From a virus: a stretch of DNA of 60,947 nucleotides. The stretch spans positions 1 to 60,947 of the IMG/VR virus record IMGVR_UViG_3300028908_000010; one strand, given 5' to 3'. A program made the position numbers and the translations under genes. The first letter of the stretch is position 1; each line of letters begins with the position of its first letter. Below the pieces are notes generated by a model. It was not told where the DNA came from, searched no databases, and worked only from the letters and a program-made list of their open reading frames with translations. This document shows, piece after piece, positions 1-60,947 of this stretch.

Positions 1-135
1 GTTCCTCTTCTCAAATTCAGTTTTTCACAAACTTTCTGAAGGGGAAGCAAATCTCTGTAATAAAAATCTATAATTTTGTTCCTGATTTCTGCTGTTCTCA
101 ATTTCTTCATTTTTGTTCTCATAAAAACCTCCTGT
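1..135. repeat. Terminal overlap of a circular assembly
   Basis: Bases 10-135 are identical to 60822-60947; one mismatch at base 9 (T against G at 60821) ends the identity. This is what a circular contig leaves when cut with a short overlap. The region therefore holds a second, partial copy of the first codons of the HTH/zinc gene that is complete at 60566-60934. A true short terminal repeat of a linear virion genome cannot be excluded from sequence alone. Confidence 0.85.
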
Positions 136-139
136 CATA

Positions 140-168
140 AATATAGTCATTTGAAATACAAATGTCAA
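140..168 (-). promoter_or_regulatory. Leftward promoter for the late operon
   Basis: On the minus strand there is a perfect -35 TTGACA (163-168), a 17-base spacer and -10 TATATT (140-145). It reads across the circle junction into the HTH/zinc gene and the large terminase. The flank just upstream of the -35 (TTTTTATC) resembles that of the three rightward promoters (TTTTTAC). It is the only strong promoter seen ahead of the roughly 30-kb leftward late block. Confidence 0.7.
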
Positions 169-268
169 GATAAAAATTGCAAAAAATTTTCGGGACGGGG
201 GCGAAACCATAACTATTATAGACTATAGGGAAGGTCTCCCTACTAATACACTAATAGTGTAATAGACT

Positions 269-430
269 ATTAGTCTTTTTATTTTTTTATTTTTTTTTAT
301 TCTTTCTCTTTACTCTTTCTCTTATTTCTTTCTTCTTTATTCTTTTTTCTTTTTCTTTTCTTTGGTTCTTTCTTTTCTTTTTCTTTTTTCTTTTTCTTCT
401 TTCTTTCTTCTCTTTCTCTTTCTCTTTCTT
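269..430. other. Homopyrimidine/homopurine tract
   Basis: About 160 bases whose plus strand is almost entirely C and T, with a few A and one GG interruption. Such tracts can form triplex (H-DNA) or easily melted structures. The minus strand reads as an open lysine/glutamate/arginine frame, but this is a by-product of the purine bias. It sits in the divergent intergenic region beside spaced repeats. Confidence 0.75.
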
Positions 431-432
431 GT

Positions 433-783
433 TTACTTTAAATATTTGCCTTAATATATTGATTTTATTATTAAATTTAGAAATATTTAAAATCATAGAA
501 ATTTAAAGTATTACTTTAAATATTTGTTTTAAATAATTGAATTTATTTACAAAATCAGGATAGTGCAATTTTGTCAATTTTCAAGGTATTAAAGTGTTAT
601 TTTAAATATCTGGACTAACTATTTGATTTTGTTAGAGATTTATTATATATAGACCTGCTTTTCTACTTTAACTATTTTATGTAAGTATCTGAAAACACTT
701 GAAAATTTTATGAGAAGAATATTTTTGAGAAATTAGAAGTTACTTTAAATGTTTATAATAATTATCTGATTTTATTATATAAT
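433..783. repeat. Five spaced AT-rich direct repeats (iteron-like)
   Basis: Imperfect copies of TTACTTTAAATATTTG begin near 433, 511, 597, 663 and 740. In most copies an AT-rich block of the type TTGATTTTATTA follows some 20 bases later. Spacing is 66-86 bases, near 77. The copies have diverged. The stretch 196-865 holds no credible gene, so this is a candidate replication origin, packaging or regulatory region. Function is inferred only from layout. Confidence 0.5.
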
Positions 784-815
784 TTGGATAGAAACAGTTT
801 GACATAAGTTTTTAC

Positions 816-844
816 TTGACAAAAATATTACAAATGATTATATT
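816..844 (+). promoter_or_regulatory. Rightward promoter P1
   Basis: TTGACA (816-821), 17-base spacer, TATATT (839-844), just ahead of the gene at 866. The -35 lies in the word TTTTTACTTGACAAAAAT, which recurs at the two other rightward promoters (13905 and 18891). Confidence 0.8.
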
Positions 845-865
845 TCTTCTCGAAGGGGATGCAAA

Positions 866-1375
866 ATGAATATTAGAAATTGGATATGTAAAACTTTTTG
901 TTCTCATTTGGTTGAAGAGATAGATGCTTTGCAATTTGCCCTTGCAAAAAAGATTGCAAGGAATGTTGTAAAACCACCAGAAAAATGGGGAAGATTGTTA
1001 AGAGATGATTGCTATTTAATTTTCAGAAAGCAACTTGATGTTTCTGGAGCAAGACTAATACTGGGTGGAAAGTATTACTTTCCAATTGATAATGAGGATA
1101 TGAACAGATTTCTAAAAGCCAACCCAACTGATTTGATTCCCTATACTAAAACATATATTTGCCGAAATTTTAGTTTGAAGTTACTTGGAGATTTGCAAAT
1201 CCCAGGTTGGGATGAATTTGCTGTATTTGTTGTGTGGGCTGATGGACATGCTTTTAATTGTTTTATAGACCACAATAATACTGTATGGTATATCGAACCT
1301 CAAACAGATGAAATTTTTTTACCAAGTAGTATCAGGGAAAAGAAATATCAACATATTGGTTTAATATTTAATTAA
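866..1375 (+). CDS. Papain/transglutaminase-like small protein (putative)
   Basis: A 169-residue protein, first gene of the rightward early operon, 22 bases after promoter P1, with an AAGGGG binding site ahead of ATG. The second half carries Cys99 (ICRNFS), a tryptophan/glycine turn, His128 in WADGHAFN and an EPQTD motif at 144-148. This Cys - GHxxN - EPQTD order is common in small phage proteins, and the spacing fits a Cys-His-Asp papain-like fold. The assignment is by motif only; other annotations of such proteins call them lectin-like. No signal peptide is visible, so it probably acts in the host cytoplasm early in infection. Confidence 0.5.
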   Translation: MNIRNWICKTFCSHLVEEIDALQFALAKKIARNVVKPPEKWGRLLRDDCYLIFRKQLDVSGARLILGGKYYFPIDNEDMNRFLKANPTDLIPYTKTYICRNFSLKLLGDLQIPGWDEFAVFVVWADGHAFNCFIDHNNTVWYIEPQTDEIFLPSSIREKKYQHIGLIFN

Positions 1376-1389
1376 TTAAGGAGGTAATT

Positions 1390-1611
1390 ATGGATATAAA
1401 AGAAATTATAGAAAAGTTAAAAAAAGTTGCAAGACAATTAGATAATGAAGAGTTAATAACTGACATAAGAAATACTATTGATGAATTGACTGCTATTGAT
1501 TCTGCTATTGAAGAAATGGCTGGATTAATAGATGTATTAAAAGAAATAAGTAATGGATTATATGAGATATTTTATGATACAGAGGAGGTAGAAGAAGATG
1601 AAATTCAATGA
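1390..1611 (+). CDS. Small acidic helical protein
   Basis: 73 residues, with ATG after AAGGAGGTAATT. Heptad-like leucine/isoleucine spacing suggests one or two long helices, and the tail is very acidic (TEEVEEDE). Its last 14 bases overlap the next gene, whose GAGGAGG site lies inside it. No family was recognised; the size and early position fit a phage effector or inhibitor of a host protein, which is inference. Confidence 0.7.
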   Translation: MDIKEIIEKLKKVARQLDNEELITDIRNTIDELTAIDSAIEEMAGLIDVLKEISNGLYEIFYDTEEVEEDEIQ

Positions 1612-1958
1612 AGTTCTGGAAAAGATGAAAGCTTTGCATAAAAAGAAAGATAGAGACTATTCAGGTGATAAGGAATTTGGAAACTTCTATGAAAGTGAGA
1701 AAATTGGTGTCCCAGCTTGGAAGGGTGCATTTATTAGATTGCAGGATAAATATTCAAGAGCCTGTAATTTGATTAGAGGACAATCTCCTATGGTAAAAAA
1801 ATGAAAGTCTTGATGATACTTTATTAGATTTTGCTATATATTCAGTAATTGTATATGCTTTGTATCATAAAGAGGAGGAAACATATCCTTATAGTGGGAT
1901 AGAAGCAAAAACTTATGAGGAGAATGTCTATGTCAAGGAAAAAGAAGAATTGGATTAG
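1598..1958 (+). pseudogene. Nmad1 (DUF1599) protein with a frameshift
   Basis: The first frame (1598-1804, 68 residues) carries the Nmad1 features: a DRDYSGDKEFGNFYESEK block and PAWKGAFIRLQDKYSRA, then SPMVKK and a stop. The conserved second half, NESLDDTLLDFAIYSVIVY, continues in the neighbouring frame to a TAG at 1956. The break is at a run of seven A (1795-1801); one more A would restore a single protein of about 120 residues. It could be a real loss, an assembly error, or slippage at the A run. The family (PF07659, nucleotide modification associated domain 1) is found near genes for modified DNA bases, and a thymidylate-synthase-like gene and a methyltransferase follow here. Confidence 0.75.
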
Positions 1959-2148
1959 TGGAGCTATCAAGAGAAAGGGAGCATTAAGAGAAAAAGCTAA
2001 AAGGGCTGGTGCTATAAGTAAGGATGGAACTATAAAAAAATCATGGATAAGGGAGCAAGCTAAAAAAGGAAGCAGTTTGGTTGCTCGAGAAGCCCGACTT
2101 GCTTTGACATTAGGTAAACTTAAAAAGAAAAAGAAGAAGAAAAAATGA
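1930..2148 (+). CDS. Small very basic protein with a poly-lysine tail
   Basis: 72 residues from ATG 1930, preceded by GAGGAG with 7-base spacing; ATG 1915 and 1924 are possible but too near or ahead of that site. It contains the phage-typical pattern WISGAIKRKGALREKAKRAG and ends KKKKKKKK. The high Lys/Arg content points to nucleic-acid binding. Its TGA stop is the first three bases of the palindrome at 2146-2159. It overlaps the end of the shifted Nmad1 frame. Confidence 0.75.
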   Translation: MSRKKKNWISGAIKRKGALREKAKRAGAISKDGTIKKSWIREQAKKGSSLVAREARLALTLGKLKKKKKKKK

Positions 2149-2159
2149 AAACGTTTTCA
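2146..2159. promoter_or_regulatory. Palindrome copy 1 (TGAAAACGTTTTCA)
   Basis: Exact copy. Its TGA is the stop of the basic protein, and it lies directly ahead of the AAAGGAGGA site of the thymidylate-synthase-like gene. Suitable as an operator between the two genes. Confidence 0.85.
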
Positions 2160-2175
2160 CTTGAAAGGAGGATAT

Positions 2176-2832
2176 ATGAAAATAACATTTATAGAAGCAA
2201 GAGACCTGCCTGATTCATGGTTTCAATGTCTTGGCAAAGTAATAAATGAAGGTCGGGAATATACTATCCAGAAAGGAAGTTATGAAGGACAAAAAAGAAA
2301 AGAACTCGACTTTGTAGTTATTAATATAAAATACCCTGGCACAAGACCTTTACTCCCAGAGATACCCCCAACTCTCGGTATTCCACAACCAGTAACTGAA
2401 GAGTATTTAAATAATTATCTTCCTTATTTGTTTGAAGACACAAAATCAGAATTTGAAGAATATACTTATGGAACATTTTTGAAGCCTCAAATTCAAGAAG
2501 TAATAAAAATGTATAAAAATGCCAAAGAGACCAATCAAGCATACATGACAGTCGGGAATCCAGAGACCATATATATGGAAGACCCTCCATGTTTAAGAGG
2601 AATAGATACCAGAATAAGATATGGAAAACTACACTTTTTTGTCTATTTTAGGTCATGGGACTTATGGAATGGCTATCCAGCCAATCTGGGTGCTCTTCAG
2701 ATTCTAAAAGAATACATGGCAAGTGAAATAGGTGTAGAAGATGGAGAGATGGTTTCTATGAGCAAGGGTCTCCATCTATACGATTATACTTGGAATCTTG
2801 CAAAGAGGAGGTTGGGTAAAGGTTATGCGTAA
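2176..2832 (+). CDS. Thymidylate-synthase-like protein
   Basis: 218 residues from ATG 2176, chosen over the upstream TTG 2161 because AAAGGAGGA ends five bases before it. The C-terminal half matches the ThyA-type fold: catalytic Cys139 in DPPCLRGID, YFRSWD (157-162), WNGYPANLGALQ with Asn170, and a final LHLYDYTW. The N-terminal 120 residues are unlike the standard ThyA start, as in the shorter archaeal and phage members. It should methylate or hydroxymethylate dUMP or dCMP using folate, feeding phage DNA synthesis or base modification. The next gene starts inside its stop region. Confidence 0.8.
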   Translation: MKITFIEARDLPDSWFQCLGKVINEGREYTIQKGSYEGQKRKELDFVVINIKYPGTRPLLPEIPPTLGIPQPVTEEYLNNYLPYLFEDTKSEFEEYTYGTFLKPQIQEVIKMYKNAKETNQAYMTVGNPETIYMEDPPCLRGIDTRIRYGKLHFFVYFRSWDLWNGYPANLGALQILKEYMASEIGVEDGEMVSMSKGLHLYDYTWNLAKRRLGKGYA

Positions 2833-3013
2833 TTATCTAAATCTTTTTCAAGGGTATGGTCTTTTTAGTCCTTATGGATATGTTATAAGAGAACAGGCAG
2901 AGATTAAAGAATCAGTTTTCAATGAAGTTCTGGAACGATTATATAATAAAATGGAAGAGTCTCTAAAGGAGGAAGAGAAAGTAAAAACTATGAGGAGAAA
3001 AGTATGGTGGTGA
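2825..3013 (+). CDS. Hypothetical small protein ending in WW
   Basis: 62 residues from ATG 2825; a GAGGAGG lies about 15 bases upstream, and a TTG at 2798 is an alternative start. It overlaps the previous stop by eight bases. It ends RRKVWW, and the TGGTGG codons of that end overlap the ATGGTGGTG start of the methyltransferase. The middle is helical and charged. No family recognised. Confidence 0.6.
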   Translation: MRNYLNLFQGYGLFSPYGYVIREQAEIKESVFNEVLERLYNKMEESLKEEEKVKTMRRKVWW

Positions 3014-3903
3014 AAAGGAATAAGAAAAGAGATATAATAGATAGTTATAGCTGGAAAGATATATTTCCAAAAGAAAATAGGTATTTTGAGACTAATAATG
3101 GAATTCTATATTGTGGAGATTGTTTAGAAGTAATGAAAGAATTTCCAAAAGAAATCATAGATATGATAGTTACATCACCTCCTTATGATAATCTTAGGTT
3201 TTATGGGCATAAAAACATTAAGCAATTTAAATGTGTTTGGAATATGGAAAAGTTTAAGTTGGTTGCCAAAGAACTTCGCAGAATAACCAAAGTAGGTGGT
3301 GTTATTGTTTGGGTTGTAGGCAATGCTACTATAAATGGAAGTGAAACAGGAAATTCTTTTAGGCAAGCATTATATTTTAAAGATGAATGTTCATTTAATT
3401 TACATGATACTATGATTTATGAAAAAACAGGTTTTAATTTTCCTTCTATAAACAGGTATCATCAAGTTTTTGATTATATGTTTGTTTTTTCCAAAGGAAA
3501 ACCAAAAACTTTTAACCCTATAAAAGATAGAAAAAACAAATGGACTGGAGGTTCATGGGGTAACACCACAACAAGAAGAAAAGATGGTAGTCTGCAAAAT
3601 AGAGGTAAGACTATTGTTAAGGAATATGGTATGCGTTTTAACGTTTGGAAAATAAAAAATGGAAAGGGTTTTGCACACTCAGACAATTTTGCATATGAGC
3701 ACCCAGCAACTTTTCCTGAACAATTAGCCCATGATCATATAATAAGTTGGTCAAATGTAGGAGATATTGTTTTAGACCCTCTTTGTGGCAGTGGAACTAC
3801 TTTGAAGATGGCAGATAAATTAAACAGAAAATGGATTGGAATAGAAATAAACGAAAAATATTGTGAAATATCTAAACAAAGGTTAGGGGAAAATGGGAGG
3901 TAA
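3004..3903 (+). CDS. DNA methyltransferase (SPPY type, beta class)
   Basis: 299 residues. The catalytic motif TSPPYDN (57-63) comes before the SAM-binding motif LDPLCGSGTT (257-266), the beta-class order. SPPY is typical of N4-cytosine enzymes, though some N6-adenine enzymes share it. No restriction endonuclease is adjacent, so its likely role is to mark phage DNA against host restriction, or regulation. It starts in the overlapping ATGGTGGTG after the preceding WW stop. The target site cannot be read from sequence. Confidence 0.9.
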   Translation: MVVKRNKKRDIIDSYSWKDIFPKENRYFETNNGILYCGDCLEVMKEFPKEIIDMIVTSPPYDNLRFYGHKNIKQFKCVWNMEKFKLVAKELRRITKVGGVIVWVVGNATINGSETGNSFRQALYFKDECSFNLHDTMIYEKTGFNFPSINRYHQVFDYMFVFSKGKPKTFNPIKDRKNKWTGGSWGNTTTRRKDGSLQNRGKTIVKEYGMRFNVWKIKNGKGFAHSDNFAYEHPATFPEQLAHDHIISWSNVGDIVLDPLCGSGTTLKMADKLNRKWIGIEINEKYCEISKQRLGENGR

Positions 3904-3905
3904 TT

Positions 3906-4028
3906 ATGGAAAATACAAAGACAAATGAAGGTAAGCAAAAAGAGAACTCTGATTATGATAAAAAAAGTTATGATGATTTAATAAAAGAAGCTCTTTCGCT
4001 TATACGAGTATTATTTTATTTGGATTGA
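3906..4028 (+). CDS. Small 40-residue protein
   Basis: ATG 3906 follows GGGAGGTAATT, which overlaps the end of the methyltransferase. The frame stays open to TGA 4026. The first half is polar (Lys, Asn, Glu, Asp) and the last part is hydrophobic and helical (ALSLIRVLFYLD). No family recognised. The good binding site and tight spacing support it. Confidence 0.5.
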   Translation: MENTKTNEGKQKENSDYDKKSYDDLIKEALSLIRVLFYLD

Positions 4029-4085
4029 AATGGACATAGACATACTCAGGCAAGAAGTAAAAAAATAAAACATGGAGGGAGGAGT

Positions 4086-4439
4086 ATGATACTAAATCTC
4101 AATACTCTTGATTCACTAAAGATTGCTGGGTTCAGATATAAGGTTATCATTCCTTATAAATTTAAAGAAGTAGACCATCTGATGGGACAGTCGGTCATTA
4201 CCAATTCCGAAATAAGAGTTGCAGACACTGTTGATGGCGATCCAATAAGCCCTGAAAATATGCTCGAAAGTTTAATCCACGAAATTCTACACTGCATAGG
4301 AAAGGCATACAGCATTCGACCAATATTTGAAAAAGTTGATGATTCAGATACAAGGGCGGTTGTGGTTCTTGCTCGTGCTTTGGCATCCTTCTTACTGGAA
4401 AACAATTTAATAGAGGTAAAATATGTAAGAAGGAGATAA
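4086..4439 (+). CDS. Small HExxH putative metalloprotein
   Basis: 117 residues after GGAGGGAGGAGT. It carries His65-Glu66-Ile-Leu-His69 (LIHEILHCIGK), the zinc-binding and catalytic pattern of gluzincin-type peptidases such as ImmA/IrrE and SprT-like proteins. Downstream is an alpha-helical region (RAVVVLARALASFLLENN), as in small phage HExxH proteins. No helix-turn-helix and no signal peptide are seen. A role in cleaving a host regulator is possible but not shown. Confidence 0.6.
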   Translation: MILNLNTLDSLKIAGFRYKVIIPYKFKEVDHLMGQSVITNSEIRVADTVDGDPISPENMLESLIHEILHCIGKAYSIRPIFEKVDDSDTRAVVVLARALASFLLENNLIEVKYVRRR

Positions 4440-4441
4440 CA

Positions 4442-4777
4442 ATGGACAAGAGAAAAATTGGCAAAATCTATCTTAGTAGAGAGTTAATTAACTGGAAGAA
4501 GGATTGGAAAGAAGCACAAAAAATTCTGAGTTTAATAGGATTCTTCCCAGTCAGAGTTGAATATCTTGCATGGAACGACACTCTGGAAATGATAGGATAT
4601 AGCGATAAATTTGATGAAGTTGAACCAGGATATCAACCACCGACCTATGTTTTAACAGTTATCAGGGTAGGCAAGGATATAAAAACTGTCAAAGTATTAA
4701 GACTCAATAAATCTTTGGAGGGGAATTATGTTGAAAGGGTATGCGATGTGTGTGGTGGTAACAAAAAGACTACATAG
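4442..4777 (+). CDS. Hypothetical protein with C-terminal CxxC
   Basis: 111 residues, ATG two bases after the HExxH gene stop, binding site AGAAGGAGATAAC. It has a central aromatic core (GFFPVRVEYLAWNDTLEMIG) and ends in CDVCGG, half of a zinc-ribbon pattern. No family recognised. A 26-codon frame with a good GGAGGGG site (4728-4808) lies across its end and may be translated too. Confidence 0.6.
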   Translation: MDKRKIGKIYLSRELINWKKDWKEAQKILSLIGFFPVRVEYLAWNDTLEMIGYSDKFDEVEPGYQPPTYVLTVIRVGKDIKTVKVLRLNKSLEGNYVERVCDVCGGNKKTT

Positions 4778-4789
4778 GGAGTTCTTATT

Positions 4790-5260
4790 GTGGATCTGGA
4801 AAGACTGAGAAAAGAAGTAAGAAAAAGACTTGATGCTAAAAAGAAGGAGCAGGAAAGGCTTATAGAGCCAGACCCACTGCCACTTTATGACGAAGTATTC
4901 TGGAAAGGGTTACACGAAATAGATAATGACTTTGATGACTTGAACTTATATAGAATGCCATTTGTAAAATATATATGGAGGGAAAAAGTGATGGATAATA
5001 AATTTAAAAAATACAGAAAGAAGCCAGTTATTATTGAGGCAATACAGTGGGACGGTGAAAAAGAAACTTTTAAGATTATTCAGGATACTATTCCCAGACA
5101 AGTTAAGATGGACAAAGACGGCAATTTAATTATTTCAACTTTGGAAGGAGATCATAAAGCCCTACCTAGAGACTATATAATTATTGGGGTAAAAGGAGAG
5201 GCTTACCCTTGTAAACCCGATATATTTAGAGAAACATATGAAGAAGTTGAAGGGTTATAA
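4790..5260 (+). CDS. Phage protein with PGDYII-type C-terminal domain
   Basis: 156 residues from GTG 4790. The C-terminal 85 residues (KPVIIEAIQWDG, then LPRDYIIIGVKGEAYPCKPD and IFRETYE) form a domain very common in small phage proteins, function unknown. The N-terminal 65 residues are charged and helical. A strong GGAGGG site at 4977-4982 precedes an internal ATG at 4991, so a separate 89-residue form containing only the common domain is likely; that may even be the main product. Confidence 0.65.
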   Translation: MDLERLRKEVRKRLDAKKKEQERLIEPDPLPLYDEVFWKGLHEIDNDFDDLNLYRMPFVKYIWREKVMDNKFKKYRKKPVIIEAIQWDGEKETFKIIQDTIPRQVKMDKDGNLIISTLEGDHKALPRDYIIIGVKGEAYPCKPDIFRETYEEVEGL

Positions 5261-5319
5261 AGTGTTGATTTTATACTTATATTAAGTGAGTTAAATCCTT
5301 ACTGGGAGTAATAGGTATT

Positions 5320-5385
5320 ATGAAACGTCTTATAACATGGCTCAGGTTGCTTATATGTAAGTTGTTAGGGGTGAATAGCTTATGA
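5320..5385 (+). CDS. 21-residue leader-like peptide
   Basis: ATG 5320 to TGA 5385, encoding a basic, hydrophobic helix beginning MKRLITWLRLLICKLL. Its stop overlaps the next start as ATGA. A peptide with the same MKR-WL-L-L-KL pattern and the same coupled stop lies ahead of the large terminase (60460-60528). The binding site is weak (GGGAG, AGGT). Suggestive but unproven. Confidence 0.35.
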   Translation: MKRLITWLRLLICKLLGVNSL

Positions 5386-5633
5386 TAGTGGCTAAAAAAT
5401 TTCTCGGATTTGCAACATGCTGGACAAGGCCCTGGTGGAAAATATGGATAAGAATTTATGCTATTTACATGGAGAAAGAAGATGGACGCAGGGATATGTG
5501 GGACGTTTGCGACGACTGCAAATGTCATTGTGATAACTATAAAATCTGGTTCGATTGGGAAGCAATAAGAAGATTTTTTGGTAAACCACTACCAACTTAC
5601 AAAGAATGGATACATCATGAAAAGGAGGTGTAA
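5382..5633 (+). CDS. Cys/Trp-rich hypothetical protein
   Basis: 83 residues, coupled to the preceding small peptide by ATGA. Tryptophan-rich N-terminus (CWTRPWWKIWIRIY), then a cysteine cluster CDDCKCHC at about 43-50 that could hold a metal. It ends HHEKEV, whose AAG GAG GTG codons form the ribosome binding site of the next gene. No family recognised. Confidence 0.6.
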   Translation: MIVAKKFLGFATCWTRPWWKIWIRIYAIYMEKEDGRRDMWDVCDDCKCHCDNYKIWFDWEAIRRFFGKPLPTYKEWIHHEKEV

Positions 5634-5635
5634 AA

Positions 5636-6028
5636 ATGATAAAAGAATATGGAAAGATAATATGCCCTGTATGTTATACTCATATTGATATAACTGTTAC
5701 CGTTGAGAAAAAAGAAGATGAAGTAGATCATAAACTTATGAGAGCATGGAATAAATACTTAGTCTGGATGCTTTGTGGTAACCCAAAATATAGAGACAAA
5801 CAATACTGGTATGATGACTACCATGAATTTGTTATGTTTAAACCAGGGAAATACCCTGGTCATGGCATTGTTTATTTTGCTATTCAAGTTCATGATTCTC
5901 CAGAGGGAGACACATGGCTTCATGCTAAAGTTCCTCTTGAAGGTGGCTCTTTAATACTCGCTAAAAAAGTAATAAAATACAGAGATACATGGCACATAAA
6001 TTGGGGGTCTGGTCATGATAGGTCCTAG
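5636..6028 (+). CDS. Hypothetical protein with N-terminal CxxC
   Basis: 130 residues, start two bases after the previous stop, site AAAAGGAGGTG. Starts with a CPVC knuckle (residues 10-13), followed by an aromatic, beta-rich body (GHGIVYFAIQVHD). Overlaps the next frame by 14 bases. No family recognised. Confidence 0.6.
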   Translation: MIKEYGKIICPVCYTHIDITVTVEKKEDEVDHKLMRAWNKYLVWMLCGNPKYRDKQYWYDDYHEFVMFKPGKYPGHGIVYFAIQVHDSPEGDTWLHAKVPLEGGSLILAKKVIKYRDTWHINWGSGHDRS

Positions 6029-6254
6029 ACTCTACATAGCTGATAAAATAGCCAAAAAGTGGGTGAAAATAGTATACCCTTGGTGGCAACCAAATGATAT
6101 TTTCTTGCCTAAGCTTGACAAGACAGCACGTAAGACAAGAGTATTTTGCTCTAACCCAATATGTTGTGGCAATCCAAGACGGTATGGCAAGCTTACAAGG
6201 CAAGAAATAAAGGCTAATTTACTATTTAAAGAAGGACTTAATGAAATAGAGTGA
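6015..6254 (+). CDS. Hypothetical small protein
   Basis: 79 residues from ATG 6015. It carries FCSNPICCGNPRR, a possible metal-binding cysteine group, and a helical charged C-terminus. The start lies inside the previous gene; the binding site is poor (GGGGTCTGG), so the start is uncertain. No family recognised. Confidence 0.5.
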   Translation: MIGPRLYIADKIAKKWVKIVYPWWQPNDIFLPKLDKTARKTRVFCSNPICCGNPRRYGKLTRQEIKANLLFKEGLNEIE

Positions 6255-6261
6255 AATAAAT

Positions 6262-6531
6262 ATGAAATGGACAAAGAACGATAAAGCAGTTGTATTGTTT
6301 GGAATTAAAAGATGGCTATCTATGTGTAAAAATGATCAGAAGAGACGTTGCCCTTTCTTTAGTAAAGAAGATTGCAAATTAATATGTTTTCATTTATTTC
6401 CCAAAATACGCAACAGTAAAAAATTATTTTGTCATTGCCCATGTGAAATATATGGTGTAGACAAAGTAAAACTAAGGTCTGAAAGAATAAGAAACTCATT
6501 AGAAAATCAGCTCAATGGAGTGATGGTATAA
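6262..6531 (+). CDS. Cys-rich hypothetical protein
   Basis: 89 residues, last gene of the first rightward operon. It has eight cysteines in the middle (CKNDQKRRC, CKLICFH, CHCPC), spaced as in metal-binding proteins. No clear ribosome binding site was seen, so it may be coupled to the gene ending at 6254. A hairpin terminator follows at 6546. No family recognised. Confidence 0.5.
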   Translation: MKWTKNDKAVVLFGIKRWLSMCKNDQKRRCPFFSKEDCKLICFHLFPKIRNSKKLFCHCPCEIYGVDKVKLRSERIRNSLENQLNGVMV

Positions 6532-6545
6532 GAAAAGTATATGTC

Positions 6546-6590
6546 AAAAATGGGGTTAGGATGTTCTCAGAAATACCCCACTTTTTCTTT
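6546..6590 (+). terminator. Rho-independent terminator of the first rightward operon
   Basis: Stem TGGGGT (6551-6556) / ACCCCA (6575-6580), extended by A:T pairs and followed by CTTTTTCTTT. It lies 20 bases after the last stop. Confidence 0.75.
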
Positions 6591-6653
6591 GGAACAATGT
6601 TTCAGCATTCAATTTGGAAAAACACGATGTTTTATATCCGTTTCAAATAAAAA

Positions 6654-6669
6654 GTGAAAACGTTTTCAC
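6654..6669. promoter_or_regulatory. Palindrome copy 2, 16-base perfect form
   Basis: GTGAAAACGTTTTCAC, fully intergenic, between the rightward terminator and the leftward accessory block. No promoter was recognised beside it. Confidence 0.85.
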
Positions 6670-6984
6670 TTGTGTGTGGGCAAGTAAGTCGGGGGAAAAC
6701 TAACATAAAACCTATTTCTTATAAGAAGTTAAATCCAACATTTTTGTCATAAAATTTTTTGTAATTTCTCTAAGAGGTTTATATTTTTAGATGTTATTAA
6801 TGTCAAAAAATATTTCCTGATTTCTATTGTAGGTTTATAAAAAACACCCACCCCTTAAATATAACTTCCCCCTGTGTCCGATAGGGTAGGGTCTTAATAC
6901 TTAACTGGGATTTAAGAGAATTAAGGCGGGCGGGCAAGGATTGAACCTTGCCCAAGTGAGGAAGGAAAAATAGAAAGGATTAAA
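6670..6984. other. Gene-free stretch between converging blocks
   Basis: No credible gene. It holds C-rich and G-rich stretches (CCACCCC, CTTCCCCCTG, GGGTAGGG) and one strong hairpin at 6932-6953. It separates the rightward block ending at 6531 from the leftward block ending at 6985. Confidence 0.6.
6932..6953 (-). terminator. GC-rich hairpin after the leftward accessory block
   Basis: GGGCAAGG (6932-6939), six-base loop, CCTTGCCC (6946-6953). It lies about 30 bases beyond the stop of the last leftward gene. No T run follows on the minus strand, so it may stop, slow or protect the transcript rather than act as a classical terminator. Confidence 0.45.
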
Positions 6985-7251
6985 TTAAATAAGGGAAGGT
7001 TTGGAGGAAGCTTTCTTTTGCTTCCTCTTTGGAATAAAGACGTTAACCTGAACAACCATATCCTCAATCTCTAATCTCATGTAGCAAAGCTGGAAGCTCC
7101 TGTCTTTCTCTACTTTCTCAAGTTTTACTTTCCTGTTATTGAAAGTCAGCCCTTGCTTTGAAAAAATTAACTTCCCTTCCTTTAATTCAGATGACTTGTC
7201 AGATGACTTGATAAAACACTTGTTTACATCCTTAAATGTAAGCTCTAACAT
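6985..7251 (-). CDS. Hypothetical protein, accessory cassette A
   Basis: 88 residues from the ATG at 7251, which follows AAGGAGGTTTGTT; an earlier in-frame start lacks a site and would cross the promoter. Small beta-rich protein with a basic C-terminus (PKRKQKKASSK). It has its own promoter at 7277-7305. No family recognised; the location in a block with an anti-CRISPR gene suggests an anti-host or anti-defence role (inference). Confidence 0.65.
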   Translation of the reverse strand: MLELTFKDVNKCFIKSSDKSSELKEGKLIFSKQGLTFNNRKVKLEKVEKDRSFQLCYMRLEIEDMVVQVNVFIPKRKQKKASSKPSLI

Positions 7252-7276
7252 AACAAACCTCCTTGATTTTTTCTGC

Positions 7277-7305
7277 ATCATAACAAAAACAATTTGAAGA
7301 TGCAA
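7277..7305 (-). promoter_or_regulatory. Leftward promoter of cassette A
   Basis: Minus strand TTGCAT (7300-7305), 17-base spacer, TATGAT (7277-7282), then GCAGAAAAAA and the ribosome site. It shares the TATGAT(T)GCA-A-run form with the promoters at 7735 and 8106. Confidence 0.6.
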
Positions 7306-7324
7306 ATCAGGTATTACCACCTTT

Positions 7325-7365
7325 TGCCCTATTCCCTTCCCTCTTATGTGTAGAGTAATAGGGCA
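7325..7365 (-). other. Inverted repeat TGCCCTATT/AATAGGGCA
   Basis: Arms 7325-7333 and 7357-7365 can form a nine-pair stem with a 23-base loop in RNA of either strand. The A/T runs lie on the wrong side for a leftward intrinsic terminator. One of several GCCC/GGGC hairpins in the gaps of this block. Confidence 0.5.
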
Positions 7366-7372
7366 AAAAAAT

Positions 7373-7449
7373 AACCCCTACTCCGTCAAGTCTTGCCCTC
7401 CTGTGTGGGGGTCATCCCCACTGTAGGGGGTTTATGTGGAGCAGGGGTT
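7373..7449 (-). other. Long two-tier stem-loop in a gene gap
   Basis: Outer arms AACCCCTACTCC (7373-7384) and GGAGCAGGGGTT (7438-7449) pair with one mismatch; inside is a second stem, GTGGGG/CCCCAC (about 7405-7421). The arrangement suggests a structured RNA in the leader or trailer between cassettes B and A. No riboswitch class was recognised. Confidence 0.45.
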
Positions 7450-7460
7450 AAAGATCAGGG

Positions 7461-7709
7461 CTAAAAGTTTATTTCCATCCAGCCCTGATCCTCATTTTTC
7501 TTTACAATGATATGCACTCCTCCCTCTTCTACAGAGGGGAAATGTGCACCAACAAATGTAAAACCAACCTCAAAAGGGAAAAATATTTGTCTTATGTGGG
7601 GACAGGGGTTTACCCCCACCTTAAAACAACCTGTAATAAAATCATCGATGTCTCGTTTTTTAATCCCTCTTTCGGCCATAATACGGCCAATAGCTTTCCT
7701 GTGATTCAT
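7461..7709 (-). CDS. Hypothetical protein, accessory cassette B
   Basis: 82 residues from ATG 7709 after AAGGAGGGCTACT. The in-frame ATG at 7739 overlaps the promoter -10 and is not favoured. Starts with a basic helix (RKAIGRIMAERGIKKRD), then a beta region. Own promoter at 7735-7764. No family recognised. Confidence 0.6.
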   Translation of the reverse strand: MNHRKAIGRIMAERGIKKRDIDDFITGCFKVGVNPCPHIRQIFFPFEVGFTFVGAHFPSVEEGGVHIIVKKNEDQGWMEINF

Positions 7710-7734
7710 AGTAGCCCTCCTTAATTTTTTTGCA

Positions 7735-7764
7735 ATCATAACAAACTTTGTTGCCTCAAATCAA
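7735..7764 (-). promoter_or_regulatory. Leftward promoter of cassette B
   Basis: Minus strand TTGATT (7759-7764), 18-base spacer, TATGAT (7735-7740), followed by TGCAAAAAAA. Same layout as the cassette C promoter. Confidence 0.65.
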
Positions 7765-8081
7765 ATCCCCCAATAAGGAGTCCCATCGGCATAGTAGCCA
7801 ATGGGTTTCTGCCTTACACATTTGTGGAAAGCTCCCTTGTAGAGAGCCTTCCCACAATAACAGCACTGATAGAATTCATAGGTGCTATCCCAATCCCCTT
7901 CCCCGAAGTTATGGCTTTCGGGGATAATGACAATGGCTATATACTCCCTGCCATCGTCATCTTTTTTGACATCATCCCACTTTATGGAGTAGTGGGATGC
8001 ACAACCACCCATACTATTAATGGGTGGTTTAAAAGATCCCTCAAACTGAGGGATCTTGTCTTTAAGGTAGTAAATTTTCAT
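7761..8081 (-). CDS. Hypothetical protein with CxxC, accessory cassette C
   Basis: 106 residues from ATG 8081 after AAAGGAGGGAGCT; the longer frame from GTG 8165 starts inside the palindrome and is not favoured. Contains CCYCGKALYKGAFHKC, a possible zinc site, and ends with DGTPYWGI. Own promoter at 8106-8135, and a palindrome 69 bases upstream of its start. No family recognised. Confidence 0.65.
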   Translation of the reverse strand: MKIYYLKDKIPQFEGSFKPPINSMGGCASHYSIKWDDVKKDDDGREYIAIVIIPESHNFGEGDWDSTYEFYQCCYCGKALYKGAFHKCVRQKPIGYYADGTPYWGI

Positions 8082-8105
8082 AGCTCCCTCCTTTGTTTTT
8101 CTGCA

Positions 8106-8135
8106 ATCATAACAGAATTGAAAATCAAAAATCAA
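8106..8135 (-). promoter_or_regulatory. Leftward promoter of cassette C
   Basis: Minus strand TTGATT (8130-8135), 18-base spacer, TATGAT (8106-8111), followed by TGCAGAAAAA. The palindrome at 8150-8165 lies 15 bases upstream of the -35. Confidence 0.65.
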
Positions 8136-8149
8136 ATTCGCTGTTACCA

Positions 8150-8165
8150 GTGAAAACGTTTTCAC
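8150..8165. promoter_or_regulatory. Palindrome copy 3, 16-base perfect form
   Basis: GTGAAAACGTTTTCAC just upstream of the cassette C promoter and downstream of the next leftward gene. It is placed where an activator or repressor could act on that promoter. Confidence 0.85.
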
Positions 8166-8194
8166 ATAAATGACAGTAATAGTTTACATGTGCC

Positions 8195-9046
8195 CTACCA
8201 TCTTTTAGGGAAAGGAAGGTAACTATCCTTACTAACCAGAATAAACCATTTATCCTTTAGAGACTGAGCAAGAATTACTTTCCTTATTCTTCCTCTCAGC
8301 TTTGTGTGGAAAAGCAGGTAGAGGTTTTTCTTATATTTTTTTGAGTTGAGGTAATCACCTGCCTCCCAACGCATTTCCTGTGTCCTTTTAACATGGTAGA
8401 AAGAACAGCCTATTTTGTGGACAGGCCATTCCTCCCATCCCCGAACACTTACTCCTACTATTTTGTTGTTTTCGTGGAATAATTTGCCCCACGAAAACAC
8501 GTCTTTCTTTATGACTCTTGCCTTTTCCTTCATCTCTGAAGGAAAATCTAAAGTTTTTAACATAGTTTCAACAAAATTGAGATCATCTGCAATGACCTTC
8601 AACTTTGTTGAAACTACCATGTTCTTTACATAAATGCACCATAGCCATTCTTCCTCCCATAAGAAATGAAAAGAGGATTCCAGTTCCCTCCATTGCTCCT
8701 CAGAGGGATACCTTACTGATCTTCCTAATACTTCCACTGGAAAGGTGCAAGTGGATGGGAAATCTAATGTCCATCCCTTGCCATAGTTATGCAAATCAGC
8801 ATGGAGCACACTGCTCCAAAATATGTGATCAATTGGGGATCTTAATCCAAATGTCCCCACTGAAGTGGTCTTAAATGTCTCCAGTCTAAAATAGGATGTA
8901 GCATTAACAGCTAACGGTAACTGTATTTTATTCTTGAAGTGTGTCCTAACAGACGCATAGATGTTTTTGTTTTCGTCATGTTTGAGAGTTATAACTCTCT
9001 CTAAACCTTCTATACTATATAAACTTCCATCTTTTTTTATAATCAT
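8195..9046 (-). CDS. Hypothetical 283-residue protein
   Basis: Largest unknown of the block after the 323-residue protein. ATG at 9046 follows AAGGAGGGAGCT. Tryptophan and charged residues are frequent (WEEEWLWCIYVK, RGWEEWPVHK); no signal peptide or membrane span. No clear promoter was found upstream, only a weak TTGATA. No family recognised. Confidence 0.7.
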   Translation of the reverse strand: MIIKKDGSLYSIEGLERVITLKHDENKNIYASVRTHFKNKIQLPLAVNATSYFRLETFKTTSVGTFGLRSPIDHIFWSSVLHADLHNYGKGWTLDFPSTCTFPVEVLGRSVRYPSEEQWRELESSFHFLWEEEWLWCIYVKNMVVSTKLKVIADDLNFVETMLKTLDFPSEMKEKARVIKKDVFSWGKLFHENNKIVGVSVRGWEEWPVHKIGCSFYHVKRTQEMRWEAGDYLNSKKYKKNLYLLFHTKLRGRIRKVILAQSLKDKWFILVSKDSYLPFPKRW

Positions 9047-9097
9047 AGCTCCCTCCTTAAAAATTTTTTTGAAAGTAATATATCAATTTTGCTGTAT

Positions 9098-9121
9098 AGC
9101 CCCACCCCATAGGGCAGGGCT
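9098..9121 (-). terminator. Hairpin AGCCC/GGGCT between cassettes
   Basis: AGCCC (9098-9102) and GGGCT (9117-9121) with an inner ACCC/GGG pairing; lies just past the stop at 9129. No T run, so termination is only possible. Confidence 0.4.
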
Positions 9122-9128
9122 TATGTGC

Positions 9129-9512
9129 TTAGAGAATAACCATTACCTCTTCGTCTTTGGGTTTTTTTGCTATTGCCTCTTCATTTTTCTTCTTGACCTC
9201 CTTTAGCTTCTGGAATATCTCGTTTTCAAGTTCTATAACCTTAACTCTTAGGGCATCCCAGTCCTTAGACGATGCTACCGTCTCAGTTCTGAACCTCCAT
9301 TTTTTATTGTCATTTAAAAATCCCCAGTCCCAATTTAACCGCTCCCCCAACAATCTTGTATTAAAATCTTTAACTTCTGCTTTAAGTCCTTTTTCTTTTA
9401 CATTGTCTCTGTCCTCCGTCGGCAAGTAAACAGTAACTTTGCACCTGTAAGGTGCTACATGTTCATTGTTAAACACATATTCCCTCTTAATCTTAACTCT
9501 TAATCCTTCCAT
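9129..9512 (-). CDS. Hypothetical protein with C-terminal helix, cassette E
   Basis: 127 residues from ATG 9512 after AAGGAGGTTTGTT. N-terminal beta-rich part (YRCKVTVYLPTED) and a long C-terminal helix rich in Lys and Glu. Promoter at 9539-9568. No family recognised. Confidence 0.65.
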   Translation of the reverse strand: MEGLRVKIKREYVFNNEHVAPYRCKVTVYLPTEDRDNVKEKGLKAEVKDFNTRLLGERLNWDWGFLNDNKKWRFRTETVASSKDWDALRVKVIELENEIFQKLKEVKKKNEEAIAKKPKDEEVMVIL

Positions 9513-9538
9513 AACAAACCTCCTTAAAGTTTTTTTAA

Positions 9539-9568
9539 ATCATAAAATTTTCTGGAAATAAAAATCAA
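9539..9568 (-). promoter_or_regulatory. Leftward promoter of cassette E
   Basis: Minus strand TTGATT (9563-9568), 18-base spacer, TATGAT (9539-9544). Confidence 0.6.
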
Positions 9569-9600
9569 ATTGGCTGTTCAGGTGGTAGAGGGCATAAAAT

Positions 9601-9801
9601 CTATTTTTTATATGCTAATTCTTCGTCTGTTACTTCTTTTCCACATTTGGCACAAAAATATACGGTTTCCTCTTCGAGAAATTGGATAACATCGTCATAG
9701 GTATGATCTCCTGCGTCCCAAATGTGGAGCAGAGCCTCTGACCTCTCTTTTCTTATAAAAACGTCATGTCCACAAAAAGGGCAACATAGCTGTCTGTTCA
9801 T
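9601..9801 (-). CDS. Small zinc-ribbon protein
   Basis: 66 residues. Two knuckles, CCPFCG (residues 6-11) and CAKCG (about 50-54), frame an acidic helical middle. Such proteins bind one zinc and often contact nucleic acid or protein. The start overlaps the previous stop as ATGA, so it is translated together with the gene at 9798-9995. Confidence 0.7.
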   Translation of the reverse strand: MNRQLCCPFCGHDVFIRKERSEALLHIWDAGDHTYDDVIQFLEEETVYFCAKCGKEVTDEELAYKK

Positions 9802-9995
9802 TTCTTTCCTCCTTTTTCCTCTGCCTTGTTAGAATAGGACAAAGCTGTCTCAAGATTATTTATGGTAATTTTGACCCACTCTGGAACAGAAGGTTTAAAG
9901 ACTTTCCAGAGGAGTCTTAAAGCCATATGATCACTCAAATATACGTAAGTTCCCTTGTGGTTATAGTAAATATGAAGTTTCACTATTTCTGCCAT
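9798..9995 (-). CDS. Hypothetical small protein
   Basis: 65 residues from ATG 9995 after AAAAGGAGGTGTATT; the upstream in-frame ATG codons lack a site. Aromatic N-terminus (KLHIYYNHKGTYVYLSD) and a lysine-rich end. A palindrome lies 58 bases ahead of its start. No family recognised. Confidence 0.6.
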   Translation of the reverse strand: MAEIVKLHIYYNHKGTYVYLSDHMALRLLWKVFKPSVPEWVKITINNLETALSYSNKAEEKGGKK

Positions 9996-10023
9996 AATAC
10001 ACCTCCTTTTAATCATTTTTAAC

Positions 10024-10048
10024 TGCCCCACCCGTATAGAGCAGGGCA
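10024..10048 (-). terminator. Hairpin TGCCC/GGGCA between cassettes
   Basis: TGCCC (10024-10028) and GGGCA (10044-10048), in the gap between the 323-residue gene and the next leftward gene, beside the palindrome at 10053. No T run follows. Confidence 0.4.
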
Positions 10049-10052
10049 AAAA

Positions 10053-10066
10053 TGAAAACGTTTTCA
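10053..10066. promoter_or_regulatory. Palindrome copy 4
   Basis: Exact TGAAAACGTTTTCA in the gap after the stop at 10103 and ahead of the gene starting at 9995. Confidence 0.85.
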
Positions 10067-10102
10067 GATATTTTACATAAATATCCTAATAATTCCAAAT
10101 AG

Positions 10103-11074
10103 TTAGTCCACCCTGTAATTACTTGTGGCACTAACTATTTCATTGTTTCTTACTGGAGTATAAATTCCTTCAAGTTTAACGGGAGTATGCTCCCGTGCTC
10201 CATGCCTTACAAGTCCCGTGCAGTAAATTTTTCCATCTTTAATAGCAATTCTGCACTTATGAGGATTTTGTCCTCTTAATCTTGGCAGAGACTTAACTCT
10301 AAAATCTTTATCTCTTAAACCGATTTCTTTTGGACTATCTGCTACCTTGATGAAAAACCATTCACCTTGTCTCAATACTTCTTTCCCTTCTGCCATAGCC
10401 TTAACTACAGTTTTTGGTTTGAGAACCTCGAATGCTTCCTCTACCGTGTTAGTAGGCTCGGGTAAGGCACAAGCGAAGTAACTCTGATCGTCGAACCCAG
10501 CCAGAATGTGGAGTCCATGATAAGATAACAAAACCGTCTCTGCTGTGTGGGCATATACTCGCTTATCCCCATTTTTAAATGTAAAGACTCGCACTTCACT
10601 GTATTTAGTTCTGAGATATCTAACGTATCGTTCAAACTCCTCTGTAGTAAACTCCTTTGGGTTGTCGGGGTCAATTGGGGGATATTCCTTATACTGTTCA
10701 CCTATAAGTCGGTATTCTTCTCCAAGCTCTTTGGCTTTTGTTTTATCGATAACTACAAGCTCTTTCAGTCTCGATTCCGTGCCAAGATAGTCGCCGAGAG
10801 CAAACATAGCTATAATGTTAAGAACTGCACTGTAAGAAACAGTCACTGCATTTACAGCCAATCTCTGCACTAAATACCTATGTCGATTAGACGTAGGGGA
10901 ATACTGATCCCCATTTATCAAAATTGTATCCTCAATCCTTATGGCAAGGATTTCGTTATAAGTCTTCAAAATATTGCCTATTGCATGAAGACTTCCTTGC
11001 CTATTTCTTGCTTGTTCATTACCCTCCAGCCAAGCTCTTATCACATCCTCATTTGTGTTAAATACTGTCCTCAT
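10103..11074 (-). CDS. Conserved mobile-element protein of unknown function
   Basis: 323 residues from ATG 11074 after AAAGGAGGATTTAGAT; the longer frame from 11134 crosses the promoter. Motifs typical of a family seen in many phages and plasmids: YSPTSNRHRYLVQR near residues 57-70 and RQGEWFFIKV near 230, with RGQNPHKC and VRHGAREHTPVKL afterwards. Function unknown to me. It has its own promoter (11106-11134), so it is expressed separately from the anti-CRISPR operon upstream. Confidence 0.7.
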   Translation of the reverse strand: MRTVFNTNEDVIRAWLEGNEQARNRQGSLHAIGNILKTYNEILAIRIEDTILINGDQYSPTSNRHRYLVQRLAVNAVTVSYSAVLNIIAMFALGDYLGTESRLKELVVIDKTKAKELGEEYRLIGEQYKEYPPIDPDNPKEFTTEEFERYVRYLRTKYSEVRVFTFKNGDKRVYAHTAETVLLSYHGLHILAGFDDQSYFACALPEPTNTVEEAFEVLKPKTVVKAMAEGKEVLRQGEWFFIKVADSPKEIGLRDKDFRVKSLPRLRGQNPHKCRIAIKDGKIYCTGLVRHGAREHTPVKLEGIYTPVRNNEIVSATSNYRVD

Positions 11075-11105
11075 ATCTAAATCCTCCTTTCTTGATTTTT
11101 TGACA

Positions 11106-11134
11106 ATTCTATCATGCAAAAATTTTATTTGCAA
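11106..11134 (-). promoter_or_regulatory. Leftward promoter of the 323-residue gene
   Basis: Minus strand TTGCAA (11129-11134), 17-base spacer, TAGAAT (11106-11111), then a leader with AAAGGAGGATTTAG that is shared with the gene at 12943-13293. Confidence 0.55.
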
Positions 11135-11328
11135 ATCAGATCTTTAACACGTAACCCTTTGGCTACCTTCTTAAATCGCTTCCAGCCAGCCTCCGAGAAT
11201 GGGTATGACATATAGAGAGTTTGCCTATCTTCTAATTGTATGGAGAATAATTTTCTAATCTTTCCTCCCACTATCTTTTTCTCCATGTCCTCCTCATGGA
11301 GATTTAAGAAATCCTCCTTTCTTAACAT
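11125..11328 (-). CDS. Hypothetical small basic protein
   Basis: 67 residues from ATG 11328 after GAGGAGGTAAACC. A second start, ATG 11286 after GAGGAGGAC, would give 53 residues and is equally well placed. Contains KIVGGKIRKLFSIQLEDRQ and a basic C-terminal helix. Last gene of the operon that holds the anti-CRISPR gene. No family recognised. Confidence 0.55.
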   Translation of the reverse strand: MLRKEDFLNLHEEDMEKKIVGGKIRKLFSIQLEDRQTLYMSYPFSEAGWKRFKKVAKGLRVKDLICK

Positions 11329-11503
11329 GGTTTACCTCCTCTAATAGAAGAAGTTTAAATCCACACTTAACACAAGTGTGGTCTATCATTTGAGGATACC
11401 CACATATTGGACATCCTCCAATACTTTTGTAATTCCCACATTTGGGGCACAAATACCCCTCTTTCGTCCTAATCATAGATATATTACAATCAACACAAAT
11501 CAT
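11294..11503 (-). CDS. Double zinc-ribbon protein
   Basis: 69 residues with four CxxC knuckles: CVDC, CPKCG, CPICG and CVKCG. This is the layout of two rubredoxin-like zinc ribbons back to back. Likely binds nucleic acid or a host protein. It lies between the AcrIII-1 gene and the last small gene of the operon and overlaps the latter by 35 bases. Confidence 0.75.
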   Translation of the reverse strand: MICVDCNISMIRTKEGYLCPKCGNYKSIGGCPICGYPQMIDHTCVKCGFKLLLLEEVNHVKKGGFLKSP

Positions 11504-11514
11504 ATTCCTCCCTC

Positions 11515-11874
11515 CTATGCTATTGTAAAAAATCTAAATTTTGCTTTCTTGACCTCTTCGTCTGTAAACTCCCTTGTCTCGTCTGGCCTAAATTGTGGAA
11601 TGATTGCAAATACCCAATCTCCGTCTCCCATTTCAATCTTAACCCTATTGAAAATGTTTTCAGGCATAGCCTTAGATATGAAATCTGGCATCCTTCGTCT
11701 AATAATATTAGCCGTATTCTTATGTCCGATGGCAGGGACAATCTCATTATTTGTAGTATTAACGTTGAACATCTCCGCCCAGAACACGGCCTCATCTACC
11801 TCCTGAACTACCACCACTGAGTCCCCTCTCATCATAGATGGGGAAAATGTTGTTGTGATAAAAATTTTGGCCAT
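11515..11874 (-). CDS. acrIII-1: AcrIII-1 viral ring nuclease (DUF1874)
   Basis: 119 residues. The N-terminus FITTTFSPSMM, the block PAIGHKNTANIIRR with His51 at the catalytic histidine, NRVKIEMGDGD, and the end FTDEEVKKAKFRFFTI match DUF1874 in order and spacing. Known members degrade the cyclic tetra-adenylate signal of type III CRISPR systems and so block the Csm6/Csx1-type response. It lies in a six-gene leftward operon (13293 to 11125), directly after a gene whose KEV end is its ribosome binding site. A one-mismatch palindrome copy lies inside it at 11649. A host-encoded relative (Crn2) exists, but the phage setting favours an anti-CRISPR role. Confidence 0.88.
   Translation of the reverse strand: MAKIFITTTFSPSMMRGDSVVVVQEVDEAVFWAEMFNVNTTNNEIVPAIGHKNTANIIRRRMPDFISKAMPENIFNRVKIEMGDGDWVFAIIPQFRPDETREFTDEEVKKAKFRFFTIA
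11649..11662. promoter_or_regulatory. Palindrome near-copy (TGAAAATGTTTTCA)
   Basis: One change in the central CG. Inside the ring nuclease gene, in the frame that reads ENIF. Confidence 0.55.
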
Positions 11875-11876
11875 AA

Positions 11877-12617
11877 TTACACCTCCTTTTTTGTTCTAAA
11901 GATTTTTATGCCATTTTCCAAGCAAATTATTAGATAGTCCACCAGTAAAAGGTCAAATCTAAAATAGTCCTTGAAATGAACAGTAAGATCTGTCCATTCA
12001 AGAGCTTTTTGACCTTTTACACAGAACCCATCTTTCCAAACTGTATAGCCAGACTTTGCACCATTTACAAGGTCGCTTAGGCATAAAATAGGTTTGCAAA
12101 TTCTAATTCCATTTACTACACACCCCCACCCAGCAGGACGAAATCTAATCGTCTGTTTTCCTACATGGGTTACATGAGGATCATAGTAAAGTCTGGCTTC
12201 ATAGGCAAAGTTAGGATGGAATTGTTCACGCAGAGCTTCGAGCTTGTCATATTTATCTCCCATTACAGCTCCATCAATAAAAGAACCTAACCTATCAAAT
12301 TCGGCAGGATTAGCAGGATTACCTTTTTCAGTGCATTTTATAATACCAATGGAGGGTAAAGAGTTTATTTTTCCATCTACATCAATAAAGTCAGGTTTTG
12401 GTCTATCTGGAGGCTCAATTTCGAGCTTAGATAATGCTATATCTGTAACAAGCCAATTAAGCCAATAGGATCTCTTCAAACTGGCACTACTTCTGCCATT
12501 TGGGGGTATAACACTGTATTTCGTAACTTTATACCCTAATGACTTAGCAAGTGAGGCAAATTTTTGTGGGTCTTTATAATTTTTGGTTATTTCTTGTAAA
12601 ATCTCTATTTCTTGCAT
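11877..12617 (-). CDS. Hypothetical protein next to the anti-CRISPR gene
   Basis: 246 residues from ATG 12617, eight bases after AAAGGAGGTG; an in-frame GTG at 12623 lies too close to the site. N-terminal helix with KSLGYKVTKYSVIPPNG, a central IDVDGKINSLPSIGIIKC block and a C-terminal FRFDLLLVDYLIICLENG. It ends KKEV, whose codons form the binding site of the AcrIII-1 gene. No family recognised. As direct partner of AcrIII-1 it is a candidate anti-defence protein. Confidence 0.65.
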   Translation of the reverse strand: MQEIEILQEITKNYKDPQKFASLAKSLGYKVTKYSVIPPNGRSSASLKRSYWLNWLVTDIALSKLEIEPPDRPKPDFIDVDGKINSLPSIGIIKCTEKGNPANPAEFDRLGSFIDGAVMGDKYDKLEALREQFHPNFAYEARLYYDPHVTHVGKQTIRFRPAGWGCVVNGIRICKPILCLSDLVNGAKSGYTVWKDGFCVKGQKALEWTDLTVHFKDYFRFDLLLVDYLIICLENGIKIFRTKKEV

Positions 12618-12619
12618 GA

Positions 12620-12940
12620 TCACACCTCCTTTGAAGATTTTTTAGTGTAATACCTACATATAGCTTTTAAAGCACACACCAACCCAGCTTGGGAGAATTG
12701 ATCCCCCCTTTTTGTAAATATGCTGATAACATATTCCCTGTTATACCAGTAAACACTTACTGCCCACATATCCCAGAAGTATAGGGGGATAGTATTAAGA
12801 TGTTTATCCCCCTTTCGCAAAGCATTTCTCACTTTCTCAATTGTTTTCTCATCTGGCTTAATTCCTATTTCTTTGGCTATTTCCAAATAATACTCATCAT
12901 GGGATACTTCACCGTTTAAATACTGTTTCCTTGTAAACAT
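12620..12940 (-). CDS. Hypothetical protein, anti-CRISPR operon
   Basis: 106 residues after AAGGAGGTGTAGTC. The N-terminus resembles a small helical domain (RKQYLNGEVSHDEYYLEIAKE), as in short phage proteins; the middle has IPLYFWDMWAVSVYWYN. It ends SSKEV, overlapping the next binding site. No family recognised. Confidence 0.65.
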   Translation of the reverse strand: MFTRKQYLNGEVSHDEYYLEIAKEIGIKPDEKTIEKVRNALRKGDKHLNTIPLYFWDMWAVSVYWYNREYVISIFTKRGDQFSQAGLVCALKAICRYYTKKSSKEV

Positions 12941-12942
12941 GA

Positions 12943-13293
12943 CTACACCTCCTTGTCTAAATCTAAAACAAACTTTACTTCTTCTTTGACGTGGCTAATA
13001 TGTATCCAGTCTTCCTGCCACCATGACTTACTGCCATGACTCCAATCCTTATTCCAGAACGAGTAGATGAACCCACATTCAATAACCGTTCCATTTTTCC
13101 CCTCCAAGTAAATTCTGTTATCCTTATGGGGACGTGGGATTTTTCCATACATCTCTTTGAGAAAATCTCTTACCTCATCCAGAGAATTAAATTCCTTTGC
13201 TGTTTGGTCAAACATATACTGTTTGTCAATATCCTGTGGACGAGGACGGGCACAATGGTGAATGTGTAGCTTATAATACTCCCTTGTAAGCAT
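12943..13293 (-). CDS. Hypothetical protein, first gene of the anti-CRISPR operon
   Basis: 116 residues after AAAGGAGGATTTAGTT, with its own promoter inside the end of the small terminase gene (13327-13355). Starts LTREYYKLHIHHC, like its neighbour's TRKQYL start, and has tryptophan-rich segments (SFWNKDWSHGSKSWWQEDW). Ends LDKEV at the next binding site. No family recognised. Confidence 0.65.
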   Translation of the reverse strand: MLTREYYKLHIHHCARPRPQDIDKQYMFDQTAKEFNSLDEVRDFLKEMYGKIPRPHKDNRIYLEGKNGTVIECGFIYSFWNKDWSHGSKSWWQEDWIHISHVKEEVKFVLDLDKEV

Positions 13294-13326
13294 AACTAAA
13301 TCCTCCTTTCTTTTGATTTTTGCTAA

Positions 13327-13355
13327 ATTTTATTGATCTTCAAAATTTGAGTCAA
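13327..13355 (-). promoter_or_regulatory. Leftward promoter of the anti-CRISPR operon
   Basis: Minus strand TTGACT (13350-13355), 17-base spacer, TAAAAT (13327-13332), mostly inside the last codons of the small terminase gene. Confidence 0.6.
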
Positions 13356-13812
13356 ATTGGGAGTTAACAGGGTAGGGTTGGTTATCTTCTTGGTTGGATA
13401 AACCTAATACGTTAAAGATAAAAGTTTGAGGAGCAGATTGTTCGTGGAGAAATCCGCCCATCTTTGCCAAAGTATTTAATGCACTTACTTTTACATTATC
13501 ACTTGTATCTTTACTTTCTACAAGTGACTTTAGTTTTAAAACAATGTAGTTTCTGTCAATTTCACCAAGCTGGGCAATTCTCTTTTGCAAATATTCAATA
13601 TATCTTTTTACAATTGGATCTCTTAGAAGGGACATTGCTTTTTGCTGAGCATATTTTTTGGGATACCCAGCTTTTACAGCACTTCTGTAAGGTCTCCTTT
13701 CTTTGGCATAGTAGTGGCAGAATTTCCTTATTCTCGTGGAGAGTTGGTCGAAACCATCCAGCTCTTCATCAGTGAACTCCTTTGGTTCTGGCAAATAATA
13801 TTCGGAATCCAT
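13330..13812 (-). CDS. terS: Terminase small subunit (Terminase_2 type)
   Basis: 160 residues. The pattern FCHYYAKERRPYRSAVKAGY, then KKYAQQKAMSLLRDPIVKRYI matches the DNA-binding N-terminal domain of Terminase_2-type small subunits (Fxxxyl, AAxxAGY, A...LLxxPxV). It recognises the packaging site and loads the large subunit. It lies far from the large subunit (59015-60463; about 13.7 kb on the circle). The C-terminal 40 residues are polar, as usual. The promoter places the transcript start at about the ATG, so the message may be leaderless. Confidence 0.85.
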   Translation of the reverse strand: MDSEYYLPEPKEFTDEELDGFDQLSTRIRKFCHYYAKERRPYRSAVKAGYPKKYAQQKAMSLLRDPIVKRYIEYLQKRIAQLGEIDRNYIVLKLKSLVESKDTSDNVKVSALNTLAKMGGFLHEQSAPQTFIFNVLGLSNQEDNQPYPVNSQFDSNFEDQ

Positions 13813-13818
13813 GTTTTC

Positions 13819-13847
13819 AATTTAGCAAAAAATGAAAATATTTTCAA
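13819..13847 (-). promoter_or_regulatory. terS promoter overlapped by a palindrome variant
   Basis: Minus strand TTGAAA (13842-13847), 17-base spacer, TAAATT (13819-13824), six bases before the ATG. The two-mismatch palindrome TGAAAATATTTTCA (13833-13846) covers the -35 and half of the spacer, a classic repressor position. Confidence 0.5.
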
Positions 13848-13904
13848 ATTAAAAACTTTTATTAAATGAAATCAATATTTTAGGCAATAAATGAAAATTT
13901 TTAC

Positions 13905-13933
13905 TTGACAAAAATAGCAATAAGAATTATCTT
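13905..13933 (+). promoter_or_regulatory. Rightward promoter P2
   Basis: TTGACA (13905-13910), 17-base spacer, TATCTT (13928-13933), inside the shared word TTTTTACTTGACAAAAAT. Drives the block 13962-18548. Confidence 0.75.
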
Positions 13934-13961
13934 GAGAAAAAACGAAAGGAGGATCAGAAAA

Positions 13962-14279
13962 ATGAAAAAATTAATTGATCAATTTGGAGAGCTTGACGAA
14001 CAAATCAAGGAACTTACAAAAAAGAAGAATAAAATTAAGAAAAAACTTGAAAAACTTGACCCTGGCAAGCATTTAGGGGATAAGCATTATATTATCCTCT
14101 CTGAAGAAGAAAAAGTAGAATATGATGTTATAAAAGTAGCCCATGCTCTAAAGAAGGAAACTCTCAAAGTCGTTAAGGTGATTGGAACTGAACTCAAGAA
14201 GTATATTCCTAAAACAAAGCTGGGGCAATACATTAAAAGTAGGACTACTTATAAGAAGATAAGGGTGGGGAGGATATAA
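13962..14279 (+). CDS. Helical basic protein
   Basis: 105 residues from ATG 13962 after AAAGGAGGATC; the earlier in-frame start lies within the promoter. An N-terminal coiled coil (DEQIKELTKKKNKIKKKLEK) leads into a compact C-terminal part (YIPKTKLGQYIKSRTTYKKI). The layout resembles small phage Gam-like or host-takeover proteins, but I do not recognise a family. First gene of its operon. Confidence 0.65.
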   Translation: MKKLIDQFGELDEQIKELTKKKNKIKKKLEKLDPGKHLGDKHYIILSEEEKVEYDVIKVAHALKKETLKVVKVIGTELKKYIPKTKLGQYIKSRTTYKKIRVGRI

Positions 14280-14281
14280 CC

Positions 14282-14434
14282 ATGAAGTTAAACAAAGCCA
14301 AATTCTGTTACAATTGTGATGAAATTTTTACGGAAGATACCTGTCCGTCGTGTGGTAGGGATGATAACTGGATATGGCTATCAAACTGGATAACTACTTT
14401 AACAACTAATTCATCAAAAGAAAAGGAGGTATAA
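14282..14434 (+). CDS. 50-residue zinc-ribbon protein
   Basis: ATG 14282 follows GGGGAGGATATAACC. It carries CYNCDE and CPSCGR, two knuckles 11 residues apart, then a tryptophan-rich end. Its last codons AAG GAG GTA TAA form the binding site of the next gene. Confidence 0.6.
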   Translation: MKLNKAKFCYNCDEIFTEDTCPSCGRDDNWIWLSNWITTLTTNSSKEKEV

Positions 14435-14436
14435 TC

Positions 14437-15042
14437 GTGGCAAAGAAGAAAAAAATAGAAACAAAGAAAACAGTCAAAATCAATGTAAGGGAGGAAATAA
14501 AACGCCTTCTCTATGAGATAGACGAAAAGAGATATGATCTCTATCTCAAAATCCACGAGGTAAAAAGAGACCAAAAGTATATAGAATGGGGATTTGATAA
14601 TTTTAAGGAATGGATAGAAAAAGACCTTAATCTTGAGTATAGAATTGGTCTGTGGTATGCCCAAATGGGGGAAACCATAGACAAATTCAATATTCCCAAG
14701 AGTGTTGTATTATCTGTCTCTTGGACTAAGTTCAAGGAAATTGCACAATTGGACAATTGGGAGCAGATAGAGCCTCTCCTAAAGAAAGCCACTGGTATGA
14801 CTTTTAAAGAAATTCAGGCAGAAGTAAAACAAATAAAAAGAAACATTGCTTCCAAGGAAGCTACTCTTACAACTCTTACTCTCAAATTAAAGGAAGACCA
14901 ATATGATATAGTAATGCAAGCTATAGAAAGAGCAAAAGAAGAGACTGGAACAGAGAGCATTGGGTCTGCTATTGAGTATATATGCCAAGAATACCTCATA
15001 GGAGGAGCAGAAAGTGACATCTTCAACTTTGAAGAAGAATAA
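14437..15042 (+). CDS. Putative DNA-binding protein (DUF3102-like)
   Basis: 201 residues from GTG 14437 after AAAGGAGGTATAATC. The block DQKYIEWGFDNFKEWIEKDL, then LEYRIGLWYAQMGE resembles the DUF3102/ParB-KorB-like helix-turn-helix proteins of phages and plasmids. The C-terminal region (QYDIVMQAIERAKEETGTES) could be a second, ribbon-helix-helix-like unit. It is the only protein here that I would put forward as a possible binder of the repeated palindrome, but nothing proves this. Confidence 0.5.
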   Translation: MAKKKKIETKKTVKINVREEIKRLLYEIDEKRYDLYLKIHEVKRDQKYIEWGFDNFKEWIEKDLNLEYRIGLWYAQMGETIDKFNIPKSVVLSVSWTKFKEIAQLDNWEQIEPLLKKATGMTFKEIQAEVKQIKRNIASKEATLTTLTLKLKEDQYDIVMQAIERAKEETGTESIGSAIEYICQEYLIGGAESDIFNFEEE

Positions 15043-15499
15043 TGTAGTTGTTTGTGGGGGAATATATAGCATCAGTGAGCACGAAAGCATCAGGTGGAAT
15101 CTGGGGTATAGTTCCAGATCTCCACATAGGTTAATCGAAGAGTTAAAAAATAAAGTCCCCATCCATCAAGTAGCTATCTTTTATATGCCTAAAGAGTGGT
15201 TACAGCATATTTCCTCTTCAGAGAGACATCCTTATATCAAACTCTATCTATCAAGATTTGAAGTTCCTGAATATACAACCATGGTGGTTCGCATCCTGAG
15301 ACATAAGTTTGGGAAACCTGTAAGAGGAGGGGTAATAACTTTCCAGGCAAATAAGGAAGGAGAATATATAAAAATTAAACATAAAGTCGCAACTGAGTTT
15401 GAAGTGATAAGTAAGACCGTTGGACAGGTGTTAAAGGTAGGGAAAGAAACCAGAGATGTTGAGATAATGAGACAGAAAAGGAGGAAAATATGGTGGTAG
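15014..15499 (+). CDS. Hypothetical protein ending in WW
   Basis: 161 residues from GTG 15014 after AGGAGGAGCAGAAA, overlapping the previous gene by 29 bases. Contains GGIYSISEHESIRWNLGYSS. It ends RRKIWW with TGG TGG TAG; the same bases serve as ATGGTGGTA start of the next gene. No family recognised. Confidence 0.6.
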   Translation: MTSSTLKKNNVVVCGGIYSISEHESIRWNLGYSSRSPHRLIEELKNKVPIHQVAIFYMPKEWLQHISSSERHPYIKLYLSRFEVPEYTTMVVRILRHKFGKPVRGGVITFQANKEGEYIKIKHKVATEFEVISKTVGQVLKVGKETRDVEIMRQKRRKIWW

Positions 15500-15927
15500 A
15501 GGTATGGATAGGAGAATATAAGGAAAAGAATTTTCCTATGTATTACTCATGCCAGAATACTTTGTATGCAGGAGAGTCATTTCGAGGGGAAGAATTGATA
15601 TGGGATAAGTATAATTTTATAGAATTCAAATATCTTCCAGCAAAGAAAGTTGATAAGTTTTCCAATGAATACTATAATCTCGAAAAATATGAAGTAACTG
15701 TAAAAGAATACTCCTGTATTATGATAGAATTTACATGGTATTTCCATTGGAAACGCAGTAAGAAAGAGTGGAGCAAAGAACGCTGGGTATTTCATGTAGC
15801 AGAAGAATATGATAGAAAGGAAGTAAAACATAGACTCTTAAAATCTTTCAAGATAATTGGAAATCTTGGCACTATGCTGATGGATGGAGCAGGTAAGGAA
15901 ACATTGAGGGGAAGAGTATGGTGGTAA
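15490..15927 (+). CDS. Hypothetical protein, tandem paralogue 1
   Basis: 145 residues starting MVV in the overlap with the previous WW stop. It shares LYxGESFxG and a (F/I)E(F/M)(K/R)YLP segment with the next gene, suggesting an old tandem duplication. Aromatic and basic. It ends GRVWW, again overlapping the next start. Confidence 0.6.
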   Translation: MVVEVWIGEYKEKNFPMYYSCQNTLYAGESFRGEELIWDKYNFIEFKYLPAKKVDKFSNEYYNLEKYEVTVKEYSCIMIEFTWYFHWKRSKKEWSKERWVFHVAEEYDRKEVKHRLLKSFKIIGNLGTMLMDGAGKETLRGRVWW

Positions 15928-16433
15928 AATCCAAACTTATAACCTCAATGAATGACTATAGCATAATAAAAGGAAAACTGGAATATTATTTTGAGGAAGT
16001 TAAATCCCGTTTTCTGCGGATAGTAGCTTTAATTGATGATTATGAACTGCCAGAAATGTTAGAGTTACCCAATTCAGTAAATGTTCTTCCGAGAGGATAC
16101 TTCTTATATAAAGGGGAAAGTTTCGGAGGGTATACACATATAATGAAAGGGGGGTTTTGTGAAATACACTATACAAATTTTGAAATGAGGTATCTCCCTT
16201 ATAGGAATTTGACTTTATCTGTATACCAATACCGTAGCTCCAAGGGCAATGAGAGGTTGTTATTACACACTCCACAAATAAGAATAGGAATACGCACTAT
16301 TCCTTCAGCAAGGACTAAAATGAAGTTGAAATATAGTAGAAGTGAACTTCAGGGGGATTTTGCAGTAGTAGATTATATAGATAGCAAAGATTTTTGCTAT
16401 TACCCTTATACAACTAAAAAAATCTGGTGGTAG
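15918..16433 (+). CDS. Hypothetical protein, tandem paralogue 2
   Basis: 171 residues starting MVV. LYKGESFGG and FEMRYLP match the preceding gene at a similar spacing. It ends KKIWW. The fourth of the WW-ending genes in this genome. No family recognised. Confidence 0.6.
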   Translation: MVVKSKLITSMNDYSIIKGKLEYYFEEVKSRFLRIVALIDDYELPEMLELPNSVNVLPRGYFLYKGESFGGYTHIMKGGFCEIHYTNFEMRYLPYRNLTLSVYQYRSSKGNERLLLHTPQIRIGIRTIPSARTKMKLKYSRSELQGDFAVVDYIDSKDFCYYPYTTKKIWW

Positions 16434-16443
16434 GAGGTATGTT

Positions 16444-16704
16444 ATGAGTAGATACATTAGGTTAAAAATGCAGGTTAACAAAGAGAGGTTTTTAAATTGT
16501 GCCCAGAGATTGGGATATTCCACTATAGAAAATCGTGTGACTGGAAATGGGTTGTATAGACCTATTGAGGTGCATGATAATGGGTATTTATCTTATGATG
16601 ACATGAATGTAAAGCAGGTAGCAGAGATCATGGGAGAATACGTAGCTGACACCTATGGAGGGAGGGTAGAAAAGGTAAATGACGAAATATTTGTGTATGT
16701 ATAG
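16444..16704 (+). CDS. DUF1257/Ycf35-like small protein (tentative)
   Basis: 86 residues, shorter than the usual 110-130 of the family. The start YIRLKMQVNKERFLNCAQRLGY fits the DUF1257 N-terminus (residues that bring a conserved LGY), and the C-terminal part ends in a strand FVYV. The main support is context: it is followed by a DUF2997 protein and a Ycf46-like AAA ATPase, the same set found together in other genomes. AGGAGGTATGTT precedes the start. Confidence 0.5.
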   Translation: MSRYIRLKMQVNKERFLNCAQRLGYSTIENRVTGNGLYRPIEVHDNGYLSYDDMNVKQVAEIMGEYVADTYGGRVEKVNDEIFVYV

Positions 16705-16713
16705 GAGGAAATT

Positions 16714-17013
16714 ATGGAACAATTAAAATTATTTGAGGAGGTGTGGTATGCCAATAATAAAGATCAAAGTAAACAAAGACGGAACGATCGAGTTGAAGGG
16801 AGAAGGGTTTTATGGGAACGAGTGTCTTCAACCAATGGGAGATCTGGCAAAGGATCTGGGAGTGACATTGGAAGAGAAGCCTCTGGAAGGGGAGGAGATT
16901 GTCCATATATCATCATAAAAGTGGAAGGGGATATTCTCAGGGTAGTTCTTGAGGACTGTCCTGAATGCCCCTTTAAACAATGTAAAAATTGTGAAAAAGG
17001 ACATTGTGGTTAG
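16714..17013 (+). CDS. Overlapping frame with Cys-rich C-terminus
   Basis: 99 residues from ATG 16714 after AGGAGGAAATT. It runs through the whole DUF2997 gene in another frame; that middle part is low in complexity and may be a by-product. The end, CPECPFKQCKNCEKGHC, is a plausible metal-binding cysteine cluster and may also be made alone from GTG 16921 (30 residues). It may be an iron-sulfur or zinc partner of the AAA ATPase. Real product uncertain. Confidence 0.4.
   Translation: MEQLKLFEEVWYANNKDQSKQRRNDRVEGRRVLWERVSSTNGRSGKGSGSDIGREASGRGGDCPYIIIKVEGDILRVVLEDCPECPFKQCKNCEKGHCG
16748..16918 (+). CDS. DUF2997 protein
   Basis: 56 residues from ATG 16748 after GAGGAGGTGTGGT. The pattern IIKIKVNKDGTIELKGEGF, then GNECLQPMGDLAKDLG matches DUF2997 (strands, EGFxGxxC, helix ending LG). 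Known members sit beside DUF1257 and Ycf46-type AAA ATPases; the biochemical role is unknown to me. Here it lies directly between the two and within another open frame. Confidence 0.75.
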   Translation: MPIIKIKVNKDGTIELKGEGFYGNECLQPMGDLAKDLGVTLEEKPLEGEEIVHISS

Positions 17014-17027
17014 AAAGGAGGAGAAAA

Positions 17028-18548
17028 ATGTTAGAATTACTTATAAGAAGTCAATGTAATGTTATAGTATTGAATACTATTGAGACTGATCGGGCATTTA
17101 GATATGTCTCTGATCAGGTAAATATTTTAAACCAGAAATTGTCAGAGATGCAGGTAAAGCCAGAAGGGTTGGAAGATGGATATGAAGTATTAGTGTGGAA
17201 TCCTATAGATGGGATAGGAGGGGGACAATATTCTAACTACATAGATATACTCAGATCAGTATTGGATGCCCCTCGCCCGACTGTTTATTTTCTATCCAAT
17301 TACCACTTCTTTATAAGGGAGCAGTTTAATCTACCTGCTATATTACATTACATTAAAGAAATATCCAAACAAGAACGATTTGTCCATGTGGTTCTACAGG
17401 GAGAATTTAATCTTCCAGCAGAGATAGCTCAATACTGCCAAATGATTGATATTCCTCTTCCTTCTAAGGAGGAAATCTTTGAAATTCTTTCCAATATAAA
17501 TGAAGCGGAGGGATTCAATATTAAAAAATCGTCATTGCAGAGATCTGCTGAATACCTTAGTGGGCTCACCCAATCAGAAGTTGAAATGATATTCAGAACT
17601 GCAATTGCTCAGAAGAAAGGAAAGGTTGACCCAGACCTGCTTCAAAAGTTAAAGGCTGAAAAAGTAAAGAAAGAAGGGCTAATTGAATATATTGCTCCCA
17701 ATGAGACTATGAATGATCTTGGAGGATTAGGTAACTTGAGAGAATGGGCATTAATGGTTGCAAAGGTGTTTACACATAGGGAGGAAGCGATTAGGAAGAA
17801 AGTTCCTGTTCCTAAAGGAATGCTCCTTGCAGGAGTCCCAGGAACAGGTAAGACTCTCTCCTGTAAGATAATAGCTAACCTGTTCAAAGTGCCCTTGCTT
17901 AGAGTTGATATTGGAAAACTGTTTGCCAGCAGGCTTGGAGAAACAGAATCCAATACACGTAAAGTCTTAAAAGAGATAGAAGCCCAAGCTCCTGCTGTTG
18001 TCATGATAGATGAAGCTGAAAAAGCATTCAGTGGGTTGGGATCTTCTGATATGACTGATGCTGGAACTACTGCAAGAGTAATTTCTTCGTTTCTCTACTT
18101 CATGCAGGAAAATAATGCTCCATTATTCTTTGCTTTCACTGTGAATAATGTTCTTGCCCTTCCTCCAGAACTTGAGAGGAGAGGAAGAATAGATGAATTA
18201 TGGTTTGTGGATCTTCCCTCGCAACAAGAAAGAATGGAGATTATTAAGGTTCATCTAAAGAAACTGGGGCTGGATGTGAAAACATTTTCACTACAAAAGA
18301 TAATAGAAAAGACAAAATCCTTTACTGGGGCAGAAATTGAAACAATAATTAAACAGGCAAAATTAAAAGCTTTCTATGAAGACAGAAAGACAAACACTAA
18401 AGACATTTGTGAGATGGCCGAAAAGACTGTTCCTCTTGCTGTTAGCAGGAGGGAAGAAATAGAAGCTATTAGAGAGTGGGGGAAAACCAGAGCAAGATTA
18501 GCAAACAGTGTAATAAAACAGGAATTTGTAAAAAGAACAATATTTTAA
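17028..18548 (+). CDS. Ycf46-like AAA ATPase
   Basis: 506 residues from ATG 17028 after AAAGGAGGAG. The N-terminal domain begins LLIRSQCNVIVLNTIETDRA and has VWNPIDGIG, as in Ycf46 proteins. The AAA domain has Walker A GVPGTGKT (269-276), Walker B VVMIDEAEKAF near 325-335, and arginine-finger region PPELERRGRIDE; a C-terminal lid follows (FTGAEIETIIKQA). No protease or membrane part, so it is not FtsH. It probably remodels a protein complex, perhaps with the two small partners upstream. Contains a one-mismatch palindrome at 18277. Confidence 0.85.
   Translation: MLELLIRSQCNVIVLNTIETDRAFRYVSDQVNILNQKLSEMQVKPEGLEDGYEVLVWNPIDGIGGGQYSNYIDILRSVLDAPRPTVYFLSNYHFFIREQFNLPAILHYIKEISKQERFVHVVLQGEFNLPAEIAQYCQMIDIPLPSKEEIFEILSNINEAEGFNIKKSSLQRSAEYLSGLTQSEVEMIFRTAIAQKKGKVDPDLLQKLKAEKVKKEGLIEYIAPNETMNDLGGLGNLREWALMVAKVFTHREEAIRKKVPVPKGMLLAGVPGTGKTLSCKIIANLFKVPLLRVDIGKLFASRLGETESNTRKVLKEIEAQAPAVVMIDEAEKAFSGLGSSDMTDAGTTARVISSFLYFMQENNAPLFFAFTVNNVLALPPELERRGRIDELWFVDLPSQQERMEIIKVHLKKLGLDVKTFSLQKIIEKTKSFTGAEIETIIKQAKLKAFYEDRKTNTKDICEMAEKTVPLAVSRREEIEAIREWGKTRARLANSVIKQEFVKRTIF
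18277..18290. promoter_or_regulatory. Palindrome near-copy (TGAAAACATTTTCA)
   Basis: One central change, with G and C flanks kept. Inside the AAA gene in the frame reading VKTFS. Confidence 0.55.
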
Positions 18549-18613
18549 CTTGACTTCTTTTATAATCCTTCCTATATTTAAGTATACTCATCCTACTTAT
18601 GATCCTCCTTTCT

Positions 18614-18633
18614 AAGCCCCCAAATGGGGGCTT
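18614..18633. terminator. Bidirectional hairpin between converging genes
   Basis: AAGCCCCC, loop AAAT, GGGGGCTT: an eight-pair stem lying between the AAA gene (stop 18548) and the converging small gene (stop 18635). Downstream T content is modest on both sides. Confidence 0.6.
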
Positions 18634-18634
18634 C

Positions 18635-18838
18635 CTACCTTCTTGTTCTTGCTATACCTAATCTCATTTCTTGACCCACTGGACAAGTTTTTAACTCTTC
18701 TACAGATATTCCTTTTGTAACTTTTGCTAAGCATTTTTTATAAGATTTCCTATAAAAAATACAATAGTCCTTGACAACTGGGCAGATTCCAAAAAATATA
18801 TCAAACTCTTTGCTTTTGTAGGGTTCAGTAACTGTCAT
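18635..18838 (-). CDS. Small Cys-containing protein, probably leaderless
   Basis: 67 residues with cysteines at 19, 26, 36 and 52, a possible metal site. No ribosome binding site precedes the ATG, but a TTGACT-N17-TAGATA promoter ends seven bases before it, so the message should begin at the start codon. A lone leftward gene between two rightward operons. No family recognised. Confidence 0.55.
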   Translation of the reverse strand: MTVTEPYKSKEFDIFFGICPVVKDYCIFYRKSYKKCLAKVTKGISVEELKTCPVGQEMRLGIARTRR

Positions 18839-18844
18839 ATTAAT

Positions 18845-18873
18845 TATCTATTTGATTTTACTTGAAAAGTCAA
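18845..18873 (-). promoter_or_regulatory. Leftward promoter of a leaderless gene
   Basis: Minus strand TTGACT (18868-18873), 17-base spacer, TAGATA (18845-18850). It is back to back with P3; the -35 boxes are 17 bases apart. Confidence 0.55.
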
Positions 18874-18890
18874 GAATTTAAAATTTTTAC

Positions 18891-18919
18891 TTGACAAAAA
18901 TGACAAGCATGATTATTAT
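18891..18919 (+). promoter_or_regulatory. Rightward promoter P3 (replication operon)
   Basis: TTGACA (18891-18896), 17-base spacer, TATTAT (18914-18919), inside TTTTTACTTGACAAAAAT. Drives the replication genes. Confidence 0.8.
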
Positions 18920-18939
18920 TGTCAAAAAAGGAGGATAAA

Positions 18940-19278
18940 GTGAAGCTAATAAATCTTGAAAAATATACAACACAATCTCTCAAAAAGATGTATCAGGCAG
19001 GGAAATGGAAAGAAAAAGATTTAATTAAATATTGGATATTTTCCCATAAGGAAATAGGGTTACCTACCGATTTAATTCCAATGACATGGAAAGTAAGAAC
19101 AGTTCTTAGAAAGTTTCTGACTGAAGTAGCCACTTCTGACCTTCCAGATGTAATTGACTTTGCTGTAGACAATCTTGATGAACTTATAGGAAGCATAGAA
19201 TTTTTCAATGGAAGCCTTATTAGCTTTTGTTATAATTATGGAAGAATATACAGGAAATATAAGAGCCATGCAGAGTAA
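18940..19278 (+). CDS. Hypothetical protein, first of the replication operon
   Basis: 112 residues from GTG 18940 after AAAAGGAGGATAAA; the frame is open from a TTG upstream that overlaps the promoter. Helical; contains DLPDVIDFAVDNLDELIGSI. No family recognised. Position just before the helicase suggests a helicase loader or accessory factor, without motif support. Confidence 0.65.
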   Translation: MKLINLEKYTTQSLKKMYQAGKWKEKDLIKYWIFSHKEIGLPTDLIPMTWKVRTVLRKFLTEVATSDLPDVIDFAVDNLDELIGSIEFFNGSLISFCYNYGRIYRKYKSHAE

Positions 19279-19759
19279 ACAAGCCATATTCCTTGTAATG
19301 AAAAAACACAATGTAAAAGTTGTGTCCCCCTTTCAGTATGACTTTAAAAAAGAGACACTCCATGCAGTGTCAATATCTCCATTTGTGGTTGTATTAGGAC
19401 ATAAATCAGACAAGAAAGACAGTATAGTAAGCTATGCAGTAGCCTCGAAGTTGCTAAAGATATATCGTTATGGTAACTTAAAAATAGAATCTCTTTCTGT
19501 TTATCCTGATATGGGGGGGGCTATAGTTCTGGTGGACACAAGCATAGCCGATGTAAAAGGAAAACATGTTTTGTTTATGCTACATAGCAATAAGCAGATA
19601 ATACTTGATATAAATAGTGAATTTGAACTCAAAGAATTGTTTGGTAAAAACACCGAACATATACTAAAGAAAGGAGTGAGGATAGATGTCGGTGGGGATC
19701 AGACTGCTAAGTGCAGTCGTAAGAGACAGGTCTCTCCAACAGTTTCATTTGCTGGATAG
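19268..19759 (+). CDS. Hypothetical protein before the helicase
   Basis: About 163 residues if started at ATG 19268; ATG codons at 19208 and 19238 are also in frame and none has a strong site. Beta-rich middle (SPFVVVLGHKSDKK, GGAIVLVDTSIADVKGKHV). It overlaps the start of the helicase gene by 74 bases. No family recognised. Confidence 0.55.
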   Translation: MQSKQAIFLVMKKHNVKVVSPFQYDFKKETLHAVSISPFVVVLGHKSDKKDSIVSYAVASKLLKIYRYGNLKIESLSVYPDMGGAIVLVDTSIADVKGKHVLFMLHSNKQIILDINSEFELKELFGKNTEHILKKGVRIDVGGDQTAKCSRKRQVSPTVSFAG

Positions 19760-20882
19760 AGATCTATTTATAGACTATGAAAAAGAATATTATGACATTA
19801 TAAAGAGATATGTTGAGCAATATAAATCTCTACCATCCCTCAGCACTCTTACGGATATATGGGACGAAGAAGAGATACCTGTTCCAGATGCCCCAACAGA
19901 TCTGCTGTTTCAGAGATGTGTAGAACGTAAATTAAAAGAGGATCTCTTACGCCTTTCCAATGAAATTGAGGACAGCCTCCGCAAACATGAAGTAGATGCT
20001 GTAATTTCTAAAATGGACAGACTCGTTAAGTCTTATAAATCCTTGAATAAGGGAGATGATGGAGTAAGGACGTTTAAAGACCTAACACATACAGTTCTTG
20101 ATTATATTCAAAAGAAAAGAAGTAGAATAGACACAACAATTGGCATCCCCACTGGATGGAAAACACTCGACTTCCTTACAAATGGGTATCAAGCAGAGGA
20201 TTTAAATCTAATTGTGGCTCGCCCCAAAATGGGGAAGTCTATAACAATGGCTTATTCTGCTCTAAAAATAGCTCAGGCTGGGTATCTCTGTATGTTAGTT
20301 TCAATGGAAATGAATATAAAACAACAAGCCAAGAGATTGGTAGCTCTACATTCCAGACTTAATTACAATGCTCTGCATAGAGGAGAAATAAGCTCTTTTG
20401 CAGAGAGAGAAATTGCATCCCTATTGGATGAAGAAATGCCTTTCCTGTATGTAGAAGGAAGATTTAATAAAACAATAGACGATATATCTGCTCTCGTAGA
20501 TAAATATAATCCTGACATTGTGTTTATAGATGGTGGTTATCTAATCAAGATGCAGAGACGGTATCGTAGTTTGTGGGAGAATGCTACTGTCCTTGCCAAC
20601 GATTTGAAAGACCTCGCCATGTCTTATTCCAAACCGTTTGTTGTATCCTTTCAGTTTAACAGGTCTGCATCAAGGGAAAAAGGAGGAAATCTTGAAACTA
20701 TCCAGTTAACTGACGCCTTGAGTCAATTAGTGTCTGTAGGAATATCTCTACATGGGGAAGATACTTCTCCCTACAAAATAATGACAGTCTTTGCCAATAG
20801 GGAGGGTATTACACAATCTTTTGAAATAAATTGGGATTGGGAGAGGATGAACTTTGATGAAATTGACGAAGGAACAGCATAG
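19686..20882 (+). CDS. DnaB-like replicative helicase
   Basis: 398 residues after AAAGGAGTGAGGATAG. An N-terminal helical domain is followed by the RecA-type core, GIPTGWKTLDFLTNGY and Walker A ARPKMGKS near 176-185, LCMLVSMEMN, then DIVFIDGGYLIKM (Walker B) and SFQFNRSA. This is the SF4 pattern of DnaB and T7 gp4. It should unwind the phage fork as a hexamer and work with the CHC2/TOPRIM primase two genes downstream. Confidence 0.9.
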   Translation: MSVGIRLLSAVVRDRSLQQFHLLDRDLFIDYEKEYYDIIKRYVEQYKSLPSLSTLTDIWDEEEIPVPDAPTDLLFQRCVERKLKEDLLRLSNEIEDSLRKHEVDAVISKMDRLVKSYKSLNKGDDGVRTFKDLTHTVLDYIQKKRSRIDTTIGIPTGWKTLDFLTNGYQAEDLNLIVARPKMGKSITMAYSALKIAQAGYLCMLVSMEMNIKQQAKRLVALHSRLNYNALHRGEISSFAEREIASLLDEEMPFLYVEGRFNKTIDDISALVDKYNPDIVFIDGGYLIKMQRRYRSLWENATVLANDLKDLAMSYSKPFVVSFQFNRSASREKGGNLETIQLTDALSQLVSVGISLHGEDTSPYKIMTVFANREGITQSFEINWDWERMNFDEIDEGTA

Positions 20883-21087
20883 GTATATAAGAACCTTTAT
20901 TCTGTATTTAGGAGAAGAAGCCCTAAATTGGAGTCCTTATGTCATGGAAATGATGTTAGTGATGGCTCTTGTAGGAGAGCCAGAAAAATGTATGACAGAA
21001 AAAGAACAGGAACTATATAGGAGGTATCTAAACAAATGGCATATCAGCAAGGAGGAAATTACATGGGGAAGACTTATAGAGACATAA
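20857..21087 (+). CDS. Hypothetical small protein between helicase and primase
   Basis: 76 residues from ATG 20857, ten bases after GAGAGGA. Helical, with EEALNWSPYVMEMMLVMALVG. Overlaps the helicase end by 26 bases and the primase start by 25, so translation is probably coupled. No family recognised. Confidence 0.6.
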   Translation: MKLTKEQHRYIRTFILYLGEEALNWSPYVMEMMLVMALVGEPEKCMTEKEQELYRRYLNKWHISKEEITWGRLIET

Positions 21088-21989
21088 ACCTTTACATCAA
21101 ATTGCTAAATCATTTGGGAATAAATCAGATAAGAGAAAGAGAAAATGGAAACTGGATTACTACTTCTTGCCCATTTGCAAGATGGACACATGATAAAGGA
21201 AAAGACGAACATCCTTCTTTCGGGATAAATCTTAGTAATGGAGTTTTCAATTGCTTTGCATGTGGTATAAAAGGGCATGTAAGCAGAATCTACCATATAT
21301 GGAAGAATGTTACAGGAATAGATGACCCTTCTCTCAAGGAATATGCTGACCCAGATAATTTTATTCCAAGATTGTTTAAGAATATTGCTCCCCGTTCTCC
21401 TCGATATGTTTCTTCTATTCCCTTTCCTTTTTATACTGGAAATATGTTCTCTAAATTAACAGTGAAAACGTTTTCACTGAGGTATGATCCTCGTGAAAGA
21501 AGGATAGTAATTCCTATACGTTATTACAATAACAGAGTTGTGGCTTTGAAAGGACGCTATGTAGGAAAAGATCCTAATGCTCTTAGATATAGATTCTATA
21601 AAGAGTGTGGAGGCACAATGCCTCATGGACTGGGAATATGGTTTGGGTATCATCTTCCAATAGATTCCACTTCTCCTCTCATATTGGTAGAAGGAGAGAG
21701 GAATCTATTAAAGTTATGGGATGAGGGTTTTACAAACGTATGGGCAAGTGGTGGTGCAGAAATAAGTAATGCTCAACTTAGAACCCTCAGAACCTGCGAG
21801 GCAAAGAAGATGATACTATTCATGGACAATGATAAAGGAGGTGAGACAGCAACAAAAAGAATTGTTAATAGACTACGTGGTTTTATAACCTTCTACAAGG
21901 TTAGAAATTATTATGGACTTAATGACCCTGCTGAGATAATAGAGCAGGGGATACTTAAAAAGGCACTAAGATCAGCAAAAAAAATCTAA
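21063..21989 (+). CDS. DNA primase (CHC2 zinc finger and TOPRIM)
   Basis: 308 residues from ATG 21063 after AAGGAGGAAATTAC. Zinc site Cys36, His43, Cys64, Cys67 (CPFARWTH ... NCFACGIKGH) followed by the TOPRIM fold: LILVEGERNLLKLW with the catalytic glutamate and MDNDKGGE with the metal aspartates. It makes RNA primers for the phage fork. No helicase domain is fused. A perfect palindrome (21463) lies between zinc and TOPRIM domains. Confidence 0.9.
   Translation: MGKTYRDINLYIKLLNHLGINQIRERENGNWITTSCPFARWTHDKGKDEHPSFGINLSNGVFNCFACGIKGHVSRIYHIWKNVTGIDDPSLKEYADPDNFIPRLFKNIAPRSPRYVSSIPFPFYTGNMFSKLTVKTFSLRYDPRERRIVIPIRYYNNRVVALKGRYVGKDPNALRYRFYKECGGTMPHGLGIWFGYHLPIDSTSPLILVEGERNLLKLWDEGFTNVWASGGAEISNAQLRTLRTCEAKKMILFMDNDKGGETATKRIVNRLRGFITFYKVRNYYGLNDPAEIIEQGILKKALRSAKKI
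21463..21476. promoter_or_regulatory. Palindrome copy 5
   Basis: Exact, with G and C flanks (16-base form). Inside the primase gene in the frame reading VKTFS. Confidence 0.8.
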
Positions 21990-22002
21990 AAGGAGGTTTA
22001 TC

Positions 22003-22737
22003 ATGGCAAAGAAAAAATGGTTTAAAATCGGTAAGGAAGGGTTTGAAGAAAAGAAGAAAATGGACTCTGTTGCAGAGATGAAAAGAGAGAAATATGCTCC
22101 TCGCTTCAGACTCAGACCTGAAGAGTCTGCCAAGATTGTATTCCTTGACTCTGATGGGTTTTATATAAAAGAACATAATCTTGAAATAGGAGGAAAATGG
22201 GGTAATTTTGTAACGTGTGTTTCAGACTTTCAACCATGCCCTGTTTGTCAAAGAGGTGAGCGACCTACATACACTGCATATTATACTATAATAGACACCA
22301 GAAAAATTACTACAAGTGATGGTAAGACTCTTAAAAACAGAAAAGTTTTATTACCTCTAAAGGGATCTGCAATAAATATATTTGAAGACATTAAGAAAAA
22401 ATATAAAAATCTAAGGGGAATGGTCTTTGAGGTAAAAAGATACACTGCACAAGATCCCAATTGTGGAAGTTATTTTGAACGAATCGGTAGAGCAAATCTT
22501 TCCAGGTTGGAGGATTCAGAACCATTTGACTATGAAAAGATACTTGCTCCCCCCACTAAGGAAGAATTGCAGGCAATGGGTTATGACTCTGTAATAGTAG
22601 GATCTGAAGAAGAGTTGGATAATGAACTTGAGTCTCTCTTCAGTGAAGAAGAAGGAGAAGAACAAGAACAAGAAAAAGAAGAAGAAGACCTCTTTGCAAG
22701 TGGGGAAGAAGAGGAGGATGATGATGTTCCCTTCTAA
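22003..22737 (+). CDS. Single-stranded DNA-binding protein with DDDVPF tip
   Basis: 244 residues after AAAAGGAGGTTTATC. A lysine-rich N-terminus leads to a gp32-like core with a possible zinc site: His58, Cys72, Cys79, Cys82 (CVSDFQPCPVC). After residue 190 the tail is strongly acidic and ends DDDVPF, nearly the DDDIPF tip by which bacterial SSB recruits partner proteins. It should coat phage single strands and possibly draw host SSB partners. The next gene starts within its tail. Confidence 0.85.
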   Translation: MAKKKWFKIGKEGFEEKKKMDSVAEMKREKYAPRFRLRPEESAKIVFLDSDGFYIKEHNLEIGGKWGNFVTCVSDFQPCPVCQRGERPTYTAYYTIIDTRKITTSDGKTLKNRKVLLPLKGSAINIFEDIKKKYKNLRGMVFEVKRYTAQDPNCGSYFERIGRANLSRLEDSEPFDYEKILAPPTKEELQAMGYDSVIVGSEEELDNELESLFSEEEGEEQEQEKEEEDLFASGEEEEDDDVPF

Positions 22738-23989
22738 GCCAATAGTATGTCGGGAGTGGATGTATGTCCCTCCCGATATGGTAGTTACAAAAGCTCTTGA
22801 GGTTAAAGTCCCCTCTTTTTTTGGAAAAGGAAAGAAAACTCTATATCTGTATAAGAATAAAGGAGATAGGATAGGAGTTCCCAGATACTTCCTACGATTA
22901 AACTCCTATCCTCCTGTTGAAGGAACATGGAAAAGATACAACTTTACATCTAAAATACGGTTGAGAGAGCATCAAAAGGTTATTGTGAATACATACCTGC
23001 ATAAGTTGAAGCAGTATCCTTATGGAGGTATCATTCAGATGCCTACAGGAACAGGAAAAACTATCGTGGGCTTGGAATTGATTGCAAGGCTCAAGTATCC
23101 AACTCTTATTGTCGTCCACCGAGAACTCATATTTGAGCAATGGTGTAGAGCTATAAAGAAATTTCTGGGAATGAAAGCTGGGATAATAAAAGGTAGTGAA
23201 GAAACCATCCGACCTGTAACAGTGGCAATGCTACAAACTCTGATGAGAAAAAAGAAAGTTCCTTATTCTCAATTTTTTGGGCATGTTATCTATGATGAAG
23301 TTCATGTTATGGGAGCAGAAAAGTTCAACCAGACAATTCCATTATTTAACCCAAAAATAAGAACTGGACTGTCTGCTACTCCTGAAAGAAAAGATGGGTT
23401 GGAATATATATTTCAGTGGCATATAGGAGATATAATAGCCAAATGGATGAAACCTGCAATGACTCCAAAAGTTCTCAAAGTAGAGTTTAAGAATTTTGCT
23501 ATCTCTTCCAAAGGATGTTTCGTAGGTAAAAAGTTTATACGAAGCAGATACCTAAAAAGATTGAATATAGAACGTAGAAATAAGCTCGTGGCTAAATTGG
23601 TTAAAAAAGCCTATCAAACTGGATACAAAATTCTGATTCTTTCTGATAGTCTGGAATTATTAAGGGAGTATGACAGATGGATAGATATTCCAGATAAAGC
23701 ATGGCTTACAGGAAACAAAAAAACATATAGTGGTAAGGAGAGAGTAATATTGGCAACGTATGGTGCTGGTGGAACTGGGTTTGATGCTCCCGATGTTGAT
23801 TGTATAATTCTTGCTACCCCACGAGCAGATGTGAAACAGGCTATTGGAAGGGCATTGAGACCTCTCAATGGTAAACGACAACCCTGGATTATTGATATTG
23901 TAGAACAGCACATTCCAATTATGAGACGATACTATGCTCTACGCAAGAAGGATTACCCTGTAGATCAGATAAAGGTGTTAACACTATGA
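22724..23989 (+). CDS. UvsW/XPB-like SF2 helicase
   Basis: 421 residues from ATG 22724, six bases after GAGGAGG; the ATGs at 22718 and 22721 are too close. Walker A MPTGTGKT (106-113), DEVH box in VIYDEVHVMG, GLSATPERKDG (motif III) and QAIGRALRP (motif VI). The layout LREHQKVIVN before Walker A is that of T4 UvsW and XPB/RAD25 helicases. Likely works in branch migration or in recombination-dependent replication with the RecA protein downstream. Confidence 0.9.
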   Translation: MFPSKPIVCREWMYVPPDMVVTKALEVKVPSFFGKGKKTLYLYKNKGDRIGVPRYFLRLNSYPPVEGTWKRYNFTSKIRLREHQKVIVNTYLHKLKQYPYGGIIQMPTGTGKTIVGLELIARLKYPTLIVVHRELIFEQWCRAIKKFLGMKAGIIKGSEETIRPVTVAMLQTLMRKKKVPYSQFFGHVIYDEVHVMGAEKFNQTIPLFNPKIRTGLSATPERKDGLEYIFQWHIGDIIAKWMKPAMTPKVLKVEFKNFAISSKGCFVGKKFIRSRYLKRLNIERRNKLVAKLVKKAYQTGYKILILSDSLELLREYDRWIDIPDKAWLTGNKKTYSGKERVILATYGAGGTGFDAPDVDCIILATPRADVKQAIGRALRPLNGKRQPWIIDIVEQHIPIMRRYYALRKKDYPVDQIKVLTL

Positions 23990-24327
23990 GAACAAAAGAT
24001 AAATTGAAAAACACATGGGTATATCTGATGAATGGAATAAGAGGAAAGTTTGGATACTACAAGGGACACCCAGTAATTAAGCCAATACATCCCTTTCCCA
24101 ATCCATGCAGAAAGGTTATTGCAAGTCAAGCCAAGTTTGGATGGCTATTTGATTTCTGTATGGAAGCAAGGAGGCTGTATTGGTTGGGAGTTCCCCCAAA
24201 GGTATTAGAAGAAGCATATTTTCATTTTAGAAAGAACCCACATTTTAAGCCAAAGGAGGTATGGAACTATGTCAAAAAAAGATACCAAGAACAAAACCGT
24301 CCAAATGACGGTAGTAGAAGACAATGA
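23986..24327 (+). CDS. Hypothetical basic protein
   Basis: 113 residues, ATG overlapping the helicase stop. Very basic, with WVYLMNGIRGKFGYYKGHP and FGWLFDFCMEARRLYWLG. Its last third overlaps the next gene. No family recognised; possible recombination accessory from its place. Confidence 0.6.
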   Translation: MRTKDKLKNTWVYLMNGIRGKFGYYKGHPVIKPIHPFPNPCRKVIASQAKFGWLFDFCMEARRLYWLGVPPKVLEEAYFHFRKNPHFKPKEVWNYVKKRYQEQNRPNDGSRRQ

Positions 24328-24550
24328 AGTTACTAATATTCCATCAAAAGTTCCAGCAGAGGAAGAGCCTGCATGGGTAACCTATGAACTCAAAAGAACA
24401 GTAAATATGGGAGATTATGAAAGTCTATCAGTCAAAATTGGAGTAACTGTCCCATGTAGAAGAAAGGAAATCTCAACAGTCTATAAACAAGCTGGGAAGT
24501 TTGTGGAAAAGAAAATGGATCAAAAACTTGCCAAGTGGGGGTTTAAATGA
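24269..24550 (+). CDS. Conserved RecA-neighbour protein
   Basis: 93 residues after AAAGGAGGTATGGAACT. Core WVTYELKRTVNMGDYESLSV, then KIGVTVPCRRKEI is a pattern I have seen in proteins coded beside phage RecA genes; function unknown to me. Its stop overlaps the RecA start as ATGA. Confidence 0.6.
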   Translation: MSKKDTKNKTVQMTVVEDNEVTNIPSKVPAEEEPAWVTYELKRTVNMGDYESLSVKIGVTVPCRRKEISTVYKQAGKFVEKKMDQKLAKWGFK

Positions 24551-25524
24551 TACCAGACAAATTAATTAAAAAGTATGGAAATACTATCAAAACGGCTACA
24601 GATAGTAAAGAAATTGCAAAGATTCCTACTGGTGTGTTTTCTTTAGATCTGCTTACAAAAGGAGGTATTCCTCTCAACAAGTTTACAGTATTGTGGGGAA
24701 ACAAAAGCTCAGGAAAGACTACCCTTTCTTTCAAGATAATGAACAGTTTTATTGAGGCCTATGACAATGTGTATGTAGTATATGTAGACTTTGAACATGC
24801 TCTAAATAAGGAATGGATGTCCAGATTTATAAAGGATCTAAAAAGAGTAGTAATAGTTAGCCCAGACTACGGAGAGCAGGGAGTGGATATTATCCATGAA
24901 TTAAGCCAAGAAAAAGATATAGGACTTATTATAGTTGATAGTCTTGGTTCTATCATTTCTATTACTGAAATAGAAGAGAGCAGTGAAGATAGCCAAGTAG
25001 CATCTTCATCAAGGTTAATAAGAAGACTACTGAATAAACTGTTGGTTTCTATGTCTATTGCAGAAAAAGAAAATAGACCTCTGACAACTTTGTTGATTAA
25101 CCAGGCTCGATCTAACATAGGAGCAAGAAAATTTGAGTCTAAAATGAAAATGCCAGGAGGATATATTGTCAATCATTTATCTTATCTAACACTGCATCTA
25201 TATTTAAAAAGCTATACATCAAATGATGGAGTCCCTTGTGAAGCTATACATAATTTTGCCATAGAGAAAAACAGATGTGGTCTTCCTAAATTGAGTGGGG
25301 AGTTTGTTATTGATCTGATACAGGGGAAGATTAAAGATGATAATGTAATTATGAACTATGCCAAGAAATATGAATTATTGATAAAAGAAAAGAAGGGGTT
25401 TTCCTTATGTGGAAGGAAAAGTCCTACATTAAAAAAACTAAAAGAAGACTTGGAAGACCCACAATTCAGGCAGAAAGTTTGTGAAGAAATAATGGAGAGG
25501 TGGTGGAATGGTAAAGCACTGTAA
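24547..25524 (+). CDS. RecA/UvsX-type recombinase
   Basis: 325 residues. Walker A GNKSSGKTT (51-59) after TGVFSLDLLTKGGIP; Walker B LIIVDSLGSI; LLINQARSNIG with the conserved Gln of the ATPase switch. It lacks the long RecA C-terminal domain and has a short one (LKEDLEDPQFRQKV). It should form filaments on single strands for recombination-driven replication and repair, with the adjacent SF2 helicase and nucleases. Confidence 0.9.
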   Translation: MIPDKLIKKYGNTIKTATDSKEIAKIPTGVFSLDLLTKGGIPLNKFTVLWGNKSSGKTTLSFKIMNSFIEAYDNVYVVYVDFEHALNKEWMSRFIKDLKRVVIVSPDYGEQGVDIIHELSQEKDIGLIIVDSLGSIISITEIEESSEDSQVASSSRLIRRLLNKLLVSMSIAEKENRPLTTLLINQARSNIGARKFESKMKMPGGYIVNHLSYLTLHLYLKSYTSNDGVPCEAIHNFAIEKNRCGLPKLSGEFVIDLIQGKIKDDNVIMNYAKKYELLIKEKKGFSLCGRKSPTLKKLKEDLEDPQFRQKVCEEIMERWWNGKAL

Positions 25525-25915
25525 AGTATGTGGTAAGAGACTTATTCTCATTGCAACTGGCAAGGAAGATATTTTCTGTAGTCAGGAATGTTTAATTACA
25601 TTTCTCAAAAATCCAGTTCCTCTAATGACTGGCTTTCCATTGGACGCCCATTTTAGCTATAGAAGTAAATGGGAAGAAGCCTTTTCTGAGTTTTGTAACA
25701 AACACCAATTTAGATGGAGATATGAGCCTTATGCCTTCAGGTTGAGCAACAAGAAATGGTATATCCCAGACTTCCTTGTGAATGGTCACTACATAGAAAT
25801 AAAGGGAGTATGGGAAGCAGGTGCTCAAAAGAAAGTAAATTTGTTCAGAGAAGAGTATGGTAATTTGATTGTGTTAGGAAAGAAGATACTTAAACACATA
25901 GGAGTAGTTAAATGA
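25508..25915 (+). CDS. PD-(D/E)XK nuclease with zinc finger
   Basis: 135 residues. N-terminal zinc finger CKVCGK ... CSQEC (6-30), then the nuclease fold: SKWEEAFSEF with Glu, IPDFLVNGHYIEIKG with the PD...ExK signature. Related in form to very short patch and homing-type PD-(D/E)XK enzymes. It may resolve junctions or nick recombination intermediates. Starts 17 bases before the end of recA; GAGAGGTGGTGGA serves as site. Confidence 0.7.
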   Translation: MVKHCKVCGKRLILIATGKEDIFCSQECLITFLKNPVPLMTGFPLDAHFSYRSKWEEAFSEFCNKHQFRWRYEPYAFRLSNKKWYIPDFLVNGHYIEIKGVWEAGAQKKVNLFREEYGNLIVLGKKILKHIGVVK

Positions 25916-26169
25916 AAGGATTAATAGAAGATTTAATACATATATGGGAAAATCCAGATGCTTGGACAAGGGAGAACTTCAAGAAGGCTAAAAAACTCTA
26001 TTTGAAGGCTCTTAAATTCCAAATATATACTCTCGTAGATGTAGTAAAGAAAACAAAAATGACCCCTGCTAAATTGAGCAGGTGCATTGAATCCCTTATT
26101 GCTTTACAAAAAACAAAAGAAGTCCTGTTGGAAATTCAAGGAGGAGGATATGATTCAGATAGTAAATAA
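25912..26169 (+). CDS. Hypothetical helical protein
   Basis: 85 residues, ATGA overlap with the preceding nuclease. All-helical, lysine-rich, with TLVDVVKKTKMTPAKLSRCI resembling a small helix-turn-helix. Its end contains the GGAGGAGG site of the next gene. No family recognised. Confidence 0.55.
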   Translation: MKGLIEDLIHIWENPDAWTRENFKKAKKLYLKALKFQIYTLVDVVKKTKMTPAKLSRCIESLIALQKTKEVLLEIQGGGYDSDSK

Positions 26170-26947
26170 CTTCTATGAAAATCTGCAAAAAGAATTTACC
26201 AACAAAAGAAGGGAGAGCAAACATTTTCATGTTTCAGACCTTCCTACAATATGTCCAAGAGCAGTGGGTTACGCACGCAAATATAACGTCTCTTTCAGAC
26301 AGAAGAAAAAACTTGTAAGACCAATGGTTCTTGCTTTTGCTTATGGTATAGCAATTCAGAAACTGTTTTCCAGATATAGTTCTTATCTCATAAGCAAATA
26401 CAGATGCCCAAAATGTGGAACAACATATTATCTGAGCTATGAAAACTGGAAGGATATAAAATGCAAGCCTGAGTATTTATACCTTGATGAATATGCGATT
26501 AAACTTGAATCAGATAATTTTAAACTGGTAGGACATATTGACTCTCTCTATAGAGAATATAATAAAGTATATATTGCAGAGATTAAATCAATTTCTGCTA
26601 AACAATTTGAGGAATTGAAAGAACCTCTGTTTGACCATGTCATGCAAGTAGTTACATACTTGTGGATGTTCAATAGAAAAAAAGTAAAAGTAGATAAAGG
26701 ATTGAAAAGATATGACATTCAAAGAGATAAAGCTTTTGTATTGTATTTTAAAAAAGATTTCCAGAATTTTGATGTGAAAAAGTTTTCAGTGGGAAAGAAT
26801 GAATATAATCTAGAAAATAGGATTAAAGAATTGTTGACTCAACTATTGAATGCCAATGAGGAATCACCAAAGGTATGTTCCTCTAAGTTGTCACCTAATG
26901 CAAGGCATTGTCAGTTTAGAGAAATATGTTTTAGAAAGGAGGAATGA
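26150..26947 (+). CDS. Cas4/RecB-type Fe-S nuclease
   Basis: 265 residues from ATG 26150 after GGAGGAGGAT; the earlier frame start overlaps the previous gene without a site. PD-(D/E)XK signature HIDSLYREYNKVYIAEIKS and a QVVTYLWMF helix. Cysteines in TICPRAVGYAR near the N-terminus and in VCSSKLSPNARHCQFREICF at the end match the 4Fe-4S clamp of Cas4/AddB exonucleases. An extra CPKC pair lies in the middle. It probably resects ends for RecA. Not part of a CRISPR array here. Confidence 0.8.
   Translation: MIQIVNNFYENLQKEFTNKRRESKHFHVSDLPTICPRAVGYARKYNVSFRQKKKLVRPMVLAFAYGIAIQKLFSRYSSYLISKYRCPKCGTTYYLSYENWKDIKCKPEYLYLDEYAIKLESDNFKLVGHIDSLYREYNKVYIAEIKSISAKQFEELKEPLFDHVMQVVTYLWMFNRKKVKVDKGLKRYDIQRDKAFVLYFKKDFQNFDVKKFSVGKNEYNLENRIKELLTQLLNANEESPKVCSSKLSPNARHCQFREICFRKEE
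26775..26788. promoter_or_regulatory. Palindrome near-copy (TGAAAAAGTTTTCA)
   Basis: One central change; inside the Cas4-like gene in the frame reading VKKFS. Confidence 0.45.
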
Positions 26948-27453
26948 ATATGTTTAATTTTTATCCATTTAATGATGAAGATGTGGTTAAAGTAAAAGGT
27001 AATAAAGCTATTATAAGAATGATAAAGCCCCCAATTACATTTCTTTTTTCTGATGTCCTACTCAACCAAATGGATCTTGCCAATAAGCCAACTCATTTAA
27101 GTGGGTATGTTGCTTTACCAAAGGTCAAAGTCCCACGTGAGTGGTGGGGTAACTATAAGGCCGATGGGTTACAATCTCTAAACGTGCATGGAGGAATTAC
27201 ATATTGCAGAGTTATAAGTGATTACGTTGTTTTTGGGTTTGATTGCACACACAAAGGAGATGACAAACGCCCAGAGTTAGACAACCCAGACTACGTTATG
27301 GAGCTTGTAGAAGATATGGAACGTCAATTGCTTGCTTATGCTGAAGTGGTGGAGGATTGGAGAAAAGCAGATGTAAAAGAAAGGACTAAGATAATAGAAC
27401 AAATCAAATCATTAGCTAAACATTCAGAAGGACAGAAGGAAGAAGAAAAATGA
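26944..27453 (+). CDS. Conserved phage protein of unknown function
   Basis: 169 residues after GAAAGGAGGAATGA. The segments GYVALPKVKVPREWWGNY and LNVHGGITYCRV, then FGFDCTHKGDD form a recognisable, widely occurring phage protein pattern without a known role. A long C-terminal helix follows. Overlaps both neighbours by four bases. Confidence 0.7.
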   Translation: MNMFNFYPFNDEDVVKVKGNKAIIRMIKPPITFLFSDVLLNQMDLANKPTHLSGYVALPKVKVPREWWGNYKADGLQSLNVHGGITYCRVISDYVVFGFDCTHKGDDKRPELDNPDYVMELVEDMERQLLAYAEVVEDWRKADVKERTKIIEQIKSLAKHSEGQKEEEK

Positions 27454-27812
27454 ATCCAAAAATAAATAGACGTAGAGGAAAGGATACACAAAAAGCCCTT
27501 GCCAAGCTTCTAAGGTGCAAGGATGTGGGAACACTGGGAAAATATGACTTAATTAATCAACTGTTTTGCGTTGAGGCAAAAGAAAGAAAGCAATTCGTAG
27601 CAGAAAAATGGTGGTATCAGGTAACAGACCACATGAAAAAAGACCCATTTGTTAAGAATCAGATTCCCATTGTTGGGGTGCATATTCTGGGAAAACGCCA
27701 TGACAATGATTTCATTATCATTCAAGTAAAAGATTTTCTAAGAATACTTGAAGTGACAGGAGGGGAAGAATGGGATGTAAAGATTGCCCGTTTGCTGGAA
27801 GAAAAAAAGTAA
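27450..27812 (+). CDS. Holliday-junction-resolvase-like PD-(D/E)XK nuclease
   Basis: 120 residues. RRRGKDTQKALAKLL, then GTLGKYDLI and FCVEAKERK fit the resolvase-type (Hjc/VRR-like) nuclease core: conserved basic start, G-x-x-D and ExK. It ends inside the polymerase gene (43-base overlap). Likely cuts branched DNA before packaging or during recombination. Confidence 0.65.
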   Translation: MNPKINRRRGKDTQKALAKLLRCKDVGTLGKYDLINQLFCVEAKERKQFVAEKWWYQVTDHMKKDPFVKNQIPIVGVHILGKRHDNDFIIIQVKDFLRILEVTGGEEWDVKIARLLEEKK

Positions 27813-30142
27813 AATATGAAAGAAATAATCCTGAATTTGTAGTTATAGGAGAGTGCCCAGGACGGGAAGAGTGCACAGTTGGCAAACCGTTTGTAGGTTC
27901 AAGTGGTAGATTACTAATGAAAACGTTTTCACTTTTTGGGATGAAAAGAAAAGATATAAGTATTTTGAATGCAATGATGTGTCCCAAGTATCCAAGTGAT
28001 TCAAGGACAGATATAGAAAAAGCCACCAAACAATGTAAGCCTAATGTAATGAAAGCACTGTCCATATTGAAACCCAAAGTCGTAGTATTACTTGGAGAGC
28101 TTGCCTTATATTCTCTGTTTAATAAAAAGAAGATTTCAAAATTTAGGGGGATAACAATTGATAGTGGATATAAGGTTATTCCCACGTTTCATCCAGCCTA
28201 TGTTACCCGAAACTGCAAAAAAGGGTATCCAGAAATTCCTGTAGAAACCATGAATGAAATTGAAAAATTATTCTATTCAGATATAAAACACGCTGTAGCT
28301 ATTCTGAAAGGAAAGGACACTCTTAATGTAAATTATTCTACCATCAATATTCCAGATAATGGAATCGTTGCTTTTGATATAGAAACAGAAAATTTGCTTG
28401 TTGCACATACAAAGGGAAAGGTATTGTCTATCGCCCTGGCAGGAGAGGATGGTGTATTTGCTTCTATCGTAAAAAAGAACAGACTAAAAAAAAAGATTAA
28501 GGAAATACTTGAAAATCCAAAAGTCAAGAAGATAGTGCATAACCGCCCATTTGATGAGTTAGTTTGTCTTAACAATCTAAAATGTAAAGTCAAAGGACAA
28601 ATCTTTGATACAATGACAATGGCTCACATTGTAGATGAAAATATGATTTCTTACAAATTAGAACACCTTGCCAATGTATATACTTCAAGACACAATATAA
28701 AGGATATAGTTAGTGGAGATAGATCTTCCCTATCTTCCCTCCCAGAAGATCAGTTATTAAGTTATGTATCCCTCGATGCAGAAGTAACTTTTGAAATATT
28801 TAATGTCCTCAAGAAAAAGATAGCAGGGGATAAACAGCTATTAAGATATTATACTTATTATTTTCTTCCCGTAGAAAATACTTTTGCTGATGTGAGCAGA
28901 AATGGATGGAAAATAGACCTCGAACGCCTTGATAGAAATGAAGACAAATTATTGGAACAACAGGAAGCACTATTGAAAGAGCTTTTAGAACCCCTGCCCA
29001 AATCGCTAAAATCAGACACGTTAACGCCAGAAGTAATATCAAAGTATATGTTTTCTAAAAAAGGGCTAAATCTGAAGCCATTAGAACGCACTGAAAAAAC
29101 TAATGAACCATCAACAAATAAGTATCATTTAAAAAGATTTAGGCATATTGAGTGGGTATCCAAACTCCTCCAATATAAACAAATTTCAAAAATATTAAAT
29201 ACATACATTAAAGCAATCAGAAAGAATATATATCCTGATGGATACATTTACCCAAAAATATTCCTGACTGGAACTGTAACGGGGAGGACTGTAATATTAG
29301 ATCCAGCAATGCAACAGTTTCCCACACATGGGGACTATGCCAAAATTATACTTGAAAATATAGTAGCAGAGGATGGATGGCTTATTTGTTCTCATGATTT
29401 ATCCCAAAGTGAAATGCGAATAGCTGGATGGTTGGCAGGAGATGAAAATATCCTAAATGCCCTACAACAGGGAATAGACCTTCATATAAGAACTGCATCT
29501 CTTATTAGTGGAGTTCCCTTTAAAAAAGTTACCAAAGAAATGAGACAGAATGCAAAAGCAGTTAACTTTGGGTTGTTATATGGAATGCAAGCTCCTTCTC
29601 TTGTAGATTATGCCTTTAAAGAATATGACATTGAAATAAGCCTCAAAGAAGCTCAGACATATAGGCAGAAGTTCTTTTCCAAACCAGATGGATATTGGAA
29701 ATTGCCTTTATACCATAGAAGAATGGTTAGAATAGCTCAATTTCATAAACAGGTAAGATGTGTTCTCGGAAGAATAAGGCATCTTCCACATATAGATTCC
29801 AGAGATTCATATTTAAGAAGCAAAGCAGAAAGACAAGCCATAAATACTCCTGTCCAGAATTTTAGTTCTGAATTAGCCTGCCTTGGAATTATGCTATTCA
29901 GAAAAGAAATAAATTCCAATCCAAAACTAAAGAGTAAAGTTAAGTTGACCAATCTGTTTATACATGATGCTTACTACTACAGAGCAAAAGAGGACGTAGC
30001 TGAAAAAACACAAGAGATATTGAAGGATTGTTTTGAAAACAGGACTAAGGAATATATATGGAAATATTGGAAGATAGAGATAGGTTACCCTATTGAAACA
30101 GAAGGAAAGATAGGGAAAGACTTGAGCTTTAGTAACCCCTGA
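27770..30142 (+). CDS. Uracil-DNA glycosylase / family A DNA polymerase fusion
   Basis: 790 residues from ATG 27770 after AGGAGGGGAAGA. Residues 1-160 form a family-4-type uracil-DNA glycosylase: Cys3, Cys6, Cys71 and Cys89 for the Fe-S cluster, GECPGREE and GKPFVGSSGR, and FHPAYVTRN. Then a 3'-5' exonuclease with FDIETENLL near 200 and YVSLDAEVTFEIF. The polymerase has motif A HDLSQSEMRI near 541, motif B RQNAKAVNFGLLYG near 592-605, and motif C as IHDAYYYR near 731, where the usual glutamate after the aspartate is alanine. It is the replicative polymerase. Contains a perfect palindrome (27918) and ends 14 bases into the converging giant gene. Confidence 0.92.
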   Translation: MGCKDCPFAGRKKVKYERNNPEFVVIGECPGREECTVGKPFVGSSGRLLMKTFSLFGMKRKDISILNAMMCPKYPSDSRTDIEKATKQCKPNVMKALSILKPKVVVLLGELALYSLFNKKKISKFRGITIDSGYKVIPTFHPAYVTRNCKKGYPEIPVETMNEIEKLFYSDIKHAVAILKGKDTLNVNYSTINIPDNGIVAFDIETENLLVAHTKGKVLSIALAGEDGVFASIVKKNRLKKKIKEILENPKVKKIVHNRPFDELVCLNNLKCKVKGQIFDTMTMAHIVDENMISYKLEHLANVYTSRHNIKDIVSGDRSSLSSLPEDQLLSYVSLDAEVTFEIFNVLKKKIAGDKQLLRYYTYYFLPVENTFADVSRNGWKIDLERLDRNEDKLLEQQEALLKELLEPLPKSLKSDTLTPEVISKYMFSKKGLNLKPLERTEKTNEPSTNKYHLKRFRHIEWVSKLLQYKQISKILNTYIKAIRKNIYPDGYIYPKIFLTGTVTGRTVILDPAMQQFPTHGDYAKIILENIVAEDGWLICSHDLSQSEMRIAGWLAGDENILNALQQGIDLHIRTASLISGVPFKKVTKEMRQNAKAVNFGLLYGMQAPSLVDYAFKEYDIEISLKEAQTYRQKFFSKPDGYWKLPLYHRRMVRIAQFHKQVRCVLGRIRHLPHIDSRDSYLRSKAERQAINTPVQNFSSELACLGIMLFRKEINSNPKLKSKVKLTNLFIHDAYYYRAKEDVAEKTQEILKDCFENRTKEYIWKYWKIEIGYPIETEGKIGKDLSFSNP
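27918..27931. promoter_or_regulatory. Palindrome copy 6
   Basis: Exact. Inside the glycosylase domain, encoding MKTFSL at residues 50-55. Confidence 0.8.
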
Positions 30143-33100
30143 GTCTTAATTCTTCAGCCAGTTTAGACCTAAGTGGTTTCATCGCAGACTTGAGAGATCT
30201 AAGTGTTATCCTTGGAATAGAAGTATATTTAGAAGCTTCTTTATTATATTCCATAATCATTTTAAGAACCTTATATCTTTGTGCAGATGTTTTAGCAGTT
30301 CTGTATGCAACATAAATATCCTGTCTCTTCTTATTAAAATAGGATTCCACATTTCTTGCCACACTTTTGTAGAGATAAGTTTTTCCTAATTTAGCAGGTC
30401 TTAAACCCATAGCCAAAAGCAATGACTCTTGTAAATCAGTTTTTAAAGGTTTCCCATTTTCATCATAAACTGGTTTTCCATAAGGATTCTTTATACCCCT
30501 GTATGCCTGAATTGCTCTTAGAGGACTGGCTATGACTTGAGGCAATATTCTGTAAATAGAATTAATAGTATTATATCCTTCCATAGCAACAAGACTGTCC
30601 ACAACACTCTTGGTCAAACCACCATATACACCAAATATAAAGTCAAACAACTCTGAAGGACTCTTAGGTATCCCTATTTTAAGAGACCCACTAAGGTCTA
30701 ACCCCAATAATAAAGCAGGTAATCCTCTTTCTACAGATATAGCTATAGGAGAGTCTGCTCCTCCCAGCTTTCGTAAAAACATTTTCCTCAATGGCTTTCC
30801 AGTTAATCGTTCAAAGATTTGAATTAAATCATCAAGGAAGGGAATTGAAAGTAATCCCCCAAATAGACTAAAAGCAAGAAAGCTGTAACCTACAAACTCT
30901 AAACCTTTTTTATTCAATCCCCAAATCTTACCACCTCTTCCATAATGCCTGAGCATATAATTATAGGAAGCCAGAAGATTGGTAGTAAATGAAGTAAATG
31001 TAAGTGCCAGTCTTGCAAGTCCCGAAGCAACACCCTGACCAGTGGCAAAGATAGGAAGATTTATTTTTCCCATAAGATAATGGGTCATATTAATTAAATT
31101 GGTTGCCTCAGTAATGGCTTCTTTGCTTCTAAAGCTGATACCAGGATTCTCTTCTTTCAAATAGCGATACACTGCAAGAGCAGTAGCAAGTCTATTAGAC
31201 TCCTCCATGTAAGCAAAGGGAGTAGTCAATGCCTTGCTTAATTCTATAAAGGTTTCTCCCTTACCTGCAACTTCATCCCTCATCTGATTAATAAACTGGG
31301 CAGTTGTTACACCATTATTATATGTTATTTGTAGAAATTCTTTTTCATCCTTAGTTAGATAAGGATTAGTTATAATATCCTTATGTCTTAATATTTGGTA
31401 ATAGGCTTTATTCAATAAGCTAAGAGCTTTTTTCATAGGAATGTCATAGATAATGTGCATCATAGGAGCAGTAGATATATACATTTGTGTAGATTGCACT
31501 ATGGCAGGTCTCAACACTCCCCCCATAAACCATAGAAACATATAGGATTTAAGTTTATTAATATATCTATCAAACTTGGCTTGAGGTTTTAATTGATTAA
31601 AAAACCATTGATGTGCATAGTCTCTAAGCCTTCTTTGTTGATAGGGGTCTATCAAATTCAACTTAGGCAGTCCTTCAACAAGAGCCTGCAATCTTGCCAT
31701 ATAATTTGTTGCACCGTTTACATAATTAAAAGTGTTTTCCTTGATATTGTCAGTATCATACCCAAGGACCAGATAAGGACTCCTTCTCATAATCCTCTGC
31801 TCAGCTTTACTACGAGCCATAAGTTCTTCTCTAATATTTCCTACAATTTCATCGAGTATTTTGGCTAAGGAGTCTTCATCTACTGATCTTGTCTTGGTTT
31901 TCTCAGCCAATGAAGACAGAAATGCTCCTATATCTCCTTCTGTTATATTCCCATAAACACTTTCAGCAAGTTTATAGTTTGGAAGAGTATAAATAGCAAA
32001 ATAGTCTTTATCCCTAAAAATTTTCTGTATTTTCTCTAAATCAGGAGCATAGTTAGGATCAATTCTTTTATAATGTTTTCTTAGATAGACACCATTTTCT
32101 CTGGCAACTTCATTATAAGCCAGTTGGAGGGCTTTTGCTTTTACATTGTTAGTCTGTCGTAACGCCGTCCTGAATGCTTTTTCAAATTTTGTCTTATCAA
32201 CAACAACAATCATTTTAGAAGCATCTTGATCTCTATATCTGGGAGTATAAAAAGATACCTTTTCCAAAATAGTTTTCATCTTATTATATTTTTCATATAA
32301 AGGATGATCTTGAACGTCACTTACTAATTGTTGTAATGCTTTCCTGGCTTCTTTACTATATTTGTTTAATAAAGCTGGATTTTGTAATACAGCAGTTACA
32401 GCATTAGAAAGACCTACTAATAATCTATCAGTTACTTGTTGCCCTCTCCTTTTGAGATCTTGTTTAATAATAGTCTTAGATACCATATCCAAAAACACAT
32501 CAGCAACATGATTAAGAGTAGAAGTTGTCACATCATTATAATTATAATAGGCATCTTTTGCAGTTTCTTCTACAATAGGAAGAAATGTAATATTAAAGTT
32601 ATCACAATAATCAAAAAAATGTTTCATTCTAATAACGTGTTGAGGCTGAGAGTAGTCTATAGGAAGATTCAGTCCTGTTTCTTTATTAAGTTGTTGTAAC
32701 AAAGCCTGCCGTTGTTTTGCTTTTTGTCTTCCAGCTTTAGGCTCTGTTTTATATATTAAATACATCATATTAAAAGTTGCTCTTAACTTCTTTACAATAG
32801 ATGGAAGGTTTGAAAGATGTTTTTTTGATAATTTAATATTCAGTGCATCACTCAGTATAATAGCAGAGTCAATAGCTTTCCTTTGAGTATCAGTGACTTG
32901 GGCAAAGTATAGATTCCCTTTTTGTAACAAACTCTGTAATGTAAAATTTTTATTCTCCATAACTCCAACAAGATGGTCAAATAGAGGTCTAAAAGTAGAA
33001 TTTTCACGAGCCACCCAATAAGCCATACCAATAAGCCTTTTTATTATAGAAATATCCTTTAACTGAGGAGGAGCATTTTTTACTTGATTTATAAAAGTAG

Positions 33101-36100
33101 AAATATAATGTTTCATCTTTGAAAGAGTATAAGGTTTATATTCTTCAATAATATTATTCTTTGCTTGGCTTTGAGCATCAAAAGCAGGACGTAGTAATTC
33201 TGGGGGAATAGTAAGATTATAGGCTTTTCTGAATGAGACCACGTGTTTAATATCTGCATCCTCAACAATATCCAGCAATGTATTGAAAGTCTTGAAAAAT
33301 AATCTCTCATCACTTGTAGGAAGCCTCAAAAGGTTTCTAATATAATCAACAATTTTTTGCCATAAACTCTTCTTTTTAGTCTCTAATAGAAAAGACCTTA
33401 CAATAGGATGGCTCATACTTGTAGCCAAAAATTCTTCTGGGCTATATAAAGATTGCAAAAATTCTATCCAAGTATCTCGCCCATATTTTCTTATATGCTC
33501 CGCTAAAACACTATCTTTTTTTATTGCATTATTTATTATATCATTTCGGGATAGCATACTACCTTGTTTAGCCTTTTTGTAGAGATCCTGTCCTAATTTA
33601 ACCTCTTCTTTAGTAAGGAGAGATTTTACTTCCTCAGATATATTTGCTATTTGAGCTTTAAATTTATCTGAATTTTCTGAAAAATTTAAGGCATAGTATG
33701 TAGAAGCATGTATAGCTTCATGTAAAGCAGTAATTTCTAACTCATTAGGTAGAGTATCAGGAGCTATTGTAATTTTTCCAAATATGTCCCCTCCAGGGTC
33801 AAATTGCCCATGTGCTTTTAATAAAGATAAATCTGGATTAAACTCAACAGGAACATGGTATAAAGCAGTTTGGACATAAGGAAGATTTAATAATTCTTGA
33901 GCTATTGACCTTGTCATCCCAGAATTAGACCATTTTGAAATAAACAAAAGAGTTTCATAAGCAGAAGGTTTTGTAGCTATAAAATCTTTTATTGCTTCTG
34001 GAGAGTGCCCATATCGGTTAGTAGTGTCATCTGAAGGACGATATAATTTCATTGTTGAAAGAAATTCATGTCCTGCCACAGCTTTAGCCAAAATTTTATG
34101 GTTACCTTCCAAATATTTATTGATAATAATATTCCATCTACGAGCAAGAAGATGTTGCGTGTTTTCAATATTTATTTCCCCTGCTACATATTTGTTGATA
34201 GCATCCTCAAGTCGTTTAGAAAGTTCTTGAAATAAAATTACATGTTTTACATCAGTGCTTACACGTCTAATAACAGTTCCTATATTAATAAACTTTTTTA
34301 TAGCAGGAAGGATATTCTTTTTTAATTCTTGTTTTAACCACTTCCCTGTTTTAGAATCCTCAAAATATACATCAGACTTTAATAGATCCCAGACCCACTT
34401 AAAAAGCCCAGCCATAGTTCCCAGAGGAGTGTCCACCCTGTATAATCCCATATTTCCCATTATCCAGTTATCCCATATATCATTAAGAGCGTCTAAATAA
34501 GCTTTATAATGGGGAGACCTCTCAACTAATTGACGAGCTTGTTTTTCACTCAACCCAGCATCTATTATTTCTCTCATTAAAGGAGAATTAACATCCCCTT
34601 CTAAAGCCGAGATATAAACTCCTAAAGCATACTTTAATAGTCTATCATACACATCTTTGAGACTATAAAATTCCAGCTTTGTATCGTTTTCTATAGCCCT
34701 GTTAATAACAGCATAAGCAAGACCATAGGACACTCTTGTAATCACACCAGATTCAGTTCTTGTTGTAGGAGAAAAAAGAATCTCAGAAGGAAATAAAGGC
34801 TTCTCAGAAAAAAGAGTGTCATGTATAAGAGAAGCTATATGGGGGCTATCTAAGGGATCATCGTTATATAAATTCTTCAGTGCCAAAGCCGTAAAAATAT
34901 CTTTCCACCCAGTAGAAAGTTCCGTCTCAAATTTCAAGACTTTTTCTGGGAACTTTTCAAAAAATTGGATTCGAGACTCTGCCTCTTTTTTAGTTATTAA
35001 ACCCTTAGATATATAATCCTTAAAATTAGTTCCATTAATATATTCCTTTGCAGAGATAATAAAATCATATTCTGAACGTTCTTCATCTTTAATATAGCCT
35101 TCTTTAAAAGCTTTTTTAACAAACTCTGTATTACCCATATTTAGAATATGATATTTTCCACCAACAGATGTAGCCTTTGTCCAATAGGGTTCAAAACGAG
35201 AATAGACCAGTTTTAATTTATCTTCGTCAGAATATACTCCTTTTACCCCAGATTTAAACATAGCCCAACGCTTAGTAGGGGTGTCTTTAGCCTTAGAAAT
35301 ATCTTTAAGAGAGGTTTTTTCTTTTTCCCCAGGAATAAGGGAAGGTCTCTTAAATTTATCATAACGAGGTTTCTGCATACCTTTTAACTTCTTTAAGGCA
35401 TCATCAATATTACTAACTTTATTAGCATATTTATCAACTTCATTTTCCTCTTTTTGCTTCTCTAATTCAGACTTTGGGATACGTTCCCCTTTTTTTGTGT
35501 AAACAGGTTTATTAAAGTCAAATAAAGGAACTGTTCCTTCTTTAAGGAGATCAGAAATAAAATTTTTTACCTCATCTATAGTTTTGAATCTACCAAGTTC
35601 CTGATATGCCTCTACTTCTTTTCCAGAGGCTAATTCCAAAGGCTCTTCAATATATACTGCCCATTGCCCTTTACTAACTTTACGGATTTTATAGGGCAAA
35701 GTTCCAAATTGTGGGTTAAATGTCTCCCCTGCATTCCTGTTTTTGTCTGTATAATTGATTATTACAAGAGGGGTTTTTTCTTTACTTTTAAGTTTAATAC
35801 CTGCCTCAGTTATACTATCAATATCATCAGGATACCAATTATTATGAATAATCTTCATTGCATGTTCGATAGGCAGATTTTTAACTTCTTCACGTGAGAA
35901 CCCTCTATCTTCTAAAGTATCTACTATCTCTTCTGGAAGGGTTTGTTGTCTTTCAAAAACTTTTATTTCTCCACTAGGTAATACACTTATTTCCTCTGGA
36001 GTATATTTATTTTCTATTATTTCCCTTGCTGATGTTGGAGTAAGTTTCTCTATCTGAAAATCAGAAAATCCCTTCTTTTTTAATGTAGCAATGGTGTCCT

Positions 36101-39017
36101 CAGACAATTCTTCTTCAGTCCTGAGATATTTTGGAGAAGTAACTGGCTTCATTGCATTTTTAGTCAAAGCCACATATTCAGTAAACTCAGGATTTTTCTT
36201 ATCAACACCATAAATAGCATCATACCCATGCTCCCTTGCCAAGACAGCACCATATGCTTCTAATAACTCATGAGCATCATGGTATTGCTTCCAATTAATA
36301 TTAGAGTATTTCTTAGAAAGAAACTCTATAAGCTCTTTTTTAGACATAGAAACAAGATGATCATATTCTTTTTCACCAACAAAATGTATAAGTGCCCCTA
36401 TGCCCGCAGGTTGTCCAACTACACCCTCTCTATTACGGGGACTTTTTACAAATTTAGTTGTATCAACTTCTAAAACCTTTGCTCTTGGATTACGAAGCCA
36501 ATAATAAGTTTTTCCGCCCAGATATTCATGGGGGGATTTATATTTCATAGGAGTTGTGTATATACCATGAGGTTTATCAAAAGATGCTCTCCCCACACCT
36601 GGTTCTTCTATTCTCTGGACAGCCAATCTTTCAAAATCTTCTTTTGGTATTTTATCTGGCTCAGTATTGTATAAAGCCCAATCTTTGTCCTTCTCTTTAA
36701 GGGAAAGCACTTCCGCAGGCTTCTTCTCCCCCAGTTTCTTTAATTCAGTCTCAAGATGAATTTTAAACATTTTTTTAATAATGGGATCGTCAAAAGCAGA
36801 ATCTTTATCTATGATTGTAAGCAGAGTTTTTATCTGAGCTTTTGTTAATGGTCGTTTTTCACTTAGAGCACGCAATAGTTCTTGTATTTTCTTGGATTTT
36901 ATCTTAGGCATAATATCTTTAGCAAGGGTATAGACAGAAAGTTTGGATAGATCCCGTTTAGTATTATCAACTAATTTTACTACCATTACTCTTTCTGCTG
37001 GCTCTCGAAAAGTAGCTTGAGGGTCATCTTTTAAATGATTGGGATGAATCTCAAATAGTTCCCCACCATTTAAAACTCTCACAATCTTTCCCTTGACAGG
37101 GGATGCTCCCTTTTTTTGTGATGCTTCTGGTGGTTGGACTATAACCTCAGTGCCATAATATCTTGTTTCATCTTCGGCTGGAATATTCTTAAAAACCTCT
37201 GTAGCAGGTTTTAATTCTTCAGACTTTTGTTGTGTTTCCCCAACTAATCCATAGCCTTTCTCCTTTGTTTTCTTCCCCTTCAACTCCTTTATTTTTACAA
37301 CAGGATAAATTATTTGCCCTGTCTTATTATCTTCAATGAGAGACTCTCCCCCTTTCCCTTTCTTTTTCCGTATTGTAATATTCCCCCTTTCAATTCCTTC
37401 ACCAGCAAGGAATACTTTGGCTTTCGGAGAAAGTTTAGATATATCTTGTGTCCTATATCCAAGCTCTCTTAATTGCTCATCCAAGGACTTTTCTTCAGTA
37501 ACTTTTGCATCTGGTTTAGACTGTTCAGGAATTAGAGGTTCTTCTTCTTTCGTCTCAATAGGAGACCCTTCTACTAAAGGCTTTTTGATATTAGTTATAG
37601 TTAGCTTTTTCCCGTCCCATCTGGCTTCTTTATCCGAAAGATGGGCAACTACATCCCCTTTTTTTGTAAAGGTAACTTTTTCCCTGGGGATTCCCTCTTC
37701 AAGGACTAAAACAGCTAATGGAGTGCCCTTGATTTTTTCTATATCTTGGAGACGTTTAAACCCCAGTTCTTTGAGTCTTTCTTCTATGGGCTTCTTCTCA
37801 GTAGAAGACTCTTCCTCTTGTGGTGCACGCCCCTCTTTGATTCTTTCAAGTTGCTGTTCAGCATAATTTTTTAGAAATGGCTTTAACTCAAAGGGAATCA
37901 AACTCCCATCCCCAGAAGCTGAAGCTTCATAACTCAAAATCCTTGCTTCCATATCATTGAGAGGAATATCATTTCTCACTTTATCAAGGACTTTCCTCAA
38001 ACGTAATATACGGTCATATCTTAACTGATCTTCAGCTTTTAACTTTTCTCGTCTAAGACTGTTCTTTGTCCATTCAAGCACATTGACCAGATCATTAATA
38101 CCTGCCTTTGTTACTTGCTCAACATCTGGAATTGCTCCTTGTATTTTGGGTTTGCCCTTTTTTAACCCCTCTAATACAGATGGTTTACGTAATAGAGCCT
38201 GCCCCCCAAATCCAAGACCACCTGTCAATAAGGTCTGCCCGAGCGTGACCAATGTAGTTTCTACAGCATCATCTATAAAATCTTGAAGGGTCTTATGCTG
38301 TTTTAGAGTTAGCATATCTGCAATATCTTCAACAAGAGTATTAATATTTTCACCTATTAGCTCCCCACCCATGAATTTAAGTAAACGCCTTATTAAAGGC
38401 CTTTTAATATCTTCAAACATAGCATGGTAAGGAATTACCTCTGTAACTGCTTCAGAGATTCCAGTTGGAATAGCACTTCTTAACGCTTGCTTATGCCCAA
38501 AACCTGCTTGTCTTGTTTGAGTATATTTCTCACCACCACTTGTAACCCCAAACATAGGAAGCAAAGGAACTCCTGTAAACTCTGATAATGCCGCTTGAGA
38601 CAGACTATTCAGAGTAGATTGAATTATACCATATGCCAAACGTTTAGCTTTGCTCTTCCCTACCTTAGGAGTATAAAAATTTTGGATTTCTTGTGCCCAA
38701 TCCCTTAATTCTTTACTCTTTATACCAAGGCTTTCTGTTAAGGCAGAAATAGCTCCAACAGCTCCTGTTACAGGAGATGATAAACCACTACCAACTGCTT
38801 TCAAGAGAATATTCTTCCAACTTTCTTCCGTTTGAGGATTGATAGCTAATCGTGGAGCTTGTGGAACAGACATCCCAGTCGAAAGAGTAGGAAGTGCTTT
38901 TTTGGGTTTAGATAATGACAAATCTTTTTCACTTGGTAAATTAAGCTCCCCTTTCTCAGGGAGACCAAGCATACGCCTTGTTAATATATCCGCCAAGTAT
39001 TCATCTTTAATTACCAT
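30129..39017 (-). CDS. Giant 2962-residue multidomain virion protein
   Basis: Last gene of the late operon. Residues about 60-290 are glycine/alanine-rich and amphipathic (membrane-active type). Four repeats with an LGY/KGF and DI-L signature lie near 405-440, 505-540, 975-1012 and 1030-1068. An ADP-ribosyltransferase-like region lies near 815-965 (GIYTTPMKY, PAGIGALIHF, EHGYDAIYGV). A zinc-peptidase motif HEAIH is at 1766-1770. The last 470 residues are hydrophobic (KSYMFLWFMGGVLRP, TGQGVASGLARLALTF). The layout fits the large polyvalent proteins of phages and internal ejection proteins of short-tailed phages. Enzyme activities are inferred from motifs. Confidence 0.8.
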   Translation of the reverse strand: MVIKDEYLADILTRRMLGLPEKGELNLPSEKDLSLSKPKKALPTLSTGMSVPQAPRLAINPQTEESWKNILLKAVGSGLSSPVTGAVGAISALTESLGIKSKELRDWAQEIQNFYTPKVGKSKAKRLAYGIIQSTLNSLSQAALSEFTGVPLLPMFGVTSGGEKYTQTRQAGFGHKQALRSAIPTGISEAVTEVIPYHAMFEDIKRPLIRRLLKFMGGELIGENINTLVEDIADMLTLKQHKTLQDFIDDAVETTLVTLGQTLLTGGLGFGGQALLRKPSVLEGLKKGKPKIQGAIPDVEQVTKAGINDLVNVLEWTKNSLRREKLKAEDQLRYDRILRLRKVLDKVRNDIPLNDMEARILSYEASASGDGSLIPFELKPFLKNYAEQQLERIKEGRAPQEEESSTEKKPIEERLKELGFKRLQDIEKIKGTPLAVLVLEEGIPREKVTFTKKGDVVAHLSDKEARWDGKKLTITNIKKPLVEGSPIETKEEEPLIPEQSKPDAKVTEEKSLDEQLRELGYRTQDISKLSPKAKVFLAGEGIERGNITIRKKKGKGGESLIEDNKTGQIIYPVVKIKELKGKKTKEKGYGLVGETQQKSEELKPATEVFKNIPAEDETRYYGTEVIVQPPEASQKKGASPVKGKIVRVLNGGELFEIHPNHLKDDPQATFREPAERVMVVKLVDNTKRDLSKLSVYTLAKDIMPKIKSKKIQELLRALSEKRPLTKAQIKTLLTIIDKDSAFDDPIIKKMFKIHLETELKKLGEKKPAEVLSLKEKDKDWALYNTEPDKIPKEDFERLAVQRIEEPGVGRASFDKPHGIYTTPMKYKSPHEYLGGKTYYWLRNPRAKVLEVDTTKFVKSPRNREGVVGQPAGIGALIHFVGEKEYDHLVSMSKKELIEFLSKKYSNINWKQYHDAHELLEAYGAVLAREHGYDAIYGVDKKNPEFTEYVALTKNAMKPVTSPKYLRTEEELSEDTIATLKKKGFSDFQIEKLTPTSAREIIENKYTPEEISVLPSGEIKVFERQQTLPEEIVDTLEDRGFSREEVKNLPIEHAMKIIHNNWYPDDIDSITEAGIKLKSKEKTPLVIINYTDKNRNAGETFNPQFGTLPYKIRKVSKGQWAVYIEEPLELASGKEVEAYQELGRFKTIDEVKNFISDLLKEGTVPLFDFNKPVYTKKGERIPKSELEKQKEENEVDKYANKVSNIDDALKKLKGMQKPRYDKFKRPSLIPGEKEKTSLKDISKAKDTPTKRWAMFKSGVKGVYSDEDKLKLVYSRFEPYWTKATSVGGKYHILNMGNTEFVKKAFKEGYIKDEERSEYDFIISAKEYINGTNFKDYISKGLITKKEAESRIQFFEKFPEKVLKFETELSTGWKDIFTALALKNLYNDDPLDSPHIASLIHDTLFSEKPLFPSEILFSPTTRTESGVITRVSYGLAYAVINRAIENDTKLEFYSLKDVYDRLLKYALGVYISALEGDVNSPLMREIIDAGLSEKQARQLVERSPHYKAYLDALNDIWDNWIMGNMGLYRVDTPLGTMAGLFKWVWDLLKSDVYFEDSKTGKWLKQELKKNILPAIKKFINIGTVIRRVSTDVKHVILFQELSKRLEDAINKYVAGEINIENTQHLLARRWNIIINKYLEGNHKILAKAVAGHEFLSTMKLYRPSDDTTNRYGHSPEAIKDFIATKPSAYETLLFISKWSNSGMTRSIAQELLNLPYVQTALYHVPVEFNPDLSLLKAHGQFDPGGDIFGKITIAPDTLPNELEITALHEAIHASTYYALNFSENSDKFKAQIANISEEVKSLLTKEEVKLGQDLYKKAKQGSMLSRNDIINNAIKKDSVLAEHIRKYGRDTWIEFLQSLYSPEEFLATSMSHPIVRSFLLETKKKSLWQKIVDYIRNLLRLPTSDERLFFKTFNTLLDIVEDADIKHVVSFRKAYNLTIPPELLRPAFDAQSQAKNNIIEEYKPYTLSKMKHYISTFINQVKNAPPQLKDISIIKRLIGMAYWVARENSTFRPLFDHLVGVMENKNFTLQSLLQKGNLYFAQVTDTQRKAIDSAIILSDALNIKLSKKHLSNLPSIVKKLRATFNMMYLIYKTEPKAGRQKAKQRQALLQQLNKETGLNLPIDYSQPQHVIRMKHFFDYCDNFNITFLPIVEETAKDAYYNYNDVTTSTLNHVADVFLDMVSKTIIKQDLKRRGQQVTDRLLVGLSNAVTAVLQNPALLNKYSKEARKALQQLVSDVQDHPLYEKYNKMKTILEKVSFYTPRYRDQDASKMIVVVDKTKFEKAFRTALRQTNNVKAKALQLAYNEVARENGVYLRKHYKRIDPNYAPDLEKIQKIFRDKDYFAIYTLPNYKLAESVYGNITEGDIGAFLSSLAEKTKTRSVDEDSLAKILDEIVGNIREELMARSKAEQRIMRRSPYLVLGYDTDNIKENTFNYVNGATNYMARLQALVEGLPKLNLIDPYQQRRLRDYAHQWFFNQLKPQAKFDRYINKLKSYMFLWFMGGVLRPAIVQSTQMYISTAPMMHIIYDIPMKKALSLLNKAYYQILRHKDIITNPYLTKDEKEFLQITYNNGVTTAQFINQMRDEVAGKGETFIELSKALTTPFAYMEESNRLATALAVYRYLKEENPGISFRSKEAITEATNLINMTHYLMGKINLPIFATGQGVASGLARLALTFTSFTTNLLASYNYMLRHYGRGGKIWGLNKKGLEFVGYSFLAFSLFGGLLSIPFLDDLIQIFERLTGKPLRKMFLRKLGGADSPIAISVERGLPALLLGLDLSGSLKIGIPKSPSELFDFIFGVYGGLTKSVVDSLVAMEGYNTINSIYRILPQVIASPLRAIQAYRGIKNPYGKPVYDENGKPLKTDLQESLLLAMGLRPAKLGKTYLYKSVARNVESYFNKKRQDIYVAYRTAKTSAQRYKVLKMIMEYNKEASKYTSIPRITLRSLKSAMKPLRSKLAEELRLRGY

Positions 39018-39907
39018 CCTAATGCCCCCATAACAGGAGATAAACGTCTAACTAAAAGCTGACTAATTGCAGGATCAGTTTGCCCCAGTTCCCCCAATAT
39101 TTTTAAAGCTGTAGTATTAAGTGACTGCCTTTGTTTCATTAATGATTGAAAAAGGTTTGTTTGCCTTTTATATGCTTCTGTCTCAGCAGAGCTCAACGCT
39201 TGTCCTACACCCAGAAGAGCCTTCTGCTTTAAATTGTAGATTTCTGGAAGAGCAGTAAGCATAGTTTTTATAGGAGCTGTCTCCAATGCTGTCGCAGAGG
39301 TAAGCAGACTGGGCACAACTGGTGAAGGAGTAACTGTCTCACGTGTAGAATACACTAAATTAGAGTAAGCTGGTAAAATAGATTGTAATGCTCTTCGAGC
39401 ATACTTGGCTCGCAAAACAGATTTCCATGATAAATCAGTTGGAAGTGCCTGATGAACTAAATCAGTTATACTATTCTCTAAAGCAGAAACTACTGGCTGA
39501 TTCCAATATCCTACACCAGTTCTTGAAACCAAAGGAAGGGCAGACATTAAATTATATAACTTTTGAGCTTGGGCTTGGTTGGTTTTTTTGTATTCTTTTG
39601 ATAGAGAACCCAACGCTGAACTTAATTGAGTAGAAATCCCAAGAGCTTCTGTTAAATAGGGATTTAATGCTCCTGTTGTCTCTCCTCCAACAGTAGACCT
39701 TAACATAGTTAAAATTTGAGATTTTACCTGATTGTATTTCTCCTTAGTAACAGGAGTCTTTACCAAAGGAACAGATTTGTCTGGTGGTGGGTTATCATTT
39801 CCTGAAAGAGCAGAATAGAGAAGAGTTCCTGCCATAGGAATCCAACCATACCTTTTTGTTAAACCCCAAAGTGTCCTAAGAATATCAATAACTCCTAAAC
39901 CTCCCAT
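39011..39907 (-). CDS. Probable internal virion protein
   Basis: 298 residues after GGAGGCATTA. The N-terminus has a hydrophobic stretch (GWIPMAGTLLYSALSG), the rest is alanine/glutamine-rich helix. It lies between the giant protein and the coiled-coil proteins, and overlaps the giant gene by seven bases. The position resembles that of small core proteins ejected with DNA. No family recognised. Confidence 0.6.
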   Translation of the reverse strand: MGGLGVIDILRTLWGLTKRYGWIPMAGTLLYSALSGNDNPPPDKSVPLVKTPVTKEKYNQVKSQILTMLRSTVGGETTGALNPYLTEALGISTQLSSALGSLSKEYKKTNQAQAQKLYNLMSALPLVSRTGVGYWNQPVVSALENSITDLVHQALPTDLSWKSVLRAKYARRALQSILPAYSNLVYSTRETVTPSPVVPSLLTSATALETAPIKTMLTALPEIYNLKQKALLGVGQALSSAETEAYKRQTNLFQSLMKQRQSLNTTALKILGELGQTDPAISQLLVRRLSPVMGALGW

Positions 39908-39916
39908 TAATGCCTC

Positions 39917-41755
39917 CTAAGCATTCGTTATTAACTCATACAGTCCATTAGAAACTGCATCTATTGATGTATGTAAGCCATTTGAGAGAGATGCCAATGG
40001 ACTAAATGCCAACATGGACACTCTTTCAGAAAAATTATCTATCATATTCTGGCTTGCCCGTATATAGGAAGTATGTCGCAATGCTTTCTGTATAAAAGTA
40101 TTGTATGCGTTTAGTAATAATCGAGACCTTTCTGTATTCAGCCTGACTGCAAGTCGGTATTTTGCAAGCTCCTGATCCAGCCATTTATTGAATTCATATC
40201 TGAATCGCATAATATCTGTTTCAAGTAAAGAAGTATGCAGATCTTGGACATCTTTTAACAATGATGCTTTTTCTGTTGTGTATCCCTGCTTTAGTCTTTC
40301 TACGTCCATATCCAGCCTACCCTCTTCTATTATAGAAGATAATTTCTCTCTACGCAAATTATAAAGCTGTTTAGCATTATTAACTGCCCTTGAAAATAAT
40401 TCTATTTTAGCTTGATTCAGAGAAAGTCTATTTTTGGATATAGACACTTGTGATTCTGCATTAGCTACACGAGCCTCAAAAGACCTGACATCCTCAGAAT
40501 ACTTAGAAACTATAGATTTAAGAATATTCATTTGTTCAAGATACATCTGCCAACGACTATCATTTTTAGAAAGAACAGTATCAATATATTGGAGATTTGT
40601 GTTCGCCTTCTGCAAGATTAATTTATAGTAATTAGACATGGTATCTTTATATAGAGTATTATAAGTAACAACCATAGTAGAGAGAGTTTCCCACAATCCT
40701 GCCAGCAAAATCTCTTTTTCGTATAACCTTGATAACTCCATAAACATCTTTCCAAGATAGAGCATTACATAATTCTGAGAAACATCCCACAAGGATAGCA
40801 CTGTAGAAACAAGAGTTTCCTCAAATTTATCAAGCTCCGATTCAAGATCTATTATTAATTTCTTCAATTGGTCTTCTTTATCTCTATCAGTGAAAACATT
40901 TTCACTAAAGAAATCTTCAGATACCTGACCATCAAGGAGGTTTTTAGCCTGATTATACAATTTGCTGAGTTTACTCTTTAGAGATTGGGGAGCACCTTCC
41001 AAAAACCTAAGATACACAGGATCAACATGGGTTTTAACCTTTTCATTTAAAATGAAATTCATTTTATCTTGAGCCTGACGGGATCGCTCATAAGGAGATT
41101 GAGTCTTCAACAAATTGATCAAAGTCAAATATAAAGTAACAATTTCGTCTATCCTTGATCTATGACCAATAATCAATTTCTGAAGGTAGAACTGATAATT
41201 CAAATTATTGTTTAAGATATTTTCGATTTCATCGAATAAAGGTTTAGCTTCCAACTCAGAAATCCCCACAAGATCTTTCATTTGAAAAGGAATAGAAAAC
41301 ATAGCAGGAGCATCCACATTATCAAATTCGGGAATGGTTACGTTATCAGGTATATTCAATGAAGGAGTATCTATATTTTGTAGAGATTCTGGAATCCCAG
41401 GAATAGGAATATCTTGTAAAGTCTGAGAAACCGAATCCAAACTGGGAGGATCAATAACAATATCTTGGATAAGAGAATCTATTTCTTCTATATATTTAGT
41501 AATATCAAAATTCTTGATTTCTCTCTCTGGGAGAGTTTCTTCTGGGATTTCATCTATCCCTGAAACAGAATGCTCTTTTGGGAGATCAGGAACAGGAAGA
41601 GGCTGGTTTGCAAAATCTGGGGGAGAAGATGCAGTAATAATAAGATCTCCTCGATTTCTCACTTCTTCCACAAATCGAGCAATACTGTTAGTCGTATTTT
41701 GGGATTCTGCAAGAATTGTGTCTATTCTTTTGCTTATCATATCAGTTACATCCAT
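39917..41755 (-). CDS. Long coiled-coil virion protein 1
   Basis: 612 residues. A proline-rich N-terminal 160 residues (LPVPDLPKEHSV, IPIPGIPESL, DNVTIPEFDNV) is followed by about 430 residues of mostly helix and coiled coil. Same architecture as the next gene upstream, so probably an ancient duplicate. Likely part of the internal core or tail. Contains a palindrome near-copy at 40891. Confidence 0.65.
   Translation of the reverse strand: MDVTDMISKRIDTILAESQNTTNSIARFVEEVRNRGDLIITASSPPDFANQPLPVPDLPKEHSVSGIDEIPEETLPEREIKNFDITKYIEEIDSLIQDIVIDPPSLDSVSQTLQDIPIPGIPESLQNIDTPSLNIPDNVTIPEFDNVDAPAMFSIPFQMKDLVGISELEAKPLFDEIENILNNNLNYQFYLQKLIIGHRSRIDEIVTLYLTLINLLKTQSPYERSRQAQDKMNFILNEKVKTHVDPVYLRFLEGAPQSLKSKLSKLYNQAKNLLDGQVSEDFFSENVFTDRDKEDQLKKLIIDLESELDKFEETLVSTVLSLWDVSQNYVMLYLGKMFMELSRLYEKEILLAGLWETLSTMVVTYNTLYKDTMSNYYKLILQKANTNLQYIDTVLSKNDSRWQMYLEQMNILKSIVSKYSEDVRSFEARVANAESQVSISKNRLSLNQAKIELFSRAVNNAKQLYNLRREKLSSIIEEGRLDMDVERLKQGYTTEKASLLKDVQDLHTSLLETDIMRFRYEFNKWLDQELAKYRLAVRLNTERSRLLLNAYNTFIQKALRHTSYIRASQNMIDNFSERVSMLAFSPLASLSNGLHTSIDAVSNGLYELITNA
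40891..40904. promoter_or_regulatory. Palindrome near-copy (TGAAAACATTTTCA)
   Basis: One central change, flanks G and C kept. The coding strand reads SENVFT. Confidence 0.55.
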
Positions 41756-43707
41756 TACTGCTCCTCCATAATTCTATTAGTAATGGATACTATTGTGTGG
41801 GCAGAAGACAGAACCCCTCGAATCTGCTTCTCATAATAATCTCCCAGAGTATTGTATTTGGTAGATTCTTTACTTAAACGATTATGCAAGTGCATTAGAG
41901 CAAGATCAAATGCTCTTTCTGTATCATAAAGAATTTTTCTCATCATAAGCCTATAATCATAACTTTCTGATTCTATTCTATTTCCCAGTAGAGAGAGCCA
42001 TGTCCCTCTGATCCGTTGCTCTCCTTCAGCTTCAACAGCAAATTTTGATAGTTGAGCCTTCAAATTAGAAATTTGAGTCAACAGATCAGAATATGGTTGG
42101 CTAAATTTATATTTTCGTAATATGCTCTCAAGATAATTAACATAGAGTTGTAAAATCTGAAGTTTAGCACGTTGGGAGTTATTTATAAATCCAAGTTTTG
42201 ATTCCAGCAAATTCATACCAATAAAATCCTGCATAGAGGCAAGGACATCATTCTTGCTTTCTAACAAGACTTGATCATTCTTTATGGATTCAAACCTTGC
42301 CTGTTGTTGTAACACTGCCCCTTTCAATTGGTAAAGACGAACATTTAACAAATCCTGATTTAGTTTTCCCGATAGTCTTCTAATATCCTGAACAAATAAT
42401 CTCATCTTTTCTTGTATATGTTTCAATTCAAGAATGAAAGTTTCTTTGTCCAGAATTTGCTTCTCAAGAGAGAATGCTTGGTTACTAATCCACTGCTGTA
42501 TATATGCTTTACAAGCAGTTAATTCAGTCTTAGCCAATCCAATTGCAGTTCGCAATTTCTCAAGATTAAGTCTAATAGTCTTATCAACTGCATTTAATCT
42601 TTCGCCAATTTGTTTAATCTGAAAATTATATAGACGTGTAGTCATATCCACAAGAGAATAGTAGGATACAAGAATGTAAGAAGAGAGAGCCTTATATAAC
42701 TCTGTTTTATTTTCCACCATCTTCCAAACCCGCTCTCCATAAGTCCTTAAAATCTTTGTCTTTTGTTGGGCAAGTTCAGCTTCATTCTGGATTCTATGAA
42801 CAGTAATATCATAGAAAGTCCTGCCATCCATTACATCATCAGAAAACCCACGATTCCAGCTATCCCCCATAATAGCATCAAGTTCCCTTTCCATCTTGAG
42901 AGTCTTCAAATAAGAAATGGGAGCAACCCGAACTATTTGGTCAGAAAAATCAGCAAGAGCCTTAACAAATTCTTCAGAAAAAACATAGGAATCAAGAGAT
43001 TCTCCTCTGAAAACGTTTTCAATTTGAGAAAGATTAATCTCCTTTAAAAAAGGGGTTAATATGCCTTTCGTTTCTTCCCAGCGACTCAAATCCTTCATAA
43101 AGGGAATAGAAGAAAAGTTGAAGTCAAAATCAGTAGAAACTTCTATACTTTGAGACATATCATTAAGATAGCCCTGCACCACCTCGAACATAGATGTTAT
43201 GTATTGTAATAATTCCTGGATACTGTATCTTTCTTTAGAAACTTGTTTTTCTTCAAAAGAAGAAATGATAGGAACTGCTATTTCTAGAATAGAAGGTAAT
43301 GAAGGAATATTCAACAAAGAAACATCTGGGTAAGAAGGAGAATTTATATCTGTATCTATATTATAAGATCCACTGGATTCAATTGAAGGAATATCTGGGA
43401 GTTGACTGGAAATGGAATCAAATAGAGTATCTATAGCCTGCCTCAAAGAAGTTATCATGGATTTATAATCTTCAGTTTGTGTCTTGAAATCTGGCAAATC
43501 CTGATCCATCCAAGGCAGATTCTTGAGTTCATTTAAAGTGTCAGAAAAATGCTCATACCATGAAATTTGATCGTCCTCTTCTGGAAAGGTAAAATTGTCT
43601 ATGAGAGTCTGATTTACTCCTTCAGCAAAGGACATCACATCCTGGCTGAGGGTAGATATATTGTTAGTTATAGTATTATAGTAAGCCACTAACTCTTCTA
43701 CTGTCAT
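41755..43707 (-). CDS. Long coiled-coil virion protein 2
   Basis: 650 residues. Proline-containing N-terminal third (LPDIPSIESS, SPSYPDVSLLNIPSLP) and a long helical remainder, the same plan as the 612-residue neighbour. The start overlaps the previous stop as ATGA. Probable structural partner. No family recognised. Contains a perfect palindrome at 43008. Confidence 0.65.
   Translation of the reverse strand: MTVEELVAYYNTITNNISTLSQDVMSFAEGVNQTLIDNFTFPEEDDQISWYEHFSDTLNELKNLPWMDQDLPDFKTQTEDYKSMITSLRQAIDTLFDSISSQLPDIPSIESSGSYNIDTDINSPSYPDVSLLNIPSLPSILEIAVPIISSFEEKQVSKERYSIQELLQYITSMFEVVQGYLNDMSQSIEVSTDFDFNFSSIPFMKDLSRWEETKGILTPFLKEINLSQIENVFRGESLDSYVFSEEFVKALADFSDQIVRVAPISYLKTLKMERELDAIMGDSWNRGFSDDVMDGRTFYDITVHRIQNEAELAQQKTKILRTYGERVWKMVENKTELYKALSSYILVSYYSLVDMTTRLYNFQIKQIGERLNAVDKTIRLNLEKLRTAIGLAKTELTACKAYIQQWISNQAFSLEKQILDKETFILELKHIQEKMRLFVQDIRRLSGKLNQDLLNVRLYQLKGAVLQQQARFESIKNDQVLLESKNDVLASMQDFIGMNLLESKLGFINNSQRAKLQILQLYVNYLESILRKYKFSQPYSDLLTQISNLKAQLSKFAVEAEGEQRIRGTWLSLLGNRIESESYDYRLMMRKILYDTERAFDLALMHLHNRLSKESTKYNTLGDYYEKQIRGVLSSAHTIVSITNRIMEEQ
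43008..43021. promoter_or_regulatory. Palindrome copy 7
   Basis: Exact. The coding strand reads IENVFR, a different frame from the KTFS copies. Confidence 0.8.
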
Positions 43708-45980
43708 CTACGCCTCCTCGTAGGAGTAGCAAATATTGTTATGCTCTTTAGTTCAAAGTTATTCTTCAGTTTCAATTTAATATTTAAATATCTGTTATCC
43801 ACATTCTGGGCAGTTCTACGGGTAATCCCTTTGCCAATGACTACCCGCCATTCTTCCCCAGTTATCCAAGGTTCTATTTCGTAGGTATAATTACCAGCAA
43901 TCAATTCGCCAATTGATTGGTCTGGTTGGTCTGTATACCCAGTTATAAACACTTCAAGATAATGGTTTACAACTTTCTTATGGAGGTCAATATTTCCAAG
44001 ATCAATTATAAAATATTCTGTATTTGCAATTCTTGAAACTGCTTTAGTTGCTGTATTTATAATAACTCCTTGAAATTCAACACCTTCCACTTGAGGATAT
44101 GTTCCAGAAGCAAGTATCAATGACCCGTTCTGGTAAATATCATTAATAGAAGCTATATCTTTCAATTCTACTGCCTCTAATAGCAAGGAAGGTAAAGCAA
44201 TCTTACAAGATATGGTAGGTAATACAATTAAAGAAGAACTCAGTTCCATTATAGGTAATAGTATACTCATTTCTCCTGAATCGCTACCACAATAGGCAAT
44301 CCCATTGGTATCAATAGATGGAAGATCTATATCCACAGTCGATGCCCCAGGTTGGTAGGCTAACCCAGAAGTGGTCAATGATTCTGTCTCTAATACACCT
44401 ATTAGAGAAAAGGGAATTTCCAGTTGTCCATTTGCATCCAGACTTAATCGTAAATCACAGGTAGCCACAACAGGAAGTAATAAAGTAGAATCTATAACTG
44501 GTAAAGATAATTTCAGAATAGCTTTTCCAGCTTCCAAAATGTGTGCTTCCAACGAATTTAAATATAGTCCCATATCTGCCTGTCTATCTGTAAGAGCCTC
44601 ACAGGAGGTCTGTATTAGCTCTAATTCCACTTTCACAGAGGCAGATAAAGGAGTGCTGGCAACCATTTCGAATGTTAATTCGTTCTCAGCCTCAGAAAAC
44701 TCATTTGCAAAGGTATTGGTTTCAATGTCAAAATCAAGAACAGACATCATATAATTATGTTCAGCAAGGATAGAAAACTGAAGTTCTTTTCTAAGGTCAT
44801 TCTGCCCAGCAAACATATTGAAGGATAAAGAAGCAATACAGGCATAGATGTCATGTTTTGCTTGCATTGAAAAGCCAAGAAAACCATTTATACGATTATT
44901 CTGTATATAACCTTCTCCTATGAAAGATAACAGAAGGTCCTTCCACATACCCTGTTGTCCTGCTCTTATATCAAAACTGATTGGATTATTAACACCAAGA
45001 CTTAGGCCATAACAATCAAAACCAGCATCAGCATACATATGATTCTCTATTGCAGTATGAACTAAAATAGAGTGTTGAGGGTATATATCCCCCCCATAAG
45101 GAAAAGGCCACTCATGAGCTGTTGCTACCACCTGATTATTTGTTACTACTATACCTCTACCACCCTGTCTTGCCGTGTTTGAATCCACTTCAAAATAATT
45201 TCCAGAAAAAGTTAAAGATAAATTAGAATTAATCTTATATTCTCTAACTTTTCTATCTTTACAAATGATATAAACCTGCCCTAACTGTTTACACACTCCT
45301 ATACCACGAGGCTCTTCATCTTCCGATAGTCCTGAAATACCAGCACTATTTAAAGGAACAATATCAAACGGATTAACAGAATTAAGCTTCCATACGCTTA
45401 CCCTTCTGTTTCCCTCTTCAGCTACAAAGAGATAACTATCATAAAAAACACATTGAACAGGATGGTAAAACTGCCCTGTCAGGCTTCCATAAGTTCCAAA
45501 ATGTCCTTTATAATTTCCATCAAGATCAGTAACGAGAATTCTATTCGCTCCTGTATCACAATGAAAAAGATATTGATTTTGATAGACAGTAACAGACCAC
45601 CATTGAAAAGAATCAATACCTTGCAGGTCATCAACATTCGTTCCTTTAGTCAGAATTGGAGTAAAAGTAGGATAATCAGAAGGAGGGTCACCAGTAAAAG
45701 CAAACCATCCTACCTTGTTTTCCCCAAAATTATAGAAATAGATGCGATTATTACATATTAGTCCTGTTCCTAAACAGGAATGATCATCATCCCCAGAAAA
45801 AATTTTCCGTTCCCACAACAAAGCACCACTATAATTATATGCCCTTAAAAAAGCATCACTAACTAATGCCCTCCACATAAACCAATAATTATCATCTCCA
45901 AATACACCATAATCACGAGAAAGATACCCCCAAATACGATTTCTATCAGAGTTAAGATGTATTTCGTTTAGTAAAGCCAT
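43704..45980 (-). CDS. Tail spike/fibre with NHL-type beta propeller
   Basis: 758 residues. The first 280 residues carry NHL-like propeller blades (GQFYHPVQCVFYDSYLFVAE, GNRRVSVWKL, EEPRGIGVCKQLGQVYIICK). The rest is beta-rich with repeated short strands and ends in a basic ATPTRRRR. Propellers of this kind bind sugars or proteins, so receptor binding is likely. Lies in a run of fibre-type genes. Confidence 0.7.
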   Translation of the reverse strand: MALLNEIHLNSDRNRIWGYLSRDYGVFGDDNYWFMWRALVSDAFLRAYNYSGALLWERKIFSGDDDHSCLGTGLICNNRIYFYNFGENKVGWFAFTGDPPSDYPTFTPILTKGTNVDDLQGIDSFQWWSVTVYQNQYLFHCDTGANRILVTDLDGNYKGHFGTYGSLTGQFYHPVQCVFYDSYLFVAEEGNRRVSVWKLNSVNPFDIVPLNSAGISGLSEDEEPRGIGVCKQLGQVYIICKDRKVREYKINSNLSLTFSGNYFEVDSNTARQGGRGIVVTNNQVVATAHEWPFPYGGDIYPQHSILVHTAIENHMYADAGFDCYGLSLGVNNPISFDIRAGQQGMWKDLLLSFIGEGYIQNNRINGFLGFSMQAKHDIYACIASLSFNMFAGQNDLRKELQFSILAEHNYMMSVLDFDIETNTFANEFSEAENELTFEMVASTPLSASVKVELELIQTSCEALTDRQADMGLYLNSLEAHILEAGKAILKLSLPVIDSTLLLPVVATCDLRLSLDANGQLEIPFSLIGVLETESLTTSGLAYQPGASTVDIDLPSIDTNGIAYCGSDSGEMSILLPIMELSSSLIVLPTISCKIALPSLLLEAVELKDIASINDIYQNGSLILASGTYPQVEGVEFQGVIINTATKAVSRIANTEYFIIDLGNIDLHKKVVNHYLEVFITGYTDQPDQSIGELIAGNYTYEIEPWITGEEWRVVIGKGITRRTAQNVDNRYLNIKLKLKNNFELKSITIFATPTRRRR

Positions 45981-45983
45981 ATC

Positions 45984-46841
45984 TTATAGTGTCTCTGGTA
46001 TACTTATTCTAAATACTGATATAGTTTGTATTGAACCACTGGAAATGTCTGTATCTGCCATAATCAATTCTGCATTTGCAGTCCCTACAGCACCATCTAT
46101 CCTACAGTCATTTTCACTGTAAACCTCTGAGTCTCCATTGGTTATAAGTCTAAACCACCCAGCAGTTCCAGTTGCTACAGCCCATCCACTCCAATTGTCA
46201 GTAGGTTTCTTATCTATAGAAGCATTGCTTGCCTCATCAAATTCAAGGTCAAATTCACCAGAAGCGTTTGTAGTAATTTCAACTAATTTTGTTCCGATGG
46301 GAGCTTCATCAGGTGAAGTTGGCTGAGCACCCGTATAGATTATGAGTTTTGAGTTTTTAAAGATTTCCTTGAGAGAAGAAGATTCCCATTTACACTTTAC
46401 TTCATCAAACAAAGAAGTATCATTAGCTACAACAGAATTTACCTGAAGAGTAATATAAATAGTATTTACAGTATCTGGAACGTCTATAAGAAATAAATGT
46501 TTTGTCCAATCAGAATCATCCAGAGCCTCATCAACGTAAGACCCATCATTCGCACTTGTTCCAATCTTTATACGCCCAGTAGTTGTCCCATTCTTATGGT
46601 AAATTTCTATCATATATCTATGTCCCTTCTTCACAATCTGAGCTTGATAAGCATACCCATTTGCAGAGGTTGTATTAGTTACTTGGAGGCAATTACCATC
46701 CTGCCCCCCAGAAACAGATGCAAGAGTAGCATCTATAGCACTCCATCCTGACGTATCCGCAGTAAAAGACCCATTCTCAACTGTATCCACAGTCTTTCCA
46801 AGCAATTTATTCCTTAATCCTGTTGAAAACCTAAAAGCCAT
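45984..46841 (-). CDS. Fibre protein with CBM-like jelly-roll insert
   Basis: 285 residues. N-terminal FSTGLRNKLLGK, then a carbohydrate-binding-like module of about 130 residues (NGSFTADTSGWSA, KKGHRYMIEIYHKN, NTIYITLQVNS), then a C-terminal domain LIIYTGAQPTSPDEAPIGTK ... ISVFRISIPETL. The N-terminal tag and C-terminal domain are shared with the 265-residue protein at 48646. Likely a receptor or sugar-binding tail decoration. Confidence 0.65.
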   Translation of the reverse strand: MAFRFSTGLRNKLLGKTVDTVENGSFTADTSGWSAIDATLASVSGGQDGNCLQVTNTTSANGYAYQAQIVKKGHRYMIEIYHKNGTTTGRIKIGTSANDGSYVDEALDDSDWTKHLFLIDVPDTVNTIYITLQVNSVVANDTSLFDEVKCKWESSSLKEIFKNSKLIIYTGAQPTSPDEAPIGTKLVEITTNASGEFDLEFDEASNASIDKKPTDNWSGWAVATGTAGWFRLITNGDSEVYSENDCRIDGAVGTANAELIMADTDISSGSIQTISVFRISIPETL

Positions 46842-46847
46842 AATTAT

Positions 46848-48653
46848 TTACCTCCCTAATAATCTTTCTTTATCAATACATTTTAAATTCTCACCATTGA
46901 TATACCATTTTTTACCTTTGGATTGAAGTAAAACCATATCCTGAAAGACTCTACTCCCAGCAAGAGCATAATTAATACTTGGAGGAATTCCCTCTGGAGC
47001 AATAAAGAACCCTGCATAGGGAACATGAGGAATCATGATAATATCAGAATAATTATGATTGGGCAAAGAATTAAAACCCTTTTTCCTCTGATATTTAGGA
47101 AAATTTAAGTCCCTCCATTGAGTAAATGGAATAAGATAAGGTCCTCCATGAGTCATAGGGTTTGACCATCCCAACCCTCCATACCCAAAGTCTGCATCGT
47201 CTACTACCTGCACCCCAAACCAATTCCAATTTTGTAATAAAGGATTCCTGAAGGCAAGAATAAAATCTTCTCTTTGGTCATATCCAGATTCTGTCTCTAT
47301 AATACTTGCTCTGAATTTAGATTCAGATTCAAATGCTCCCCACATATAAGAAAAAGAACGAATAAATCTGATTTCAGAACAAAAAGTAATTTTATTTTTT
47401 CTTAATAAAGAAATAGACGGACAAATTGCCCACTGACCATTATAACCACAAAAAATAAGAGAGTCAGAAGCATAAGCATCTCCATTATAACAATTCTTGG
47501 ATGTAGTATACTCAATATGAGTTCTACCTATATTGCCATAATTAACAATTGTAGCAGTAAGATTCTCTGCATCTTCTCCTGGAAAAGAGACAAAGTAAAT
47601 ATCATTTTTATTCAGAACTTTAACTCCATAAATGTTGTATTTTACTTCCCTATCTTTCTGTCGCTGGATGTCATAATCAACATAAACTCCTGTATCATAA
47701 CGTCTTAAACACCAAATCCTATTGGTATCCTCAAGAATAAGGGAATAATCTCCATACTTTAAGCAGGAATAAACCCTATCCCTTATTCTGGGATTGGGTT
47801 TATAACCAGGATCAAGATTCTCTTCGGAAGGTGGACATTCACCGTAAGTAATCCCCACTGGATTAAAAGAGTCTTCCCAAATATCATTCCATACTTGAGT
47901 CTTATCCATCTGAACATAGGCTTCCTTGATAAAATCGTCTACATAAATATCCTGGATAAGAATCACTCTTTTAGAAAAATTCTTTTTAATATGAGCCAGC
48001 TCCTGCCAGAAATAGTATCCGTATAAAGAGTGTCCTGGGTCTTCTGGATTTCTATTTCTGCACCAGGGGTTTTCATCATAACTCCAAGTCTCATTATGAT
48101 AATAATATGATCCCAGTTTTGTTACATCTGCAAGCATCCTATCAAAGTCAAGAGAAAGTTTGTATCTACTTACTTCACCATAAGTTATGCCAGCCTTATG
48201 ACATAATAACTTTTCAAGATTAGGATGGTTATAGTAATAGTAGTCCTCAACAAGGGTTTTGGACACCAGCTCGGAATGTTTCAAATAAACTATATACTCA
48301 AGAGGATTGGAAAGATTAAATCTCCCACAAATAATATCACTAAAAGAAATAGATGCAGAAATGTTTGTATGAGGAACAAAAATAATATCTATACACCCAG
48401 CAGAAAGGACTCGCCAAAACTCAAGCTCAAAATCATTGACATCGTTCCATTTATATACAGCAATAAGAAGAATGCTTGTCAGTTCTGGTTTATCCGCCCT
48501 GATACGGATATAGTTTTGATCCCCCTTGCATATTTCAATATAAGCATCCCCAATTCTATAAACTTTCTTCCCAGAAGACAGTTGTTTCCATAGATGTCTT
48601 GCTAATCCAACATAATTATGAGCATCATTCCCATATAATATCTTTTTAACCAT
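46848..48653 (-). CDS. Large tail protein, unknown type
   Basis: 601 residues after GGAGGTAAATAATT is not its own site; its ATG overlaps the end of the gene at 48646-49443 by eight bases. Tyrosine, tryptophan and aspartate rich, beta-type, with GNDAHNYVGLARHLWKQL at the start. By position a tail or receptor-binding protein. No family recognised. Confidence 0.6.
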   Translation of the reverse strand: MVKKILYGNDAHNYVGLARHLWKQLSSGKKVYRIGDAYIEICKGDQNYIRIRADKPELTSILLIAVYKWNDVNDFELEFWRVLSAGCIDIIFVPHTNISASISFSDIICGRFNLSNPLEYIVYLKHSELVSKTLVEDYYYYNHPNLEKLLCHKAGITYGEVSRYKLSLDFDRMLADVTKLGSYYYHNETWSYDENPWCRNRNPEDPGHSLYGYYFWQELAHIKKNFSKRVILIQDIYVDDFIKEAYVQMDKTQVWNDIWEDSFNPVGITYGECPPSEENLDPGYKPNPRIRDRVYSCLKYGDYSLILEDTNRIWCLRRYDTGVYVDYDIQRQKDREVKYNIYGVKVLNKNDIYFVSFPGEDAENLTATIVNYGNIGRTHIEYTTSKNCYNGDAYASDSLIFCGYNGQWAICPSISLLRKNKITFCSEIRFIRSFSYMWGAFESESKFRASIIETESGYDQREDFILAFRNPLLQNWNWFGVQVVDDADFGYGGLGWSNPMTHGGPYLIPFTQWRDLNFPKYQRKKGFNSLPNHNYSDIIMIPHVPYAGFFIAPEGIPPSINYALAGSRVFQDMVLLQSKGKKWYINGENLKCIDKERLLGR

Positions 48654-49443
48654 TTGTCATAGGCACTCTTATAGAAAACGCCCCAATTGTTACAACAGTG
48701 TTTGCAGACAAAGTAGAAGACCCAGATAACTGTAATGGAGAATCTGCGAGTGTCCCAACAGTTCCCTGCACACGAAGTTTTGTTGAGTCTGAGCCACCAG
48801 TATCATCATTTGCCTTTATTCTAAAATAAGAAGCTGTCCCACTTGCAACTACAGTTCCCTTCCAGGTATCTCCTGCCTTCTCCAAAATTCCATTAGAAAT
48901 TCCTTGAGGACTTTCAAAATGGAGACCTTTACCTCTTATATTAGCTACCAATTCTGTTACATTACTTACAGTAATGTCACCACTGGCAACGGCTGATACA
49001 GAGAAAGAGTCTCCTTTAAACTTCGAGCTTATTACAACTGTCCCAGTCCCGCAAGCCACTGCTCTTACAAGTTCAGATTGATTGTTTATAATATTAGCAA
49101 CAGCCTGAGCCATTTTGAGGAGAGTATCCTCAGAAGAAGATTTTGTATATTGTATTACTTCATTGTTCCCCGAAGGATTTATAGGAGTAATTGTCACAGT
49201 AATTGTATCCCCATTACTCCCCAGAGCAGTTATATCAAAAGAATTTACCTGAGCTACAGATGCAGACCATGAATCTCCATCTGTAGTAATGGTTACAAGT
49301 TTTGTTCCACTCTCTGCATCATCGGCACTGGATGGAACAGCCCCAGAAAAAATTTCTAAAACAAAATCAGTAAGAAGCTCCTTCAAAGACCCTTTGCTTG
49401 CAAGTGCCTTTGATAACCCTGTTGAAATAACTATATTTCCCAT
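48646..49443 (-). CDS. Fibre protein, paralogue with a different insert
   Basis: 265 residues after TTTGGAGGTAATTT. Starts ISTGLSKALASKGSLKELL and has VLEIFSGAVPSSADDAESGT, both matching the 45984 gene; it lacks the sugar-binding insert there but has its own insert (about residues 65-170) in the following strand region. The C-terminal part (GTASYFRIKANDDT, FSIRVPMTNG) again matches. The palindrome at 49458 lies just ahead. Confidence 0.65.
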   Translation of the reverse strand: MGNIVISTGLSKALASKGSLKELLTDFVLEIFSGAVPSSADDAESGTKLVTITTDGDSWSASVAQVNSFDITALGSNGDTITVTITPINPSGNNEVIQYTKSSSEDTLLKMAQAVANIINNQSELVRAVACGTGTVVISSKFKGDSFSVSAVASGDITVSNVTELVANIRGKGLHFESPQGISNGILEKAGDTWKGTVVASGTASYFRIKANDDTGGSDSTKLRVQGTVGTLADSPLQLSGSSTLSANTVVTIGAFSIRVPMTNG

Positions 49444-49457
49444 AAATTACCTCCAAA

Positions 49458-49471
49458 TGAAAACGTTTTCA
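49458..49471. promoter_or_regulatory. Palindrome copy 8
   Basis: Exact. On the minus strand its TGA is the stop codon of the 233-residue tail gene, and the site lies just before the GGAGG of the following gene. The same arrangement occurs at 2146. Confidence 0.85.
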
Positions 49472-50170
49472 TTTTTTTGGTGCACATAAAAACAAAAAAT
49501 ATTGACCATATTTATCTACTTTTGTTGCTACATGAACATAATCAAATTCTTGTAATATATTTGAATGTTGAGGAGTAAGCTCCCTAATATTATTCTCAGA
49601 TGCAATATAAATTCCTCGATGGGTAGGGATAACCACTACTTGTGTTCCAGCAGGAATCTCTCCCATTGGCTTTTCAAGAACTGTAACTCCAATACCACCA
49701 CACGCAGGAGAAGAAATAATCTTCTTTACTACAGGAGCATCAGAACTGAAAGTTAACAAATATACATTTTTGACAGTAGAAATATATAATGCCCAACGAG
49801 GAGTCTCCCCATCTGGATTTATACTCAATGCTTTGACCATCGAATCAAATATAATGGGTCTTAGAGATTCATCTTCAAAATGGTAGCCCCCAGAAGCAAT
49901 AGAACCAAAAAGTTTACTATAATAAAGAAGGTTTCCATCTACCAACCATTCTCTACCCAATCCTCTGAATGTAAAATCTCTAAAAGGAGGAACATGAGCT
50001 TCCCCAATAAAAGTTAAATCAGAAACAGGCTGTTGCTTCAAAGATAAAACATCAGTAGGAAACGCATTAATCAGAAGAGGAGAAAAAGGTGTTTCTTCAG
50101 AGAATGTATATGTAGGAGGTAATTCTGCTTCCCCAGAAAATTTATATGTTCTCAATAAAACCTGTTTCAT
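49469..50170 (-). CDS. Tail connector/tubular protein B-like (tentative)
   Basis: 233 residues, ATGA overlap with the previous gene. Beta-rich; contains FRGLGREWLVDGNLLYYSKLFG and segments with GIYIASENNIREL typical of tail nozzle or tubular proteins. Much shorter than T7 gp12, so the name is by position only. It ends PKK at the palindrome's TGA. Confidence 0.5.
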   Translation of the reverse strand: MKQVLLRTYKFSGEAELPPTYTFSEETPFSPLLINAFPTDVLSLKQQPVSDLTFIGEAHVPPFRDFTFRGLGREWLVDGNLLYYSKLFGSIASGGYHFEDESLRPIIFDSMVKALSINPDGETPRWALYISTVKNVYLLTFSSDAPVVKKIISSPACGGIGVTVLEKPMGEIPAGTQVVVIPTHRGIYIASENNIRELTPQHSNILQEFDYVHVATKVDKYGQYFLFLCAPKK

Positions 50171-50787
50171 AGTAACCCTGGATGTTTTAAAGTAACATTA
50201 ATATGACTATACCTTAGTCTATCAAGGTCTTTCTTGACTCTGCTTTTCTTTAATTCCCATTTTTTCTCGTATTTCAGAGCCAATTGAGAAACAACTTCAG
50301 ATTCAGTTTTATCAAATGCCATTGTAATAACCCCATATATCAAATAATGTGAATACTTAGTAGGAATAGCATCATCAATGTCTGTATCTTCTGGAATAGC
50401 ACTACCTCTAACAGTTATATTGTTATTTCCATCTTGAGTGGGGGTGCAATGTAATAAAAATTTACCAATAACATAGTCAAGACAATAATATTTTACTGTT
50501 CCAGTCTGTCCTTTCATAGAACCAACAAAAGAAAATGGAACTTTTGTAAGGTCGCTCCCATCAACAGAAATTCCCTGAACGTTTATTAAAGAACCTGGAA
50601 CAGTATATAAATACTGATTAGCTACAGTAGACATTGGAACAGACTTTATAAAAATACCTGTATCTTCACAGAAATCCTTAACTGCCATATCATAGTAGAA
50701 ATCCATTTCCTCAGATTTCCACAAATACGGCAATTCCTCATCAGCCAATAATCTTCTAACTTGTTCAAGAACTTCTGCTCTTGTCAT
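50167..50787 (-). CDS. Head-tail adaptor / tail tubular protein A-like
   Basis: 206 residues. TRAEVLEQVRRLLADEELPY ... FYYDMAVKDFCEDTGIF fits the helical N-terminus of podovirus adaptor (T7 gp11-like) proteins: an RxxLxD start and a helix with D-A-V-xDFC; a beta domain with NVQGISVDG follows. It should form the ring below the portal. Its ATG overlaps the stop of the 57-residue gene. Confidence 0.7.
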   Translation of the reverse strand: MTRAEVLEQVRRLLADEELPYLWKSEEMDFYYDMAVKDFCEDTGIFIKSVPMSTVANQYLYTVPGSLINVQGISVDGSDLTKVPFSFVGSMKGQTGTVKYYCLDYVIGKFLLHCTPTQDGNNNITVRGSAIPEDTDIDDAIPTKYSHYLIYGVITMAFDKTESEVVSQLALKYEKKWELKKSRVKKDLDRLRYSHINVTLKHPGLL

Positions 50788-50960
50788 TATTTCTCACCAG
50801 GTTTCTTCCAGTAAGGAATCATATCACCCCTTTCAGCAGTAATATGATGATAGGGATAAATCCTTCCAGTAGGCACATGCTTTAAGTATGGAGGATTTTC
50901 CTTTTTAGGTTTGGATTCAGTTATTAAAGTCTTATTTTCGGATTTCTTTTTCACAGTCAT
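50787..50960 (-). CDS. 57-residue protein between capsid and tail genes
   Basis: ATG at 50960 after AGGAGGTGGTTT; stop TAA overlaps the next ATG as TAATG. Basic start (VKKKSENKTLI), proline/tyrosine-rich end (YLKHVPTGRIYPYHH). No family recognised; the site, spacing and coupling support it. Possibly a small head completion protein. Confidence 0.65.
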   Translation of the reverse strand: MTVKKKSENKTLITESKPKKENPPYLKHVPTGRIYPYHHITAERGDMIPYWKKPGEK

Positions 50961-50971
50961 AAACCACCTCC

Positions 50972-51001
50972 TAAAAAATAAAAAAGGGGCATAAAGCCCC
51001 C
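50972..51001 (-). terminator. Hairpin terminator after the capsid genes
   Basis: On the minus strand GGGGC, loop TTTAT, GCCCC, then TTTTTTATTTTTT, directly after the stop of the gene at 51008. It would reduce transcription from capsid into tail genes, a usual way to make capsid in excess. Confidence 0.8.
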
Positions 51002-51007
51002 TTGAGA

Positions 51008-51463
51008 TTATATCATCTTTATACAGAAAGCTCTTATCTTTACTTTACCCTTTACAGTAGTAGCATCCACCCAAGTGGGCACTACATCTATAGTATCATC
51101 CGTAGTATAACGTTTACCAGATATAGAATAAGCATCAGCAGAACCAGTGCAAACTATTGTTCCAGCACTTGCTTTAAGGTTCACATCACCATCATAACCA
51201 TCTACATCATCCCCATCTCCAACAGTTAGTGTTGCAGATGTAGCAGAATCAGCAGATGTTACAATTTCAGTCTCCACAAAAAGAACCCTAACACCAGCTT
51301 CTATAGGAATAGCTTGAATAGTATCTCCACTATTTACAGTAACAGAGTTTCCACTACTATCAGTAAGATTGTCAAAGTCTATCTCACGTTCGGCTACAAA
51401 GGTCTTCCCAGCAGACTTAAAGGGAATACCAGTCGAAACTTTTATTATATTTATGGTTGCCAT
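51008..51463 (-). CDS. Probable head decoration protein
   Basis: 151 residues after GAGGAGGTGTAAACT. Beta-rich, Thr/Ala/Asp-rich (SADSATSATLTVGDGDDVDG), single domain, directly after the major capsid gene and followed by a terminator. Typical of small capsid-stabilising or decoration proteins. No cysteine-rich or enzymatic motif. Confidence 0.6.
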   Translation of the reverse strand: MATINIIKVSTGIPFKSAGKTFVAEREIDFDNLTDSSGNSVTVNSGDTIQAIPIEAGVRVLFVETEIVTSADSATSATLTVGDGDDVDGYDGDVNLKASAGTIVCTGSADAYSISGKRYTTDDTIDVVPTWVDATTVKGKVKIRAFCIKMI

Positions 51464-51480
51464 AGTTTACACCTCCTCAA

Positions 51481-52401
51481 TTATACTTCACAATAAAGAA
51501 CTCCAAGACTTCCAGGCTGTATAACTTTAAAGTCATAAACAGTAAGTCCTTTCATTGCTTCTGCAAAAGTATCTTGTGGACTATAGGTTTCCTCTTTCAC
51601 AAGCTGTATCACATACACAAGAGCAGATTTATGACCAAAATAGATATAAGTGCAGTTTGTCCCACCATCATCCACAATAGGAAGTAAATTGGAAATATAT
51701 ATATTGAAGTTATCTATGCTTCCTATCAGTCCGCTCCTAAGAGGAGAAACTCTATCTCCAGTAATAGAAGCATCTCTCAAATCAGACTTTTTTATCATTC
51801 CAGCAATATGAGGAGGAAGAATCAAGAACCTATCTGTTCTTGGACGATTCTGTTCATCAAGAACAACACCCATATCCACGATATAGTCAAGAATATTTGT
51901 CTTAGATAGAGCTACAGGAGCACCAGTAGTCCCAAGATTGAACCTACCAGTTTTAGCACCAGCATTTGTTCCTTGATTAGCTGGGTCTGCATCTACATAT
52001 ATAGATGCAAATACTTCGCTATCTTGCTCTATCTTCAATTGTTCACTGGCATCATCAGCATATTTACTCATCATATTCAAATCAAACTGCTTGAGGTCAA
52101 TGTCATCGAGAGCAAAGTTGTAGTATTTAGCACGGTTTATTGTAAATTCTATATAAGGGCTTTCTGGATACTCAAGTTCCAGCTTTTGACCCTTTTTGTA
52201 TGGACGTATGGTAATTGAAGGAACAGTCCTAATATAGACTGTATCCCCCATATTTTTTACATCTCCTACATAATCGGTAGTAGCTATATTAGCTACTGTA
52301 GATGTATCATAAAATTTTTCGAGAGTCTTCCCCGCAAAAATTACAGGTATGTTTTTAGTAGCATTATAGTCTGGATAACCAGTTACTCTTGGCACTGGCA
52401 T
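51481..52401 (-). CDS. Major capsid protein
   Basis: 306 residues from ATG 52401, eight bases after AGGGAGG; the in-frame GTG at 52410 overlaps that site. Features expected of HK97-fold capsid proteins: N-terminal arm, GDTVYIRTVPSITIRPYKKG, then FTINRAKYYNFALDDIDLKQ and a helix ASEQLKIEQDSEVFASIYVD; FLILPPHIAGMIKKSD is typical of P22/N4-type coats. It follows the scaffold gene and precedes the decoration gene, the normal order. Confidence 0.85.
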   Translation of the reverse strand: MPVPRVTGYPDYNATKNIPVIFAGKTLEKFYDTSTVANIATTDYVGDVKNMGDTVYIRTVPSITIRPYKKGQKLELEYPESPYIEFTINRAKYYNFALDDIDLKQFDLNMMSKYADDASEQLKIEQDSEVFASIYVDADPANQGTNAGAKTGRFNLGTTGAPVALSKTNILDYIVDMGVVLDEQNRPRTDRFLILPPHIAGMIKKSDLRDASITGDRVSPLRSGLIGSIDNFNIYISNLLPIVDDGGTNCTYIYFGHKSALVYVIQLVKEETYSPQDTFAEAMKGLTVYDFKVIQPGSLGVLYCEV

Positions 52402-52424
52402 AGCATACACCTCCCTATAAAATA

Positions 52425-53222
52425 TTAATCAACTACTCTGCCCTCCAAGATAGCTTGCTTAATTTCGGCTTCTTTTCGGGCTTTTTGCTCTGGGGTATAA
52501 CGCCCAAGAGCACAATCACGGTAAAACTTAGTTATTTCCTCCCGCCTGATGACAGGTTTGGAAGGTGTATTTGGAGTTGATACCTGTCTCCCCACAGGTG
52601 CTACATTTTGTGAGGGCTTAGGTGCTTTTTGTTTTTTATAATCTATAAAAAACTGGGCAACAGTTTTAGCGTCCCCAGCTTCATATGCTTCAAGCATAAG
52701 CTCATGTAAAGTCTTAGTGGAATAACGAGCCTTTTGCTGTAACCATGCAAGAAAATCTGGGTCATCATTAAGTGAGAGCCAATCAGGAACAAAAGCAGAT
52801 AGTTGAGATTCCACAGTAGAAGCTATAAACGGTTTTATCTCTTTTGAAAGTTCTTGCTTGAGATTTTTTATCTCATTACGAGTAACATAATTAGATGTTG
52901 CCTGCTTCAAAGCATCATATAACTCAGGTAAAGTATCTTTAATGCTTTCGAGAGGATCTTGTTGAGGTTCAATTTTTTTCTGCACCATTTCTTTGAGAGT
53001 ATTTAACTCAGTTTTCAATGCCTCATTTTCGGCTTGAAGATTCCGCAATGACACCTGTAGTCTCCCTATTTCAGTATTATATTTCCCTTGTAATGTTTTG
53101 TATTTATGCTCCCACATGTCAGTGGAAGCAGGTTTATCATCGTCATTCTGAGATGGTAAATTCTGAGGATCATCTACAGTTTTGGTTTTATCAATGTTTT
53201 CTTTCTTTATAGCTCCTTGCAT
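52425..53222 (-). CDS. Scaffolding protein
   Basis: 265 residues, charged and almost all helical, with a long coiled coil (LQVSLRNLQAENEALKTELN) near 55-90, a proline/glutamine-rich middle and a basic C-terminal helix (REEITKFYRDCALGRYTPEQ). Gene order portal to scaffold to capsid and composition both support scaffolding of the procapsid. Confidence 0.8.
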   Translation of the reverse strand: MQGAIKKENIDKTKTVDDPQNLPSQNDDDKPASTDMWEHKYKTLQGKYNTEIGRLQVSLRNLQAENEALKTELNTLKEMVQKKIEPQQDPLESIKDTLPELYDALKQATSNYVTRNEIKNLKQELSKEIKPFIASTVESQLSAFVPDWLSLNDDPDFLAWLQQKARYSTKTLHELMLEAYEAGDAKTVAQFFIDYKKQKAPKPSQNVAPVGRQVSTPNTPSKPVIRREEITKFYRDCALGRYTPEQKARKEAEIKQAILEGRVVD

Positions 53223-53267
53223 AACTAAAACCCCCTTAATTGTATTTTATCGAAAACATTATAAAAG

Positions 53268-53603
53268 TCAACCCTTAAACAGCTTTTCAAAGGATCTAAA
53301 AGGAAAATAAAAAGCTATAATTAACACATAAATCAACCCAATAGTTATATCTATACCCTTAAATGTAAAAATTTTATCTTGGGGAAAATGCCCAGTTAAC
53401 AATTTATTTGCCCAAAAAAATATATGAAATGTCCAAGCAATTCCCTGACGGGTGCAGAGAGGATCGTTTTTAGTTACTGCAAGCATTCTCAAAGTAAGTT
53501 CATGTTTCAACTGATTTGCCTTATCTTTATCCTCGACAAATTGATCTACAATATCGAGACCTTTCTTAACAACCCCACCAAAGATTGAACCAAATATACT
53601 CAT
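53268..53603 (-). CDS. Holin (3TM type)
   Basis: 111 residues. A cytoplasmic start with GVVKKGLDIVDQFVEDKDKA (residues 10-29) then helices TFHIFFWANKLLTG and IGLIYVLIIAFYFPF, as in the 'holin of 3TMs' family. It should make the membrane lesion that frees the lysozyme (56348). It is separated from the lysozyme by fibre genes. Confidence 0.75.
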   Translation of the reverse strand: MSIFGSIFGGVVKKGLDIVDQFVEDKDKANQLKHELTLRMLAVTKNDPLCTRQGIAWTFHIFFWANKLLTGHFPQDKIFTFKGIDITIGLIYVLIIAFYFPFRSFEKLFKG

Positions 53604-53607
53604 ATTA

Positions 53608-53955
53608 TTACCCCCAAGTATTCTTAAACTTTATTTTCTCCGCTATTTTCTCACCATAAACAGGCTCTCCATTCTCGTCCACTCCAATCTGCATCTTTAC
53701 CTTACACCCATCTACAAGCCACTTTTCAACTTCCTCAAGTGTTTTAATTTCAGCAGGCATTTCTGGATATTCCCTTCTTCTGATAAGGAATAAAATCCAT
53801 TCTTTGTTTTGTTCTAACCACTCTTGTGAATCAGTCCCAGATGGTATATTTGCATGCCACTTGTAGATATTTCCAACGTCATCTGTTAGTTGAAAATTAA
53901 CAACCTGTATGCCATTTTCCAATTTTCGTCTTGTGTTGACAAATTTAATTTGCAT
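53608..53955 (-). CDS. Hypothetical protein next to fibre gene
   Basis: 115 residues, beta start (VNTRRKLENGIQVVNFQLTD) and a helix EWLEQNKEWILFLIRRREYP. The final part has VGVDENGEP-like sequence. Small proteins of this form after a fibre gene can be chaperones for fibre assembly, but no family is recognised. Confidence 0.55.
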   Translation of the reverse strand: MQIKFVNTRRKLENGIQVVNFQLTDDVGNIYKWHANIPSGTDSQEWLEQNKEWILFLIRRREYPEMPAEIKTLEEVEKWLVDGCKVKMQIGVDENGEPVYGEKIAEKIKFKNTWG

Positions 53956-53958
53956 ATC

Positions 53959-55254
53959 TTATACCTCCACTGCGTAAGGTTGTAAATAGCATACAGCAGT
54001 GCTAACACCAGACGCATTAATATCAAAAATAAATTTATTATCCATTAAAATAATCTCCAATTGCTGAGCATATTTCCTATTATTAATTGAAGGAACTAAC
54101 CTGCCAATTACAGCAGTTGATGTATAATCCTTTATACTAATATCCGCATATGTATTAGATGCGTCGCTGTCTTGGAAGAAACATACAGCCTTTATAGCTT
54201 TCGTTCCAGATCCTATTTTCCCTTGAGAATCAGAAACAACATTTAAACTTCTATATGTATCAGAAAAAGATTGTCCTGCAAGACTATCAAGGGAGAAAAT
54301 ATTCCTTAAAAAAATTAACCCATGCCCAGGGACATAGTTGCCTTCGCCTATGTAAGAGCCATAGGTGAGCATAACTTCCTCATGTTTTACATCCCCTGAT
54401 GCTCTATTGTAGAAAAAGCCGAACTTCACCATGGTAGCATTTAATGGAATGGTTACTGTAACTTCCAGCCATTCAGCATTACCACTTCCACTATGGTAAG
54501 GACTCTGAGCCAAAATCCCCTCCTCAGTCCAAACAGCAATGCAAGCATGATTAGAAACATTAGAAGTTAACTTCGCTCCAACTGTAACTGTTCTGCCTCT
54601 GAACTGATCCACCCACCACTCCTCGTCCCCCCAACTTGGGAATCTCCACTGAAGGCCACCTGTTACATCTGGAACGGCTTTTACTTTCCCACTCTCTAAT
54701 ACATACAATTTAAGATATGAAGACATATACTTCTCCCATCCATCAGGAGCATAGTTATTAGCTCCCACATAAGCTGGTATCACTTCACTTGCAGTTCCAG
54801 TCGCACACCCTGTCCTGTCCACTTCAAAAGTGTTTGCATCAGTAACATTAACTACTACAAACACATTTCCAGCACTATCTTTAAGTAGATGACCAGCTTG
54901 CATAGGATGGTTTGTAGCTGTTACTGTAGTGTCCACAACAGAGCTGATAGTAAATGAAGAAAATCCCGTATTTGGATCAGTAGAATCTGCTAACGTTGCC
55001 CGTGAATTGACTATAAACCTATCATAACCACGAAATAGATTTACAGGAAATCTCCAATCAGCCACCTGTTCCCGTAGAAGTTTATCTCGATAGTATAATT
55101 CTCTTGTTGATTCTTTTACAGCCACTATTTGATTGCCTTCGTGGTCATCTATACGCAAAAGGCTTCCTTCTGGGAGACGTCCACGAGTGCTTTTTCTGAA
55201 TAAATCAGTTAAATTAAGTAATTTGAATACACGTTGAAATACATTTCCAGCCAT
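53959..55254 (-). CDS. Fibre/receptor-binding protein
   Basis: 431 residues after AAGGAGGTGAGGCG. N-terminal helix and short domain (RGRLPEGSLLRIDDHEGNQI, then VKESTRELYYRDKLL) that probably anchors to the particle, then beta-rich blocks with Ig- or jelly-roll-like strands (QAGHLLKDSAGNVFVVVNVT, GRTVTVGAKLTSNVSNH). No enzyme motif. Likely host contact. Confidence 0.6.
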   Translation of the reverse strand: MAGNVFQRVFKLLNLTDLFRKSTRGRLPEGSLLRIDDHEGNQIVAVKESTRELYYRDKLLREQVADWRFPVNLFRGYDRFIVNSRATLADSTDPNTGFSSFTISSVVDTTVTATNHPMQAGHLLKDSAGNVFVVVNVTDANTFEVDRTGCATGTASEVIPAYVGANNYAPDGWEKYMSSYLKLYVLESGKVKAVPDVTGGLQWRFPSWGDEEWWVDQFRGRTVTVGAKLTSNVSNHACIAVWTEEGILAQSPYHSGSGNAEWLEVTVTIPLNATMVKFGFFYNRASGDVKHEEVMLTYGSYIGEGNYVPGHGLIFLRNIFSLDSLAGQSFSDTYRSLNVVSDSQGKIGSGTKAIKAVCFFQDSDASNTYADISIKDYTSTAVIGRLVPSINNRKYAQQLEIILMDNKFIFDINASGVSTAVCYLQPYAVEV

Positions 55255-55266
55255 CGCCTCACCTCC

Positions 55267-55548
55267 TTATTCCTGAGCTAATCTGCCAACTATAATTCCG
55301 CTGTTGTAGGTCGTAACACCGAATCGGTAGTAAACACCTTCTTCTGGTTCGTAACCAACATACTCACCATTTTCGTAAAATTCTTCAACACCATGCCATG
55401 TAATACCCTTATCAAAAGAACGTTGAACCACAACAGTTGCATCCCATGTCCCAGATATAGAAAAGTTAAAATCTCCCCTCTCAAGTCTGAGAGGAGAAGA
55501 AAAAGTATTTGCCGAATTTATAGTTGCTTCTATTTTGCGTGTAGCCAT
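55267..55548 (-). CDS. Small beta-sandwich structural protein
   Basis: 93 residues after GTGGAGGTAGTCG. TINSANTFSSPLRLERGDFN, then SISGTWDATVVVQRSFDKG and YRFGVTTYNSG resemble small phage beta-sandwich proteins found with fibre genes. Its stop is close to the following fibre gene. Role in attachment inferred. Confidence 0.6.
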   Translation of the reverse strand: MATRKIEATINSANTFSSPLRLERGDFNFSISGTWDATVVVQRSFDKGITWHGVEEFYENGEYVGYEPEEGVYYRFGVTTYNSGIIVGRLAQE

Positions 55549-55565
55549 CGACTACCTCCACAAGT

Positions 55566-55994
55566 TTAGTATTTTGCCTTTAATCTACCTTGTATACGAC
55601 GTGCACGTGATAGCATTTTAGATTTATAGGAAAGCATATTAGCACTTTTCTTATTAGCCATACGTCTTGCCCGTGGTGAAGAAGGTCTAACATTTTTCAA
55701 CCTTTTAATAATACGTTTTACATTGGATATATTTCGTTTAACATGACGCAATTGTCTCTTTAAATATTTTCTACTATTAGAAATAGACATAGCCCTACGT
55801 ATACGTTGACGTCTCTTCAACCGCTCCCTCATTCTTGCTCGTGGACTTCCCCATCCTTCCAGACTAACATGCTTACTTTTTCTTTTAGATCTAACTGTAT
55901 TATTTTTTATATGCCTTTTAACAGTAACAAGTCTTCCACGCCGTCTTGTAGCACCCAAAATACGTTTATATGATAGTGTCCTTCGTCTAACCAT
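55566..55994 (-). CDS. Highly basic arginine/lysine-rich protein
   Basis: 142 residues after TAGGAGGTAGACT. Arginine and lysine dominate throughout (RLKRRQRIRRAMS, RKYLKRQLRHVKRN, RIIKRLKN). No cysteine and few acidic residues. Predicted helical and DNA-binding, like a protamine or histone-like virion protein that could condense the genome. No family recognised. Confidence 0.65.
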   Translation of the reverse strand: MVRRRTLSYKRILGATRRRGRLVTVKRHIKNNTVRSKRKSKHVSLEGWGSPRARMRERLKRRQRIRRAMSISNSRKYLKRQLRHVKRNISNVKRIIKRLKNVRPSSPRARRMANKKSANMLSYKSKMLSRARRIQGRLKAKY

Positions 55995-56007
55995 TTTAGT
56001 CTACCTC

Positions 56008-56355
56008 CTAAACTTTATTCTTACCATGCTCTAATAAGAACTGTTCTACCCTCCCCATAAAATTACTAATCTTACTAAACTCTTTAGCATTTGCTATAGC
56101 TTGTTTTCTTAATTCTTCCCCAAGTTGTGAAACAGCAACTTTTACTTCATTAATATCATCTGTAATAGCTTTATATACTTGTGTATGCTCTCTATTAGTA
56201 ACATAAACAGGAGTGCCATTTTTTGCTGTCATTCTCTTTTCCATAGCTTGTATCTCCCTACTCAAAACATTAATTTTCTCAGTAAATTTACCCCACAATA
56301 CAGCAAACCCTATGATGGTAGTTAAAATAGGAATAAGTGCAGTTATCTCAATCAT
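56008..56355 (-). CDS. Membrane-anchored coiled-coil protein (lysis-type)
   Basis: 115 residues. One N-terminal membrane helix (ALIPILTTIIGFAVLWGKF) then a coiled coil (NVLSREIQAMEKRMT, VKVAVSQLGEELRKQ). The layout matches phage inner-membrane spanin-like or holin-associated proteins. It overlaps the lysozyme stop by eight bases, which supports a lysis role. Confidence 0.6.
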   Translation of the reverse strand: MIEITALIPILTTIIGFAVLWGKFTEKINVLSREIQAMEKRMTAKNGTPVYVTNREHTQVYKAITDDINEVKVAVSQLGEELRKQAIANAKEFSKISNFMGRVEQFLLEHGKNKV

Positions 56356-56785
56356 ACATGCCTCCCAAATCAGGGTCTTTACCAGTTTTCAAAATATTAG
56401 CTAAAGTTTCACAACGAGAACCAACTTGTTTATGGTATCTACTATTCAAAAGCTCAGCACCAGCCGTTTCAAAATCACCATTCTGCAAGGCAGATAGCAT
56501 TTTTTTAAAGGACAAAAGAGATGATAAACCCATATTAAAAATAAGTTCTATTATGACTCCCTTTTGAGCATTGTTGAGATGCTGTTTGTATTTATCTGGA
56601 AGCCTAAAAATAAAATCTTCATATGCTTCTTTGAGATCCAATTGGAACAAAACTTCAAGCAGTTCTTTAGGCAGTCCTTTAGTAAGGTTGTGTCCATAGC
56701 CTATAGTAGGAATACCCAGACTGTCTCTATAGTATCTTAAAATAAGCCCTTCATGTTTCTTTATACGTGTTTCAAGAGACCACAT
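56348..56785 (-). CDS. Phage lysozyme (GH24 endolysin)
   Basis: 145 residues. The catalytic triad is in place: Glu12 in KKHEG, Asp21 and Thr27 (RDSLGIPTIGYGHN), the E-x8-D-x5-T spacing of T4 lysozyme. Central GVIIELIFNMGLSSLLSFK and a C-terminal SRYHKQVGSRCETLANIL also fit. No signal peptide, so it needs the holin. It cuts the glycan strands of peptidoglycan at lysis. Confidence 0.93.
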   Translation of the reverse strand: MWSLETRIKKHEGLILRYYRDSLGIPTIGYGHNLTKGLPKELLEVLFQLDLKEAYEDFIFRLPDKYKQHLNNAQKGVIIELIFNMGLSSLLSFKKMLSALQNGDFETAGAELLNSRYHKQVGSRCETLANILKTGKDPDLGGMYD

Positions 56786-57012
56786 TATACTTTAACCTCC
56801 GTTGATTTATGTAAGGGTTCTTCAAAAAAATCATGTAGAAAAATCATATAAGAATGGGAAATGCCTCTCAAAAAATGTAACCTCGACGAATCCTCACAAG
56901 AAATCATTTTAACAAGAGATAAATATAATTTATCTTCAATATATTTTTTCATTCCTTCATACAATCTTGGATTAGCCTTCAATGCTTGTTTCAATGCTCT
57001 AATATCTGTCAT
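56785..57012 (-). CDS. Hypothetical helical protein
   Basis: 75 residues between portal and lysozyme, overlapping the portal stop by four bases (ATGA). Helical, with IRALKQALKANPRLYEGMKK and a histidine/aspartate-rich middle. No family recognised. Confidence 0.6.
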   Translation of the reverse strand: MTDIRALKQALKANPRLYEGMKKYIEDKLYLSLVKMISCEDSSRLHFLRGISHSYMIFLHDFFEEPLHKSTEVKV

Positions 57013-59018
57013 CGTCCATTCTCCCTCAAAAATCTTGAAACATCTATACCTTTCTGAACTGCCTCATTTTGGACACTATTTAAAGGACTTTTTGTTTGGG
57101 TAGGTTGCCCTATCTGCATCTGTTCAAGAATTGGTTTAATCAATTCCTGTATCTCATCAGAATAGCCAAAAATCCTATCTGGGTCTATACCTATGGATTT
57201 AGCAATAGTGCCTAATAAATATTTCCTTCCCTCCACACCAACCAATTGTTGGTCAATCGGATTGGAGACTATTCTCAATAATTCGAGTGCTCTTGTAGCT
57301 TCCATCTCCCTTTCAGCAAGGGATAATGTTCCTTTAGTTCTTATCTTCAAATCTGGAATCTCAGAAAGTTTAGATTTGGGAACTAATGTATAATACATTC
57401 TGGAAACAACTGGATTTATAATACCTGAATCAATATTACGTAAAACTGCCTTGATACCTCGTGTAGCATTGGTAGTAAGCATTGACAGCCCACTTGCGGT
57501 CCTACCTGCACCACCAACAGTGATGTCACCATGAGCATAGGCTGGTATTCCAGAAGTTTCATCAGCCATCTTCATGTAGTAAGTCATAACAATAGCTAAC
57601 CTATCTGCAACCAATTGTATATTATTAAATCTATAAGCAGGAGCTTCACTCATCGCTGATTCATGAGTATCATACATATGCCAAGGAATTATAGCTTTGG
57701 GTTCATTGTCAGAAATTCTATCAATATTACGTTCTATTAACGGACCAGAAGCTAAAACAGAATTTACCACAATGGCACGAGCCATTGCATTTACTGAATC
57801 CTGAATAGAACTTATCACTTCTGGTAGAGCTATTCCCCAGAAGGAGTAGGGTAAAGATATAAATGACGCCTTTGCATATGGTTTTAATCCAAGTGGGTCT
57901 TCATTTAATACAGCTTTCAAAACCATATTTTCTATCATCCAAATAGTAGTCTCATAATACTTATTTGGGTCATTAACTGACAAACCATAATCTTGAAGAA
58001 GTTTTCCTTTTACTGACCCCCAAAATTCAAGAACATCAATATAAGGATAGTCTGCCTCCGATGCACCTTCATTTTCCTCAAGGGAATCAACTGTCGCAGT
58101 ATAAGAAAGATGATGGAATCTATATCCCTGGTCATATCTATCTAAAACATCATCAATTACATCAGAGTTATAACCAGGTAGACCTTTGAGTTTATATAAA
58201 TCTTGAGGTAGAAGATTCAAAACCTCAATAACGTAGTCCTCAAACCCAGTTGCATAAGGAGAAGGATATATATTAAAAGGAGACACAACTTTAAATTTAT
58301 ATACTTCCTTATCCTTAGGTTCAAGACCTAAATTAGTTCTTACATATCCTTTTTCTTTTGAAAGAATACCTCCTTTAATTATAGCTGTAGGAAATATAGA
58401 AATATCTACACATAGAGAAGAAAGTGCCTCATGAAACCCACCTTCGATTAATACATCATCAAGTTTCTTTTTAAAGCCCTCTGCTAATTTTTTTGAGTAT
58501 TTTTCTATTTCTATTTTAAGTTCCTTTTCTGCTAAATCTTTAGCATCAATAACAAATGACTGTAAATCTTCAAAAGGCAAATATTTGGATATAGGAGCTA
58601 TAGCATCAAATACCTTGTGTGCAAGTATTTGTTGTATTTCCAATGGAAGGTCTGGAACAGGAGTAGTAGCTATATCATAAGGCAATGTTTCATCATGAAA
58701 TAGAACATCAACAAGCCATGCAGTCAATGCCCTGCATTTTATTGAAGTAAGAGGGATATATATCTCAGGAGCATCTATTTGTTTTAATTCATGTAATTTT
58801 TCATCTGAATATTGTGATTTAAATCTTTGCATACAATCTATTAAACGTTCTTCTATAGGTTGCTTTGCCCGTTTAGCTTCATCAAATTTTGACAATACAT
58901 ACTGGGATAAATTTGCCATTGTCAAGTTAGTCATTGGTCTTAATTCTTCTGGAACTTCACCAGGCTCTGGACTTGGAAGTGCTGTAGGCATATTATCTAC
59001 TGGAATAAACTCTATCAA
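57009..59018 (-). CDS. Portal protein
   Basis: 669 residues from a TTG start at 59018, placed in the TTGA overlap with the terL stop and behind TTAGGAGGTGGG, which lies in the last terL codons. NLSQYVLSKFDEAKRAKQPI, then IEERLIDCMQRFKSQYSD is the usual N-terminus of podovirus portals; a long helical C-terminal region with ASGLSMLTTNATRGIKAVL and LSLAEREMEATRALELLRIV also fits. It forms the packaging vertex ring, working with the large terminase. Confidence 0.85.
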   Translation of the reverse strand: MIEFIPVDNMPTALPSPEPGEVPEELRPMTNLTMANLSQYVLSKFDEAKRAKQPIEERLIDCMQRFKSQYSDEKLHELKQIDAPEIYIPLTSIKCRALTAWLVDVLFHDETLPYDIATTPVPDLPLEIQQILAHKVFDAIAPISKYLPFEDLQSFVIDAKDLAEKELKIEIEKYSKKLAEGFKKKLDDVLIEGGFHEALSSLCVDISIFPTAIIKGGILSKEKGYVRTNLGLEPKDKEVYKFKVVSPFNIYPSPYATGFEDYVIEVLNLLPQDLYKLKGLPGYNSDVIDDVLDRYDQGYRFHHLSYTATVDSLEENEGASEADYPYIDVLEFWGSVKGKLLQDYGLSVNDPNKYYETTIWMIENMVLKAVLNEDPLGLKPYAKASFISLPYSFWGIALPEVISSIQDSVNAMARAIVVNSVLASGPLIERNIDRISDNEPKAIIPWHMYDTHESAMSEAPAYRFNNIQLVADRLAIVMTYYMKMADETSGIPAYAHGDITVGGAGRTASGLSMLTTNATRGIKAVLRNIDSGIINPVVSRMYYTLVPKSKLSEIPDLKIRTKGTLSLAEREMEATRALELLRIVSNPIDQQLVGVEGRKYLLGTIAKSIGIDPDRIFGYSDEIQELIKPILEQMQIGQPTQTKSPLNSVQNEAVQKGIDVSRFLRENGR

Positions 59019-60463
59019 AACCCACCTCCTAACATAGTTATAGCATTTTGTCCTGATGAAGAAAAATCACTTTCTGATATATCATAAGTAGGTTTTCTAT
59101 ATCCCAATGCTCCATATTGAAGTGCATCTGCAACATGTGACCATTTATTCTTTTCTGGAACATTTGAATACATATCAGTCCCTACACTTATTCTTTTCAT
59201 TCTATACTTTCCCTTCATAGCCTGTCTAAGAACTTTACAAGTAGGGGATAATTGAAATGCTGGAGCTACTTCACTCCTACTTATATCCATTCCTAAAAGA
59301 TACTTGTTTACAGCATTTAATCTAATCTGAATTGAATTGGAATAAGCAGGATAAGCCTTCAAGCCAAGTTGAGATATAGCTTGAAAAACAGACCTACCAT
59401 CAATTTGTGACCGTGCCTTCCCAGCAGGGTCACCAATAATAACAAAACTTTTGAATTTATAAGCTTCATTCTCCTCTATAAATGGCAGGACAAAATATTT
59501 AATAAATTCAATTACGTCTATTGGCTCTTCAGCAACAAGTTCATCAAGAACAAGTAATCTTCTTGGAGGCTTTTGGATAAAAACACATGCAGGAGTGAGA
59601 CCAAAATCCATACCTAATATTAAGGAAAGTCCAGGTAGTGGAGCTAATGGAGTTTTAGAACAGTGAATTTTATCATCATACATTGAAAATACAGGTTTTC
59701 CAGATTTTACAGACCCATACAGTCCATGAACATAAACATCTATCCACTCAGGGTCTTTACCAACACATAGGTCTTCATAATAATTTTCAGGAAGATTAGA
59801 GACATTCTCAGCATAGGGAGATAATCCAGAAGGTTGATGAAAAATCTCAGCCTTTTCAGGTCTATTTTCCTCAAAATACTTATAAAACCAATGATCATCG
59901 TCTGGAGGGTTTGTATCCAGAAGAATTCCTATCCATGTTGGTCCATAAATTATATTTCCATTTTCATCTCTTATAGTTGGTGGATACCTAAGTCGTCCTT
60001 CAATTGTATCAAATATTTCTTTGTGGATTTCTTTTGCTTCGTTTAACCAGACAGCAGTTACTTCTAATGAATATAAATTAGCAACATGCTCTGGTCTGTC
60101 CAAAGCCCTTAACAACCATTCTGATTCAACTACTGTTCCATCTTTTAATCTCATTCTTAGGATATATTTACTTTCAGATTCTTTCCATTCTGCAAAGGGA
60201 AGCCAATAGTCAATAGTTTTCTTCGTTGTATCTTTCAACATTCTATAAGTATTTCTTACTATAGCAAAACGGGTTCTTCTAATTCCATGTGGGTCAGGTT
60301 GTTGTTCACATGCTATTTTTAGGAGGGTAATCACACAACCAGAAGATTTACCAGAACCAAAAGGACCAACAATTGCACGAATTTTCTTTTTTGAAAGATA
60401 GAATTTCTTTATTGTAGGAACATCATTGAAATTAAAAGGTTGTTTTAATGAAAACGTTTTCAC
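59015..60463 (-). CDS. terL: Terminase large subunit
   Basis: 482 residues. ATPase: Walker A GPFGSGKS (33-40), Walker B VTAVWLNEA, and a coupling motif LLDTNPP. Nuclease: LGMDFGLTPA, VIIGDPAGKARSQIDGRSV and a last aspartate in HVADALQY. The start is GTG 60463 inside the palindrome and without a strong ribosome binding site; the GTGA overlap with a 22-residue upstream frame may supply ribosomes. It cuts and pumps DNA into the procapsid through the portal. Confidence 0.93.
   Translation of the reverse strand: MKTFSLKQPFNFNDVPTIKKFYLSKKKIRAIVGPFGSGKSSGCVITLLKIACEQQPDPHGIRRTRFAIVRNTYRMLKDTTKKTIDYWLPFAEWKESESKYILRMRLKDGTVVESEWLLRALDRPEHVANLYSLEVTAVWLNEAKEIHKEIFDTIEGRLRYPPTIRDENGNIIYGPTWIGILLDTNPPDDDHWFYKYFEENRPEKAEIFHQPSGLSPYAENVSNLPENYYEDLCVGKDPEWIDVYVHGLYGSVKSGKPVFSMYDDKIHCSKTPLAPLPGLSLILGMDFGLTPACVFIQKPPRRLLVLDELVAEEPIDVIEFIKYFVLPFIEENEAYKFKSFVIIGDPAGKARSQIDGRSVFQAISQLGLKAYPAYSNSIQIRLNAVNKYLLGMDISRSEVAPAFQLSPTCKVLRQAMKGKYRMKRISVGTDMYSNVPEKNKWSHVADALQYGALGYRKPTYDISESDFSSSGQNAITMLGGGF
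60449..60462. promoter_or_regulatory. Palindrome copy 9, at the terL start
   Basis: Exact. It covers codons 1-5 of terL (GTG AAA ACG TTT TCA), so a protein bound here would sit on the translation start and could block transcription from upstream. Confidence 0.85.
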
Positions 60464-60528
60464 AATTCAAAATCTGAATAAAAGAGTTTTAATATCTTCA
60501 GTTTTAACCATAACAAAAATCTTTTCAT
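60460..60528 (-). CDS. 22-residue leader-like peptide before terL
   Basis: ATG at 60528; encodes a basic hydrophobic helix starting MKRFLLWLKLKILKLF. Its TGA overlaps the terL GTG as GTGA. It resembles the peptide at 5320-5385 in sequence and arrangement. Only a weak AGGGA site is present. Confidence 0.35.
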   Translation of the reverse strand: MKRFLLWLKLKILKLFYSDFEL

Positions 60529-60565
60529 AATTCAATCCCTAATAAAATTCCAAACAAACTTAATA

Positions 60566-60934
60566 TTATTCATTAGCAGATATAGATGCTACTTTATCAT
60601 CTATAGTTCCTCTTTCACCAATTATTTGTTCTTTTGTTATAATAATTCTACCACATTTTGGACACCATCTTTCTCTGATAATATCAGAACCACTATATCT
60701 GATTCTGATAATTTTTGTATTTTTGTTTTTGCATTTGCACTCTGGGGATGTTTGAACTTTTCTGACTCCTTCTCGCATAGGAAGACCAAATTCTTGCATT
60801 ATGTTGTATAATGTTCCTCTGCTCAAATTCAGTTTTTCACAAACTTTCTGAAGGGGAAGCAAATCTCTGTAATAAAAATCTATAATTTTGTTCCTGATTT
60901 CTGCTGTTCTCAATTTCTTCATTTTTGTTCTCAT
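60566..60934 (-). CDS. HTH and zinc-ribbon protein before terL
   Basis: 122 residues after AGGAGGTTTTT, with a promoter at 140-168 across the circle junction. N-terminal helix-turn-helix like that of resolvases and sigma factors (KIIDFYYRDLLPLQKVCEKL, then NLSRGTLYNIMQEFGLPM), a loop with CKCKN, and a second knuckle CPKCGR making a zinc ribbon. First gene of the late operon. It could be a late regulator or an extra packaging factor; the recognisable small terminase lies elsewhere (13330). Confidence 0.7.
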   Translation of the reverse strand: MRTKMKKLRTAEIRNKIIDFYYRDLLPLQKVCEKLNLSRGTLYNIMQEFGLPMREGVRKVQTSPECKCKNKNTKIIRIRYSGSDIIRERWCPKCGRIIITKEQIIGERGTIDDKVASISANE

Positions 60935-60947
60935 AAAAACCTCCTGT
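60813..60947. repeat. Right copy of the terminal overlap
   Basis: Identical to 10-135 from 60822 onward. Contains the ribosome site and first codons of the HTH/zinc gene. Marks the circle junction. Confidence 0.85.

Follow-up and report, generated by a model that had tools for sequence, protein, structure and literature searches.

The gene of interest lies in a 60.9 kb window that comprises a whole IMG/VR virus record (30-38% G+C). The window carries a 126-base exact direct repeat at its ends (10-135 = 60822-60947), indicating that the genome is probably complete, either circularly assembled or terminally repeated, with a length of about 60.8 kb. The collection seemingly classes the record as linear. 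The proteins encoded by the window include DnaB, a primase, RecA, a portal-like protein, and TerL, the last of which is nearest to that of Vibrio phage RY-3 (44%). No tRNA was found in the window, and no cas gene was found among the window ORFs searched. The ring nuclease gene is encoded by the virus, outside any host CRISPR locus, and sits within a tightly packed leftward gene run headed by the terminase small subunit (Table 1). Comparison of neighbour proteins with PADLOC gave no match. For the 2,962-residue ORF elsewhere in the window, the probable product is a giant protein of the virion or an internal protein.

Table 1. Coordinates and characteristics of features in the window, with the CRISPR locus of the candidate host in the last line.
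Feature	Position	Strand	Characteristics
DUF1874/AcrIII-1-family ring nuclease gene	11515..11874	-	ATG start, 119 aa; Pfam, PDB and PHROG matches and fold
Shine-Dalgarno region upstream of the ring nuclease ATG	11876..11892	-	AAAAGGAGGTGTAATT
Protein directly upstream of the ring nuclease	11877..12623	-	248 aa; without confident family
Terminase small subunit	13330..13812	-	First gene of the leftward run; homologue in the corresponding position of L039
Zinc-ribbon-like protein just downstream of the ring nuclease	11294..11503	-	69 aa; similar protein downstream of the L039 relative
343-aa protein	10103..11134	-	C-terminus homologous to L039 2713-2910, extending the synteny
2,962-aa ORF	30129-39017	-	About 15% of the genome; without confident Pfam family; next to large ORFs (601-758 aa) that are also unassigned
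Family A DNA polymerase with N-terminal uracil-DNA-glycosylase domain	27770-30142	+	Similar full-length proteins in Serratia phages (27%)
N6/N4 DNA methyltransferase and thymidylate-synthase-like gene	3004-3903 and 2161-2832	+	The latter matches only part of the family profile
CRISPR locus of an Aerophobetes MAG (L041; G001 contig C134)			Type III-A type Csm1, Cas6, CRISPR array with repeat GTTTTAATCCCTTATTAATCAGGTCTATCTTTCAGAC

The coding character of the ring nuclease ORF is apparent from its start signal and its divergence pattern. The ORF is preceded by AAAAAGGAGGTGTAATT, which provides a strong Shine-Dalgarno sequence. The nearest relative of the encoded protein, L039, shares 61% identity, and the divergence between the two genes at codon positions 1/2/3 is 0.31/0.17/0.51, a pattern of purifying selection indicating that the gene has been kept. 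Overlapping ORFs are present on the opposite strand at this locus. The coordinates given by a first-pass annotation were correct, and the strand that it omitted is the minus strand. The motifs it had listed, FITTTFSPSMM, PAIGHKNTA (containing His51), NRVKIEM, and FRFFTI, are all present.

The protein is a genuine member of the AcrIII-1 (DUF1874) family, as the first-pass annotation had claimed, and Pfam, PDB sequence searching, alignment, structure prediction, and fold searching agree on this assignment. The 119-residue protein matches PF08960 (STIV_B116-like, DUF1874) with 35.2 bits (E 1.4e-8; 34 bits for the ORF in the genome search), relative to a curated gathering cut-off of 26 bits, and residues 3-115 match PHROG 5063 (E 1.1e-9). 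In a single-sequence phmmer search of PDB chains the best match is STIV B116 (2j85, E 3.4e-7), and SIRV1 gp29/ORF114 (2x4i) was also found (E 0.0098). An AlphaFold2 model of the monomer, made from an alignment of 17 DUF1874 members, has a mean pLDDT of 92.1 and a pTM of 0.85. All 16 matches with E <= 0.001 in a PDB fold search with this model are DUF1874 proteins; the structures matched include STIV B116, AcrIII-1 (6SCF, E 9.7e-8), SIRV1 (2X4I), AFV3-109 (2J6B), and Csx1-Crn2 (8Y7F/8Y7G), with STIV B116 (2j85) the best match (E 6.2e-8, TM about 0.75). The monomer model thus matches both STIV B116 and SIRV1 gp29 (the latter written as "SIV1" in the first-pass annotation, which had proposed both comparisons), and it is not a structure devoid of the DUF1874 site. 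Carriers of the family are mainly phages, with 36 phage genomes compared to 7 prokaryotic genomes (PMC12409355).

The active site was examined using an alignment that took in SIRV1 gp29, STIV, AFV1, and the protein of Thermoanaerobacterium phage THSA-485A. Residues Ser11, His51, Arg77, Arg96, and Glu99 in the window protein are equivalent to S11, H47, R66, R85, and E88 in SIRV1 gp29, and His51 is paired with SIRV1 His47 in all alignments made. Furthermore, G50, H51, T54, R77, and R96 are invariant in the 17 aligned members. Roles for R66, R85, S11, and E88 were reportedly described in a 2020 Nature structure paper. SIRV1 gp29 loses its activity when this histidine is changed to Ala (H47A; PMC7213978), and the family histidine has been described as a general acid (PMC7371418, PMC12830947).

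Comparison with characterized proteins reveals both likenesses and differences. SIRV1 gp29 (2x4i, 6scf) has the DUF1874 fold in common with the window protein, and the S11, H47, T50, N65, R66, R85, and E88 positions are kept, although identity is about 30%. In contrast, N8 is replaced by Thr, N13 by Ser, G89 by Thr, and the RLEEGK loop by RPDETREF, and the window protein has about 7 extra residues before NRV. The carriers also differ, as the window is a tailed bacteriophage and SIRV1 is a rudivirus of archaea. STIV B116 (2j85), the best PDB match by both sequence and fold, differs from the window protein by the same branch-defining substitutions. Phage THSA-485A is likewise a tailed bacteriophage, and its AcrIII-1 is a DUF1874 ring nuclease; however, that protein falls outside the branch of the window protein. 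Both SIRV1 and THSA-485A, the tested members that were aligned, keep N8, E88, and G89. The catalytic domain of Crn2 and the Marinitoga Csx1-Crn2 fusion (8y7f, 8y7g) has the same fold as the window model, but there the host encodes it next to type III CRISPR genes, as a fusion with an effector, whereas the window gene is a stand-alone phage gene.

The broad DUF1874 alignment was too diverged for use as a search query. Relatives were sought with a profile that combined the window protein with the two viral proteins most closely related to it. The resulting branch contains eight phage proteins: the window protein, L029 (also present in two further contigs), L032, L033, L034, L035, L039, and L089. 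L039 comes from a GTDB genome and the other relatives from IMG/VR contigs, with L089 obtained via a wider branch alignment. A maximum-likelihood tree without L089 groups the seven members, including the window protein, with support of 95/94, and this group is separate from both the archaeal-virus branch and the other phage members. In a profile-profile comparison, the branch matches that of SIRV1/STIV with a probability of 99.2 (E 2.2e-19). A search of the viral contigs and plasmids with the single window protein gave no close relatives, and at the nucleotide level the 10 kb surrounding the gene had no match in the phage collection.

Several of the substitutions noted above extend to the branch as a whole. 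The N8 position is occupied by Thr (Ala in L032), the G89 position by Thr or Ala, and the RLEEGK loop is replaced by Rxxxx(R/T)EF; in the window protein these motifs read TTTFSPSM and R96xxxxREF. The E88 position varies across the eight members (E, S, K, E, V, V, V, V, with Glu in the window protein). In the seven-member alignment Met14, Glu25, Thr54, Pro93, Glu102, Phe103, Ala111, and Arg114 are invariant. The family, the fold, and the His/Arg/Arg core are confirmed, but the first-pass statement that the protein follows the DUF1874 pattern "closely" is overstated, as its branch lacks the N8, G89, and RLEEGK loop of the aligned tested members. To our knowledge, none of the eight proteins has been assayed, and the published active members apparently all fall outside the branch.

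Taken with the behavior of characterized relatives, these observations suggest that the gene encodes a dimeric DUF1874 cA4 ring nuclease that functions as an AcrIII-1 anti-CRISPR of a tailed bacteriophage, a reading to which we assign a probability of roughly 0.78; we infer the dimer, the cA4 substrate, catalysis, and counter-defence from those relatives. In the proposed mechanism, a Cas10 cyclase would make cyclic tetra-adenylate (cA4) during infection, and the small dimeric enzyme would bind it. Next, the ring would be cut with His51 serving as general acid while Arg77 and Arg96 hold the phosphates; the products expected of an AcrIII-1 ring nuclease are linear di-adenylates. Effectors activated by cA4 would then stay off, neutralizing type III immunity. 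Since tested members of this gene family destroy the type III alarm signal, the virus is very probably able to disable that defence. The tested DUF1874 members are all reported to be cA4 enzymes (PMC12409355, PMC12830947, PMC7371418), and the THSA-485A bacteriophage member blocks cA4-based immunity in vivo (PMC7371418).

The substitutions at N8, G89, and E88 suggest that activity or nucleotide preference may differ in this branch. A tentative proposal is that the proteins form a separate branch with a rebuilt loop and a lost N8 in which Glu102 replaces the role of E88, possibly with a different cyclic oligoadenylate or rate. It is unlikely that the R96xxxxREF loop and the N8T substitution alter specificity to the extent that the enzyme mainly degrades a cyclic nucleotide other than cA4, such as cA3, cA6, or a CBASS signal. 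The substitutions lie near the expected ligand pocket and are common to the whole branch, and broad-specificity ring nucleases are known in another family, Crn4 (PMC12830947); however, the His/Arg/Arg core and the overall fold are unchanged, and the reported substrate of the tested members is consistently cA4.

Even less probable is a protein that binds without cutting, whether as a cyclic nucleotide sponge or as a regulatory or nucleic-acid-binding protein. Several records with older annotations label family members "DNA binding protein", and most branch members are without an E88 equivalent. This explanation is opposed by the essential catalytic His, which is invariant in every aligned member, and by the Glu that the window protein retains at the E88 position. 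A chance resemblance or a non-coding ORF, as the overlapping ORFs on the other strand might suggest, is already refuted by the Pfam match over the curated cut-off, the confident fold, the codon-like divergence from the 61% relative, and the strong ribosome-binding site. The cA4 ring nuclease remains the favored reading.

The first-pass annotation had also predicted a host with a type III system, and the genome of the nearest relative lends this indirect support. L039 lies on a 3,020-bp phage contig binned into the Candidatus Aerophobetes isolate AUK284 MAG. The gene order of this contig is that of the window, running from the terminase small subunit through other genes to the ring nuclease, which is followed by the zinc-ribbon protein and the homologue of the C-terminus of the 343-residue protein. 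Another contig of the same MAG encodes Csm1/Cas10 (582 bits, with a GGDD palm and an N-terminal HD-like region) and Cas6 beside an eight-repeat CRISPR array. A confident Csm1 is found in 1 of 17 genomes of the phylum, as is a DUF1874 gene, and the same MAG has both. Csm3 was not found in the MAG; its absence may reflect that the contig carrying Csm1 stops shortly after this gene. A Csx1-type CARF effector was likewise not found in the MAG with a control that worked; searches of the MAG for Csm6 HEPN and APE2256-type CARF gave no match, but their controls also failed, making them uninformative. Of the spacers in the MAG, 7 were readable, and their best matches to the window and L039 were no better than those of shuffled controls. 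When positions 1-20000 of the window were compared with the L039 genome alone, only the L039 contig rose above chance, while positions 40948-60947 gave only weak, chance-level matches to the 17 Aerophobota genomes, among which no TerL was found. A type III host is consistent with the MAG data, which amount to a single co-occurrence involving a 3-kb contig that may be misbinned, and the phage possibly infects an uncultured Candidatus Aerophobetes lineage.

The phage is otherwise little known, and its gene departs modestly from the known family in the remodelled loop of the branch; the mechanism is modelled on well-studied relatives. With this assignment, a tailed bacteriophage that may infect Candidatus Aerophobetes joins the carriers of a potent type III anti-CRISPR, and the changed pocket loop can reveal residues needed for cA4 cutting in the family. 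Should the link to this host prove correct, the phage lineage could be paired with a Cas10-signalling host without culture.

Additional observations were made on related contigs. The ring nucleases of L033 (9989-10531) and L034 (9989-10531) are extended at the C-terminus by about 65 residues that look helical. The L033 gene lies among apparent structural genes, unlike that of the window. A CRISPR-like array in L035 was rejected, as it proved to be a tandem repeat. The DUF1874 frame of contig 3300033145_000829 (L036/L092) is broken after about 62 residues, with the remainder in another frame, reflecting either a pseudogene or a sequencing error. The DUF1874 proteins of two viral contigs, L037 (9713-10219) and L038 (6814-7317), resemble that of Hydrogenobaculum phage 1, and their frames are open into an upstream ribbon-helix-helix-like (DNA-binding) segment, possibly a fused or overlapping Aca-type regulator.
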